This document shows, one piece after another, positions 1 to 64,000 of a stretch of DNA of 64,000 nt. The DNA is from Auriscalpium vulgare. Lineage: Eukaryota; Basidiomycota; Agaricomycetes; Russulales; Auriscalpiaceae. The DNA lies in assembly GCA_019915015.1 (NCBI GenBank), contig JAHBBC010000007.1, positions 124,001 to 188,000 of the forward strand, read 5' to 3'. Every line of letters begins with the position of its first letter. Positions within the stretch are counted from its first letter, which is position 1. Made by a program: the position numbers and the translations under genes. The notes under the pieces were generated by a model, which was not told where the DNA came from, searched no databases, and saw nothing but the letters and a program-made list of their open reading frames with translations.

Positions 1-603
1 CCCCCCACTCGACGAAGACGCCCCTCAAGCCACACGGGCCACCGGAACCTTGAAATGCCAAGGCTCACACTCACTCGGAGGAAACTCACGGGTCGTCGTA
101 GGGAACAGACAGTGCATGCAGAGGAAGAGACGGTACGATACCTACGATAGCCACAGTCCTGACATACGGTACGCCGCCACGGGACTCTAAATTGGAACCA
201 AAAAAAAAAAAAAAAAATTACTTCCCTTCAAAAAGCGATGACTCCATTCTGGAAAAAGGACCAGCTCAACAGGTCCCAGTACTACACACGAGTTATACAG
301 ACAGTATGATTGTGTGTTTGTGAAAGAGATCGGGTGCATATACCCTGCTCAGACAGCAGTAATGGCCGCGCCCGAATATCTTATCTTGCCTTATCTGCAT
401 GGCAATATCAGTAAAACTCAATATAAACACCATAATATTTCGTCACTTTTGCTGATTGGCACTGGCGGCGGCGCCCGTCCGCTTGCCTCTCGAAGTCTCC
501 ACCCACGGGCAGCCGCGGCCATCACCCTCGCCCCGTCGATCGCTCATCCTCGTCAATATCTCCTGTCGGACAAACTGCATAGCGAGCACTGCGCTGACAG
601 TAC
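1..603. other. Intergenic, no gene recognised
   Basis: I see no convincing coding exon here. An 18-base adenine run lies at 200-217. A TGA followed by an acceptor-like CAG at 595-600 sits just before the first recognised carrier codon, so an extra upstream exon of the carrier gene cannot be excluded. The left 180 bases could belong to a neighbouring gene cut by the window edge, but nothing in them is recognisable. Confidence 0.5.
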
Positions 604-2003
604 ATGAACAATGTCGGGCAGCACCTCATGTCTGGTACGTCCCAGTCGTATGACGTCGTCGACATGACGCTCACACACAACCAGGTGCCCTCTCCGGCTT
701 CATGTCCACAATATGCCTTCAGCCGCGTCTGTATCGCCTCTGAACATCTGCGCTCAGGATGATGGCTTACTGATGCTCGTGTGACGCAGTGGACCTGCTG
801 AAGACGCGTCTGCAACAAGAAGAGGGTGGGCGCTCCAGGCGCGTTATCCTCGCCAATGATTCTGACGCTTGGCTGACGATGGCCGATTCTTCAGGGGTAC
901 ACGCTCGTTGGTTCGCACAACGCGTGAAATTGTCGCGTCCAAGGGCGTGTTGGGGCTCTGGCGCGGCACGTCAGCGAGCCTCATACGGTGCGTCCTGTTT
1001 TACTGCGTGCACACGACACCTCTCTGCGTGCTATCGCCGGTATCGTTCTTACCATGCTTCTTAGAAACGTGCCCGGCATCGCATGCTACCTCACAGGCCT
1101 CAACCACGTCCGCACGCTCATGGCGACCTCTCCCTACTTCGCCGCCGTTCAGACGCATCCGCCCAATCACGACCCCACCAAGCACGCGTCCGTGCTTCCC
1201 ACCCTCACGGTCTACGGCAACCTGATTGCGGCGCGACGACACGCGTTTCGGTCGGGTTTATCCTCAACCCGTTCACCGTGCTCAAGGCGCGCTACGAGGT
1301 GCGTCATTCCAATGTGCATTCATGCGCACGAGTCCTGACCGCATGCTTCGGTAGAGCAACATGTACGCATACGGCTCCGTCGCGTCGTCTCTGGGTGAGA
1401 TCGTGCGTGGCGGCCCGCGCGAGCTGTTCCGCGGGTTCAGCGCGAGCGCACTGCGCGACGCACCGTACTCGGGTCTGTTCGTCGTCTTCTACGAGACCAT
1501 CAAGCGCGAATCGCGTATGTCCGCGCCCACTACGCCGTGGTGGACCGATACTGACTGCCATCTTCTGTGCAGGACGCATATTGGAGCCAGAGGGCCAGGG
1601 CGCTGTGGCAGCGCTGCACAGCGGCTCGGCGGCGGCAGCGGGTATGGTAGCAACGCTTGCGACGCATCCGTTTGACGTTGTGAAGGTGCGTCTCGCCGAA
1701 ACCTGTCATGCCCGACCTGACGGCTCTGTCAGACGAAGATACAGGTGCGCACAGAGGACCGATACCACGGCCTCCTCCGCACAGTGCATACAATTTGGAA
1801 GGCGCGTTTACTTTTCCTAGCAATAGTGCTCGATAGGCTGACGTGCAAACCAGCAACGCGGCGTGTCAGGATTCTTTGACGGCGCGTCACTGCGCCTCTC
1901 GCGCAAAGTTTTGTCGTCCGCAATCGGATGGGCCGTATACGAGTCCGTGCTGGTCTTTGTTCGTGCGCGGGAAAACCAGCAGCGGCGATTGCATAACGAG
2001 TAA
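604..2003 (+). CDS. Mitochondrial glycine carrier (Hem25/SLC25A38-like)
   Basis: Inner mitochondrial membrane solute carrier. The family imports glycine for the first step of haem synthesis. Exons: 604-634, 685-726, 790-825, 895-987, 1065-1298, 1355-1514, 1573-1685, 1733-1801, 1854-2003. The three carrier repeats are visible through LQPLDLLKTRLQQ, LNPFTVLKARYE and THPFDVVKTKIQV, and the SLC25A38-type segments MSGALSG and RGGPRELFRGF are present. The summed exons come to 928 nt. Restoring two missing bases gives 930 nt (309 residues), close to the family length. The breaks are at the G-run at 894-897, where the exon 3/4 phases do not agree, and at about 1231, where the frame shifts between TVYGNLIA and GATTRVSVGF. 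The last intron (1802-1853) needs a GC donor. Missing bases in G runs suggest assembly error, but a decaying gene is possible. The start is uncertain, since an upstream exon could exist. Confidence 0.75.
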
Positions 2004-2983
2004 ACTACAAGTAAGACAATAATGCCCTATAATTGGGATCAATCGCAAGACACCACTCTCATTGTGTACTCGGATGTCCGACGCTGACCGTCAGGCACAT
2101 GTGAGGGCAGCGCCCCCGCGTTCTTTTCATCAACTTACGCGCTCATCGGCCGCCACCGCACGCAATTTTGCGAACAAAACGACGGGAACCCCGCGTGCGC
2201 TTCATGGTGTCGGGACGAGGATGAATTCATCCTGGCACAGTTTCAAGCGAACTTTGGTTAGGTGCGTCTCTTGATACCCTTCATACAAACTACTTGTATG
2301 CACTCCAATTGGCCATGCTACTAGGAGACAATAACTCCAATACGTCACGCAGTGTGCATTTAACTGCAAGCACACGAAACACGCCTGGCTTGTCAACAGG
2401 TGGTTTAGCACACCTCTACTTGGGGGCTCTTCCGCACCCGGACGTGGAGGGTGGCATACCCACCAGGTGGCACGAACACCTTGCTCGTGGCGAGGGTCCG
2501 CTTGAAAGGTATCTGAGAGATTTTCTGATACAGGAAACAGGCGACGAGACGACACTGCAGGGAAGTCGGCCGCTAAGCTAATGTATCTCAAGGATCCGAG
2601 ATCTTGCCTCCTTCGTTCGTATCGCGATCCGTGAATCCCTGCTGCGGTATCGCTGCAAGTGAATTCACGTCGATCCGGTTGTATAATCTGTATTGGTTCT
2701 GTTCGCCACGTTAATACCCACCTACACACTTGCTGACTGTCCATCCCTCCCCACCCGGATCCGAAGTTGCCAACCATCTTGCTGTTAGATGATCGGCTCT
2801 TTGTCGGTTCCCCGGCTTTCCTAGCGCCTGGCATATCTGCGCACCGAAAAGTGGTCCCTGCCCTTACGCCAGTTTCTCCGTCGGACTGGCGAGTTCTGCG
2901 ACGGAGCACATATTCACCCATGGTACTTAAGCACAGTAAGCCAGACCATGCCCCACAATCTCCGCTCCGACAACCCGCTCCTC
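2004..2983. other. Intergenic between carrier and reductase
   Basis: Holds the 3' side of the carrier gene and the promoter side of the reductase gene. A 239-codon open frame exists on the minus strand (2202-2921), but its product shows no recognisable domain and its start lies only 63 bases from the reductase start. I do not call it a gene. Confidence 0.5.
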
Positions 2984-4330
2984 ATGTCCATCACAACCGT
3001 TCTCGTACAACCAGACTCTCGTATCTCGTGGGCATAAGCTGATCTCGGTGTACCAGGTCACTGGTGCCTCCGGGTTTCTCGGCAGCCAAGTCGTCGATCA
3101 GCTCCTCGACGCAGGATTCTATGTGCGCGGGTGCGTCAATTGCACTCAGTACGCGGGCGTCTAACATAACGAACAGCCCTCATTAGAACAGCACGATCCA
3201 AGAGCGCGCCGAGAGTGAGCGCGAGCTATGAGCCGTTCGGCGACAGGTTTCGGACCGTCATCGTCGAGGACCTCGCCACATCCGACCTGACCGAAGCGTT
3301 CGAAGGTACCCCCCGCACTCGCCATCGACCCTCGCCATGCCTCACACTCTGCAGGCGTTGACGCTGTCATCCACGTCGCGTCCCCGATGACCCGCTCTGC
3401 CCCGCCAGACATCCTCATCAAGGTGAGCACCATGGCTCGCGCTGAACCCTTCATTCCGCCCAACCCGACCCGCACTGGCAGACCGCTGTCGTCGGCACGA
3501 CGCGCATCCTCGAGGCCGCCGTCGCCGCACACGCAAAGAAGGCCGTTATAACGAGCAGCATCGTCGCGCTTGCGACCCTCGAGCACCTCAGCACCTCCGT
3601 CACCATCGGCACAGATGGTACGCCCCGCGCAGTCCCGCATCACATGAGCCCCGTTCAATGCCCCGCTTCCAGACTGGAGCCCCCTGACGCACGAGGACGC
3701 GCTGCAGCCCGACGCGAGCGCGTCTCTCGTCTACGCCGCCTCCAAGGCCCTCGCGGACCGCGCCGCCTGGGCGTTCGCGCAGGGGCACCCGGCGCTCTCC
3801 GTTACGTCCAGTGCGTCCTCCCGCGCACCCCGCTGACCGCGCAGCTGACCTCACGAAACGCGCGCACAGTCTATCCGCCGCTGATGCTCGGACGCGCCGG
3901 GCGCGGGTACGCCATCGACGCGCCCGCGAGCGGGACGAACGGCATGGTATACGCGCTAGTTTCCGGCCCGGCGGGCCGAACGGTCCCCGCAGTGCGTGCC
4001 GCCGTCGGCACGTTCCTCAACGTTGCGGACGCCGCGCGCGCGCACGTCAACGCGCTGCAGCTGGCAGGCGCGCCCACGCGCATCATCCCGAACGCGGGGG
4101 AGTACAGCTGGGTGCGCGCGGTGCGCCACCTCGCGGCGCGCCGGCCGGAGCTGAACGCGCGCCTGCCTGTGGTGGAGGGTGATGGCCCGCCGATGCCGGC
4201 GCACGCGGTCTTCGACAATAGCTCGGCGAAATTGGTGGGGTTCGGGGAGTACATCAGCTTTGAGGAGACAGTGGAGGCAGTCGTAGACGAGGCGCTCAGG
4301 AGAGAGGAAGAGTTGGGCCTTACGTCTTGA
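2984..4330 (+). CDS. NAD(P)-dependent extended SDR reductase
   Basis: A 338-residue protein of the extended short-chain dehydrogenase family (dihydroflavonol-4-reductase / aldehyde-reductase branch), which reduces carbonyl groups with NADPH. The substrate cannot be told from sequence. Seven exons: 2984-3004, 3057-3130, 3187-3305, 3355-3422, 3482-3617, 3673-3810, 3870-4330; they sum to 1017 nt in one frame. The N-terminus MSITTVLVTGASGFLGSQ holds the glycine-rich Rossmann motif. ITSSIVA is the usual strand before the active site and YAASK is the catalytic Tyr-x-x-x-Lys. The tiny first exon (7 codons) fixes the start because it joins directly onto the Rossmann strand. No signal peptide is seen, so the protein is probably cytosolic. 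Confidence 0.88.
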
Positions 4331-4509
4331 AGCTTGAAAGCCTGCATATGTATGGAGTGATGCAAGGTTTTTGTATCAGCCATGCCATTATTATTCGCGG
4401 TTTGTATGCCTGGCTGCTCTATACGTACACACCACGTACCGCGACAACTGCCGATCATAGCAACAGCACACACCAAGAAAAAAAGATGCATTACAATTAC
4501 ACGCACAAC

Positions 4510-6880
4510 CTACAAATCGATCAATAATGCCTCCTTCTTCTCCGTCTGCTCAACATGTGCCGGATAGCCCGTGTACGCGGCCGGCGGCGCGGTCGGGACC
4601 GCGGGGAAGCTCGGCAGCGGCGTCTGGGCGGGCGGGAGCGCGACGGAGTTGTGGCGCGCGAGTGTCGCGTTGATGGGCGGCGTGGGCGCATGTGCGTGGA
4701 TGGGCAGTGTGGAGTAGCGCGCCGGCGCGTAAGACGTGTATTGCACCTGCGCAGGTGGGGACTGCGCGCTGGGGGTCGAGACCGGCGCGTACGATGTCGG
4801 ATTGTACTGCACCTGCGCGGGCGGTGGGGATTGCACGATGGGGGTCGCGGCCGGCGCGGAGGAAGGCTGCGGGGTGCGGGAACCAAAGGCTGAGGGGGCG
4901 CGGGGGCCAAGGGCTGAGGGGCCACGGACTGGTACTGGGTAGGCGAGTGGCTGGGCCCGGGGCTCGTCGGTGCGTACCCGTTTGCCTGCGGTGCGTACGA
5001 CTGCGGCTCCGCATACTGGGGCCAAGCCTGCTGAGGTGGCGCGTAAGCCTGTGGCGGCGCGGGGGCGTAGCTCGACGACGCGATGGGCTGTGGTGAGTAC
5101 TGGGGGTGGGCGGATACGGGAGGCTGTTGTGCAGCCCATTGAGGCTGCGCGTATGCTGGCTCGGGAGGTGCTTGCTGTTGCGCGTAAGCTTGTTGTGAGC
5201 GCCACGTCGGCCGCGAGAGCTGCTCCGTGAGGATCTTGTCGTACAGCTTCACGGCTTGCGAGAGCTTGTTGTTCATCTCCGTCAGCAGCTCTACCAATGG
5301 GGATACAGGGGTGAAAATTTGGTCCGGACCAAACCGCGAAAGAAAGACATACCTTCCTTTCGACCTGTGTCATCCAGACTCATTGCCAGCTTTGGCCGCA
5401 GAGTGTTCGCGTTATCGAACAGCTGCGTGACGGCAGGATATCGCGAGATGTCGCGCCCGCCTTGCGCCTGCACCTGCTCGACCGTCTGACTGAACGTCAA
5501 GATTGTATCTGACTCCAGAGGAGCCAGGTCGTAGTTCGGAAGTGTGGGCAGCGAGGGCTGCGACTGGACGTTCGTCGGCGGGTACGACTGAGAGTACCCG
5601 GCGCCGGCGTAAGAGAACTGGGGCTCCTCGACGCGAGGGGTCTCCAGACCAATGGGTGCACTGGGCTTCGGCGCATTTGCCTCGCGCAGGCTCGCTTCAA
5701 TCGCCGCCTTCAGATCGGGGTCGTCCTCCTCGTCTGCAGCTCGGGCGGGCGGGCGCGAGCTGCGCTCGACCAAAGGAGGCTCTGAAGTGTGCCACGAGTC
5801 TGGCTGCGATGGGACGTAGCCTGGTCGCCCGTGCTCGCCACGCCCGCTAACCTCTTCTAATGACAATTGGATTGCGCGCTGTAGCTCGGCATCAGCGAGA
5901 TCGCGCGCTGATCGGTGATGGAGATTCGGGACGCTGTGGGAGGACCGGTGGCGCTTGGTGTCCGCTCCCAACCTGTTGAGCGTGAGCAGACGTAAAGCAA
6001 AAGGAGACGGCAACGCACGCATTGTCTCGTGATTTTGTCAATTCAGGATAACACCAATCACAAACTCTGACCTCCTGCGTGATGCCGAAGTGTGGAAGGG
6101 GAAGGGCCTTTGCGGAGCACTTCTGGTCGAACACGCGTCCGCAGTTGCGACAGTGGTGTTTTCGGTTGGTGAACGAGAAGGGATCCCGACACTTCAAGCA
6201 CACGTCCGAATCAATCCATTCTGGGGCAGTCTTCGTGTCGACCATCGCGGTACTCGCCACGACAAGCGCCTCAGGAGGGAAGTTGAATCCTGCAGACAGT
6301 GAGTCTAGGGACATGATGGGGTAGGCGGGTCTCACCTTCGCTCTTCAGGGTTTTGTAGACTTGGCCGACATAGCTGAGCGCTGGCTTCCCTTCTAGTGCC
6401 AATGACCACGTCTGAATGTAACGGAGAGTCTTGTCCTTCACGTCTCGGTTGAGGGTTGGGATCTTCAGGATGGAGACGAGATTGTCCATGAACTCTCGTG
6501 ACGTGACTTCGACGAGAAAATGGTCACCCCCGTTCTTGATGCATATGTCGGTGAGCTATAAGCTCGACGTGTCAGCAGGCGAGCGGCTGTAGGACGGACG
6601 CGACGCACGCTCAGTGCTAGGAGCTGGACGTTGGGGTTCTTGTGGTTCAGACGACGCTTGAGGGCACGCATGGCATCCTTTGGTGGGACGCTCTTCGAGC
6701 GAATTTGGTCGCATATTTCGAGATTCAGGGCCATGTCCTCTGTGCCCGTTGGCATCAGCTCGGAGGTGGCCTTGTCTAAAGCAGCCGCCGTCAGTATATT
6801 GCGTCGACGGCGAGACGGCGGGGCTCACCAATAGCCTCGTCCACCTGGGTGGACCCCCATAGCCAGTTGGTGAGAGACAT
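4510..6880 (-). CDS. VPS27: Vps27-like ESCRT-0 subunit (VHS-FYVE-UIM)
   Basis: Endosomal sorting protein that binds PI3P and ubiquitinated cargo and starts multivesicular-body formation. Order from the N-terminus: VHS domain beginning [21 protein letters not shown] finger with [10 protein letters not shown] and the PI3P-binding [12 protein letters not shown] 1 ([16 protein letters not shown]); UIM 2 ([15 protein letters not shown]); a helical GAT-like segment around [10 protein letters not shown] and [18 protein letters not shown]; a long Gln/Pro/Ala/Tyr-rich tail; and a C-terminal clathrin box LLIDL before the stop. Short introns interrupt the gene (for example 6776-6828). The tail changes frame at a C run on the coding strand (4871-4874). 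One extra base there joins the PQPLVPAP part to the [10 protein letters not shown] part and keeps the composition constant, so a missing base is likely. It is divergent from RPB1, with 647 bases between the two starts. Confidence 0.88.
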
Positions 6881-7527
6881 GGTCGTGGATTATAGAGAAG
6901 CTGCGCGGTAGTGGTCCTGGCGGAAGGAGCTGGTGCTGCTGCGGACACGCGGATTCGCACTCCGACGTGGCTGCCCCGGGAAGAACACGCGAGAAGAGTC
7001 GAGCAGCTCGGTCAGAGCGTCGACCAGACCAGGGAAGAGACTGGGGATGGACAGTAGCTGTGTTGTGTTGTGCGGAGGGACGAATGCGGACGCTTGTGTT
7101 GTGGGAGTCGTGTGGCGGCACCGAATGAGTAATTTGGGGCGGAGTCGAATGTTTGCTGGCCAACGCGGGTTGTCCTCGAACAACCACCTCGCCCCCTCCC
7201 CGTCGTCGTCGTTTCCGCCTCGTCGACAGCCCCTGCTGCCCCGTCGGGTCCTAGAAGTCAGCAGCGGCCCCCTCCGCCCTTCCTGCGTCAGCCTCGTCGC
7301 GCTGTCGCCCCCGGTTTTGCTGTGACGCTTGCTTCTCCTCTTGTTTCTTCCTCGGCCTTCACGTTCTCCCATTTCACACAAAACCATCTGCATTTGCCTT
7401 CCTTCACGTCATACTCACTTTTAATACACTTCAGCACGCTTTGCGCCCGCGTCCTCTTTGATTTCGCGTCTTTTCATCGTTTTCTATCCCTCCCTGCACA
7501 CCACCTCCTGTCTACCGTCCCGCAATC
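6881..7527. promoter_or_regulatory. Divergent promoter region, VPS27/RPB1
   Basis: The 647 bases between two outward-facing starts should hold both promoters. The RPB1 side is pyrimidine-rich from about 7325 to the ATG (runs of CTTC, TCTC and CCTCC), as is common just upstream of highly expressed fungal genes. No clear TATA box is seen. Confidence 0.5.
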
Positions 7528-10500
7528 ATGATCGGCCGCTCTTTCGCGTATTCCGCGGCTCCCATCCGCAAGGTGAAGGAGGTGCAATTTGGTATCCTCT
7601 CGCCAGAGGAAATTGTGAGTCGACACGCGTCTGTCGCATGGGGAGGCTAATGTCGTCTGCCACCACAGAAAGCGTATTCCGTCGCCAAAATCGAGCATCC
7701 GGAGGTCATGGACGAAGCCACCCACAAACCGAAAATGGGCGGCCTCATGGATCCTCGCATGGGCACGATCGACCGGAACACCAAGTGTCAGACGTGTGGG
7801 GAGGGGATGTCAGAATGCCCGGGCCATTTTGGACACATTGAGTTGGCGAGGCCTGTATTTCATCCAGGTGCGCCCCGCAGCCATCGCTGTCTACCACGTC
7901 ACATGCTGACTGGTCGCGTCGCAGGTTTCATCATCAAAGTAAAGAAAATCCTGGAGAGTATATGTGTTAATTGTGGGAAACTAAAAGCCGACATCGTGAG
8001 TGGCGCGTTTATTTCCTCTGCTTGCTTCGCACCCCACCACCCAAATTTTCTGGGGGCTCTCTCCACATACCATGGGGAACCCCAAACCCACACTGCGTTC
8101 GTTCCTCGACAAACGAGGCGTTCTTCTACCCGTGCCGTGGTTGACGCGCGTTTTCGATCGCTTGATCGCCGCGTCAGCCATCTGAGCGCTCGGTGCTGGT
8201 TGGACACGCGGCTGTGCGGTGAAATGGGGGCCGAGCGAGGAGTGCGAAAACTTCAGTTGCGTGCTGTCAAAGGCTGCACTGATGTGTTGGATTGCTGGGC
8301 GGCGCTCGCTGTGACGCAGTTTGAGCAGCTCGCGCCCGGCTTGCACTTTATAACTCGATGTCAAATGCCCACCTTCTTATTCATGTATATGCTCCTTTTT
8401 GTTGTTGGGTGGCGCGTTCATGCAATGCATACTAACCTCTTACCTTGCATTCTCAACCCAACCCTACAACCTCGTGAATCGTGACTTCGTGCTGTAAGTT
8501 GGACCAAAACTTCGCTGACAAGATCCGGCACGTGCGAGATCTGAAGACGCGGATGGCCATCGTCTGGGCGCATTGCAAGACGAAGACTATCTGTGAGCCT
8601 GATGAGGCCAGGGAGGATGGTGAGGGGGCGGACGGCGAAGAGCCTAAGAAGGGCCACGGAGGATGCGGCCACTTGCAACCGCAGATCAGGAAGGAAGGCC
8701 TGAAACTTTTTCTGCAGTACAAGAAGCCAAAGGATGAGGACGATGTGAGTATCCTGGCGACTACGCTGTACTCTCTGCTCACATTTAGGACAGGATATCA
8801 AGTCAGTGCAGCAGGAGAAGAGGCTCTTCACACCGTCAGAGGTGTACACGACGTTGAAGAAGATCTCCGACTCCGATCTCCACCTCCTCGGTCTCTCGGA
8901 CGAATACGCGCGTCCAGAGTGGATGATCTTGACCGTCATGCCGGTTCCTCCTCCGCCTGTTCGGCCTAGTATCGCTGTCGACGGTGGTACCATGCGCAGC
9001 GAGGACGACTTGACTTATAAACTCGGCGAAATCATCAAGTCGTCAACAAATGTGCGGAAGAGCGAACAGGAGGGCTCGCCAGCGCACATCATCACGGAGT
9101 ATGAGCAGCTTCTCCAGGTGAGTCTATTGAGTGTCGGCATCGCGTTTCTGAGCTCATCTTTGGGCGTTAGTTTCACGTCGCTACCTATATGGACAACGAC
9201 ATTGCCGGCATTCCGCAGGCGCTGCAGAAGTCTGGGCGTCCCGTGAAGGCCATTCGGTCGCGCCTGAAGGGTAAGGAAGGCCGCTTGCGTGGCAACTTGA
9301 TGGGGAAGCGTGTCGACTTTTCGGCCCGTACTGTAATCACTGGTGATCCCAATCTGGAATTGGACGAAGTCGGGGTACCGAGATCGATAGCCATGAATCT
9401 CACTTACCCAGAACGAGGTACGCAACTGTCGTATTCGTCTCTGCTGTTGTTGGGCTGACGACAAGTTTCAATTAGTCACCCCCTACAACATCGCATACCT
9501 TCAGCGCCTTGTCCGGAATGGCCCTACCGCGTACCCGGGAGCGAAATACGTCATCCGTGATACTGGTGATCGAATAGACCTTGCGCATAACAAGCAGGCG
9601 GATGCTTTCCTTCAGTACGGGTGGATTGTGGAGCGGCATCTGAAGGACGGAGAGTGAGTTCCAGGCCGAGTTGAACGTTGTACGGAAATTGACATCATCT
9701 CGCAGCTTTGTCTTGTTCAATCGGCAGCCCTCGCTGCACAAAATGAGTATGATGAGCCATCGCGTGCGTCTCATGCCTTACTCAAGTAAGTCTGAATGCG
9801 GTAGTCTTCGAGCATGGATGCTTATCAACTTTCAGCGTTCCGCCTGAACCTCTCCGTGTAAGTAAACAGGCGAGTATGGCTTGAATGGCTAGTGACGGTG
9901 TTATAGAACACCACCCTACAATGCCGACTTCGATGGCGATGAGATGAACATGCAGTACGTCTGACTCGCATGATTGGACGTATAAATTGCTGATCCTCCT
10001 GCTTGCAGTGTGCCGCAAAGCGAAGAGACTCGCGCCGAGCTCAGTCAGATCGCATGGGTTCCGCGGCAGGTGCGTTCAAGTTGGAGCAAATAGTGATTCG
10101 GTTATACTCACTTCAATATACTCAGATCATCTCCCCGCAAGCGAACAAGCCCGTCATGGGAATTGTGCAGGATACGCTGTGCGGTATACGCAAGTTCACG
10201 CTCCGCGACACCTTCCTCGATTGGAACGCCGTGCAAAACATTCTGCTGTGGGTCCCCGACTGGGATGGCTCCGTGCCAATACCTGCTATCATCAAGCCGA
10301 AGCCTATGTGGACAGGCAAGCAGATGATCAGCATGGTCATTCCGCGAGGGATCAACATCCAGCGATCACCTGACCCCAAGTCGGCGAACCCAGTGTTCGA
10401 CGATGGTATGTTGATCGAGAATGGCGAGATCATCTTTGGCATCGTTGAGAAGAAGACCGTCGGCGCGTCACAGGGTGGCTTGGTACATGTTGTTTTCAGG

Positions 10501-13500
10501 GAAAAGGGGCCTGAGGCTACACGGACGCTGTTCACTGGCCTTCAAACGGTGGTGAACTACTGGCTGTTCCACAACGGCTTCAGCATCGGCATCGGCGACA
10601 CGATTGCGGACAAGAAGACAATGGAGTACATCACGCAGCACATCGCGGAGCGGAAGGCCAACGTCCAGCAGATCATCGAGGACGCGACACACGATCGCTT
10701 GAAAGCCGCGCCCGGCATGACCATTCGCGAGTCTTTCGAGAGCCGTGTGGAGCGCGAGCTTAACTTGGCTCGTGATACTTCTGGCCAGTATGCGCAGAAG
10801 AATTTGAAGGAGGACAACAACGTGAAGCAGATGGTGGTGGCGGGCTCCAAGGGCTCTTTCATCAACATCTCGCAGATGTCTGTGTGCGTGGGGCAGCAGT
10901 CGGTGGAGGGTCGGCGCATTCCTTTCGGCTTCCGGCATCGCACGCTTCCTCACTTCACGAAGGACGACTTCAGTCCGGAGGCACGCGGCTTCGTGGAAAA
11001 CTCGTACCTCCGAGGCTTGACGCCGCAGGAGTTCTTCTTCCACGCCATGGCTGGACGCGAGGGTCTCATCGACACAGCCGTGAAGACCGCAGAGACAGGG
11101 TACATCCAGCGCCGCCTGGTCAAGGCCCTGGAGGATGTACAGGTCTGCTACGACGGGACGGTCCGCAATTCGCTCGGCGATCTCATCCAGTTCGTGTATG
11201 GAGAGGACGGTATGGATGGCGCGTTCATCGAGCGCCAGCACATCGATACCTTCGACCTCAATGATCGGGAGTTCGAGCACAACTACCGCGTTGATGTCAC
11301 CGATCCGTCAGGTGGCTTTCTCCCGGCGTGCTGCAGGTCGGGATCGATGACAGTTCACTCGAGCTCCAGAACCAGCTCGACGAGGAGTACCAGCAACTGG
11401 TCGAGGATCGCCAACTTCTTCGGAACTTCATCTTCCCCCGGACGGATCCCAGCAATCCACATTACCTCCCCGTCAATTTGCAGCGCATCGTCCAGAATGC
11501 CATGCAAATTTTCCACATCGACCGCCGAAAGCCAAGCGATCTGGAGCCGGCTTACATTGTGGATGCTGTTCGGGACCTCTGCAATCGGTTGGTCGTCGTC
11601 CGCGGCGAAGACGCGATGAGCAAGGAGGGCCAGGAGAATGCAACGCTTAACTTCCGGATGCACCTCCGCGGAACGTTTGCCACGCGGCGAGTGCTGGAAC
11701 GACACCATCTAACACGGGAGGCGTTCGATTGGGTGCTTGGCGAGGTAGAGACGAAGTTCAACCAGTCCATCGTCAACCCTGGCGAAATGTGCGGTACGCT
11801 CGCAGCGCAGTCAATCGGTGAACCGGCTACGCAGATGACGCTGAATACGTTCCATTACGCCGGTGTCTCGAGCAAGAACGTCACGCTCGGTGTGCCGCGG
11901 TTGAAGGAGATCATCAATGTTGCGACCAACATCAAGACGCCGTCGCTGTCGGTCTATTTGGAACCTGAACTCGCCCGGGACGCTGTTCTTGCGAAGAATG
12001 TCCAACAGGAGCTGGCATACACGTCCCTGCGCACTGTCACCGCAGCAGTCGAGATCCATTACGATCCGGATCCGACATCGACGCTAATCGAGGAGGATGC
12101 GGTATTCGTCGAGGCGTTCTTCGCCATCCCCGATGAGGAGGCAGAATCGAAGCTGCACCTCCAGTCGCCGTGGCTGCTGCGTCTGGTGCTTGACCGTGCG
12201 AAGATGATCGATCGCAAGCTGACCATGGAGTTTGTGGCGGGCAAGATAGCAGAGAGCTTCAAGACGGATCTATTCGTCATCTGGAGCGAAGACAACTCGG
12301 AGAAGCTGGTGATCCGTTGCCGTGTCCTGGGTGGTGCGGACAAGGACGAAGACGGGATGGGCACCGTCGAGGAGGACATCTTTTTGCGCCAACTCGAGAA
12401 CACCATGCTCAACTCTGTCAGCCTGCGGGGTGTCAAGGGCATTCAGCGTGTTTTCTTGCTCGAGCACGACAAGATCACGATCAACGAGGGCGGCACAATC
12501 GAGGCGCGCCGCGAGAAGGAGTGGGTTCTCGAGACAGACGGTGTCAACCTCAAGGCGGTGATGTGCCTGGATGGTGTCGACTTCGCGCGCACGTACTCGA
12601 ACAGCTGCGTGGAGGTCTTCAATGTCCTTGGTATCGAAGCGGCGCGGGGAGCCATCATGAAGGAGCTGCGCGGCGTCATCGAGTTCGACGGTTCATATGT
12701 CAACTATCGCCATCTCGCCCTTCTTTGCGATCTGATGACACATCGCGGAATCCTCATGGCGATTACTCGGCATGGTATCAACCGCGCTGATACGGGAGCC
12801 CTCATGCGATCGTCGTTCGAGGAGACAGTGGAGATCCTCATGGAGGCCGCGGCCGTGGGTGAGAGGGACGACTGCCACGGCATCGCCGAGAACGTCATGT
12901 TCGGGCAGATGGCGCCTATGGGCACTGGCGCGTTCGATGTTGCGCTGGACATCGACATGCTGAAGGACGTTATCGTCGACCACAGGTTGCCAATGCAGAG
13001 CATGCTGTCGGCGCAGGTGGATGGGGGCATGACTCCAGGACAGGTCGCCATGACGCCGTACGACAGCAACTCGCCGATGTGGAGCCAGGATGGCTTCAAG
13101 GGAGAGGCCGCCGCGTTCTCACCTTTGGCGTCGAACGGCGGCGAGGAGTCTGCGAACTTCTCGTATCTGGCCTTTGGTCAGAGCCCTATGGGTGCGGGGA
13201 GCATGTCTCCGGCGGCTCCTGGATACAGTCCGAGCTCTCCAAATGTCTACTCCCCAACCTCGCCCTACGTTCCCCAGTCGCCATTCGCCAGCGCCACGTC
13301 CCCATTCGGCACGTCTCCGTATGCGACGTCGCCATTCTACGATCGTGGCCAGGCACCGACGTCTCCCACATACTCTCCCACATCGCCTGCGCTCTACTCG
13401 ACATCACCAGGGTACTCGCCTACGAGCCCGAGGTACTCGCCGACTTCACCCTCGTTCTCCCCTACGTCGCCTCGCTATACACCGCAATCGCCTTCATTCA

Positions 13501-14159
13501 GCCCGACGTCACCGCGATACTCACCTGCCAGCCCGTCATTCAGCCCAACCTCCCCGCGCTGTGAGTGTATATTAATTGTTTGTCTCCATCATTTCATGCT
13601 GACTGGTTTCGTTATGTAGACTCTCCCAGTATGTGTTCCTTTGAGATTATTACTTCCATGACTGACCTCGTTCTGTCTCGCACTCTTATCAGGCTGTGAG
13701 TGTGCCTTTGTATCATAATGCGTCATTGACTGACTGATGATCGCGAACAGCACCCACTCAGATGTCGATGTCGACTTCGCCCAAGTACTCACCCACCTCA
13801 CCCACCTCGCCTCAATCCCCCAGATATTGTACGTGCCGTCTCCACGTCTCAGTTGATGTCGCCTTTTGACACGATCTGTGCAGCTCCCACTTCCCCGGCC
13901 TATTCCCCAGCGTGTGAGTGTTATTCATCACCATCAAATAAGGAAATATACTGACGACGTCCTTCTCTCTAGCACCCGCATATTGTGAGTTCGCCTCCTG
14001 CGACCGCTGCGGCCACATCCTCACTAACCACCGTCTCCAGCCCCTGCATCCCCTGCTTACAGCCCCACCTCCCCGCAATGGTCACCATCCAGCCCGGCGC
14101 AGAACGGGACCCCGTCGAATCGCGGCCATGGCTACAGCGCATCGCCCTCATGGGATTAG
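7528..14159 (+). CDS. RPB1: RNA polymerase II largest subunit Rpb1
   Basis: Catalytic subunit of nuclear Pol II. Exons: 7528-7614, 7669-7867, 7925-7995, 8499-8744, 8794-9117, 9171-9417, 9476-9653, 9706-9785, 9836-9857, 9907-9954, 10009-10069, 10126-13560, 13620-13628, 13693-13695, 13751-13828, 13884-13913, 13973-13984, 14041-14159. With one base restored they sum to 5250 nt (1,749 residues). The zinc-binding clamp core is near the N-terminus, followed by [20 protein letters not shown], the Mg-binding ADFDGDEMN loop, the bridge/trigger region after [20 protein letters not shown], and a C-terminal heptad domain of degenerate YSPTSPS repeats ending GYSASPSWD. The frame changes at 11322-11326 between [11 protein letters not shown] and [11 protein letters not shown]. 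Rpb1 is essential, so this must be a missing base rather than a real mutation. The 503 nt third intron (7996-8498) is about nine times the usual length. Confidence 0.97.
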
Positions 14160-14936
14160 GAGTTGGCGCATCCTTACAGCTTCTTGTATGCCACGAACTC
14201 TCTACTAATGCCTCAACGAAAAGGCCGCATTCGTCGTATCTAGCCCCGTTCCTGTGTCGCTGTCATGCATGTAGAATAAGAGCACTTCATAACTATTGTC
14301 GCTAGATATGTGATAAACTATTGTGTGACGGATCGGACAGATAGACGTCGTGCAGCCCCGACATAACAACACCACGACCAACACCGAGCGAGAGAATGCA
14401 GCGTCAACAGTTTCCCTTGTATATTGCACTATGCACAGAGGGAGCCCCGACTAATAATGGTTGCAATGCAGACAGACGGATGAAAAACAAGAGCACCGGC
14501 CGGGAAGGTCAAGACGGGAGGGAATTCAGAGGCATGGGTAACGGATGTATGATAGTGACAGGGATGGGTTAGCAAGCGTGCGAGCAGGATATACCGCCGA
14601 GAAAAGAGGGAGTCCGTCCGTGGTAAATGAGCGAGTGGGGTGCGTGGGGTACGTACGGCGCAGCCGCGTACGGACATACGTAGGCGAGGCGAGACGAGCG
14701 AGTGAGAGAGCGGGGAATGACGGGGCACCGTGCGTCATTAGAATTACAATTGGGAGGGTATACGTTTGGTTGATTGGGGAGGAAGCCGGTGTTTAGGGGT
14801 TTGTTGTGCATTGCGAGGTATGCCAGTGAAGATTGGGGTGACAGGTCGGGGACGTGAGACTGGGACATTGACAGCAGCGAAGGGGCGAGGCGAAAGCGGG
14901 TCATGAGGAAATCCGTGAAAGCAGCCGCATTCCGCA
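14160..14936. other. Convergent 3' intergenic region
   Basis: Lies between the stop of RPB1 and the stop of the minus-strand Bni4-like gene. It should hold both 3' untranslated regions and polyadenylation signals. No gene, tRNA or repeat was recognised. Confidence 0.5.
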
Positions 14937-17277
14937 TTAGACAAAGAATTGGGTACTGACAAACGACACGTCAGCCCAGAACCAGCCTGAAAAAGAAGAC
15001 AGAAACACGCACTGTATGCGACTCGATGCATGCACCTCCATCTCCTCCATCTTGTACGAGTTGAGCTCCTCCTTGATGCGCTGCGCCAGCGCAGGTGTCA
15101 GACGGCTCCATGTCGCGGGCTCGCTGCGGCGGTCATACACCGCCGCCGGGAAGGTGTCGAACACCGTCAGGTTGCTCGCGAACGACAGCCGCTTCGCCGC
15201 AGGCGCCGTCGCCGCGCGGTGCGTAAGCGTCGGCGGCCCATGGACCGCACTCAGCACCGGAGCGGACGAGTTGAGCGCGGGGTGCTGGAAGACCGTGTGC
15301 GCGCGCGGCGGGTCCTCGAGCTCGGGCGACGCCGTGACCACACTGCCGAAGGCGAGTGGCGGGAGAAACGGCGCGGGGCTCGACGACGACGCCGCGGTGG
15401 AGGACGACGATGTCGACCCGTGGTGTGCGTGCCGCACGCCGTCGATGTGGTCCGGGTCTGGTGCGGGTATGTGTGCAAGCGGGCCGAGCTCGCGCGCTGC
15501 GGGGGAGTTGTACGAGTTCGCGCGCACGCGCTGTGCGTTCTCCATAAACACGGTCTGGTCGAACTTGTCTGCGTCTGTAAAAATAGCTGCATGAGCGGGC
15601 GGACTGACAGGGCGAGCGGCACACATACTCTTCAGGATGCCCCTGGTGGGCTGCCGTGTGCGCTCCTCGCTCCGCCGGACGTTGACCGCCCATGGCTCGT
15701 GGTCTGAATCCTCCTCATCGTCCTCCTCATCACCGAGACTAGATCGTGCAAGGCTCTGCCGGATCGTGTCCTCCTCATCATCAACATGGCTCCAGTCCTC
15801 GTCCTCCCACCCATCGAGATGGTGTGAGTGGTCGTGGTCATGCGACGCAGAGCCGCCCGAGCTCGCGGAGTCGTCATCCTCGACAATGACCTTCATGCCC
15901 TCCTCATTGACACGGACGGTGGTACCGCGAGCCGCAGCCTCGCCCGCGCGCGTCGTCGTATTTTTCTCCCACGTCGGCGGGACGGGCTCCTTCGACGCCG
16001 CCGCGGAGGCGGCGGCCTCCTCCTGCCGAGCCACCGCGCGCGCCTTCGCCGCAGCGGCGGCCTCAGCATTTGACTTGAGCGTGTGCTGCCGCGCGAGCTT
16101 CGCTGCGGGGCTGAGCCCATTGAGTTCAGCGTTCCACTCGCCGCTGCCGCTGGCGCCGCTTCCACGATCGAGCTCCGCCGTGACATGCGAGATGCTCGCC
16201 TCCGCCGCCTCGCCCTTCTCACCCTTCTTCTTCTTCTTGTCCTTCTTGCCCGCCCCGCCCTCGCCGTCGTCCTTCTCCTTCTTCTCCTTGTCCTTGAACA
16301 GCGACGTGATGCCTGCAAGCGAGTTGCGACGCGCGAGTTTTCCGATCGAGCCGAGCTTGCGGATGACGACGGACGCAGAGGACATGGTCGACGACAGCGA
16401 GATGTTGTCCGTGGACGCATTGAGCCGCGAGTTGAACAACGCTGTACGCGACTTTTTCTTGGCTTGGCGTGTCGCGGTCGACGCGCCGTCGCCCATCTCG
16501 GCCGCATTGGACTGCAGCGGCGAGCCCCCCGCTGCGCTGCTGCTCGGCAACCCCGAGGGCAGTGCGGCGGCGGGCGCAGGAGGGGCGTTCTCCGCGGCAG
16601 CCTCCTCCTCGCTGATCGCCTGGGCAGCGCTGAGCGACAGGGCACGGCGCAGGCGGCCCTTCAGCCCGCCGCTGCGCACTATGTTTTGCGACGGGATCGG
16701 CTCCATCAGCTCACTATCGTCGCGCGACTTGCGCTTGTCCGCGACGGACATGCTGGCTTGAGATAGCGGGGAGGGCCGGACGGGCCGGGGTGCGGGCGCA
16801 TGCGGCAGCGAGGGCGAGGCGGACGGCGGGGGTCGGGCGGAGGGCACGGAGGACGAAGAGGAAGACGAGGAGCCGTTGCGGTGGTGCGGGCGTACGGAGC
16901 TCTGGCTCGTTGTGGCGGATGTCGGGCTGCTCACGCCGCCGCCGCGCGCACTGCCGGAGGGCGAGTGGCCCGGTGGCGTGGGCCCACCGCCGCGACTGCG
17001 AACGCTGCCGCTGGTGCTGGGCGTGTTGGAGTGCGGGTGTGCGTTGCCAGCACCCGACGAGCCCTGCAGGCTGCTTGTGCGCTGGCGGGAGGCGCTTCCG
17101 GTGGAGTTGACAGACGTGGTGGACCCTGCGGCATCCGCGCGGGCATACGGGGGTTGGAAGGGCACCGCCTGCCGCCAGTCGTTTGCCGGCGCCGCCTGTG
17201 TCGGTGGCTCTGAGCCATGCGAACCTTGTCGATTGTTCGGTCGGCGGTAGGGGTGGAAGCCGTCGTACTGTGGCTGT

Positions 17278-17309
<32 letters not shown>

Positions 17310-17882
17310 GGGCGCCGGGCTGCCGCGATAGCCATTCGGGAGCTGCTGGGACGGGTGTGGAGGCGGGGTACCATTGTTGAAAGGACCAAAATTCTGAAGC
17401 TGGTTCTGTGCAAAGTACTCGGTAGGGTTGCTCGCGCTCTGGGAGCGGCCGCGCTGGGACATGGAGCCGCCAGGCGAGGACGCGTGGGCAGCGAGCTGAT
17501 GGGCCTGCTGTTGTGCATTGAACATCATCTGATGATAAGCCCATTGCGCGAACTGTGCGTTGGGGTCGAAGTAGGGGCTCTGGGATGGGATTTGGCCTTG
17601 CTGCGGATGGGGATGGATGGGGTATGGCTGCTGATGCGGGTTTTGGTAGAAGGCGGGGTAAAAGGGCTGAGCGGCGGGGTTCCATCCTGTGGTCTGCTGC
17701 TGCTGGACAGGGTATGGGTAGGGTGGGCCCTGGGGCGGGGAAATGGGTGACGGCGCTGGAGAATGGTCGTTTGCGGGGGAGACGCGCTGACGAGGAACGG
17801 CGGGGTTGGTCGTGTTGGCTGAGGGCGAGTCCATTGCGTGATCTCTAGGGGGCTGCCAGTCTTGAGGGGCTAGAACTGCCAT
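14937..17882 (-). CDS. Large disordered protein, Bni4/Afr1-like C-terminus
   Basis: A 944-residue, mostly low-complexity protein. The N-terminal third is rich in Pro, Gln, Ser and Gly with a run of nine Gln (CAG/CAA-type repeat near 17279-17302). The middle is Ser/Ala-rich with a Lys/Glu-rich patch, followed by an acidic stretch (EDEDWSHVDDEEDT). The conserved part is the end: KRLSFASNLTVFDTF, YDRRSEPATWSRLTP, ALAQRIKEELNSYKMEEME and SRIHTQFFV. In yeast Bni4 and its relatives, a comparable C-terminus with an RVxF-type motif recruits PP1 phosphatase to the bud neck, and KRLSF would fit that motif. This assignment is from remembered family features and is tentative. Both introns (14956-15012, 57 nt; 15575-15628, 54 nt) are multiples of three without stops, so retention would keep the frame. 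A role in septum or cell-wall placement is inference. Confidence 0.6.
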
Positions 17883-19459
17883 GGACTAGAAAAAAGAGAA
17901 ACGGGCGGCGCAGTCGCTGGCGCGGTATCACGGTGGTTGGATAACGCGTAATCAGAAGATATACGGAAGACGTACGAGGACAACGGAGGCGAAAGAAAGA
18001 AAAGAAGAAAGGGCGGGATGTGGCGAGCTTTTGGGCCCGTCGTCGCCGTCGTTGCGGACGAGGAGGGTGTGGGGGAAGACAAGGAGGCTTGTGTGTGCGA
18101 TGGCGGCGGGCGACGCTGATGCAACGTCCCGCCGCGTTGGCCGGCCGCCAAACAACCGCAAAGGCCGTATATCCTGCATTTCTTGCTCTTTCCTCTCTCT
18201 CTAACTACAATCCCGGATCACCCGTCATACTCGCTTTGCATCGGCACGTCTCGTCTGCGCAGCCTCAACTCGCTCTGCACGGCCACCGCGCGCTGGGCTG
18301 CCCTCTTGTTCGGAACTTGTCACGCTCGGCCTTCGTTTCTGCAGGGCTTGCGCCCCGCTGCATCTGCCATGTGCTTTCCTATAGGAACTGCCCTCATGCC
18401 GCCCTCTCTGCCCCCGTCTCACCATGCTGAGTCTCTCTCGGTCACCCCCACTGTACCCCGGGGTAAGAAGCTGCACGAGTTACGTATCGCATGGCTTCGT
18501 TCTCGACGATAGGGTCCCGATCTCCGCCTCCCGCCTCGTACAGCCCCGGGCCATCGTCGGGGCCAGTTGCTGTGAGCTGCAGCCAGTGGTTCGTCATTCC
18601 GAGCTACGCAGGCCCGCCTCGCGTGACCTGCTCTCGCCGCCGACCGCATACAATAGCGCGTCTTCTTTCACTCTGTCCGCGAGAACTGCGGCGGCGCGGC
18701 GCCAAACCTGTTCCTTGCCTCATTCAGTACAAATTTCGGCATCATTGGGGTCGGCTCCAAGTTGTGGGTCCTTGTCCGCGCTTCGGGACCACTCTGACCG
18801 TTGGAGATATTCCCCACGGCCTCCGCCTCCGCGTGTCGCCGGTGCCGATTGCTGATTGTTGACGCGTTGACGATTGCCTTCAGCAACTCCGCAGACCTGA
18901 AGAAATCACGCCCGCAGCTCCACGGACCTGACGGTATCACGCCCGCGGTTCTGTTGGTCTCACGGCATGATAGGCGGCTGCGCACATTCTCACGGACTTC
19001 CATTCATCCCGTATCTTCTGACATCGAATGGCTCTTCTTACAGGGCGAAGAACAACGAGCATTTGTTCGCAAAAGCTAAAGCTTGGGTATGAGAACAGGT
19101 GTGTTTCGGCATCGAGGTTCGAGACGAGCTGACTTCTTTGATCCACAGCTTTAGACTGTCCTCTTGACCTCCTGTCGCTCACTTCCTACTGTCATGTGTT
19201 GTGAGTATTTCGCATGTCGAACTCGCCGTGTGTTGCATATCATTAGGAGATTACATTCACCCTGCGCGAGCCGGAATATCAGACTTGTGCACTACACATT
19301 TTTCAGCATGGTTCCTGAAGAGCGATGTCGCGACGGCCCGACCCATTGCGAATATTCACAAAAGACGATCCAGCTCAGCCTTCAAGGAACGGCGGCTACA
19401 TCGCTGTGCTATCATCTAAACACTCTGGCCGAACCAGACAAGACAATTTTCAGATCGTA
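17883..19459. other. Intergenic 1.6 kb, no confident gene
   Basis: Holds the promoter of the Bni4-like gene at its left end and the 3' side of the AMP deaminase gene at its right end. Open frames of 100-136 codons exist on both strands between 18.0 and 19.2 kb, for example a plus-strand frame starting MASFSTIGSRSPPPAS at 18491. None continues into a recognisable domain and both strands are open over the same bases. I see no tRNA or repeat here. Confidence 0.45.
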
Positions 19460-22400
19460 CTACTTGAATGTCGTCGCTCCGATCAGCGCCAGCTCCTCGA
19501 GAAGCGTGTCCTGTCTGAACTTCAGTCGCCCATTCGGAACGTTCGTCTGGTCGAGCGATCAGTACACGATCATCCGACGAACAGCATGGCATCGCTCGCA
19601 CCTTGTTGATTTCGTTGCCAGCCGCGCCTGCAAGATACCACCTTTGCCCGAGCCAGTGGCGCTTGATCTCCATTTCAAACCCGCTTTGGATGACTGAATT
19701 ACGCGCAAGCTCGCAGAGCGATGATTGAGAGAGTTTGAGGATCTGCGAATGGAGGCGGTATAAGAAACGATCACGGCTGGGGAGCGCGATGCGAACATAC
19801 ATGGGCAGCGACGCTGTACTCTTCCAACAAAGGCTCCTATTGGTACACGGATGTCGTCAGCCATTGAGTTGGCATTAAAGTAGAGAGCAGCACCCGCCTT
19901 CGTGAAGTGGAACTGCAGCGGGTCGTCCGTGCTCAAGCTGACATTCAGCCCAACTTTGAAGAAGTCCGGCAGGGGGTTGCGCTCATACGTCAGGAACAGC
20001 GCATTGTTGCTCAGAGGGCTCATCGCGATGCCGATTTGCTTGAGGTAAAAGAGGTACTGGAGTGCGGGAACTTTGCGCAGGAGGATGCCGTGAGATATGG
20101 AGTGCGAGGTCAGGAAGGCGGAGGTGAGGTGGTCTGTGTCGCCAGCTTCGCCGGAGTGTGGGCGGAAGACGAAGGTGTCTATCAAAGGAAGAGGTTAGGA
20201 CGAGGGCAGGAGGGAGACCAGGGGACATACTGAATCCACGCTCCCGGCGCCAGTTGTTCAGGCTCGACATGTTAGCGAACATATAGTATACCCTATGTAC
20301 CGTACGATGTCAGGTAGTGAAAGATCATTGACGTTGAGGCGCACCAGTATGAATACGGTGGAGATTGCGTGAAGTTCCACAGCCTCGGGTACGGGAATTT
20401 TCTGTGAAACCGCCGCTCCGTCTTCGATTCGTCGTCCACGGTGTCGAATCCAATGACACGCTGCAGGAAAATATGGAGCTCCGGATGTGACGACGGGTCT
20501 TTCGTCACTTCGAACAAGGGTTCAAATACATCTGCGCACGCGGAGATAAGCGAGGGAGGACATTGGAGGGACATGGGAGACACACGTCGCACGATATCCT
20601 CGAATGTATGTATTGTGCCGTTTTCCTTGTACACGTCGTAGAGGCGCGGGATTTGAATGAGCCAGCGCACGTTGTGTGAGAAGAGTTTGTTGTTGACAAT
20701 CCACTTGGCAAGCTTGTCCCATTCGTCGGGCTTGCGGCCGTAGATGCTCAGCCGCCATTCACAGTTCTGCGGGTCGTGAGCCCACGGGCACATTGACATC
20801 CACCCGATGTGAAAAGCATACCTGGTATTTACTCTGCTCCAAATCGTCCATGACCTCTGCCAAGAAGATGTAATCAGTCACCGATGAATTCTGTGTCGCA
20901 GCGCAAGTATCACCCTTAGTGAGCTCTGCTAGATACCGCCCCTTGATATAGTTATCCGTCTTCAAGAAAATTTCGCGCAAACGGGATTCGCCTATCGGAT
21001 TATACTTCAGATTGAACTTGTCGAAGCGATGGAACGAGTCTTGATGCGCATGCATGTCCAGGGTGTCGATAGAGAGATCGTACGCAGTCAAATTGAGCGA
21101 CTCGAACACTTGCTCCAGTGTCAGTTCTGAGCCGTCGCGGTAGATCACGACGTCCTTTAGAATGTCAGAAGGGGAGATATGCGATGCATTCCGTTCATTA
21201 CCTTGGGACTACGCTTCATCTTCGACTTGATAAATCGAAGCAAGTGCTTTTGATTCATGCTGCTCGAGTGGTGCACGTGCGTGTCGACCTTCCGCACGTT
21301 GTAGAAGTCACTGTGCGCGGATTTCAGCACACCAGCGGCAGCAAAGACGTGTTTGCTTGGCCTACCGATGTGGCACACTCTGGGCCGAGGGCGCATAAGC
21401 TCACGAGAAGGAGGGCCAACGGGTACGAAAGCTGCGGACCTTCATTTCCGTCATCTCTTGAAACTCGTTCAGCAGGTTGTGCATGTTGAACTTGCCGAGG
21501 AGGTACTGCAGGCGGCGATACGCAAAGCTCTTTGCGGGCCCGTCCGAGATCACGCCGAGCACGAAATCAAGGTCCATGAAGTATTCGCGGATGCTCGGGA
21601 TCTCGAAGAGCGGCGCCTTCGGTGCGTCGTCAACTGTGGGGTCCCAGTCAAGGTGCGTGCGGGGCGGCCATGGACACCGTACGCGCACCTATGTCCGAAT
21701 CATACACCTGAAACACGCCTTTGTCGTCTATCTTGAACCCCCACGCATGCGCACCGGGGATCTCGCATGCCGCGAAGTCGAATCCGTCCGACCCGGAAGT
21801 GGGGCTGGTGTTCGCGTGCGGGACAGCCTCCTGCGATGGCGACCAGTGCCAGTGCGGCGGGGGCGGTGGTGGGTAGAGCTTCCACGGCGCGAAGGTGTCC
21901 TTTTCGGGGGGCGAGAACGAGTCGTCCGTGACCGCGACCTGGCACCGGACGCCCATCGTGTCTGCGACGCCCGATGCAAAGCCGTGGAAGGTGCCGTCAT
22001 GGTCCTTCGGGTTGTCGCCGAGGCGCTGGTGTGAAACGGCCATGTACTTGTCGCGCAGGAGCAAGCACTTGCGGAACACCTCGAAGAGATGGCCAAATTC
22101 GGGAGTCAGGTCGGGGGGCATCGCGACTGCCAGTGGACAATGCTATTAGCTACAACGAGATATAATGGATTCCACAAAGACGGGAGAGAAGTGTCATAAA
22201 AAGACGACGTACTGGAACCCGGGTGCTCCTGCACATTCTCGATGAACTTCTCATACTCCTCCTCCGCCTGCAAGACCGTGCTGTTATCGACGTCCACTGC
22301 GGCCTGGAGCGGGGGAAGCTGCACGTTCGCTATGACGGATGATCCGGGATCGGGGCGTGCGTCGAGCAGCGGGGAGGCGTGGCTGCCCATCAGCGGGCGC

Positions 22401-22671
22401 ACCGCGTCGGATTGCGGTACGGACGCCCTGCGCGCCGCCCACGCCTTTTCTTCAATCTGCCTCGCATCGGTCATCGAAGGTCGGCTGTGCGGTGAAGACT
22501 CACATGGCGCAAGCTTTTCTCCTCGCTGTACCCGAAGAAACCGTCCGTAGGCTCTGGGATGTGGAGGCCGCCCGAGGGCGTGTCTACTGGCGTTGGCGAG
22601 TACGTCCCGTTGGCGTCTGGGCTGGGAAGCCCAGGTGGAGTGACGCTAGTGTCGTTGTCGTTATCGGCCAT
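19460..22671 (-). CDS. AMD1: AMP deaminase
   Basis: Converts AMP to IMP plus ammonia (purine nucleotide cycle, cytosol). The start is [14 protein letters not shown] at 22671. The N-terminal half is regulatory and variable. The zinc site begins at [20 protein letters not shown] (HxH metal ligands). [27 protein letters not shown] and the family signature [16 protein letters not shown] follow. The last exon encodes [22 protein letters not shown] and ends ATTFK. Small introns separate the blocks. The intron at 19837-19897 (61 nt) only restores [15 protein letters not shown] if its donor is GC (AAG then GCGGGT). All expected catalytic blocks are present, so the gene looks functional. Confidence 0.95.
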
Positions 22672-22916
22672 GGTGAGGGCGAGGTAAGATTCGATGTTGC
22701 GCTAGCACGAAGCTGGCGCTGTAGAAATCTTATCCCCGTACCGGTCCGTCTTCGCCCGTCGGCAGTGGCAGCGCTCCCTGCGTTCTATGCAATCCTGAGC
22801 GTCCAATCGATTACTTGGACTTGCTTAAACATGTAATTTCTTGGTATGCTGAAAAGAAAAAAGTGAGCGAAATCGCAACACCTTCTACCATTGCGTTGAA
22901 CAAAAGGCAAAAGATA
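22672..22916. promoter_or_regulatory. Upstream region of AMP deaminase
   Basis: Short region between the AMP deaminase start and the 3' end of the tRNA-Phe gene, with both genes on the minus strand. No distinct motif was recognised. Confidence 0.35.
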
Positions 22917-23004
22917 TGCCAGGACCGTGGATTGAACACGGGACCTCCAGAATACATCCAAGAGATGCTTCAGTCTGTTGCTCTCCCAGCTGAGCTATCC
23001 CGGC
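22917..23004 (-). tRNA. tRNA-Phe(GAA) with intron
   Basis: Read on the minus strand it folds as a cloverleaf: acceptor GCCGGGA pairs with TCCTGGC, D arm GCTC/GAGC, anticodon loop CTGAAG, T arm CCGTG-TTCAATC-CACGG, discriminator A. The anticodon is GAA (phenylalanine). The gene is 88 nt, which equals 73 tRNA bases plus a 15 nt intron placed after position 37, the usual eukaryotic site. CCA is not encoded. The exon sequence matches the second copy at 31175-31267 apart from small acceptor-stem differences. Confidence 0.93.
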
Positions 23005-23642
23005 GATATCACATGGGCTGAGCGTGCCATCAGACCCCATTCGGACTTGCTCTTCGATCCACTGCGTGCGCTACTTATTGCGAAATCGGAACACTGTCGC
23101 AAGCTTTCGCAGTCACAACATCCGGGACACCCCGGGAGCGTATGTATGTGATTTAGTGTGAGTGTGCCCAATTTTGTTTCTGTCAATGCGCCGATTCCCG
23201 AACTCCTTCCAGTTGGGCCCCACTCCTCCAGCTGCAGCATAGATTCGGCCCTATCTAGCCCCGCGTGCACGTCGACCATCCATCTTGCGCTCTAACCAAC
23301 TTGTATACTCCGTCCTCCATCCAGTCCTCTGCGCACTAGAACGCGAATGGACGTCCCCGCAGCTCTATGCAGCATGCCCTGCACGACGCCCTTGCTCCGG
23401 GTCTCCTCACGACATCTTTGCCGAGGCGATAAGGCGAATATTGGCTGCAATTGAGGCACGCAAGGGCACGCATCGGCGTAGCGCGTCCCGCTAAGCGTCG
23501 TAGCGCGCTCCCGCGCCGCGTAATGGTGACAACTATTTTGCCCCCCGTCAACCTCAGTCTTGGCCTGCGAAAAACGCGACGGCGATGTCGACCGACCCCG
23601 CCCTAGTACTAGTGCGCACGTCCCCCTCCTCCTCCTCCCACC
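23005..23642. other. Intergenic, upstream of coiled-coil gene
   Basis: No gene recognised. The segment next to the start at 23643 is pyrimidine-rich (CCCCCTCCTCCTCCTCCCACC-like), consistent with a promoter-proximal region. Confidence 0.4.
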
Positions 23643-24486
23643 ATGGACCCGACCCCGCAAAGTCAAACCGCGCCCGCGCCCGCCGCCGACCTGGCCGACC
23701 AGCTGCGCGACGCGCTGCGCCTCGTCGCCGTCCTGCGCTCGCAGCTCATGCGCACACACGATGACTGCCGCACGCAGGTCGAGCTCCTCGAGCGCGACCT
23801 CGCCGCCGCGCGCCTCGAGCGCGACGCCCTGCGCGCCGCGGCGTCCGCGTCCACGCCCGCATCCACGTCCGCGGGCCTGCACGAGGAGAACCGGCGCCTG
23901 CGCTGGGAGAAGGACGCGCTGCGCCAGGGCCGCGACGCCGCGCGCGCGGAGTGCGAGCGGCTGCGCGGCGCGGCGGAGGACGACGCGGACGACGCGGACG
24001 ACAGGCGGGTTGCGCGGCCGCGCAGTGTGAGCGAGGGCACGGTACGTCGTCCGGGGCGCGCAGCCGCGTCGCTGTATGCTGATCCAGCGAATCTGCGCAC
24101 CAGCCCATGACGACAGGCAAGCGCAAGAGCACGGTGTACGCGGTGCCGTCCACCGCGCCGAAGCGCGCCAAGCCGCTCTCGTCGTCGTCCGAGCGAACGC
24201 CCACGCCGACACCCCACGGCCCGCGCCACGGCCCCGCCCAAAACCTGCAAGCTGCGCGCGCCGCCCCCGCCCCGACGCCCACCGCCCGCAAGCCCTCGTG
24301 GGGCGCGCTCGTCCGCCCGTGGTGCGTCTCGTACCCTCCCATCCGCGCTCGTCTGACCGACCGACTCGCAGTGACGTGCAGACCCCGCGCCACCTGCAGC
24401 CCAAAAACCGTGTGCCCGGCAGCGCGCCGCCCATCACGCCCCCGCTCTCCGCGCTGCGTCCCTGGCGCACAGGCAGGGCAGAGTGA
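23643..24486 (+). CDS. Small coiled-coil protein of unknown function
   Basis: Three exons (23643-24041, 24104-24321, 24372-24486) give 243 residues in one frame. Residues of roughly 18-110 form an Arg/Glu/Ala/Leu-rich coiled coil (ADLADQLRDALRLVAVLRSQ and LERDLAAARLERDALRA show the heptad pattern). A short acidic stretch AEDDADDADD and a basic, Pro/Ser/Thr-rich tail follow, with TGKRKS and PKRAKP as possible nuclear localisation signals. No catalytic domain is visible. It could be a nuclear scaffold or regulator, but the sequence gives no specific function. Confidence 0.7.
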
Positions 24487-24989
24487 CTTGCCGAGCCCCG
24501 GCCGCCGTTCTATCTCTGGATAGTCTGCGGGCTGGTCGGGCAATTTGTGATCGCAGGCACGAGGGTCGGTCGACGGCCCGCTCCGCGAGAATGCACATAT
24601 TGCATGTTTACTTCCTCCGTGCCCCCATCACCATGAAGGCTACTCCCGTACCTTATAACAGTATTACAGTCTTATACCAGCCCAGCCTATACCACACTTT
24701 TGCATACATTATAGCATTACTACTAGACTTTTATCCGGCGCACGCTACTCCCCTTCTTGCATGCATCCAGCCTTACTGCCTGCCGCACGCTTACTCATAA
24801 AGCAGATTGTATATAATCTGAGGGGGACATCCACACGTCCCAGATCATGACGCGACAGCAAAACTAACCCCCAGCACAGGGGGAGCGGAAGTACTACAGT
24901 GAATGAACAAGGCAAGAACCGATATGAAACTACGGAGAGCGGGACAAAGTCAGAACAGCAGCGAACGGAGGGGACTGCGCAGCGGGCTA
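24487..24989. other. Convergent 3' intergenic region
   Basis: Between the coiled-coil gene (+) and the kinase gene (-). It is AT-richer than its surroundings (24590-24830, for example TATACCACACTTTTGC), as expected for 3' untranslated sequence. No gene was seen. Confidence 0.45.
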
Positions 24990-26869
24990 CTACTCGCGGA
25001 CGACCTGCACAGGGTTCTGCGCGAAGCTCGCGGCGTGGACGTGGACGTGCGATGGGCTCGGCACCTCGTGGCACACCTCGATGCCCTGCACCCACGAGTG
25101 CGCCATGCACTCCTCGATGAGCGCGCGCGACTTAGGGTCGGGCTCGAGCATGCGGCGGATGAGCGAGCGACACTGGCGCGGCGCGAGGTTGCTGATTGTC
25201 GCCGGCGACGTCGTCTCCTTTGGGTTGCCACACGCCGCCACGTACGCCGCGTACAGGTTGTCCGTACCCTGCGCGACGCGCCACGGCAGCTCCGAGAAGT
25301 GCAGGCAGTAGTACACGACGCCGACGGCCCATATGTCCACGAGGCGCGCATCGTAAGCTGGGAAAGGATGTCAGGGGCGCCGCGGGACAGGAGGGCGCTG
25401 CTCACGTTTCCCGAGGAACTGCTCGGGCGCAATGTACGGCTCGCTGCCACACAGGCCCGTGGACATGTGCACGGTCGCCTCCCAGGGCAGGCGGTATACG
25501 GTCGAGGCGCCGTAGTCTCCGATCTGCCCATCATGTGTTAGAGCCACCCGACCGAGGTGATCGATGGCGTGCGCACCTTCAGATGACCATGCGTGTCGAA
25601 AAATAGATTCTCCGGCTTGATGTCTCGGTGAGCGACGCCCTGACTATGCAGGTAGGAAAGGCCTTGCAGGATCTGCTTGAAGCAGCACTCAATCTCGCTC
25701 GGCGACATCCGGCCCTTCTTGATGGCAGCGTACAGGTCGCCGCCCGGGCAGAACTCCATGACCTCGCACCAGTTCTGGTGCTCGTCCTGGACGAGATCGA
25801 CCGTCTCGACGATGTTGATGTGGTGCAGCGTCGAGGAGATACAGAACTCAGCCGTAAGCTTCTTGACGTACTCCTTCTCTGTCTCGTTCTTCCGTCTCTT
25901 TCGGAACTCCTATTGCTCAATAAGAGAATGCGCAGACCGCGAATGAGGCAGAACACGCACCTTGACAGCGTAGAGCTTCTCTTCGGTTCTATCCCACTTG
26001 TGTGCCAGTCGTACGACGGACGTGGCGCCCTTGCCTATTGCGACGCGCTCGCAGGTCCCGTACTTCTTCAACAGACTCGCAGTAGACTCGCCTCCCACGG
26101 TCGACTTGCCGTTCTCAGAGTCCGACTTCCGACTGCTGCCCGTCGAGCGCGCAGAAGACTTGCGTGTGAGCTTCGGCGCGCCGCCAAGGAGGTCCTTGAG
26201 GGTGAACTTGCCACCGCCGTCCGAGTGCACCGACGGTGGGCCCTTGGACCTGATCGTCGGGCTAGGGGCGGCTACGTCGCTGGGCGTCGGCGGCGCCGCA
26301 GCGGACGCGCGGCGGGCCTTGTCCTTCTTGGCGTTCTTGCCAAAGTTGAGCGCACTGAGGGCAGAGACGTCGGGCTTGGGCCCGGACATGCTCGGCGCCC
26401 GACTGGGGGCCTGGCTGGGGGCCAGACTTGGGGGTTGAGTCGACGGCGCACTCCACGCGCCGCAGTCCGATGGAGAAGGCGTGCTGGCGGGGGACGGGGT
26501 CATTGAGTCTGTCGTCGAACTGGAGTCTTGGATGGGCGGGGGTGGCACCACGAGGCGCTGGAGGTCCCGACGCGTGTTCCCTGGCTCCTTAAGCAGCGAG
26601 CCGTGATCGTGGGGCGGCAAGGGCACGGAGGGGGGGCGAGCGTCGCCGTTGGCGGGCGCTGCGCGCTTGGCCGCTCCCGCGGCTGATGCGCCCTTTACAG
26701 GCGGATGGGGCACGGTGGGGGACTTGGGTGGTGCGGCGCCGCGGCGCACGGTGGCGGGGGATTTGGGGGTGGTAAGAGGCGGGGGTTTTCTGTCGCCATT
26801 TGGGGGTTCTGCGCCGTCCTGGCCGTCACTTTCTGACGAAGCCTGGGCGGTGTCGTCTGTCGGGGTCAT
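24990..26869 (-). CDS. Ser/Thr kinase, Hal4/Hal5/Npr1 type
   Basis: The roughly 290-residue N-terminus is disordered (Pro/Ser/Ala-rich) with many possible phosphosites. The kinase domain starts around LLKKYGTCERVAIGKGATS (glycine loop) with the ATP-binding Lys in KLYAVK. An insert after it, EFRKRRKNETEKEYVKKL, resembles the fungal nutrient/ion-transporter kinase family. The catalytic loop is HRDIKPENLFFD. The metal-binding motif reads DYG instead of DFG (HLKIGDYGAS). The APE motif is in SEPYIAPEQF and the later helix is VDIWAVGVVYYCL. Three short introns break the domain. The yeast family members control K+ and amino-acid transporter stability at the plasma membrane; that role here is by analogy. 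Confidence 0.85.
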
Positions 26870-27976
26870 TGTATGTACGAGGGGTGTGGGGCGCAGGAGG
26901 GCTGTGGATGATGTCGTGAGCGTGGTAAGAGTAGAGGTGAGGGCGAGGGCGAGGTGGGCGGTGGCGAGAGGAAGATCGGAGGACGTTGGCGAGTTTATAG
27001 GGATATCATGACGGCGGACACGTTTGGCTGAGGTGGTGGGATACGTTGATAGCGAGGCGGGGATTGGTGAGCGAGCACAGGGGGAGCGATTGGGCACGAA
27101 ACCCGCCCGCAAGGCCCTTGAAAACGAGCTTTAAGATAGTAGCGAGAACGCAGGAGATGAGCGTAGAAAGAGAGATGGAGACGGACAAGAGCCGGGGCTG
27201 AACGCTTTCATCCCCGAAAAAGATTAGATAATCAGTGGTCGCTGAGCAAGCAACGGCCACTGCCTGCAGCCAGCCCGCAGACCTGCCGCAGACACTCTTC
27301 CTTCGACACTGCAGACATCAGACGGCCACATCAGAGCCCGCCGCACCCGGTGATAACGGGCCCCTGCTCGTCGCGAGAACAACGACCACGAGGCAGCGCG
27401 AAACTCAGCTCGCCCGCGCGTGACGCTACGGGCCCCCTGCGCTCTGGCCAATAATCCGCGCCACGTTCCCCCACGTACACGGTTATCAAAGGCGCCCACG
27501 TCGCCCATTGGCCGCGCCGGCCACTGAGTGCTTTTCGCCCTTCGTCACACACGGCGGCGTGAGGCGGCGTGACACACAAAGCACCTAGCCTTCGCACCTG
27601 CTGATGGTTAGGTACACTGCCGTAGACTTCGTGGGCAGTCTCGTAGCTTCTAGCACTCGGGCGAGAGGCGTACCCTAGGCCCGTCAGTGTCACTGTGAGG
27701 CCCGTCAATGTAAGGTTGCTGCACTGCGTGAGTAACCCGGGGTTGGGGTCCGGGGAAGGATCAAGGAGGATGCGGGGGCCCAGCCGGCCCGGCCCGGGTC
27801 GGCAGACCAGCTGTACAGCTGTGGCACTAAGGTTCGGTGGCTTGTGTTACGTAACCACTCCAGCCACACCGTCCTCACCGACATCTGCTGCTCATCATCG
27901 CCATCCCGCAAGACCAAGGTGAGCCCGCCGTCCCTGCTGCACGCACCCTCGCAGACTCCCTCTCCAGACATCGACG
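26870..27976. promoter_or_regulatory. Divergent promoter region, kinase/eL19
   Basis: About 1.1 kb between two outward-facing genes. CCAAT boxes are visible at 27448-27452 (plus orientation) and 27507-27511 (as ATTGG). Immediately before the eL19 start, a donor-like GTGAGC at 27919 and acceptor TCTCCAG ending at 27967 mark a probable 49 nt intron in the 5' untranslated region. No further gene was recognised. Confidence 0.45.
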
Positions 27977-28670
27977 ATGGTCAACCTCAGATCGCAAAAG
28001 CGGCTTGCCGCATCCGTCTCGGGCGTCGGCAAGCGCAAAATCTGGTGCGACCCCAACGAGCAGGCAGAGATTGGCAACGCCAACTCGCGCACCCACGTAA
28101 AGAAGCTCATCAAGGACGGCCGCATCATCATCAAGCCCACCACCGTCCACTCCCGTGCACGCACCCTCGACCTCCTCGCCGCGAAGCGCAAGGGCCGCCA
28201 CACCGGTGTCGGAAAGCGCAAGGGTACCAATGAGGCCCGTATGCCCAGCAAGGTTCTCTGGATGCGGCGGCAGCGTGTGCTGCGGAGACTTCTGCGGAAG
28301 TACCGCGAGTCGGGCAAGATCGACAAGCACCTGTGAGTCGCCCGTCCGCTCGTCTGATTGCCCTTATCTGAGCCCCCGCAGCTACCACTCGCTCTACCAG
28401 AAGGCCAAGGGTAACGTGTTCAAGAACAAGCGCGTCTTGATGGAGTACATCCACAAGGCGAAGGCGGAGAAGTCCCGCACCAAGGTGCTGTCGGACCAGA
28501 TGGAGGCTCGTCGTGTGAAGAACAAGGTACGTCTCATAAGTTTGATTCGTATTCGTCCCAAAATCTAACGTAGGCGTTCTGCGTAGGCTGCTCGGGAACG
28601 TCGCGCTGCACGCGTCGCCGAGAAGCGGTCAGGGATCACTGCGGTCGAGCAGGAGGAGGCAAAGGAGTGA
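27977..28670 (+). CDS. RPL19: 60S ribosomal protein eL19 (Rpl19)
   Basis: Cytosolic large-subunit ribosomal protein. Exons 27977-28332, 28382-28526 and 28587-28670 give 194 residues. The start [18 protein letters not shown] and the blocks VWCDPNE-like ([11 protein letters not shown]), [50 protein letters not shown] and [19 protein letters not shown] match the family. The tail is the usual basic helix, ending EEAKE. The protein is complete. Confidence 0.98.
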
Positions 28671-29002
28671 TTATGTCGTTTCCCATCTCTCACGTCTGTA
28701 CGCTGTATGCCGCATGCCCGTTCCCACTATCACACCAGGCCTCATGCTCGCATACCATCTGTCCGACATGAGAGAGCGTTATCTGTCAGTTTTAAGGCAT
28801 CTTGAGACTTGACCGTGATGACTTCCCTGGGATGCGTGCAAGACTGGGGCAAGTCGCAAGAGTACCGCAGGCCGCTTGTTGACATCTACGAACAATGTCG
28901 TCGCCGGCATCGTCGTAGCCGACAACCAGCTCAGAAGGCACCAGCGCCCACGACAAGTGCTACTCGGTCCCGTACCACATCTCTGCACTCCGTCCCTCCG
29001 CC
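28671..29002. other. Intergenic, possible extended 5' end of MYST gene
   Basis: The frame of the MYST gene is open upstream of its assigned ATG back to 28919, but an in-frame TAG at 28916-28918 separates it from an earlier ATG at 28895. This may be a seven-codon upstream ORF (MSSPASS), an error, or simply untranslated leader. Confidence 0.4.
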
Positions 29003-31015
<2,013 letters not shown>

Positions 31016-31174
31016 GAGCAGAAACTGTACAACATGGCCTTCTCGTACCGACATGCACATGCTAGTTATCGCAGCCTGCGCCCGTTGCGATTCCAATAGA
31101 AGTGGCCTGCGATGGTGTTCTTGATATACTACGCTACAGTAGAAAAACAGACCATCATGATAACAGATCAAAAA
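31016..31174. other. Short intergenic gap
   Basis: Between the MYST gene and the tRNA-Phe gene. Nothing was recognised. Confidence 0.4.
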
Positions 31175-31267
31175 TGCCAGAACCGTGGATTGAACACGGG
31201 ACCTCCAGAAGGCAGTCGGCTGTACCGGCGCTTCAGTCTGTTGCTCTCCCAGCTGAGCTATTCCGGC
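31175..31267 (-). tRNA. tRNA-Phe(GAA), second copy, longer intron
   Basis: Minus-strand cloverleaf with acceptor GCCGGAA/TTCTGGC, the same D and T arms as the copy at 22917-23004, and anticodon GAA. The length of 93 nt equals 73 plus a 20 nt intron after position 37. The intron sequence is unrelated to that of the other copy, while the mature sequence differs only at a compensated acceptor-stem pair (G to A against C to T). Confidence 0.93.
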
Positions 31268-31658
31268 GATGATGATGATCTGCCGTAGCCTATTATGATG
31301 GCTGCCGAGCACCACGGCAGACCATTGACTCGAGAGACCAAGGCATCCTACAACCAAGTCTAAACCCGTTAAACTCCCCAATCAGAAGGTGAAGGAGCGT
31401 TTCTTGGTCGAATGGCGGAGGCGGAAAGAGCGCCGAGAGCGCTCATGGCTCTGCCGACTTTTTGTTTTCATCGTCGTACTGCATGACTAGACCCCTAGAG
31501 GGATGGACAAGAAACTTGCTCATGGCACCTTGTCACCTGCTTATTATTTACTACAGGCGCAGAACATGCATCAATTGTGCATCTATATTCGTGAATTACG
31601 AGTTACCTAGGACATGTTTACCACAAAAGTTCCCGATATATCGCTCACTGCTCCACTC
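31268..31658. other. Intergenic
   Basis: Between tRNA-Phe and the stop of the next minus-strand gene. No gene or repeat was recognised. Confidence 0.4.
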
Positions 31659-32855
31659 CTACCTGCCGGGCATGAGCGGCACGCCCATGAACGCCCTCAC
31701 GAGCCCCTCGAAGCCCTGCCGTACCAGCTCCGCGTCGCGCATGCGGAAGTCGTCGAACTGGATTTGCGCGTGCGGCACGACGAGGTCGATGAAACGCATC
31801 GGGTCCGTGAACAGCGTGTACACGTCCACGGGCAGCGTGAGCGGCAGCCTGGCGATGCTTCTACCGTGCGAATCAGTCTCGTCGAGGGCGAGGATGTATG
31901 GATGGGAGACGTACCGCCACATGCTGAGCTCTTTAAGCCCGGCCTCGCCGAGTACGACGGGCGGGAAGCGCTGCCAGCGGCAGCCCTCCGCCTCCATCTC
32001 GTATGTGCCGCGCGCACACACAAAGCCGCCCCAGCTGCGCCGCATGCACGCGCATACGTGCGTGAACGCGTAGATGCGGCCCTTGCGGTCGTGCATCTGC
32101 AAGTTCGCGGTCGACGCCACGACGAGCAGGTCGTCCTCGTCCGGGGCGTCCTCGGCGCCGGGCTGCTGCTCCTTCTCTGGCCCCGTCTCCGCGCCGTCCT
32201 CGTCCTGCGCAGGGGTGCCGAGCTTGTCCGCGCCGGGCCCGTCGAGTGCGGCGTAGTCCAGCCCGAAGCGCACGTCCGCGGCGAGGTCGTCAAAGCGGAG
32301 CACCTCGCCGAAGAGCACGGTGGACACGAGCGCCTCGCGCAGGCGCTGCACGAGGTACGGGGTGGCAGTCGAGGAGAACACGCGCAGGCGGAAGCCGTCG
32401 AGGGTGACCTGCACGGGCGGGCCCGCGGACAGGCGTGCGAGCACGGGGAAGACGAGGATCGCGGCGGTGAGCTGGGTCGTGGAGACGGTCGAGAGGCGCG
32501 AGACGAGCAGGGCGGACGTCAGACGGACGGTGAGGACCTTGGGTGCGGCGCGCGAGGGCGTGTGCGGGGTGACGCGGAGCTCGACGAACTTGATGGTTGT
32601 GGACGGGTAGATGGAGCGTGCGGGGAAGACGGCGTGCACATTGTGGAGAGCAACGGAAGGCGGGCGGAGGTGGACGGATACACGTGCGATGGTGAGATGG
32701 TGAGAAAGAATTGTTGTGCGGAGAAGGAGAGACAGCGCCAGGCACAGCGCGGAGTACAATAAGGTTACAAGCACCGACAACAAGTCGAAGAGAGTCGGCG
32801 TCATCATAATCGCGGACGATGCAACCACGCAGAGAGCGACGGCGAGCGGTGTCAT
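31659..32855 (-). CDS. Membrane-anchored protein of unknown function
   Basis: 380 residues after removing one 54 nt intron (31861-31914), which is a multiple of three and stop-free. The N-terminus carries a strongly hydrophobic segment (LFDLLSVLVTLLYSALCLAL) suggesting one membrane anchor. A beta-rich region follows (LTIARVSVHLRPPSVALHNV), which faintly recalls the start of chorein/bridge-like lipid-transfer proteins; I give that little weight. An acidic linker (AGAEDAPDEDDLL-like) divides it from a C-terminal part with several Trp/Phe positions. No catalytic motif is seen. An internal start at the MMTPTLF methionine pair is possible. Confidence 0.65.
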   Translation of the reverse strand: MTPLAVALCVVASSAIMMTPTLFDLLSVLVTLLYSALCLALSLLLRTTILSHHLTIARVSVHLRPPSVALHNVHAVFPARSIYPSTTIKFVELRVTPHTPSRAAPKVLTVRLTSALLVSRLSTVSTTQLTAAILVFPVLARLSAGPPVQVTLDGFRLRVFSSTATPYLVQRLREALVSTVLFGEVLRFDDLAADVRFGLDYAALDGPGADKLGTPAQDEDGAETGPEKEQQPGAEDAPDEDDLLVVASTANLQMHDRKGRIYAFTHVCACMRRSWGGFVCARGTYEMEAEGCRWQRFPPVVLGEAGLKELSMWRYVSHPYILALDETDSHGRSIARLPLTLPVDVYTLFTDPMRFIDLVVPHAQIQFDDFRMRDAELVRQGFEGLVRAFMGVPLMPGR

Positions 32856-33108
32856 ATCGCGGAGGAGGACGAGAGCAGCAGCCGTTGGTCGCCTGCAGGC
32901 TGCTCATGGACGGTGGTTCAAGCTGGCTATGACGTCGGTCGTCGGGAGCAAATCCGCTCGAGGCGATGGCCTGTCTAAGTGGGGCGCAGCGAGCCATAGC
33001 CACAGTGACAGTCGAGAGTAAGCTTAAGTTACAACGATCGACTGTAAGGTTGGCAGACAGAGAGTGAGCGCGAGCGCTAAGCAACGCTGAAGACGATGTC
33101 TACCGCTG
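32856..33108. other. Upstream region of the unknown membrane gene
   Basis: Probable promoter of the minus-strand gene, ending where the duplicated unit begins. Nothing specific was recognised. Confidence 0.35.
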
Positions 33109-34121
33109 TGTGGGCTCCAACGCTGGTTATATCCGATGATTCTCCTTATTTTTCTCCTTGTTTAACGAGGTTTTGGGTGATTTTATGATACTATTTATCT
33201 AGGCACTGAGCGGAGCAATCTGATTCGTCGACTGTGCTGCCGTGCTTCCATACGATCCGCTGCGACAGATATATTTTTATTCAAAGCAACAATATTTGTT
33301 TATGGAACAATGTTGTAACGATCACCAGTCGCGAGGGAATAACAATCGCCAGAAGAAATGTCTGATGCAGCTTGAAACCACTGCGACGTGTCAGCCGCGC
33401 ACCTCTCGCGATGGGCGGTGCGAGGGCGGTTCGGCGCAAACACGCGTCTCTTTTCGAACAGCTCGTCGGAGGATTAACGGGATATGGGTGACTGTGGGCG
33501 ATTACCGGTAACCGCCTGCTACCGCCCACGCTAGTCGTAATACCCGTAAGCGAGTCCAGTCGGAGAACAAAGAAACAACGCGACAGACGTGAGCTTGCAT
33601 GTCCGCCGCCCAGGCTCAGGCTCGCGCCTAGCTAGTCCAGGAACTTCGGGGATTTTTTGTGAACTTCCGGCGCAGGTGAGCATGTTAGCCATGTGAAGGA
33701 ACCAATTTCAGGGAGCAAGGCCGACGAGCGTGAGCGTTCTTCTCCTGGGCTACGCAGAATCCATATATTCAGCACCGGAAACACGTTGCTGGCGATCAAA
33801 GATCACGAAATCTCTGCGCCCATCATGCTCCGAGGAAGCCAGGAATGATGGAAGCAGGCCGCATGTCGCCTGGCGGACTCAGGTATGTAGGCGTCGGTCG
33901 ACGCGCCGTCCCAGCACTTCGGCACGCGCAATGCTGTGAAGCAGACTGGAAAATGGATGGAAGTCTGGGCGCACACTGCACTTGCTAGCCGAAGGTCAAA
34001 GCGCACCCTGCCGGCGCGTTGATAAGGCAGCGGCCCCGGCGCCGTGAATGCATTCTTCTGAACCCCCCAATTGTCCTCCCAGACAACCTCCGCCCCACCA
34101 CCGTCCCGATCACACCAAGCG

Positions 34122-35799
34122 ATGGCTTATTACCAGAATCTCAACACACAGCAGCAGTGGGAGGGAGACGTCCCCGCCGCGGACGCGTCGCTGCTGTGGC
34201 CAGTCAATGACTCCTTCGATGGCAGTGGCACAGGCGGCAACTTCAACAACGGCGAGGCAGACACTCTCTACGGGGGCGTCCCAGCCCCCACGGATCTCAG
34301 CTTTGCGCCGGGACCAGCCCCAGCGGCGTATCAACCCGCTCGCCACGGGGCCGACCTCGAAGGTCAAGCTGGACATAACGTTCACACCGTGAGTGCGATG
34401 TACATGGGTTGTGGTCTGTTCGCTTACCATGGCCGCTGTCGTAGTTCCCCTCCGGGATCCAGAACGGCTATGCCTTCAGTCCGACGTCTCTTGCTGCGCA
34501 GCACTACGCCAACGCCACTCCACAGAGGGTTTACGGCCCCTCGCAATACACTGCCGCTGCGCCGATGGGTGCGACGCAGACCTTCGCACCAGCGATGCTT
34601 CCACCGTATCACAACGTCAGTATCTGCCATTTGTCACCATAGATTGACCACTCACATATCTCCTACAGCAGTACCAACCCACTAGCGTCAACACTGCGGC
34701 GCCCGCGTGGTATCCCGATGCCGCACCGTCCATGGCTGCCTCGTCCTATGGGCCGCCCGTCCCCGCGCACATCGACCCGCGTGTGATCGCCCCGTTGCCC
34801 TCACGCTACACATCGCCGGGGTCGTCGAGGTCTTCAAGGTCTCCGATCACGCCGACAGGCATGGCGCCCTACCCACCCGTCGGTGTCCTTTTGACGCCGC
34901 CGCTCACCCCCAGCTACGGCAAGCAGCCAATCCTGGCATACAGTCCGAAGGGGGGACACTACCTGGGCCCACAGGGGTCCTACGACACGCGCTTCCCGTA
35001 CAACAACCACGCGGCCGTTACGGCCACAACCGACGTCAACGGCGCAACATGGCCGCTGACACCTCCGGATCCGACCGTAGTTGCGCCTTCGCCTGCAGCT
35101 AGGGTCCCCCGGAGGAAGTTCGACGAGCTCGGAGATGACGAGCCTACCGCAATATCATCGCAGGCGAAGAAGAGGAAGGTGGAAGAGTTCAGGGTCAAAA
35201 ACTGCGCGGGCCCTCGTGAGGGGGCCCGGCCGCACGCAGTAAAGGCCCTGACAGAAGAAAATAATAGATCCAAGACGAGCGGCCGCGGGTATGGAAGCCG
35301 CGCGGCCATCAACGGTCCAAGATATCTATCACCATCCTCCGCAGGGCCTAGTGCCTTGCCGTCAACAGGAGGATCGGGGTTGAGGACCACGCCGTCTTGG
35401 ACGGGGGAGAAGCAGCCGAGGCTGACCAACATTGAAGTAAAGAGTGGGGAGGTGGAGGAGGGGAAGGGGATGAGGGAGGTGCAAGACCAAGGACTGGTCA
35501 ACGACGCGCGAGAGACAGACCCGACGGGGTCTACTGGTCGCCTATCTTGCGAGGCTTCGCACTGCGTCAACAAGGCTGGGAAGACGCCTACATTCGCCCG
35601 GGCAAGTGACTACCAGAAGCACCTAAAGGTGGTGCACAAGCTGAAAAAAAACAAGAGTGGACAACTTCAGCGGATTGAAAACCCTAAGGTCCACCTATGT
35701 GAGAAGTGCGAGAAGACGTTCTCGCGGTCGGATGCATTGAAAAGACATTCCGACTCGCCGACAGCCTGCCCCATGCGCGTTCAGGAGCTTGAGAAATAG
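34122..35799 (+). CDS. C2H2-type zinc-finger protein (duplicate copy 1)
   Basis: 522 residues from three exons (34122-34388, 34445-34615, 34669-35799). The N-terminal two thirds are disordered, rich in Pro, Ser, Tyr and Gly (MAYYQNLNTQQQWEG, PAWYPDAAPSMAASSYGPP), with a basic cluster QAKKRKVEEF that looks like a nuclear localisation signal. Two fingers lie at the C-terminus: one with a long spacing (CEASHC then HLKVVH) and one C2HC-like finger (CEKCEKTFSRSDALKRH, then C). It is probably a sequence-specific DNA-binding transcription factor; its targets are unknown. The start is the ATG before AYYQNL and follows a CA-rich leader. The gene is intact, unlike copy 2. Confidence 0.85.
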
Positions 35800-37464
35800 A
35801 GGGAACTGCTTGGGACGTGATATGAGACGAAGGCGAGTCAGATGGAGGGAGGCGAGCAAGGTTGGGACGCACCGGTTGGACATTTTCATATCTGTTGTAT
35901 TTGTATCCGTTTTTCTTTCGTTACTTCATTTCTCTCTTGCTGTTATTTCTTTTTCTTATCGATGGCGTCGCAGCAATCAATATTCATCAGCTTCTCTAAA
36001 CAATGGCTCTGACCTGTGCGAGTTTCTCCGGGAGGGCGAGGCAACGCGTGCTGGCGTGTGCGACCGACAACGGCATCTATACGGCACTTGCGTCGGTCGA
36101 CGAATCCAAGGCGGCAGCCGGAACGACGTTCGTTAGTTCACCGCCAAGGACATTGGAGGCAGCACGCACAAGCCAGCAGCTGGTCAGTGGTGCGCAGGCC
36201 ATGTGCTCCCTGTTCCAATTGATGTCGAGAGGGGAAAGTCATGGCCGGTAGCATCCGCGCGATGTTCGCGTGGTGCTGGCCGTTCGAACATGACCGAGCC
36301 GCCGTGTGCAAGTCCCGTGAGGTCTGCACTTGCATTGTGACACTTGCCTTCTTCGGCTTTGGTATCCTGGTTCATGACACCATCTGGTCTGGTGCCAAGG
36401 CCATGGCTGCGCTCCTCGCGAATCGCAGCTGGGGGACGTCTGAAGTTCCAAAACGCCGTTTGATTATCTTCACCGTGCGCAAGCCAACCGTCCTCGGGTT
36501 GACACAAGATCGTCCGATGCCGATAACAGAACCACCTCCTCGTCACCTATCCTCCACTGCGGAGGGGTGCTCGACAACGTTCATCCATCCCGAACGACCC
36601 TAGGACGATAAACAGCCAGAGAAGATGGGCGATTCGAAGACGTCCGTCTAATTTGACAAAGTCAACAAGAAAGACGACATCGTGCCAGAGGATCTATGCA
36701 ACATCAACATAGGTCCTCAAGAATGAAGCGAAGTGTGAAGCAGACCGCAGCAAAAGCTACGACGGCTTCCAGGGAGAGCCGGTGACACGTTGGACAACCA
36801 GGTGGAACCATAATTATGTGCGTAACCTCACCAATTCCACGCCACTGAAAGCGGCCGGCTGGGAACAGGTGCAGACAGACAGGTACAGAGCAACGTGCCG
36901 GTGAGGTAGTCGAAGGCTAGCAGCCCAGAAGTTTCAACATGCGCGGCGTTCCCAGCAGAGTCGATATGGCCGCGCGTGTCATGTTCCTGTATCAATCATC
37001 GAGACCGTTAGCAATTCGCTCGATACTGAGGGCACAGTTCATACCATGATCAAGTCACGTTGCCGTCATCCCATAGGTACGCGTATACCCCTCCCAACTC
37101 AGTCCCAAGCGGATATGCGGATGAGGCATCAGGGACGGATCCTTTGGCAGGTCGGTCGGAGTGCCGCGGTGCAGACGTCCACGAGGGCGGCTTTCTAAAC
37201 GAGCGTATGGTGAGCTCCGCGACCGTGCCTCTTTGTCCAAGCCGACGACTGACCTGGTCTCAGGACCACGTCACCCGACGCGTACATATGCCTCCCGCGT
37301 ACACGACGCGACTTTGCTTTCCCCTCACCACTCCCCAGCATCCGACGCGCCAGAGAGCACAGGAAGCCAGCGTAAAGGATCGATGTTGCAAGGAGGTGAG
37401 CTGGAATGCGATCTAAAAAAATTATGACTGATCGCGGAAACATCTACAGATCTCACGCGCACGT
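35800..37464. other. Downstream part of copy 1, decayed or non-coding
   Basis: A pyrimidine-rich patch with repeated TTTCT follows the zinc-finger stop. The rest has short frames only, such as one at 36003 beginning MALTCASFSGRARQRVLA, which vaguely recalls a beta-propeller start but is not sustained. Comparison with 55628-57224 shows many indels that are not multiples of three, so this is probably not under protein-coding selection. Confidence 0.5.
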
Positions 37465-39554
37465 GACATCAGTAAACCCGGCAGCTGCTTGAGGCCGCTT
37501 GAGAGCGCCTCAAGAGCTCAAGCGCAGTCAAGCAGGGTGCATTGAGAAAGGCCTCGAGCGCACCCGGTTGCTTGAGTCACGCTCGGGCCTCAAGCACGCT
37601 CAAGCGGTCGGCTAACCGCCGCGTCATTTGCTCTCGAGGCTTCTCTCGAGCGACCTCAAGCACAGCGCCACATTGTTTTGACAGTGAATTAATTGGTGGA
37701 TTTGTGACTTATTTTTGGCTTATGACTTGTCATGGATGAGCACATTGAGCACATATATTATTAGGCACCACAGGTAGACCACCAGGGACCCGAGAGTCAA
37801 GAATGGAGCATGTAAGCAAGTGAGTATCTGCGTGAGCCCAACTGCATACAATGCGGCGTAGTAGATGGCCCTCCGGGGCCCGACAAGTGCCCGAGTGTGA
37901 GCGCACACGAGGCGCATTCGTGTCGTATGAGCATGTTCAGATCTACCTGCCATTCAAAACGGAGAAGCTCTTATAGGCCATGCACGGGCAAGCGCCGAAT
38001 GTGCACAGAGCATCGAGAGGAAAGACTTGCTTGGCGGGCGGGATCAAGCGTGAGCGGATGCGCCTGTGCGAGCGGGCAATCAAAACACTACTTGCACTCG
38101 AGATGAGCGTAGACGCACCAGTCGAAGGATCTCCGGGCACCCTTATAATCTCCATCGAAGACTCTCCGTTGTCCGAGCCAGGCAGATGTAACAAGCGCGT
38201 GCAAAGGCGGAAGAGATCGCGTTTCATCATGTCCCACCAGAAATGATGTTGTACGATGGGCCCGAGTCGGGCTTCGAGTTGTGGGAGTTGAAAGACGTCT
38301 TGCTCAGGCGGGGAGGGTATGTGAGGGCGGGGGGATGTCGGCAGATCAAACACTGCAGAGCTGAGAACGGGGTGGGATGTCAGATGCAACGAATCCATCC
38401 TGGTCCCTACTAGCTGAGTGGACTATTCGACGATACTGTCGCAAGGGGACTATGTCAAGGCGACATGTTACTGTGCGCTGCAGCGCAGTTGCTGAGTTGC
38501 GACAGCCTAGACGAAAACCACATGGGCTGTGGAACTGAGAGAATACGGAGACGTACTGAATGACCATATTTATCGGGAACGAGACAAACATACTACTACT
38601 TGGCTGAGTCTCAAGCAGCCCAGAATGCGGCATGGGAGGGGAGGGACATGGAGACGGAGCAACGAAAGCGAGTCAACATGACGCAAACAGGAGCAAATAC
38701 ACGACTTCGACTCAGTCGTGGCTTTGGCTGGCGACAATTACTAGCTTTCCTTCTCAGAAGCTTGCAGAATTTACTTGTGTCCACTATTGGCAGCCCAAGC
38801 ATGCTCCCGCCTCGTCAGTACCCCTCCCTGCGGCCCTGCTAGCGCTATCCTCGCAGAGCTCATACCCGCCCTTTACAGCTTTGTCTCCACTGCAGCCCCG
38901 CCACCCTACAACAAAATTGGCCATTCACGCTGGCGGAACGTCGCATGCGGTGGCCGCACGGCGCACGCTGCTCCCCGTGCCCCCGCGTCCTTCCTGCAGT
39001 CGGAGCCCGCACCGCGCAACCAGCGCACCTGTTTGTCGGTTCCAGCGCGTTTAATTTGCCTCATACGAGCCCTTTTGTAACGCCCGTCCGTAAAGACCAC
39101 TATGCAAGAGTGTTCAAAAAGCAGCACAGTACCTGTGCGGTCTTCCCTCGATGACCAGCGCGTCGCACACCATCCGGGTGTTCCCGTCCCCAGCGAGCAT
39201 GCCTGCGTGACGCGCATACTGCGCGCCCATCGCCCGCAGGTACCCGCGCCGGCACTGAGTCAGCCATTCTCAGTGCATGTACTGATCGGCGGGCACTCTT
39301 ATCGAGATGAGCTGGCTTGGGAGAGCTCGAGAGCGCACTCGAGAGCGCGCAAATACGCGCTGTCAATGGGTAGCTCTTGACGCGACTCTCGAGGCACGTC
39401 GAGCGCTTGAGTAGCGCTTAAGTGAAGGCTCTTGAATGGGGGCGCTTGGCCGTCGTCACTTCTCTTGACCGCGCGGGCGGTTTCCTGATGGAGTTTGAGC
39501 AGGAGACACTGAACTTTGCTTTCAACGCTCGTCGCTGCGGCTTTGCAGAAGGTG
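37465..39554. other. Spacer between duplicated units
   Basis: About 2.1 kb found only between the two copies. Its left end (37486-37670) is packed with CTCAAGC/GCTTGAG words in both orientations, and its right end (about 39305-39440) with CTCGAG, GCTTGAG and GCTCTTGA words. This arrangement resembles subterminal repeats of a DNA transposon, but no transposase was found. A 151-codon minus-strand frame (37943-38398, starting MDSLHLTSHPVLSSAVF) is the longest ORF, with no recognised domain. Confidence 0.45.
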
Positions 39555-39632
39555 TGTGGGCTCCAACGCTAGTTATATCCGATGATTCTCCTTGTTTATT
39601 ATAATGAGGCTTTGTGAGATTTTATGATACTA

Positions 39633-40435
39633 CTAGCTCTTGCCCGTGCATTCGCACGGGTTCCGTAGCTACTACTAAATCAATTTTTTAGCTGTATGTA
39701 GGCATATTCTTTTCTGAGTACATAAAAGAGAGGGCCCCTCCGTGCCGGGCGGCGCCCGGCACTCTGGGGCCCCCATTCTGGGATTAAGTATTGCACCAGA
39801 CTGCCACTATGCCCGTCATGATATCCACTGCGCCTGACTGGAATCCACAAATTCGCCATTCATCCTGTAGCTTCCCTTGAACCTCCCTTGTCCCAGTACT
39901 CTTGTCACTGGCAGCCAGTGTTCTGAAGATGCCCGCAGTGCTCGGCATCACGACTTACACTACTCCCTCGTCTGAGTGGCTCCTAAGTCAGCTAACTCTT
40001 TGCTGATCCTACTGCTATTTGCCCGTGCGCCAGTCGCTTCGTGGTCCTGCCCTGCCAGTGCGCTATGACTACTGGTGCCCGGCCCGGAACCGGCGACCGG
40101 CATGTCGCGCGGCTGCAAGTTTCCTCTCAATTGCTTGCTCTAAGTCCCCTCATGCCAGCTATCGATGAACGTATGATGAACGTATAGCTCCTGTACACCA
40201 ATATTTACATATTACAGTCCAACTATGCTCGTTCAATACCTGGTTGGACAGCAAACGACGAATGTCGGCGGTTGCCTGTGCACGTGGGTGTGGGAACGTT
40301 TCAGTCGGCGGCTGCCGTCGGCTGGCTCTTCAGCCAATCATATCGCTGCAGTTGTCTCGCTTATTTGTCTTGCTGACTTGTCTTGCTTATTTGTCTCGGA
40401 CATTTGTGTGGGGCCTAGTTGCTTTCTAGTATGGA
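39633..40435 (-). mobile_element. Non-autonomous Helitron-like element
   Basis: An 803 bp insertion absent from the matching place in copy 1 (around 33191). Read on the minus strand it begins TCCATACTAG, ends GCAAGAGCTAG (CTRR-type end), and has a perfect 7 bp hairpin (CCCGTGC/GCACGGG, 39643-39660) six bases before the terminal CTAG. It sits exactly between host A and T with no target duplication. These are the four classical Helitron hallmarks. It carries no Rep/helicase ORF, so it must have been moved in trans. It also contains a GC-rich inverted stretch near 39745 (GTGCCGGGCGGCGCCCGGCAC). Confidence 0.82.
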
Positions 40436-41431
40436 TTTATCTAGGCACTGAGCGGTCTCAGCGGTCTCATTCGTCTACTCTGCTGCCGTGCTTCCATACG
40501 ATCCGCTGCGACGTAAATAATTTTGTTCAAAGCAACAATATTTGTTTATGGAACAATGGTGTAACGATCACCAGTCGCGAGGGAATAACAATCGCGAGAA
40601 GAAATGTCTGATGCAGCTTGAAACCACTGCGACGTGTCAGCCGCGCACCTCTCGCGATGGGCGGTGCGAGGGCGGTTCGGCGCGAACACGCGTCTCTTTT
40701 CGAACAGCTCGTCGGAAAGTTCGTCATTTGCGGATTAACGGGATATGGGTGACTGTGGGCGATTACCGGTAACCGCCTGCTACCGCCCACGTGTATCCGA
40801 GTCTAGACGTAATACCCGTAAGCGAGTCCAGTCGGAGAACAAAGAAACAACGCGACAGACGTGAGCTTGCATGTCCGCCGCCCAGGCTCAGGCTCGCGCC
40901 TAGCTAGTCCAGGAACTTCGGGGATTTTTTGTGAACTTCCGGCGCAGGTGAGCATGTTAGCCATGTGCAGGAACCGATTTCAGGGAGCAAGGCCGACGAG
41001 CGCGAGCGTTCTTCTCCTGGGCTACGCAGGATCCATATATTCAGTACCGGAAACACGTTGCTGGCGATCAAAGATCACAAACTCTCTGCGCCCGCATCAT
41101 GCTCCGAGGAAGCCAGGAATGATGGAAGCAGGCCGCATGTCGCCTGGCGGACTCAGGTATGTAGGCGTCAGTCGACGCGCCGTCCCAGCAATTCGGCACG
41201 CGCAATGCTGTGAAGCAGACTCGTTAGCGGGGAACGAAAGACACGAGGCAGCGCACTGGATAATGGATGGAGGTCCGGGCGCGCACTGCACTTGCTAGCC
41301 GAAGGTCAAAGCGCACCCTGCCGGCGCGTTTATAAGGCAGCGGCCCCGGCGCCGTGAATGCATTCTTCTGAACCCCCCAATTGTCCTCCCAGACAACCTC
41401 CGCCCCACCACCGTCCCGATCACACCAAGCG

Positions 41432-42893
41432 ATGGCTTATTACCAGAATCTCAACACACAGCAGCAGTGGGAGGGAGACGTCCCCGCCGCGGACGCGTCG
41501 CTGCTGTGGCCAGTCGATGACTCCTTCGATGGCAGTGGCACAGGCGGCAACTTCAACAACGGCGAGGCAGACACTCTCTACGGGGGCATCCCAGCCCCCA
41601 CGGATCTCAGCTTTGCGCCGGGACCAGCCCCAGCGGCGTATCAACCCGCTCGCCACGGGGCCGACCTCGAAGGTCAAGCTGGACATAACGTTCACACCGT
41701 GAGTGCGATGTACATGGGTTGTAGTCTGTTCGCTTACCATGGCCGCTGTCGTAGTTCCCCTCCGGGATCCAGAACGGCTATGTCTTCAGTCCGACGTCTC
41801 TTGCTGCGCAGCACTACACCAACGCCACTGCACAGTGGGTTTACGGCCCCGCGCCATACACTGCCGCTGCGCCGATGGCCATGACGCAGACGTTCGCACC
41901 AGCGATGCTTCCACCGCATTGCAACGTCAGTATCTGCCATTTGTCACCATAGATTGACCACTCACATATCTCCTACAGCAGTACCAACCCACTAGCGTCA
42001 ACAATGCGGCGCCCGCGTGGTATCCCGATGCCGCACCGTCCATGGCTGCCTCGTCCTATGGGCCGCCCGTCCCCGCGCACATCGACCCGCGTGTGATCGC
42101 CCCGTTGCCCTCACGCTACACATCGCCGGGGTCGTCGAGGTCTTCAAGGTCTCCGATCACGCCGACAGGCATGGCGCCCTACCCACCCGTCGGTGTCCTT
42201 TTGACGCCGCCGCTCACCCCCAGCTACGGCAAGCAGCCAATCCTGGCATACAGTCCGAAGGGGGGACACTACCTGGGCCCACAGGGGTCCTACGACACGC
42301 GCTTCCCGTACAACAACCACGCGGCCGTTACGGCCACAACCGACGTCAACGGCGCAACATGGCCGCTGACACCTCCGGATCCGACCGTAGTTGCGCCTTC
42401 GCCTGCAGCTAGGGTACCCCGGAGGAAGTTCCACGAGCTCGGAGATGACGAGCCTACCGCAATATCATCGCAGGCGAAGAAGAGGAAGGTGGAAGAGTTC
42501 AGGGTTGAAGACCGCGCGGGCCCTCGTGAGGGGGCCCAACCGCGCGCAGGCAAGGCCCTGACAAAGGAAGATCATAGATCCAAGACGAGCGGCCGCGGGC
42601 ATGGAAGCCGCGCGGCCATCAACGGTCCAAGATATCTATCACCATCCTCCGCAGGGCCTAGTGCCTTGCCGTCAACAGGAGGATTGGGGTTGAGGACCAC
42701 GCCGTCTTGGACGGGGGAGAAGCAGCCGATGCTGACCAATAGTGAAGTAAAGAGTGGGGAGGTGGGGATGGCGATGGGGAAGGTGGAGAAGGGGACTGTG
42801 ACGGTGCAAGAAGACCAGGTACCCGTCAACAACACGCGTGGGGCAAAGGCGAAGAGGTCTACTGGTCGCCTCTCCTGCAAGGTCCCGCTGTGA
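41432..42893 (+). pseudogene. Zinc-finger gene copy 2, 5' part, split by LTR element
   Basis: Exons 41432-41698, 41755-41925 and 41979 onward parallel copy 1 closely (start MAYYQNLNTQQQWEG). The reading frame runs into the retrotransposon LTR and stops at its third to fifth bases (TGTGA supplies TGA, 42891-42893), just before the first zinc finger. The truncated product would keep the disordered region and the basic cluster QAKKRKVEEF but lose both fingers. Its variable region (about 42760-42850) differs from copy 1 in length and sequence. Confidence 0.88.
42884..42888. repeat. Target site duplication, left
   Basis: CCCGC directly before the 5' LTR. The same five bases follow the 3' LTR at 55366-55370. 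Confidence 0.9.
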
Positions 42894-43489
42894 CGGATGT
42901 CAAGGACGCGTAGGCGAGAACGGTAGTATCAGCGCAAGAGGACAGTAGATCGGTAGTCAGTAGATTAGATAGATCGGACTTTGAATTAGCTTGTATGTAT
43001 TTAAACTCGATTAGCACTGACATCGATCATTCATATATACAACGTGTCTTTTCTTTTCTCTTTTTCGTCGTCTCGTCTTTCTCTTTTCCCTTCGTCTCTC
43101 CTCTGAAGAACAAGAAGTCGCTAGACGACTCTCAAGATCGACGACGCGACGACGCGACAAGTCACGCGCGCCCGCGGCTTCGTGAGCGCTAGAGCGCGCC
43201 CACAGAACCACACTCGCGCAACGTACTTGAGCCGTCAGCGCTTCGCCCTTCTCTCTCTCGAGCCCGTCACCAGGAGGAAGCCTCCTACCGACTGGGCTCC
43301 CGCTTGGGCTCCACGCCTACGAGCGTGACGCGAGATCTTCTCGCCCTCCATCCTTCCGTGCTCGAAGGAAGTCTGTCAACACGAGGAAGCCTCGTACCGA
43401 CAGGACTGCACACCTTTGGTTCCTCCTCGAACCCGTCTCTCCCTCGTCCTACCTCCGAATCTCGAGACTCTCTCAACAGAGGCGTCTCA
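42889..43489 (+). repeat. 5' LTR (601 bp)
   Basis: Begins TGTGACGGATG and ends GGCGTCTCA. It contains a TATA-like TCATATATAC at 43031-43040 followed by a long pyrimidine tract (43048-43100), a plausible promoter/start region. Two tandem-like units in the second half each contain a GAGGAAGCCTC hairpin followed by TACCGAC (43272-43286 and 43381-43395). Confidence 0.95.
43031..43105 (+). promoter_or_regulatory. Putative LTR promoter
   Basis: TATA-like TCATATATAC with a roughly 50-base T/C-rich tract after it. In fungi such tracts often mark transcription starts, so this would set the U3/R boundary. The same sequence is in the 3' LTR. Confidence 0.5.
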
Positions 43490-43557
43490 AAGGTGGACAT
43501 ATCCGGAATCCGTAGGACACGAAGACCGGTTCAGTGGAATCAATTTTCAAGGGCAGC

Positions 43558-46500
43558 ATGCCGCTGCCAGACCAAAGTTACATGCAGACTCCGTCCAGAG
43601 CTGCGACTTTGGATTACTCTTTCACTCCTAGACGAACAGGAGAGGTGAAACCTCAGTCTCGACCCCCGCCTGCGCCGCACGCTGAAGATGCCGACTTGGA
43701 CAGTGCTTCTCGAGCTGAGATCGCAGAAGGTATCTACGCTAGATTCAGGACGCCTCCCGATGACTACGAACCGTCGCTAGAATCACGCGTCGAAGCCTTG
43801 ATTGGAGCCCCACTGTCGAATAAATACATCTTGAGAGACGGACCCTTGTTGCCCGTAGGGTCCGAGCAATATTCTCTGAAGTCTAACGCACTGTGGCCGG
43901 CTATTGGTGTAATATCGGATCTACAGGACTTACTCGCCCAACTCTATGCGTTACTGGATCCCCCCAGACCTAGCTACGTTATTGATTACGACAATCATCT
44001 CATAGTCGCTCTACGGGGGACCCGTACATTGAACGAACTCGACTTAGCTTGGGAAATTCTCGCTCAACGACTTTCTCTGGCGGTTCGACACATAGAAAAG
44101 GCGCGTGAGGAAATCGTGGGTTCAGTCAGGATCGCTTCCCCGGCGACCACCTCTCGGTCAGAAACGAAACGGATCGACGGGAGCAATACTCTCAACGCTC
44201 TTAAGGAATACTTGCAACGGCCGGCTCTGCGTGGACGCATAGACCAGTTCATCCTGGAACTGCTACAGACGAATGCGCAGGCCTTACCTCATGAATTATG
44301 GCCTCTTCCGGACAATTTTCTCGACGAAGTCATAGCCGCGGAATCCGAGCCACCTCCTAGAACTCTGGCTCCTTCTCCTCGTCAAGTTACTCTTACGACC
44401 CCACCTCGTGTACGAGGCGTGTCTGAGGAAGCCTCAGATCAGGGAAATAAGGGTAAAGGAAAAGGAAGAATGACGGAGGATACGATGGAGGAAGAACCTA
44501 CTAGATACGAAAGTTTCGCTGTAGGAGCTGCCGGAAGACCTCGCTCTTCTCTACCTGCACCTTTATATCTTCAAGGAGCAGAACACCCTCCGTTTCGCAA
44601 AGCCGGAGAATTCTTTGAGCAAGTCAACAAACCATCGTCTTCGTATGTGTCGCAAGTCTTACCGTACACCCCGCTGCGCACGGTCGCTCAGCCAATTATC
44701 GCTCAAAGCGATGTTACTCAAGGGCTAGGACTTCCTGGAGACATCCCAGGATCGGATCCTCTCCCTACTGGGGTCCGGAACGTCGCAGAAGAAACACACG
44801 CGCACACGAATCTGGAGACAGGGACTTCCTCTAGAGAAGTGGCTACATACCTCGCTCCTGAGGGATACGCGGACAACGGGAACATTTCGGCCATGCCATA
44901 TAGAAGGAACTTATACTCTAAACATTCCGCGCAACCCGCGTTCTCCTTAGCGGCCATGGGAGTAGAAACTCAACACATAGCAAATCTGGATCGTCAGACT
45001 CCGCCGCACCTACGAGGGACGACAAGAGTTGACCCCGCTGACCATGTCACGCGAGCCGAACGTACGGTCAATTTCGATGAGCGAGTGCCCTGGGATAAAC
45101 GACTCGCTAAAGACAACGGAGAGCACTCCCATCCTGGCCCTTCAACTTCTCTTCCTCTAATCAAAGGAGAATGGCCCCGTAACTCGCCCATACATTCTGA
45201 CGGACGGAATCACACTCCACCGTGGGGCAGTAGTTTCCCCTTTACCTCTCGGCGGGATTTAGGTGTAAATAACCCTCCTTCGAAACCTGATCCTCTTCCC
45301 GAAGAACCTTCGAGAAACCTTCCGGGTTATAATCCCTCAGCGGGACAACCGAGCGGAGGCGCACCCGGAGGAGGACCTCCGAATTGGCCTCCCTTCGGAG
45401 GAGGAGGATCGGGAAATGGACCTTCAGGTGGACCACCAGGATTTCCGGGCGGAGGGCCGCCCGGCGGGTTTCCTGGGATGCCTGGAGGAGGAGGAGGATA
45501 TTATGGACCACCGGGAGGTGGAGGTCCGCCTGGGGGATACCCAGGAATGCCCGGAGGAATGCCTCCGGGTGGACCTTACGGACCGCCAGGAGGTGGAGGA
45601 CCGCCCGGCGGAGGTGGAGGACCACCCGGCGGAGGTGGAGGACCGCCTCCTGGTTGGGGTTTACCCTGGCAATGGTATGGATTCCCGCAAGGCAATCCAA
45701 ATATGGGTCCACGACTGAAGGAGGAATTACGACCTGATCATTTGCCGAGCTGGGACGGAAATAAGCTCACGGCTATAGCGTACTTCGCAGACGTCCAAGA
45801 ACTCGCTATGATGAATGACTCCTTGCCCGCGGCTATGGGACGTTGGCTATGGACCCAATTGACCGACAATTCGCGGGTGAAGAAGTGGTGGATTCAGGTG
45901 TCTAGGCGCATGAAGGCCTATATGATGACCAATCATCTGAATTGGCTCAATGGACTCAAGTCCGTATTCTTGGGCCGACAGTGGCAGCTAGAGCGAAACA
46001 TGGAATTTACGGAAATGTTCTTCCGGCAAAAGGGCCACGAACGGGAAATGCCAGAAGACTACCTTCAACGCCGTATCATGTACGCGCGAGCTCTTTTGAA
46101 CACGGACTTGGGAGGTCCCGAAGAAGCTCAAATCGTTATTCGCAACGTACCCTCTAGTTGGATGACTACGCTCAACGTTCCATTGCCGCAGAGTACAGAT
46201 GATCTTACGCAGCGAGCCCAAGACAATGCTCTCGCTCTAATCGCCGCCTCCCGCAGTACTAGTGACCTAGTGTCTAAAGATGAGATACCGCAGCTGATTC
46301 GGCAAGCTATTCGTGAGGAAAACGCCAGACCATTTCGCCCCAGAACGTTTCGCAGCCGCCCCAATAGAGGGCAAGCTTCTGTACATCTCGCGTCGGGCAA
46401 CGGAGAGGAAGCCGAAGAAGTCGATTTTCCGATAATAAATGAAGACGATGAGGAAAATCTTAACGCTCCGGACGAAGTTGACCCTGCGGTAACCGCGCAG

Positions 46501-49500
46501 GTCTTCGCCACGCTAGTCAAGCGGCAGAGAGCTCCTCCGAAAGGAGGTTATCCGTTTCCCAAGGCTGACGGGACAAAGTCTCTGATAAAGCCACCTCCCT
46601 CGCCGTGCAAGCTGTGCGGAAGTAAGCACCATTGGGATAAAGAGTGTCCTCATTGGCCGACTTACGCGAAAAAGAGAGAGGTCAACTTGTTGAGTGCAGG
46701 GTTAGAAACGGATAGGACCCCCGAGGATGAGCTCATGTATAATACTTTGTATGAGTCTTACCTAATGGAAGCGATTTCTTCCGCTTATATCGTTGCTCGT
46801 GAGCGTGCGTGTTCGGAAGCCGAACACGAGACTAGAGGAAGTGACTCTAGTAAACGAGGTAACGAGGACGAACAAGAAGCTCCGACGAGGAGAGAAGTGC
46901 TGACGGCACACGCTCGAGGAAGCCTCGAGAATGTTGTGCGGAGGCCTTCTCCTTCAGTGGAAGAGATCGAAGACGAGTATTATGTTCAGCTACGACAGAA
47001 CGGAGGATCCAGTCCCAGAGACGGGGGTCTGATGGAAGAGGTTGAAGCGTTGCAGGCGGAGACTCCGGAGCTGGAGACCATTAAATTGAAGAGGAAACGC
47101 ACCTCTATTCCAGGAATGTCAGCTGTGGGAGTGTCCGTAGTGTCCATGAGAGGCCAAATCATGGCTCCGACCGGGCCTATATGCGATTTACGGTTGGACT
47201 CCTGCGCGGACATCTCGCTTCTCTCTAAGGCTACATACGATCAATTGGTTAATCCGCCTGCTCTAAGACAAGGATTGAAGTTAAAACTTGTGCAATTAAC
47301 GGCTAAGGAAGCATCTTTACATGGATACGTCATGCTCCCCATTTACGTTCGTACCGTCGACGGGAGAGAACTTCAATTGGAGGTGGAAGCCTATGTAGTA
47401 TCTAATATGTCCGTGCCTATCCTCTTGGGAGAAGACTTTCACCAAGCGTACGAGTTAACGGTGGAGCGAAGTTTGGACGCTGGGACCAGGGTATACTTCG
47501 AAGGGAGAAAATACGAAGTTCTAGCTGAAGGAGTTCATGGCTCAAGCCGTAAAGAAGTTCATGTCGCTAAGAGAGTACTGGGAGCTCCACTAGCTCGCTT
47601 TATTCTGGCAAAGACGCATCGCCGGAACAAAGCAAAAAGAAGAGCGCTGAGGAAGGATGCGGAAGGACCGCGAAATGTACGAGTTATAGAGGAAGTCAAA
47701 ATTCCCCCGCATTCAGTCAAGCGAGTTCAAGTAAACGCTAGCTTCACGGACGAGCGGACTTGGATGGTAGAGAAAACCATGGTTGCGTCCTCCAGAAACC
47801 CGACTTTCGTGGTCCCCAATGTTCTCTTAAATCAATCTTCTCCTTTCATCCCAGTGGCTAATACGTCGTCACATCCCAAAATTCTTCGAAAGGGCGAAGT
47901 GATCGGGCGACTAGTAGACCCAGCCAAGTTCCTCGATGTTCCCGAGAACGCTGAAAAACTGGAAGCGTTGGTGGGACATGCGAAATTAGTCAAGCAGCTA
48001 GTTGAAGTCAATATGACCCTACAGTCTGCTGGACATTCGATGAAAGCTGAAAAGGAACCCGAAGGGCCAGCGGAAGCCGTTGAGCCAGAACCTCCGGAGG
48101 AGGAGATTTGGGGACCTAAGACAGCTGAAGTTCCGGACCCTACGGTCTGGCCGTCGCGAGACATGCAGGAACTGCTGGATGTAGGACAATTGCCCGAAGA
48201 ACTCAAGGAGCGAGCCTGGGAAATGTTACGACGACGTCAACGAGCCTTCGGGTTCGATGGAAGATTGGGAAAGCACCAATCGAGAGTTCATATCCGTACT
48301 GTGGATGGTCAAGTACCTATAGCGGTGCCTATGTATGGAAGTTCTCCTGCCAAACGCATGGTGATAGAGGACCAACTTAACGCGTGGTTCGAACAAGGCG
48401 TTATAGAGCCCTCTATTAGTCCATGGAGCGCGCCGGTCGTCATCGTTTATCGGAACAACAAACCTCGATTCTGCGTGGATTACCGAAAGCTTAACGCAGT
48501 CACTGTGCCGGATGAATTTCCCATTCCGAGACAGTCTGAAATTCTCGCTTCGCTTTCTGGGTCACAAGTTTTGTCTTCCCTGGACGCTCTTGCAGGATTT
48601 ACCCAACTGGAAATGGCTCCCGAGGACGTGGAGAAGACAGCATTCCGTACACACAAAGGATTGTTTCAATTCTTGAGAATGCCCTTTGGATTACGAAACG
48701 GACCTTCCATTTTCCAGCGAGTAATGCAAGAAGTTTTGTCTCCCTACCTCTGGTTATTCTGCCTGGTATACATCGACGACATAGTGGTATATTCGAAAAG
48801 CTATGAAGAACATATCGATCACCTTGACAAAGTTCTGGAAGCTATAGAGAATTCCGGAATCACCCTCTCCCCTAAGAAGTGTCATTTGTTCTACAGTTCT
48901 ATCATTCTACTCGGACATAAAGTCTCTCGTCTAGGTTTGTCAACGCACAAACAAAAGGTGGAAGCCATCTTGAAAATGGCGAGACCCTCAAAGGTAGCGG
49001 AACTACGTACGTTCTTAGGCATGGCAGTATACTTCTCGGCGTTTATACCGCATTATGCGACTCTGGCGACTCCCTTATTTTCACTTACTCGTAAGGGTGC
49101 GGCTTGGAACTGGCGTGCGGAACATGAAAGAGCTTTCGAGGAAATCAAAAAGGCTCTGTCGTGTGCTCCCGTATTGGCGCATCCGGAGATGGGGAAGCCC
49201 TATCGATTGTACACGGATGCCTCCGGAGAAGGGTTAGGAGTTACCCTGCAACAAGTGCAGACGATGGTACTCAAGGATTTGAGAGGAACCCGAACATACG
49301 AGCGCGTTCGTCGCGCATACGAATCCGGGAAGCCAGTTCCGAAGCTCACCACTACATTGTCCCCCAAAATCGCGGATTGCGGTCTTACTGGCTCATGGGG
49401 AGAAACTCTGGAGGATACGGTCGTGCAAGTGGAAAGGGTGATAGGATACTGGAGTCGAACTTTCAAGCCGGCCGAACGGAACTATTCTGCCACGGAGAGA

Positions 49501-51645
49501 GAAGCTTTGGCCGCTAAGGAAGGATTGGTGAAATTCCAGCCGTTCATCGAAGGGGAACAAATCCTGCTAGTCACCGATCATGCCGCGTTGCAGTGGGCTA
49601 AGACGTACGAAAACAACAATCGACGGCTAGGTGCTTGGGGAACGGTCTTCTCGGCGTACGCTCCAGGTCTAGAAATTGTACATCGGCCAGGACGCGTTCA
49701 TTCCAACGTTGATCCTATTTCTCGTCTGCTCGAGACTGTCCCTGACTACGTAACTCCAAATGAGGAGGAATCCCCAGCTCTAACGTTAGCTGGCATGACG
49801 GACACTTCGCTGAAAGGGAATTCAATTACGGAGTTGACGAAGTCAGCGCAATTGGTGCTCACTGATTGGAACGACAGTCTGATGAGTTCGCCTCATAATT
49901 GCTTTCAAGTCACCACGCGATCTTACAAGGCCAAAAGCGCTGTCAATAAGAGCGAAGACTCTGTAATTCCCCAGGAGAGAGTTCCGGTAACGGAACCGGC
50001 TTCGGAAGCCGAAGCCACGCTGGGAGACGTATCACGGCGAAAGGAGAATCTTGACTTATACGATCGTCAAGTAGCCTGGGAGAAAAACAATCCTCCTCCC
50101 ACCATTCACGTGCACATGGACGAAAGTTATTTGCAATCCTTTTTGCAGGGATATAAAGCGGACGCCGCTTTTAAGCAGAGATGGGAGAACACTTCTCAAT
50201 CCCCAGATACCTGGGACGCAGGACAGAGATACTTCAAAGACGAGAAAGGACTGCTGTACTTTCGAGACGCGGATTTTCAACCGCGATTGTGTGTGCCCAA
50301 ATCTTTGCGAGCAGGACTACTACTCCAAGCTCACGAGTCCCCTTTTGAGTCCGCCCACGCGGGCGCCGAAAAGTTGTGGCAGCTGATGAATGGGAAATTC
50401 TTTTGGCCTTCGATGCGGAAGGACGTTCAGAGATTCTGCGATACTTGCGACGTATGTCAGAAAGTAAAACACCGGAATTTCACGAAATTTGGACGTCTTA
50501 TCCCAAACCCGGTGCCGCGACGACCCTACGAGTCTGTTTCTCTGGACTTAGTCACGGGCTTACCGTGGTCCTCGGAATCCAACGCCGTGTTAGTAACGGT
50601 GGATAGAATGTCCAAGCACGCGCAATTTATACCTACGACCACGGGACTGACAGCAGAGGGATTCGCCAAACTTTTCGTGAATCATGTTGTTTGTAGATTT
50701 GGCGTGCCGGATAACATAGTCTCGGATCGCGATCCACGGTGGACTTCTGATTTCTGGAAGGGAGTCGCTAAGGCTCTGAGAACGCGGATGTCCCTATCCT
50801 CCTCACATCATCCTCAGCACGATGGACAGACTGAAATTGTGAATCAGAAGTTGGAAATCATGTTGCGTGCTTATGTAGCCACGGATAAGACTAGCTGGGC
50901 TGAATGGCTCCCTTTGTTGGAACACGCATACAACAACCTGCCTCATTCATCCACTGGTCTGAGTCCTCATTTCGTGCTTTACGGATTTCAGCCGAAGTCC
51001 AGCCTCGATTTCGGAAAGGCGGAAGGAGCGGAAGCCGCTCCCCAAGACGCACTACTCAATGGTCGAGCGGACGATTTCGTGCGATTACTCCAGTATCATA
51101 GGGAAAGTGCGAGGATAGCTCTCGCACGAGCACAGCTGAAACAAAGCGAATCATACAATAAAGGCCGGAGAGAGCTAGAATTCCGCGTAGGAGACCAAGT
51201 CCTGGTCAACCCTCACTCCTTGGAATGGATCGAAAGTCGGGGCGAGGGCAGCAAACTAATTCAACGCGCAGTGGGGCCGTTTGAAGTACAAGAGCGTATT
51301 AATCCTAAGGTGTACCGCTTGCGGTTACCCGACAACTACCCTGGGTCGAACGTGTTGAATCTAGAACATCTACGCCTATATAAGCCTTCTGACGCGGAAT
51401 TTGGTCATAGAACAGTCTTGCCTGACACTCGCCTGGAGAAGCCAGCTTCTGAAGAATATCAAGTCGAAAAGATAGTGGGTCACCGATACGACAAGCAGAA
51501 GAAACAGATGATGTATCTAATACGATGGGAAGGATACTCGCCATTATATGATTCTTGGGCCTCCGCGACGGATCTGCGCAACGCTCCTCAGCGATTGTTT
51601 TCTTATCGACGGGACGCGGGACTTGCTGGCCCGGCTCGACACTGA
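43558..51645 (+). CDS. Gag-Pol polyprotein of chromovirus
   Basis: 2,695 residues in one frame without a Gag/Pol stop or shift. The first ATG gives MPLPDQSYMQTPSRAATLD. Gag: disordered N-terminal part, a Gly/Pro-rich stretch (residues of about 590-710; GGPPGG-type repeats), a capsid-like helical region (WNGLKSVFLGR-like NGLKSVFLGRQWQLERN) and a canonical CX2CX4HX4C knuckle (CKLCGSKHHWDKEC, about residue 1016). Protease: LDSCADISLLS (about 1214), with Cys in place of the usual Gly. RT: FCVDYRKLN, LDALAGFTQL and YIDDIVVYS (about 1737). RNase H: YTDASGEGLG (about 1886). Integrase: HHCC zinc region ending CDTCDVCQK, then LDLVTGLP, SDRDPRW and DGQTEIVNQ (D,D,E). Chromodomain: YQVEKIVGHRYD to YLIRWEGYSPLYDSW (about 2632-2683), predicted to guide integration to particular chromatin. 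No inactivating change is seen except that the protease variant is atypical. Confidence 0.96.
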   Translation: MPLPDQSYMQTPSRAATLDYSFTPRRTGEVKPQSRPPPAPHAEDADLDSASRAEIAEGIYARFRTPPDDYEPSLESRVEALIGAPLSNKYILRDGPLLPVGSEQYSLKSNALWPAIGVISDLQDLLAQLYALLDPPRPSYVIDYDNHLIVALRGTRTLNELDLAWEILAQRLSLAVRHIEKAREEIVGSVRIASPATTSRSETKRIDGSNTLNALKEYLQRPALRGRIDQFILELLQTNAQALPHELWPLPDNFLDEVIAAESEPPPRTLAPSPRQVTLTTPPRVRGVSEEASDQGNKGKGKGRMTEDTMEEEPTRYESFAVGAAGRPRSSLPAPLYLQGAEHPPFRKAGEFFEQVNKPSSSYVSQVLPYTPLRTVAQPIIAQSDVTQGLGLPGDIPGSDPLPTGVRNVAEETHAHTNLETGTSSREVATYLAPEGYADNGNISAMPYRRNLYSKHSAQPAFSLAAMGVETQHIANLDRQTPPHLRGTTRVDPADHVTRAERTVNFDERVPWDKRLAKDNGEHSHPGPSTSLPLIKGEWPRNSPIHSDGRNHTPPWGSSFPFTSRRDLGVNNPPSKPDPLPEEPSRNLPGYNPSAGQPSGGAPGGGPPNWPPFGGGGSGNGPSGGPPGFPGGGPPGGFPGMPGGGGGYYGPPGGGGPPGGYPGMPGGMPPGGPYGPPGGGGPPGGGGGPPGGGGGPPPGWGLPWQWYGFPQGNPNMGPRLKEELRPDHLPSWDGNKLTAIAYFADVQELAMMNDSLPAAMGRWLWTQLTDNSRVKKWWIQVSRRMKAYMMTNHLNWLNGLKSVFLGRQWQLERNMEFTEMFFRQKGHEREMPEDYLQRRIMYARALLNTDLGGPEEAQIVIRNVPSSWMTTLNVPLPQSTDDLTQRAQDNALALIAASRSTSDLVSKDEIPQLIRQAIREENARPFRPRTFRSRPNRGQASVHLASGNGEEAEEVDFPIINEDDEENLNAPDEVDPAVTAQVFATLVKRQRAPPKGGYPFPKADGTKSLIKPPPSPCKLCGSKHHWDKECPHWPTYAKKREVNLLSAGLETDRTPEDELMYNTLYESYLMEAISSAYIVARERACSEAEHETRGSDSSKRGNEDEQEAPTRREVLTAHARGSLENVVRRPSPSVEEIEDEYYVQLRQNGGSSPRDGGLMEEVEALQAETPELETIKLKRKRTSIPGMSAVGVSVVSMRGQIMAPTGPICDLRLDSCADISLLSKATYDQLVNPPALRQGLKLKLVQLTAKEASLHGYVMLPIYVRTVDGRELQLEVEAYVVSNMSVPILLGEDFHQAYELTVERSLDAGTRVYFEGRKYEVLAEGVHGSSRKEVHVAKRVLGAPLARFILAKTHRRNKAKRRALRKDAEGPRNVRVIEEVKIPPHSVKRVQVNASFTDERTWMVEKTMVASSRNPTFVVPNVLLNQSSPFIPVANTSSHPKILRKGEVIGRLVDPAKFLDVPENAEKLEALVGHAKLVKQLVEVNMTLQSAGHSMKAEKEPEGPAEAVEPEPPEEEIWGPKTAEVPDPTVWPSRDMQELLDVGQLPEELKERAWEMLRRRQRAFGFDGRLGKHQSRVHIRTVDGQVPIAVPMYGSSPAKRMVIEDQLNAWFEQGVIEPSISPWSAPVVIVYRNNKPRFCVDYRKLNAVTVPDEFPIPRQSEILASLSGSQVLSSLDALAGFTQLEMAPEDVEKTAFRTHKGLFQFLRMPFGLRNGPSIFQRVMQEVLSPYLWLFCLVYIDDIVVYSKSYEEHIDHLDKVLEAIENSGITLSPKKCHLFYSSIILLGHKVSRLGLSTHKQKVEAILKMARPSKVAELRTFLGMAVYFSAFIPHYATLATPLFSLTRKGAAWNWRAEHERAFEEIKKALSCAPVLAHPEMGKPYRLYTDASGEGLGVTLQQVQTMVLKDLRGTRTYERVRRAYESGKPVPKLTTTLSPKIADCGLTGSWGETLEDTVVQVERVIGYWSRTFKPAERNYSATEREALAAKEGLVKFQPFIEGEQILLVTDHAALQWAKTYENNNRRLGAWGTVFSAYAPGLEIVHRPGRVHSNVDPISRLLETVPDYVTPNEEESPALTLAGMTDTSLKGNSITELTKSAQLVLTDWNDSLMSSPHNCFQVTTRSYKAKSAVNKSEDSVIPQERVPVTEPASEAEATLGDVSRRKENLDLYDRQVAWEKNNPPPTIHVHMDESYLQSFLQGYKADAAFKQRWENTSQSPDTWDAGQRYFKDEKGLLYFRDADFQPRLCVPKSLRAGLLLQAHESPFESAHAGAEKLWQLMNGKFFWPSMRKDVQRFCDTCDVCQKVKHRNFTKFGRLIPNPVPRRPYESVSLDLVTGLPWSSESNAVLVTVDRMSKHAQFIPTTTGLTAEGFAKLFVNHVVCRFGVPDNIVSDRDPRWTSDFWKGVAKALRTRMSLSSSHHPQHDGQTEIVNQKLEIMLRAYVATDKTSWAEWLPLLEHAYNNLPHSSTGLSPHFVLYGFQPKSSLDFGKAEGAEAAPQDALLNGRADDFVRLLQYHRESARIALARAQLKQSESYNKGRRELEFRVGDQVLVNPHSLEWIESRGEGSKLIQRAVGPFEVQERINPKVYRLRLPDNYPGSNVLNLEHLRLYKPSDAEFGHRTVLPDTRLEKPASEEYQVEKIVGHRYDKQKKQMMYLIRWEGYSPLYDSWASATDLRNAPQRLFSYRRDAGLAGPARH

Positions 51646-51862
51646 ACAGCAGAGTTACCTTACTCTATATACTTTTTAATAAATTTCTAATAGCACGCCT
51701 ATCGCCTGACGCCGACAGCTTTGACTTGGGACGCGTCGCGTCACGGATCACGTGATTTCGCTTGGGCGCCATCACCTCGAGGCGCGCTTAGACGGAGAAC
51801 GGAGACCGCGTGCTCCTATCCTTTGTCTCGAACCACCATCCTCTTTGTCTTCCCGCATCAAC

Positions 51863-54769
51863 ATGTCGTCTTGGGCGCAACCTTTGCAAGGTTGGGGAGC
51901 GGAAGCCGCTCCCAAGCCCCCGCCGGCTGGTCATTTGAAGGAGATCGCGAAGCGTCGACGAGCGGGGAATCCGCACGCCATCTACGACAAAACGGTCTTA
52001 CCCTATCATGTGGTGACTTCAGGGGGGTACTTAGCGGACGTGTTCACATCGTCCGTGCCGGGTGTTCAATGGGTAGGATTCGGAATGGATCCGACACCGA
52101 GCGGACGCTCGCCGGTGCGCATGCCCTCGCGGACTCCTCTAAACGCTACCCCGCCCTTCAATTACCGAGCGGACGGACCAGATATTGCGGCGGAATGGTG
52201 GGATTACAAGCGCCCTTGGTTAGCCTACCGCCCTCTTCCAAATGACTTTACAAAAGCGGAATGGGTGTACAACGACGAGACAGATGGAAACGGCTTTGCG
52301 CGCGTCGGCCACGAGCGCTACCAATGCACCCCGACAGCTCTCAAATGGCTCACAGAATATTCCGCGAAAGTCATGCGGGTCGGCGAAGTCATGGCCAAGT
52401 ATCTCGCGTACGATGCCGTCCCCTTGCGTATACCCACCGTGACGGCTCTCCCGGCGGAAAAAGCGGACCTCAAGAAACAGCTTTCGTCCACTCGCAAGTC
52501 CATGCACGAGTGGATGGCGTTCGTCATTTTTCTCGCCACGCACGCTGGTCATGGTTGGGAAGCCATACCAGTGCCGGTAGCAGGTTGGGCAGATCTCGTG
52601 ATCCCCTGGCTTTCAGCCGAACGAGTAGGCACGCTGGTAGACTTTCACTTGCCCCGAGTCTCTTGGCCAGACATTCAAGAACTATACGTTCACGGCGCCA
52701 ACCCTCGGTATCTCTGGCACTACGCTCTCGATGTGCCCGAACTGACTGCCCTCGACCCGCGGAAATTGGGAGCTAAAGAAATCGCGGCGGTCGTGCGGGA
52801 AAGAGAGAAACGAATGCGGAAGTACGACAAGAACCTGACGAACTTGAAGAAGCGTACGAATGAGCTTCTGAGGAAGGATATGGTCACAGAAGTCAGCCAA
52901 GTACGCCGCTGGTTCGAACAGATGGACTCAGACGACCCCAAATCGCGACGAGTTGTTGCGGCGAAGCGAGTTCGAAACGGAGAGTTCATCGGCTGCGCAG
53001 TCAAACTCAACTTCCCAGAGCCAGGCGACGGCACGGTATTCCACGACGTCACTGACTTCGATATGCCAGCAAAAGGATGGGACGCAATCGCAGTTCCGGA
53101 TCACGATCGCGAGGACGAGGATGATTTCTTTGAAGATATCTACAAAGGAATTGATGGGCCCATGCGCCCTCCAGCATCTTCGCCCCCTCCTTCGGTGCAG
53201 GAATCTGTCGACGGACCAGTCGGGACCACTTCCGCGTCTAAAGGGAAGCAGAAAGCCAACTCCTCCGTCGTCTCTCCAATGCATGACCGTAGCACGCTCG
53301 ATGACGAGGACTCAGATCGCGAAGCAGCGGACATGCAAGAGGCCATCCAGGCATCTCTGCACTCCTCACACGTACGCCAAGGAGAAAGCTCGTCGAATCG
53401 CACCTTTCAAGATGTAGTCATGGCAGACGGCACTGGTACATCCAGTTCCGAGAAGAAGGATAGCTCTTCTTCGACTGCCAGGCCTACTTCGGACGATCTT
53501 GAACCGCGTGGGCGCAAACGACCTCGAGAGGATAGCTCTCTCGAGGGTGGATCGATGCAACGATCCCTTCTGGAGCGTCTAACGAGCTCTTCCCCTCAGC
53601 GCGATGACTCTACGCGATCGAAGGAGCCTGCGAGTGGTGCAACATTGCTAGCCAGATTGTCTCACGGAATGCATAGCGACGGACCACCGTCGTTATTGTC
53701 TCGATTAAACGTCGTTCCGTCAACGTCACTCATGGACAGAATATCGGAGCAAGTCGTCGTCGCTTCAGAAGAGAAAGAAGCGACGAGCAGCACTCAAAAT
53801 ACGACTTCCGCGCCCGAGCTCACGACAGCTTACGGGCCTGATTCTCCCTTACACGGTGTAGCCACGTTCGCAGCGGCGGTACTTCGTCCGGCGAATAAGC
53901 CTCTCTCCATTCCGCGTGTGTCTCCCATCATGAAGGGCCACATACATTTACTCTCAAGGTCTAAACTGCGCGTCGCAATCTGGCGGGACGCTTGTATGCT
54001 CCCATGGTCCGATGTAGTCGGTTTCATGTTGGGCAAAGGTATCGCATTCACATGGAGCTATCCAAGGAGCCGGCTTCCGCAGCCGATCCCTACGCTGCCC
54101 GAGTCTTGGACGGGCTACGCTCAAGAATCCAGTCATGTAGTCCGATGGTGGGAAGCACGGGCCAACATTTGGGACGCATATTTGGCCACAGTGCATGATC
54201 TTCTCACACAGCCCAACGCTCGGCTGTTTCTTCACATGGGAGGATTGGCGTGGCGCTTAGCCGTTCAATTTGGGTCGCCCGGTTTGCTTGAAGATGCGGC
54301 CAGAGGACCTTCTCGCTTGGTCACCGATTACGGTATTGGCGAGGCGACCACTGACCCGGTTCCCGGTCTCGTGGATAGTGGGAGCAAAGCGGACTTCGAC
54401 CGGCTGTTTGGCATGAAAAGCGGACGCAGTCTTTGGCCGCGACAGAAAGACTTTCTCGACAGTCGCGCGTGGAACGGCGAATGGTCATGGTCAAATGAAG
54501 TCTGGTTTTCTACTCGTCTCACCGCTCTGTCGTCGGCAAAGCGGGACGACAACTTGACCCCAAATCAGTGGTCGAGAGAGCTCCGCGACTCTCTTCGTCC
54601 CGCTGAGCGTCGCGCATTGAACGGTCCAGGTTCAGAAGTCCATGCAGAGGGCAAGATCAATGCCGACCCCGATATCGCCGCCCTGGGAATTCTCGACTTG
54701 GAAGCGCTACAGAAGTCTTGGGATATCAGTGTGTCGGCCTCTTCCGCTGAGACTGGGGGGGCTTTGTGA
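51863..54769 (+). CDS. Accessory ORF of retrotransposon, unknown function
   Basis: 968 residues, sense orientation, 217 bases after Gag-Pol, in the place where an env gene sits in some elements. It shows no signal peptide or membrane segment, so it is not an envelope. Start MSSWAQPLQGWGAEAAPK. A globular-looking N-terminal half contains Trp/Tyr-rich stretches (AAEWWDYKRPWLAYRP). A charged coiled coil follows (about residues 315-345; VREREKRMRKYDKNL). A UIM-like helix (ADMQEAIQASLHSS, about 485-500) sits in an acidic, Ser-rich region. Four short (S/T)LLxRL-like motifs lie between residues of about 565 and 630. The C-terminal domain has LFLHMGGLAWRLAVQFG and SLWPRQKDFLDSRAWNGEWS. The stop TGA lies inside the 3' LTR. 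I recall uncharacterised polypore proteins resembling the C-terminal part, but cannot verify this. Expression might come from read-through, an internal promoter or splicing. Confidence 0.85.
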   Translation: MSSWAQPLQGWGAEAAPKPPPAGHLKEIAKRRRAGNPHAIYDKTVLPYHVVTSGGYLADVFTSSVPGVQWVGFGMDPTPSGRSPVRMPSRTPLNATPPFNYRADGPDIAAEWWDYKRPWLAYRPLPNDFTKAEWVYNDETDGNGFARVGHERYQCTPTALKWLTEYSAKVMRVGEVMAKYLAYDAVPLRIPTVTALPAEKADLKKQLSSTRKSMHEWMAFVIFLATHAGHGWEAIPVPVAGWADLVIPWLSAERVGTLVDFHLPRVSWPDIQELYVHGANPRYLWHYALDVPELTALDPRKLGAKEIAAVVREREKRMRKYDKNLTNLKKRTNELLRKDMVTEVSQVRRWFEQMDSDDPKSRRVVAAKRVRNGEFIGCAVKLNFPEPGDGTVFHDVTDFDMPAKGWDAIAVPDHDREDEDDFFEDIYKGIDGPMRPPASSPPPSVQESVDGPVGTTSASKGKQKANSSVVSPMHDRSTLDDEDSDREAADMQEAIQASLHSSHVRQGESSSNRTFQDVVMADGTGTSSSEKKDSSSSTARPTSDDLEPRGRKRPREDSSLEGGSMQRSLLERLTSSSPQRDDSTRSKEPASGATLLARLSHGMHSDGPPSLLSRLNVVPSTSLMDRISEQVVVASEEKEATSSTQNTTSAPELTTAYGPDSPLHGVATFAAAVLRPANKPLSIPRVSPIMKGHIHLLSRSKLRVAIWRDACMLPWSDVVGFMLGKGIAFTWSYPRSRLPQPIPTLPESWTGYAQESSHVVRWWEARANIWDAYLATVHDLLTQPNARLFLHMGGLAWRLAVQFGSPGLLEDAARGPSRLVTDYGIGEATTDPVPGLVDSGSKADFDRLFGMKSGRSLWPRQKDFLDSRAWNGEWSWSNEVWFSTRLTALSSAKRDDNLTPNQWSRELRDSLRPAERRALNGPGSEVHAEGKINADPDIAALGILDLEALQKSWDISVSASSAETGGAL

Positions 54770-55365
54770 CGGATGTCAAGGACGCGTAGGCGAGAACGGT
54801 AGTATCAGCGCAAGAGGACAGTAGATCGGTAGTCAGTAGATTAGATAGATCGGACTTTGAATTAGCTTGTATGTATTTAAACTCGATTAGCACTGACATC
54901 GATCATTCATATATACAACGTGTCTTTTCTTTTCTCTTTTTCGTCGTCTCGTCTTTCTCTTTTCCCTTCGTCTCTCCTCTGAAGAACAAGAAGTCGCTAG
55001 ACGACTCTCAAGATCGACGACGCGACGACGCGACAAGTCACGCGCGCCCGCGGCTTCGTGAGCGCTAGAGCGCGCCCACAGAACCACACTCGCGCAACGT
55101 ACTTGAGCCGTCAGCGCTTCGCCCTTCTCTCTCTCGAGCCCGTCACCAGGAGGAAGCCTCCTACCGACTGGGCTCCCGCTTGGGCTCCACGCCTACGAGC
55201 GTGACGCGAGATCTTCTCGCCCTCCATCCTTCCGTGCTCGAAGGAAGTCTGTCAACACGAGGAAGCCTCGTACCGACAGGACTGCACACCTTTGGTTCCT
55301 CCTCGAACCCGTCTCTCCCTCGTCCTACCTCCGAATCTCGAGACTCTCTCAACAGAGGCGTCTCA
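54765..55365 (+). repeat. 3' LTR (601 bp)
   Basis: Same length as the 5' LTR, and I see no difference between the two on side-by-side reading. Its first bases provide the TGA stop of the accessory ORF. It ends GGCGTCTCA, directly before the duplicated target CCCGC. Confidence 0.95.
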
Positions 55366-55370
55366 CCCGC
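55366..55370. repeat. Target site duplication, right
   Basis: CCCGC, identical to 42884-42888. The split zinc-finger reading frame resumes cleanly in the next bases. Confidence 0.9.
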
Positions 55371-55627
55371 ACTGCGTCAACAAAGCTGGGAAGACGCCGA
55401 CATTCGGCCAATCGGGTGACTACCGCAGGCACATGAAGCTGTCGCACGAGCTGGAAAACAAGGGTGGTCAACTTCAGCCGATTGAAACCCCGGAGGTATT
55501 CGTATGTGAGGTATGCCAGACCAGGCTCTCGCGGATGGATGCATTGCACAGACATCGCCGTACGGATGCCTGCGCGAAGGCCGTTGAGAAGCGTGAGAAG
55601 CAGCAGAGGAAACTGCTTGGGACGTGA
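55371..55627 (+). pseudogene. Zinc-finger gene copy 2, 3' part
   Basis: Continues the frame broken at 42888. It holds the rest of the first finger (HCVNKAGKTPTFGQSGDY, then HMKLSH) and the second finger (CEVCQTRLSRMDALHRH, then C), ending RKLLGT. Compared with copy 1 the fingers are strongly diverged although the upstream exons are nearly identical. Without its own promoter or start it is presumably not expressed as the full protein. Confidence 0.85.
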
Positions 55628-57224
55628 TACGAGACGAAGGCGAGTCAGATGGAGGGAGGCGAGCAACGTTGGGACGCACCAGTTGGACATTTTCATATCT
55701 GTTGTATTTGTATCCGTTTTTCTTTCGTTACTTCATTTCTCTCTTGCTGTTATTTCTTTTTCTTATCGATGGCGTCGTAGCAATCAATATTCTTCTGCTT
55801 CTCTTGACAATGGGTCTGACCTGTGCGAGTTTCTCCGGGAGGCGAGGCAACGCATGGTGCTGGCGTGCGTGCGACCGACAACGGCATCTACGGCACTTGC
55901 GGGAAAACGCCCGGTAGGCGACACCCTAAGGCGGCTGCCGGAACGACGCTCGTGAGTTCACCGCCATGGAAATTGGAGGCAGCACGCACAGGACAATAGC
56001 AAGATAGTGGTGCGCTGGCCATATACTGTCCCTCGTCTGAGGGGGAAAGTCGTGTCCGGCGCGCATGGTCAGGGTCAGCAGCCGCGCGATGTTCGCGTGG
56101 TGCTGGCCGTTCGACCGTAACCGAACCTTGCGCGAGTCCCGTGAGGTCTGCACTTGCATTGTGACAAACGCCTCTTCGGCCTTTAGTACGCCGTCTGGTC
56201 AGGTGCCAAGGCCATGACTGCGCTGCCTCCTTGCGAAAGGTAGCTGGGCACAACATCTGTTCCAAAACACCGTTTGATTTTCTCCACCGCGCGCAAGCCA
56301 ACCGTCCGCGGGTTGTCACAAGATCGTCCAACGTCGGCAACAGGACCAGCTCCTCGACAACTCTCCTCCACGGTGGAAGTGCTCCAAGACCACATACGAA
56401 CGTTCATCAATCCGGACGGCCCCAGGGCGATAGCCAGCCAGAAGAGACCAGCCGATTCAAAGATGTCCGTCCAAAGTCGACAAGACAGACGCCACCGTGC
56501 CAGTGGATATTTGCAACGTCGATATGGGTCCCCGACGTTGACGCAACCGCAGCGAAATCCACGGCGGCTTCCAGGGCAATTCTGGTGACAGGGTGATAAT
56601 CCAGGTGGGACCATATACATGTGCGTACCCTCACCAATTCTACGCCACCGCAGAAGCCGTCCGGGAAGGATGGTGCAGACACGGAGACGGTCAGAGCAAC
56701 GCGCCGGTGAGGTAGTCGAGGCGCGCCCAGCAGAGGCGATACGACTGCACGTGTCCTATCCCTATTTCAACCATCAAGACCGTCAGCAATTCGCTCGATA
56801 CTGCAGGCATAGTTCATACCATGATCCAGTCACATTGCTGTCATCCCATAGGCACCCTCCCAAGCGGATATATGCGGATGAGGCATCAGGGACGGATACT
56901 TTGGCAGGTCGGTCGGAGTGCCGCGGTACAGACGTCCACGACAGCGGCTTTCTAAACGAGCGTATGGTGAGCTCCGCGACCGTGCCTCTTTGTTCAAGCC
57001 GACGACTGACCTGGTCTCAGGACCACGTCACCCGACGCGTATGCCTCCCGCGTACACGACGCGACTTTGCTTTCCCCTCACCACTCCCCAGCATCCGACG
57101 CGCCAGAGAGCACAGAAAGCCGGCGTAAAGGATAAGTAGACGTGCAAGGAGGTGAGTTCGATTGTGCGCGATCTAAAAAAATTATGACTGATCGCGGAAA
57201 CATCTACAGATCTCACGCGCACGT
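55628..57224. other. Downstream part of copy 2, decayed or non-coding
   Basis: Homologous to 35800-37464 with many substitutions and indels. No intact ORF was recognised. It ends at CTCACGCGCACGTGA, the right boundary of the duplicated unit. Confidence 0.5.
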
Positions 57225-57372
57225 GAGTTTGAGCGAACTTTGCTTTTAATTTTACTGCGGCGGCTTTACAGCAAATGATACCTTCGTTCGTCTTGCAACG
57301 ATGTCTCCTCATTATATTCACAAGGTTTGGTGATGTGGCGGGGAAGAGGTTGTTTTTTCAGAGGGAGGGCGG

Positions 57373-58220
57373 CTACGCAATGGCAGACGATTCGGACTGC
57401 TCAGCCTGCTCTTCCTTCGCCCGAATGCGCTTACTCTTTTTTTCTCCCTTTTCCACATCTGAGCCCTCCTCTTCACCGGCATCCTCGCTCTCCTCAACTT
57501 GGGAGTGCTTGCGCTTCGCGCCTGCCTCTGTCGCGTCCTCGTCGGACTGTCCGGCCGCGTCCGAGCCCTCGGCAGGATTCTGGGCGAGCTCGTCGTTCTC
57601 TTCCTCGGCCTCTTCATCTGCGACGTCGTCTTCAAGGTCCTCGTGTTTCTCATCCTGTATCTTCACCTTGACAGGGTCCTACATGTGCTTGAGATGCGCG
57701 TCACGAGGGAACAAGAATCCGACTTACGTGGCCCCAATTTCGCAGACTGGATATGTTCTCTGGCTTAGGGAGAACACCCGAATTGGCGGATTGGTGCACG
57801 TACCTGATAGTGCTCTTCGTCTTTTCTAGTTCTTCCGTCGTCTTGGTGTCCTTGAGACGGTCCTCTTGTGCCAAGTGGCGGCTGTTGTACCTGCAACGTC
57901 GTCAACCAGACAGCCTCGCGACGGATACTTCATCGCCGACTCACGCAACGACCTTCCTGATGTGCTGCATATCCTCCTGCATCCCGGTTGGTCAGACTGT
58001 CAACGACGCATGCCCAGATGACGCTCACCTCCTCATACCCGCCGGGATCCTTTTGCGGGTTCTTCCTCAAAATCTCTACGATACGCCGCCCGCTCTCCAA
58101 CCCGACACCCGTGCCTGCCTTGCTACTCTCGGGACTTTGGAGCCATTTTTCGATTTCGTCGGCGGTCATGTTGACTTGCTGGTTGAAGAGCTGGATGACC
58201 TCGGCGTCGGACTTGCCCAT
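57373..58220 (-). CDS. DUF3140-family protein with acidic tail
   Basis: N-terminal DUF3140 domain: MGKSDAEVIQLFNQQVNM, EIEKWLQSPESSKAGTG, GRRIVEILRKNPQKDPGGY, EEDMQHIRKVV and YNSRHLAQEDRLKDTKT. The segment ISLRNWGHDPVKVKIQDEK lies across two further introns. The C-terminal third is extremely acidic (DLEDDVADEEAEEENDEL) with a basic patch (EKKSKRIRAK) and ends SSAIA. Introns of about 50-60 nt break the first domain, and the exon coding SLRNWGH is only 19 nt. The family is common in bacteria and present in many fungi and is often annotated as DNA-binding; its cellular role is unknown. The acidic tail suggests a nuclear or chaperone-like interaction (inference). Confidence 0.85.
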
Positions 58221-58615
58221 GGTGCGTCGATGGCGGAGGGTAGGAGGAGGGTCGGTTGGCGAGTGTCCTGCCTACGATGTTATATGGAGGTGAATGTGAT
58301 GGCTTCCCCGCCGCTGTCAGCGAGTGGGCGGCGGGACCGTCAGATTAGGATCGTCATCATGATCGTCGCCGATGTCATCGACGCCACCTCCATCAGACGC
58401 AAAATGCAGCATCCCAAGTACAACCGCGCAGTAAGTTGATCGGCGGTCTGGTGAACATACAGAAACATGTCGTCTATCAGCTGGTATGTACTGCTTTCAA
58501 GAGAATTCGGGTTAAAGTCAAGGTCGAAACGATGCCCAATGTGATCGCATTCTTTGAGACGTACTTAAGTAGAGATTACAGTGACACAATCCAATTGTGA
58601 CAGAACGGCAAGATC
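58221..58615. other. Intergenic
   Basis: Promoter side of the DUF3140 gene and 3' side of the next minus-strand gene. Nothing further was recognised. Confidence 0.4.
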
Positions 58616-61184
58616 TTAAAGTTCACGCTGCTCTCTTTTCTCGCCTTGAGGTATCGAAGGAGGCCGTGCAAGAGGGAGGGCCGGAAGACGGCCCTTGCGG
58701 GCATGCAAAGAATGGCAGTATTTCTCGTACAGCCGTTTCTCGTATGAGATGAATGCCGCCTCCGAGATGCCATCCGCGGGCTTGTAGCGCTGCAGTGAGA
58801 AATGTGGCCAATCGCACAAGAGGTTGCTCAAGCGAGAGACACCCGTCCTTCGGTCAGTCCACAGCGGCGACAACAGATAGTCAAAGGACGCGGGGTCGGT
58901 GCCGGGCGTAAGTTCGGGCCACAACTCTAACCACTTGTCGAGCCTACGCTTTGCGCCACCCGCGAGACGCCGCTCCATGACCTCCGCGTCGCACCATATA
59001 AGCTCCAGGCGGAAATGGAGAACGGACAGTTCCCAACCTATTTCCGCCCACATGACACGGTCTGTCTCCGCTCGTACGGGGTCCACGGGCTGTCCGCGCC
59101 ACTGCGGCCATGGCTGTAGGTCCCGCTGATACAGTGGCACGCCATAATCGACGTGAAATTGAACTGCGATGTCGATGCGCTCCGCCAGGAAGTGGAACCT
59201 GCGGCTGTCAAACCGCTTGCCCACACCGGGTTCAGCCGCATCATCTGAGTCCGGAGCTGACCTCTTGCCCAAGACTGTGACATTGGTGGGCTGATATTCG
59301 GGTAGTTGCGCGATCTTCTCTGGGGGCGCGTGCGGCTTCACTTCCGTATCCTCGGGCATATCGTAGCGGTAGTAGCGGCCTTCGAGCGCGAAGCGCCAGC
59401 TCTTGCTCGTCAACAAAATGGGGATGCCTGCGTCCCCCTGCTGAATCAGAGTGGGGTAGTAATGTGGCCGGATACGCAACCAGTGGTGCATTCTCATTGG
59501 AGTGCTGCTAAGACCGGAGAACGAACTGAACGGGGTTAGGCCGTAGAGTACCGGCTGGGGTACTACTGGGTGTGCGATATTGGCCAACGATTCTTCCACA
59601 GAAGCCCATGTAGGGTGAGTAGGCGGCAGCCATTCAGGCCTCTTTGGTACCTCCCTAGGCTGACTTGGCTTGCTCTTTTTTGCTTTATGGCTCGTCTTGG
59701 CACGCTTTTTGGGTGGTGGGAGAGAAGCTGGCAATATATTGTATTAGCCGCCGACACAAAAATAAACCTCAATGGGAAACTCACCTGCAGTGGATGTACT
59801 GGCGTGAGGTTTGGATTCAATTGATGTGAACGCATCCTTGGAAACAGTGGATGCAAGTGCACCGTTAGGCGATCCCTCCTCGAGCTCAGAATTGTCGAGA
59901 GCGTCAGTTGCGACCGGGAGAGGCACTCGGAGAACAGGCTTGCTGAGGAGCGAGTACTGCCTCAGGCGTTCGGCGAGACCCAAGGTGGACGTTTCAACAA
60001 ACGCGGCATCTATCCATGGAGGAGCGACAACATTTGTAGGGCATATCATCTGCACCTTGTGCGAGGAAAGGGCAGCGGCCCAGGATACGGACTCGGCACA
60101 GAATCCTATTTGACAGCGAGGGTTGAGAGTGTACATTGGGCGCACCCACCAGACAGGGATCCCAACCTTCAAGAGCATCTCGACCGTGGCGCGGCGGCCA
60201 ACAAACACACCACGGACCGGCAGCACCGGGAACGGTGTTTGTACGTTCCGCACGCTGTAAGCCTCGATACGGGGTTTCAGCACGACCATGTAATTGTACC
60301 AGGCGCGCAGATTGAGGAGGATACGCTGTGCCTCGCGAAACCATCGAATGCCCTCCACCAGGGGGAGGTCGACATCCAACCTCGAGATTGCCTGTCCAAG
60401 TGCGAGAGCCTGTCCGCTGACGTACATCCGCGGCTGATTGTTGTGGTTACCGGCAACCAATGTCTCGATATGTGGAGAGAGAACGGTTTCCGTGTCGCGC
60501 GACGCGGCGCGCAAGCGAGAGACGACATCGCGAGAAACATGGCCAAGGTCCTTCGTTGTGAACGGGTCCATCGTCCACTCTTGCGGCGTGAAGGAGAACC
60601 ACGGCGCGTCTGCATCGACCCAGACATCGAGCTCGGGCACAGGCCGACGGTGAAGCTCCGCCCTGAGAGCGATCGCCTCAGAGCGGCTATGACGTCGCAG
60701 GTCCTCGGGAGGGTCAGTCAGAGCGTCGCTGAACTTGTAGAAGAAGGGATTGATGGGCGTGGCCATGAGGTGAGGCTCCATTGCGTCGAGACCTTGGGGC
60801 CACTTCATGTGCTCGAAGGGACCCAGCATGCCGTCCATGTAGTAGCCGAACTCCTCCGTCAGACCATGTGTTGGGAGATCGGGCACGAAGTCAACGTTGG
60901 GCGAGGAGATCCAGATAGAATGGTTATCGAGATGAACTTCGGATATGGCATACGCGTCAGAGGTTGAGACGTGAGTTTTGTCAAAGCCGTAGCCTCGCGC
61001 CTGAGCTTTCACCTCGCCAGCTGTTCGAAAGTAATCGAACTCGACGACCTCCTTGCTACTCTCTGGCCCGTTCGGAAGCAGAAACGAGCCAACTGGCGAC
61101 GTGTAATTCGGGTCTGGTTGGTGGCGATGATAGGTCAAAGGGCCCAGAAAGGTCGATTGAATAAAACCTACTTTCAAAGGACAT
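58616..61184 (-). CDS. Agaricomycete protein of unknown function (817 aa)
   Basis: Three exons: 61172-61184 (13 nt), 59785-61113 and 58616-59727, with introns 61114-61171 (58 nt) and 59728-59784 (57 nt); total 2454 nt in one frame. The small first exon gives MSFEN joined to PNYTSPVGSFLLPNG. The N-terminal half is globular (RMYVSGQALALGQAISRLD, VEGIRWFREAQRILLNLR, VRGVFVGRRATVEMLLKVG, IPVWWVRP). A disordered hinge with a basic stretch follows (PPKKRAKTSHKAKKSK, a possible nuclear localisation signal), then a second globular half (HHWLRIRPHYYPTLIQQGD, WELSVLHFRLELIWCDAEVM). No known catalytic motif or membrane segment was seen. Weak layout resemblance to the accessory ORF of the nearby retrotransposon is noted as a hypothesis only. 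Confidence 0.75.
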
Positions 61185-61311
61185 CCGAGCGGACGGAAGG
61201 AGAAAGAGCCCTATTCGGCAAGTCCCGCGCCGTGGGCGCTGCAGCGCAGTACTTCGTTCAGTTGCCGCCTGCACGGAACGCGACCTCGCGTCTTTGCCTT
61301 TCTCTCTTGCC
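61185..61311. promoter_or_regulatory. Compact bidirectional promoter (127 bp)
   Basis: Only 127 bases separate the minus-strand start at 61184 from the VPS4 start at 61312. A CTGCAGCGCAG palindrome-like segment lies at about 61240-61250, and a T/C-rich tract (61281-61310) precedes VPS4. No TATA box was seen. Confidence 0.5.
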
Positions 61312-62989
61312 ATGTCGGGCAGTACACTAGATGTGAGTTCGCCTTTCGATTGAGTCAGTGCCATTCTGATTGCCACGTATAGCGTGCCATCGAGCTAGTG
61401 CAGACCGCCATCGATGAGGATAAGAAGCAGAACTACCCCGAGGCCTACAAGCAGTACCAGAATGCCCTCGACTACTTCATGCTGGCTCTCAAATGTGCGT
61501 GGCATCCTGCTTTCATGGCGGGTCTTACTGACCGCAGTATAAGATGAGAAGAACGACAAGTCGAAGGCACTGATTCGGGCCAAGATCGCCGAGTATCTTG
61601 GGCGCGCCGAACAGCTCAAGAACCATCTCACGCAGGCCGACGAGAAGCGCGCGAAGAAGCCCGTAGGCGCGAATGGTCAAGTGAACGGGGACGGGAAGAG
61701 GTACGGACGCGTCTTGCTCGAAATATGTCTGGTCGTTAAGTCAACAGTACCCAGTCCCGCCGAGGATGGCGACCAGGACCCCGAGGTGAAGAAGCTGCGC
61801 GCCGGGCTCACGAGTGCGATCCTCGTCGACAAGCCGAATGTGCGTTGGGACGATGTCGCGGGCCTCGAGATCGCGAAGGAGGCGCTCAAAGAGGCCGTCA
61901 TTCTGCCAATCAAGTTCCCCCACCTCTTCACGGGAAAGCGCACCCCGTGGCGCGGTATCTTGCTATATGGTCCCCCGGGCACGGGCAAGAGCTATCTCGC
62001 AAAGGCGGTGGCGACGGAGGCAAAGAGTACGTTTTTCAGCGTCAGCTCGAGCGACCTCGTGAGCAAGTGGCAGGGCGACTCGGAGCGGTGCGTGCTTCCC
62101 CTACTCTGTCTGACATCCCACGACGCTCACACTGTCGATGGGCAGGCTCGTCAAGAACTTGTTCCAGATGGCACGCGAGTCGAAGCCTGCAATCATCTTC
62201 ATTGACGAAGTGGACTCGCTCGCGGGCACACGCAGTGAGGGGGAGTCGGACGGCACGCGGCGCATAAAGACGGAGTTCCTCGTGCAGATGAACGGCGTCG
62301 GGCACGACGACACTGGGGTGCTCGTTCTCGGCGCAACGAACATCCCCTGGCAGCTTGACCCCGCTATCAAGCGACGGTACGTCTTTCCTATCAACCTGCG
62401 GTCGCGTTCCTGACTTTCATGCCAGGTTCGAGAAGCGTATATACATACCACTTCCTGGGATCGAAGCCCGGAAAACGATGTTCAAGCTGCACGTAGGTGG
62501 CACGCCATGCGAGTTGAGCGAGAAGGACTTCCGAACATTAGCATCGATGTCGGAAGGGTGCGTTACCTCCACGTGTGTACGTGTGTCCCGCTAATCACCG
62601 GCCAACAATAGATACTCTGGGTCCGATATTGCGGTTGTCGTGCGCGATGCGCTGATGCAGCCAGTCCGCAAGGTCCTGGCGGCCACGCACTTTAAGCCAG
62701 TGCAGGTGCCGTTGCCCGATGGCCTGGAAGCAATCAAATGGACGCCGTGCTCACCCGGGGACTCGGACGGCGTGGAGAAGACGTGGACCGACATCGAGAG
62801 TGACGAGCTGCAGGAACCGCCGTTGCGCTACGCGGACTTCGTCAAATCGTTGGAAAGCGTGCGGCCGACCGTCAACGAAGAGGACATTCGAAAACACGAA
62901 GAATGGACGAAGGATAGCGGTACGTTACGTGCTGCTGTGTCCATCCGCAACGAACTGACAGCTTTTCTCTAGGAAATGAGGGCGCATGA
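61312..62989 (+). CDS. VPS4: Vps4, ESCRT-III disassembly ATPase
   Basis: AAA-ATPase that removes ESCRT-III polymers from endosomal and other membranes. Exons: 61312-61332, 61383-61494, 61544-61700, 61755-62087, 62146-62376, 62426-62557, 62612-62919, 62973-62989 (436 residues in one frame). N-terminal MIT domain: [40 protein letters not shown]. Linker, then AAA core: [20 protein letters not shown], Walker A GPPGTGKS, pore loop region [17 protein letters not shown], Walker [11 protein letters not shown], sensor [11 protein letters not shown], arginine-finger segment [16 protein letters not shown]. Vps4-type beta domain and C-terminal helix follow ([15 protein letters not shown]), ending DSGNEGA. 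The last exon is just 17 nt. Confidence 0.97.
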
Positions 62990-63681
62990 TGTACTCTCGC
63001 GGTGAAAGAAGTATACCATCTGCCTTCGTTTTGGTTGTATTCTGTGTTGTTTTATTCCGGTTTGTGCTATACACCTGCGCGACCCGGCGCCGTGGTCCTA
63101 TCGTCTGTGCAATGCTTGTTGTTCTCATCTCGCCTCCGTATCTACAAGGGCATCTTCACATCAGCGATCAAGCTCGCGCGCAGGTCTCGCAGGCCCAGGT
63201 ATTGTGAAAGAGAACAAGGCTGTCTGACGGCAGGGTGAGTGCGCTTGTTCTCACGCCTCTCGGCACCCCGGTCCGCTGTTCCGACGGACCTCCCGGCCTT
63301 TCTTTCTTTTCGCCGTCCAGAGCGTTCGCTCCCAGACCAGCCTTTTGTTTATCACGAGCGGTGGATGTCTTTGCGGCTGTTCTGCCGCCCATTGCCGAGT
63401 GGCACTCGCCTGCGGCCGGTACTGCGAGTCAGCTTCCAGACTCTGGCGCACAGCACGCAGTCACGCTGTGTACGCATGATGGTCCGCAGCGGCACGTTGA
63501 GGCGTGCGGGCAGCGCCTCTTGCCAGTGTCCGCGCGTCAAAGCGGCGTCATTGTTCCCAGCGGCCACGGTCCCGGCGCAGCGCACACGCGTCAGCCACGC
63601 AGACAACAAAGCGTTGTCACGGAATGCAATGCTACCATTATACTAGGCAAAGAGGAACAACCCCGCTTGACGCCTTCCCCT
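62990..63681. other. Intergenic
   Basis: 3' side of VPS4 and upstream region of the next gene. Several frames are open for 60-135 codons on both strands but none is recognisable as protein. Confidence 0.4.
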
Positions 63682-63689
63682 TATATAAA
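63682..63689 (+). promoter_or_regulatory. TATA box
   Basis: CTTATATAAAGG-type sequence about 150 bases before the ATG at 63835, the strongest TATA signal in the window. It suggests a regulated or highly inducible gene downstream. Confidence 0.6.
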
Positions 63690-63834
63690 GGAGCGCTCAG
63701 ACGGTAATCGCTCCCATCGAATCTCTGCCCCTTGCCCCCCGCTGCGCATCGCCACTTGCCCAGCCCGAGTCACTAGCGCCCACATATTACACATATACCC
63801 ACCTACCCATCAACCCACCATCCAATTGTCTAAC

Positions 63835-64000
63835 ATGGACCACTCCCGCACTGAACAATGGGCGCATGACGTTGCCGCGCGGCGCCGGCGCAATGACAAG
63901 ACACTCGTCGACCTTGCTGCGGCGGCGTCGTCCCGAACACACCTAAAGCCAAAGTCGCTCTCGCCACACGCGGGCAGTCCGGAGGGCACGCTCGCGGAGA
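63835..64000 (+). CDS. Unknown protein, N-terminal fragment (runs off edge)
   Basis: ATG after a C/A-rich leader (CACATATACCCACCTACCC) gives MDHSRTEQWAHDVAARRRRN and continues open to the window end (about 55 residues). The visible part is rich in Arg, Ala and Ser and shows no known domain. The TATA box upstream and the continuous frame support a real gene. Confidence 0.6.
   Translation, partial: MDHSRTEQWAHDVAARRRRNDKTLVDLAAAASSRTHLKPKSLSPHAGSPEGTLAE

Follow-up and report, generated by a model that had tools for sequence, protein, structure and literature searches.

Several stem-loops that share one loop motif serve as packaging signals in RNA viruses (PMC5431903, PMC8472981), with GxU loops in the parechovirus packaging stem-loops (PMC5431903) and dispersed RNA packaging signals in MS2 (PMC8472981); in hepatitis B, the packaging signals are described as having RGAG loops (PMC7612645). 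The way in which LTR retrotransposons recognize genomic RNA as theirs is poorly defined, even for yeast Ty3, whose packaging sequences are given as not precisely defined, with the UTRs and POL required (PMC11381356), and in which nt 429-4979 are reported to be dispensable when the proteins are supplied in trans (PMC4974528).

A chromovirus carrying repeated GG-AAG-CC hairpins

We analyzed a 64,000-nt stretch of Auriscalpium vulgare DNA (the window), in which positions 42889-55365 are a full-length Ty3/Gypsy chromovirus, here family A, with identical LTRs. As is typical of chromoviruses, the LTRs have TG...CA ends and a short target duplication (CCCGC) flanks the element on both sides, while RT, RNase H, integrase and a C-terminal chromodomain lie within one polyprotein; the Pfam rve match falls below its curated cut-off and the remaining domains exceed theirs. 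The second reading frame matches no Pfam family and has a single database relative, an Auriscalpium vulgare protein 52-54% identical to it; its AlphaFold model (mean pLDDT 28.7) is uninformative. A search of viral contigs found no relatives.

42889..43489, + strand: 5' LTR, 601 bp, TG...CA ends, identical to 54765-55365
43558..51645, + strand: gag-pol ORF, 2695 aa; RT, RNase H, integrase, chromodomain
51863..54769, + strand: ORF2, 968 aa
54765..55365, + strand: 3' LTR, same sequence as the 5' LTR

On its sense strand the element has 17 copies of the heptamer GGAAGCC, at 15 distinct sites because two sit in each identical LTR. The original prediction had counted 16 against a chance expectation below one. 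The excess stands: the expectation is 1.1 for the whole element with one LTR counted, where GGAAGCC is the most over-represented 7-mer, and after synonymous codon shuffling it is 1.10 for gag-pol and 0.66 for ORF2. No structured sense-strand GGCTTCC counterpart had been reported; the antisense strand carries a lone GGAAGCC, at 54072. None of 400 codon-preserving shuffles of gag-pol reaches the observed count; the two copies in ORF2 alone are ordinary (50/400).

At least four further pairs surround 13 of the 17 copies (11 of the 15 distinct sites), where 12 had been described, and give total stems of 6-9 pairs. Among the 33 triloop hairpins of family A with at least six pairs, GG-AAG-CC accounts for 11 and each other type occurs once. 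The earlier argument that copies in several frames cannot reflect codons is weaker than it seemed, since 10 of the 13 coding copies lie in phase 2 (two in phase 1, one in phase 0), but its conclusion survives on the gag-pol shuffles. AAG-core hairpins number 8 versus 0.13 in shuffled gag-pol of family A, and 6 versus 0.14 in that of a sister family, B, from the same genome (0/400). Related loops had been overlooked. With ANG, ANNG and ANNGC loops added to the AAG core, this wider class has 15 hairpins in the coding parts of family A (0.8 in codon shuffles), with 12 versus 0.74 in gag-pol and 3 versus 0.06 in ORF2; in family B the counts are 11 versus 0.65 and 3 versus 0.09, and none of the four is reached in 500 shuffles. 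The class has no member on the antisense strand of family A or in the remaining 51.5 kb of the window. Family A thus has several stem-loops along its genome with one loop motif, as dispersed signals do.

Each LTR holds two larger units, spaced 109 nt apart in 48 of 48 pairs among those listed.

43260..43300, + strand: LTR unit 1, in which a 3x3 internal loop separates the outer stem from the inner stem AGGAGG-AAG-CCTCCT
43369..43409, + strand: LTR unit 2, built like unit 1; the inner stem is ACGAGG-AAG-CCTCGT, in family B ACGGGG-AAG-CCCCGT
55136..55176, + strand: LTR unit 1, 3' LTR copy
55245..55285, + strand: LTR unit 2, 3' LTR copy

The compensated pair that had been pointed out between the two inner stems is present. 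The covariation score of the units is 0.280, against a shuffled mean of 0.137 (0/500) and 0.012-0.091 when slid. Two other measures show no excess, namely pairs in which both sides changed (4 vs 2.8 in shuffles, 114/500) and further pair types (6 vs 7.1, 494/500), and in a second covariation run neither rose above the shuffles.

These units bear on whether the structures might act as DNA, as cruciforms, cDNA structures or sites for a DNA-binding protein. Allowing A.C pairs (G.T on the opposite strand) adds 18 pairs in total against 17 by G:U in family A and 36 against 12 in family B. The internal loops of the LTR units consist of A.C mismatches, which is why this gain equals or exceeds the one from G:U, and so the LTR by itself cannot fix the strand. 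Outside the LTR, however, six pairs are reached only with sense G:U in three coding stems of family A (two had been predicted) and two of B, and only with A.C in one A stem, between the gag hairpins 45453 and 45558, and in none of B; sense G:U also closes all three ANNGC hairpins. A DNA-level function is very unlikely on this evidence.

Coding-region sites and their conservation in a sister family

The 15 coding sites are as follows.

44421..44439, + strand: AAG hairpin, GTCTGAGG-AAG-CCTCAGAT; family B CCCGAGG-AAG-CCTCGGG, two compensated pairs
45445..45464, + strand: AGGG hairpin, CCGGGCGG-AGGG-CCGCCCGG; identical in A and B
45548..45571, + strand: AATG-loop hairpin, core CCCGGAGG/CCTCCGGG
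46808..46828, + strand: AAG hairpin, CGTGTTCGG-AAG-CCGAACACG; family B ATGGTCGG-AAG-CCGACCAT, two compensated pairs
46913..46929, + strand: AAG hairpin, CTCGAGG-AAG-CCTCGAG; many B copies have an AAA loop
48068..48082, + strand: AAG hairpin, CAGCGG-AAG-CCGTTG; CGACGG-AAG-CCGTCG in family B; three A copies have an AAA loop, and one A-type copy (L014/L043) has a broken stem
48955..48971, + strand: AAG hairpin, AAGGTGG-AAG-CCATCTT; invariant stem
49188..49204, + strand: AAG hairpin, GATGGGG-AAG-CCCTATC; invariant stem
49998..50016, + strand: AAG hairpin, GGCTTCGG-AAG-CCGAAGCC; C5 copy GGCATTGG-AAG-CCGATGCC, one compensated pair; no family B copy matched here
50155..50171, + strand: ACG hairpin, AAAGCGG-ACG-CCGCTTT; family B and the C5 copy have an ATG loop
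51025..51041, + strand: AAG hairpin, GGAGCGG-AAG-CCGCTCC; invariant stem
51107..51127, + strand: ATAGC hairpin, GTGCGAGG-ATAGC-TCTCGCAC; family B GCGCGAGG-ATGGC-TCTCGCGC, one compensated pair; two single copies have a broken hairpin
51895..51913, + strand: AAG hairpin near the ORF2 start, GGGAGCGG-AAG-CCGCTCCC; invariant stem
53452..53472, + strand: ATAGC hairpin in ORF2, GAAGAAGG-ATAGC-TCTTCTTC
53522..53546, + strand: ATAGC hairpin in ORF2, CCTCGAGAGG-ATAGC-TCTCTCGAGG

Folding with 150-nt flanks gives a stem probability of at least 0.91 at 16 of 19 places; the hairpin at 51115 shows no local folding with flanks of either 150 or 300 nt. Cluster spacing is even (CV 0.236, simulated P 0.0003, with candidate 45639 included) and less so when clusters are defined more tightly (P 0.017 at 120 nt). 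That candidate (loop AGGA in A, AGGG in B) was dropped for a stem probability of 0.00 in A. The stemless GGAAGCC sites at 46407, 47385, 49328 and 52558 were also set aside; the 7-mer is lost in family B at three of the four, and at 49328, where most copies retain it, pairing is limited to the two GG/CC pairs.

Most hairpins hold their position in family B, with compensated stem changes. Among codons for identical residues, 9 of 77 inside class hairpins differ between the families, versus 120 of 205 in other hairpins and 1433 of 2459 elsewhere; matched codons predict 45.6, and none of 200,000 simulations is as low. Hairpins in general are therefore not the conserved class. The nine AAG coding hairpins (5/40 such codons changed) were listed before any B sequence was examined, so their conservation is an independent test; the ACG, AATG, AGGG and ATAGC loops joined the class once A and B had been viewed side by side, and for these it is not independent. 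Over 16 sites, 98 stem pairs are invariant, 8 are compensated, 7 vary on one side and still pair, and 5 are only broken, in a tally that omits the paralogous rows of the two LTR sites, non-AATG rows at 45557 and cut-off segments. Individual copies depart from the pattern: in one B copy with an intact frame (L049, RT locus L020), the 44429 stem is cut to five pairs. Many B copies at 46920 and some A copies at 48074 have A as the third loop nucleotide, so the loop G is not essential. The C5 piece L079 has no match at 44429 and L080 lies outside the rows shown; the match of copy C58 (L045/L046) starts only at 47386.

Hairpins shared by position between the families number 25 in gag-pol (null 10.8, largest of 60 shuffles 18) and 8 in ORF2 (null 2.6, largest 6); the ORF2 figure counts one place twice. 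During reverse transcription, template switching can yield matching changes in both arms, and might have perfected unselected inverted repeats. It should, however, perfect any loop, not the GG-AAG-CC type eleven times and others once each, and outside the class there are 13 shared hairpins in gag-pol (45639 being placed in the class) against the null of 10.8 for all. We find this origin hardly credible. Slowing of ribosomes at protein domain boundaries is quite improbable as well: many clusters do lie between domains when hairpin places are compared by eye with Pfam limits, but hairpin 49195 is inside an RNase H domain, the untranslated LTR has the same module, pausing needs no single fixed loop, and the other hairpins lack synonymous conservation.

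Codon shuffles and matched codons together rule out chance or codon usage as the source of the hairpins. That they represent a selected family of RNA structures is well supported, because codon shuffles, synonymous-site conservation and compensatory changes all point that way. Neither of the two outcomes that would have overturned the original prediction was seen: the excess remains after codon-preserving shuffling, and changed stems in related elements mostly still pair.

A candidate reader of the hairpins

Their retention even inside protein-coding parts gives the hairpins the look of docking sites by which the element's RNA is marked, perhaps for packaging. We put at roughly 50% the reading that they are dispersed sites for one protein, most likely the element's own, that marks genomic RNA for packaging; the recognition code for packaging or Gag binding that had been proposed is plausible. 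The genomic RNA carries about 20 modules, each with a variable stem ending in GG/CC and a loop A-N(1-2)-G, usually AAG and sometimes AAA, or alternatively ANNGC closed by G:U. One RNA-binding protein, most likely the Gag nucleocapsid region or the ORF2 product, would bind the two units of the LTR leader jointly with the 15 internal sites, and binding would mark, condense and package the full-length RNA. Against this reading stand the dispensable interior of Ty3 (nt 429-4979), the two covariation measures without excess, the variable loop G, the lack of local folding at 51115 and the sensitivity of the spacing to the cluster rule.

The protein could instead belong to the host and serve nuclear export, stability, localization or silencing. 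A short loop on free stems suits many stem-loop readers, and the sites span the whole transcript, including both LTRs. Yet neither a third family, C, nor four distant Ty3 elements of the same genome have an excess of GGAAGCC or AAG hairpins, and the rest of the window has no wider-class member. A motif private to one clade fits the clade's own partner better, and we consider a host reader unlikely, though worth weighing. Family C, at 67% RT identity, lacks these hairpins despite sharing 14 of 17 Gag-knuckle residues, which means that the knuckle by itself cannot set the loop. Its pol carries three triloop hairpins with stems of 8-9 pairs and the loops CCC, GCC and CGC (3 vs 0.62, 0/100 shuffles; one copy only); the four distant elements show no triloop excess. 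Separately, one of them, L057, has five hairpins with 7-nt loops (0.59 expected, 0/100 shuffles).

Beyond packaging by one protein, it is possible, and we offer it tentatively, that LTR retrotransposons can carry an element-wide RNA identity code: a near-fixed-loop module in clusters about 1 kb apart, running through the leader and every gene. A protein of the element would read it, and each lineage would have its own loop (in family C perhaps ending in C). If so, the RNA itself would direct particle assembly and sibling families would be kept apart.

Comparison with known packaging signals

Rfam covariance models gave one match, mir-648 (E 0.87, 22.4 bits vs a gathering score of 84), far too low for a known Rfam family. 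The loops AAG, AAA, ACG, ATG, AATG and AGGG are non-palindromic, so the self-complementary loop of a kissing-loop dimer is absent. Family A offers concrete candidate sites backed by covariation and synonymous-site conservation, family C is a natural negative control, and natural loop and stem variants are at hand.

Like Ty1 and Ty3, with their packaging and dimerization leader elements, family A has a structured 5' leader in its genomic RNA. The Ty3 dimer site is a palindrome (PMC11381356), whereas the AAG loop is not self-complementary, and the leader accounts of Ty1 and Ty3 consulted here (PMC11381356 for Ty3) name no hairpin repeated through the genome. Alphavirus genomic RNA has many capsid sites, as proposed here, but these were found by crosslinking (PMC7499256) and the family A sites are known from sequence alone. 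Dispersed packaging signals of RNA viruses are likewise many short stem-loops with differing stems, one short loop motif and conservation between strains, which here is seen between families inside one genome. Family A differs in being an LTR retrotransposon, in its tighter loop and closing pairs, and in its 15 coding sites.

The element and its relatives

The hairpins lie in a Ty3/Gypsy chromovirus with the following parts (window coordinates, forward strand).

42889-43489, 5' LTR, 601 bp
43558-51645, ORF 1 (gag-pol), containing RT, RNase H, integrase zinc domain and chromodomain
51863-54769, ORF2, 968 aa, after the integrase and extending 5 nt into the 3' LTR
54765-55365, 3' LTR, 601 bp, identical to the 5' LTR; CCCGC is repeated outside the pair

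Comparison of ORF2 with Pfam gave no family, and its single database relative, from Auriscalpium vulgare, is 52-54% identical. At the protein level, Gag-PR-RT has 70 database relatives at 25-46% identity. An RT search of the assembly (51.6 Mb, 96 contigs) returned 144 matches: 6 at 98-100% identity (family A, the element's own), 22 at 95-96% (sister family B), 1 at 67% (family C), 1 partial match at 94% (the C5 copy) and the remainder at 30-38%. At the DNA level A and B are far more divergent than in RT, with 72-85% identity at most compared stretches, and their gag-pol products have 83% of residues in common. One copy, L021 (C1:914988-927148), has LTRs and RT of B type, but its part corresponding to 46700-47050 is A-type (98%); it looks like an A/B recombinant.

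Abundance and conservation of the hairpins

The original prediction counted 16 sense copies of GGAAGCC and no structured antisense counterpart; the sense bias stands, with the counts revised to 17 sense and 1 antisense. Enrichment above chance was likewise borne out, as no 7-mer in the element exceeds its expectation by more than GGAAGCC (15 vs 1.1, one LTR counted). The sense strand of the element holds 33 triloop hairpins of at least 6 pairs, 11 of which are GG-AAG-CC while all other types occur once each; elsewhere on the window's forward strand no type exceeds 3 of 159. The gag-pol excess persists when synonymous codons are shuffled, with 8 AAG hairpins vs 0.13 in A and 6 vs 0.14 in B, values that 0 of 400 shuffles reach in either family. 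ORF2 contains one per family, vs 0.03 (11 of 400 shuffles) and 0.02 (8 of 400).

A scan of all loop types yielded a wider class, GG-A-N(1-2)-G-CC or GG-ANNGC-TC with at least 6 pairs, which adds the following loops.

50162, ACG or ATG
45558, AATG
45453, AGGG
51115, 53460 and 53532, ATAGC, ATGGC or ACAGC, G:U-closed

The wide-class counts (12 + 3 in the A ORFs, 11 + 3 in the B ORFs, antisense 0 in all four) are descriptive because the class was defined after A and B had been inspected; the AAG core is independent of that choice. Both strands of the 51,505 bases outside the element contain no member.

Between A and B gag-pol, 56.5% of degenerate codons for identical residues differ. Such differences affect only 9 of 77 codons inside the 15 coding hairpins, vs 120 of 205 in other A hairpins and 1433 of 2459 elsewhere; the matched-codon expectation is 45.6, and the minimum over 200,000 simulations was 27. 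When related elements were checked for uncompensated stem substitutions, the 118 pairs at 16 sites comprised 98 invariant, 8 compensated, 7 one-sided but still paired and 5 only broken, each of the last from a single copy, in keeping with the covariation originally proposed. Compensated changes include U-A to C-G in two pairs at 44429, U-A to G-C and G-C to A-U at 46817, and U-A to A-U at 50006 in the C5 copy. Counting against conservation are loops changed to AAA at 46920 (many B copies) and 48074 (three A copies), a broken 48074 stem in one A-type copy, a shortened 44429 stem in the B copy L049, and a search of B copies for the 50006 hairpin that found none. We place the probability that the RNA structure of the hairpins is under selection at about 0.97.

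Two further hairpins were seen. Directly 5' of the 51895 hairpin, 51878-51894 reads CAACCTT-TGC-AAGGTTG, and its B counterpart, CAACCAT-CGT-ATGGTTG, is a compensated change. At 48263-48281, GATTGG-GAAAGCA-CCAATC is the same in A and B, within 9 consecutive unchanged codons.

LTR units, strand and layout

Each LTR has two units, each consisting of an outer stem, a 3x3 internal loop and an inner AAG hairpin. Over all variants of both units, 4 of 14 pairs changed on both sides. The covariation score was 0.280 vs 0.137 shuffled (slid controls at most 0.091), but neither the 4 changed pairs (2.8 in shuffles) nor the 6 pair types (7.1 in shuffles) were in excess; a whole-stretch LTR alignment gave a like result (score 0.083 vs 0.043, changed pairs 2 vs 1.0, types 4 vs 4.3). 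A genome search with 27 bases of the unit, allowing up to 3 mismatches, gave 137 matches, and the reversed control pattern gave 0. Among the 100 matches listed, 96 fall into 48 pairs with a distance of exactly 109 nt; the other 4 are unpaired, one being the last in the list. This spacing is constant despite indels within the spacer. At 43260-43409 the internal loops are A.C mismatches, equivalent to G.T wobbles on the opposite strand, apart from one C.C in unit 1 of family A.

The original argument that G:U pairs point to RNA rather than DNA is favoured by the coding sites, and the LTR is neutral on strand. Coding stems reach 6 pairs only via sense G:U in 3 cases in A and 2 in B, and only via A.C (G.T on the other strand) in 1 and 0, which favours sense RNA. 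Over all sites A.C adds more pairs (18 in A, 36 in B) than G:U (17 and 12), an effect of the A.C mismatches that make up the LTR internal loops.

With 150-nt flanks, 16 of 19 places have a mean stem probability of at least 0.91; lower values were obtained at 45639 (0.00), 51115 (0.00, rising to 0.96 with 60-nt flanks) and 48962 (0.84). Hairpin clusters are spaced 829-1712 nt apart (CV 0.236), with even-spacing P of 0.0003, 0.0007, 0.0022 and 0.017 at cluster gaps of 250, 300, 160 and 120 nt; this evenness is only suggestive, since 45639 was included and the cluster rule was picked after the map had been inspected. Judged by eye, many clusters in 43558-54769 lie in linkers between protein domains.

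Elements without the hairpins and a putative function

In family C, whose RT is 67% identical and whose two LTRs match perfectly over 404 bp, GGAAGCC occurs twice on the sense and twice on the antisense strand of 16.5 kb, and AAG hairpins show no excess. Its Gag knuckle, CKVCGSAKHWDKECPHW vs CKLCGSKHHWDKECPHW, has 14 of 17 residues in common, and BLAST of its ORF2 against A ORF2 gave no similarity. Across the three families compared, the hairpin code goes with ORF2 type and not with the Gag knuckle. Four distant Ty3 elements were examined, and the code was not found in them.

At the ORF2 place, C has a different, arginine/serine-rich ORF. Its pol (L041, L042, reverse strand) contains three perfect 8-9 bp triloop hairpins with loops CCC, GCC and CGC (3 vs 0.62 in codon shuffles), and both LTRs have a 10-pair hairpin with loop ACACC; these are perhaps C's own code. 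The distant Ty3 copy L057 has 5 perfect hairpins of at least 7 pairs with 7-nt loops (shuffles 0.59, 0 of 100 reaching).

The hairpins may be multiple binding sites for one protein, a reading suggested by the near-fixed loop, the free stems, the copies in leader and genes, the RNA-level selection and the restriction, in this genome, to one clade. That they serve RNA packaging we consider an even bet. By title and abstract opening, the papers found on retrotransposon packaging, Ty3 RNA structure and dispersed LTR-retrotransposon hairpins describe no such family, most subscription journals lying outside coverage. Packaging in Ty3 is described as requiring UTRs and POL, its sequence determinants not being precisely defined (PMC11381356), and an older review has the Ty3 interior dispensable given proteins in trans (PMC4974528). 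Packaging is the best-known use of such hairpin sets (PMC5431903, PMC8472981).
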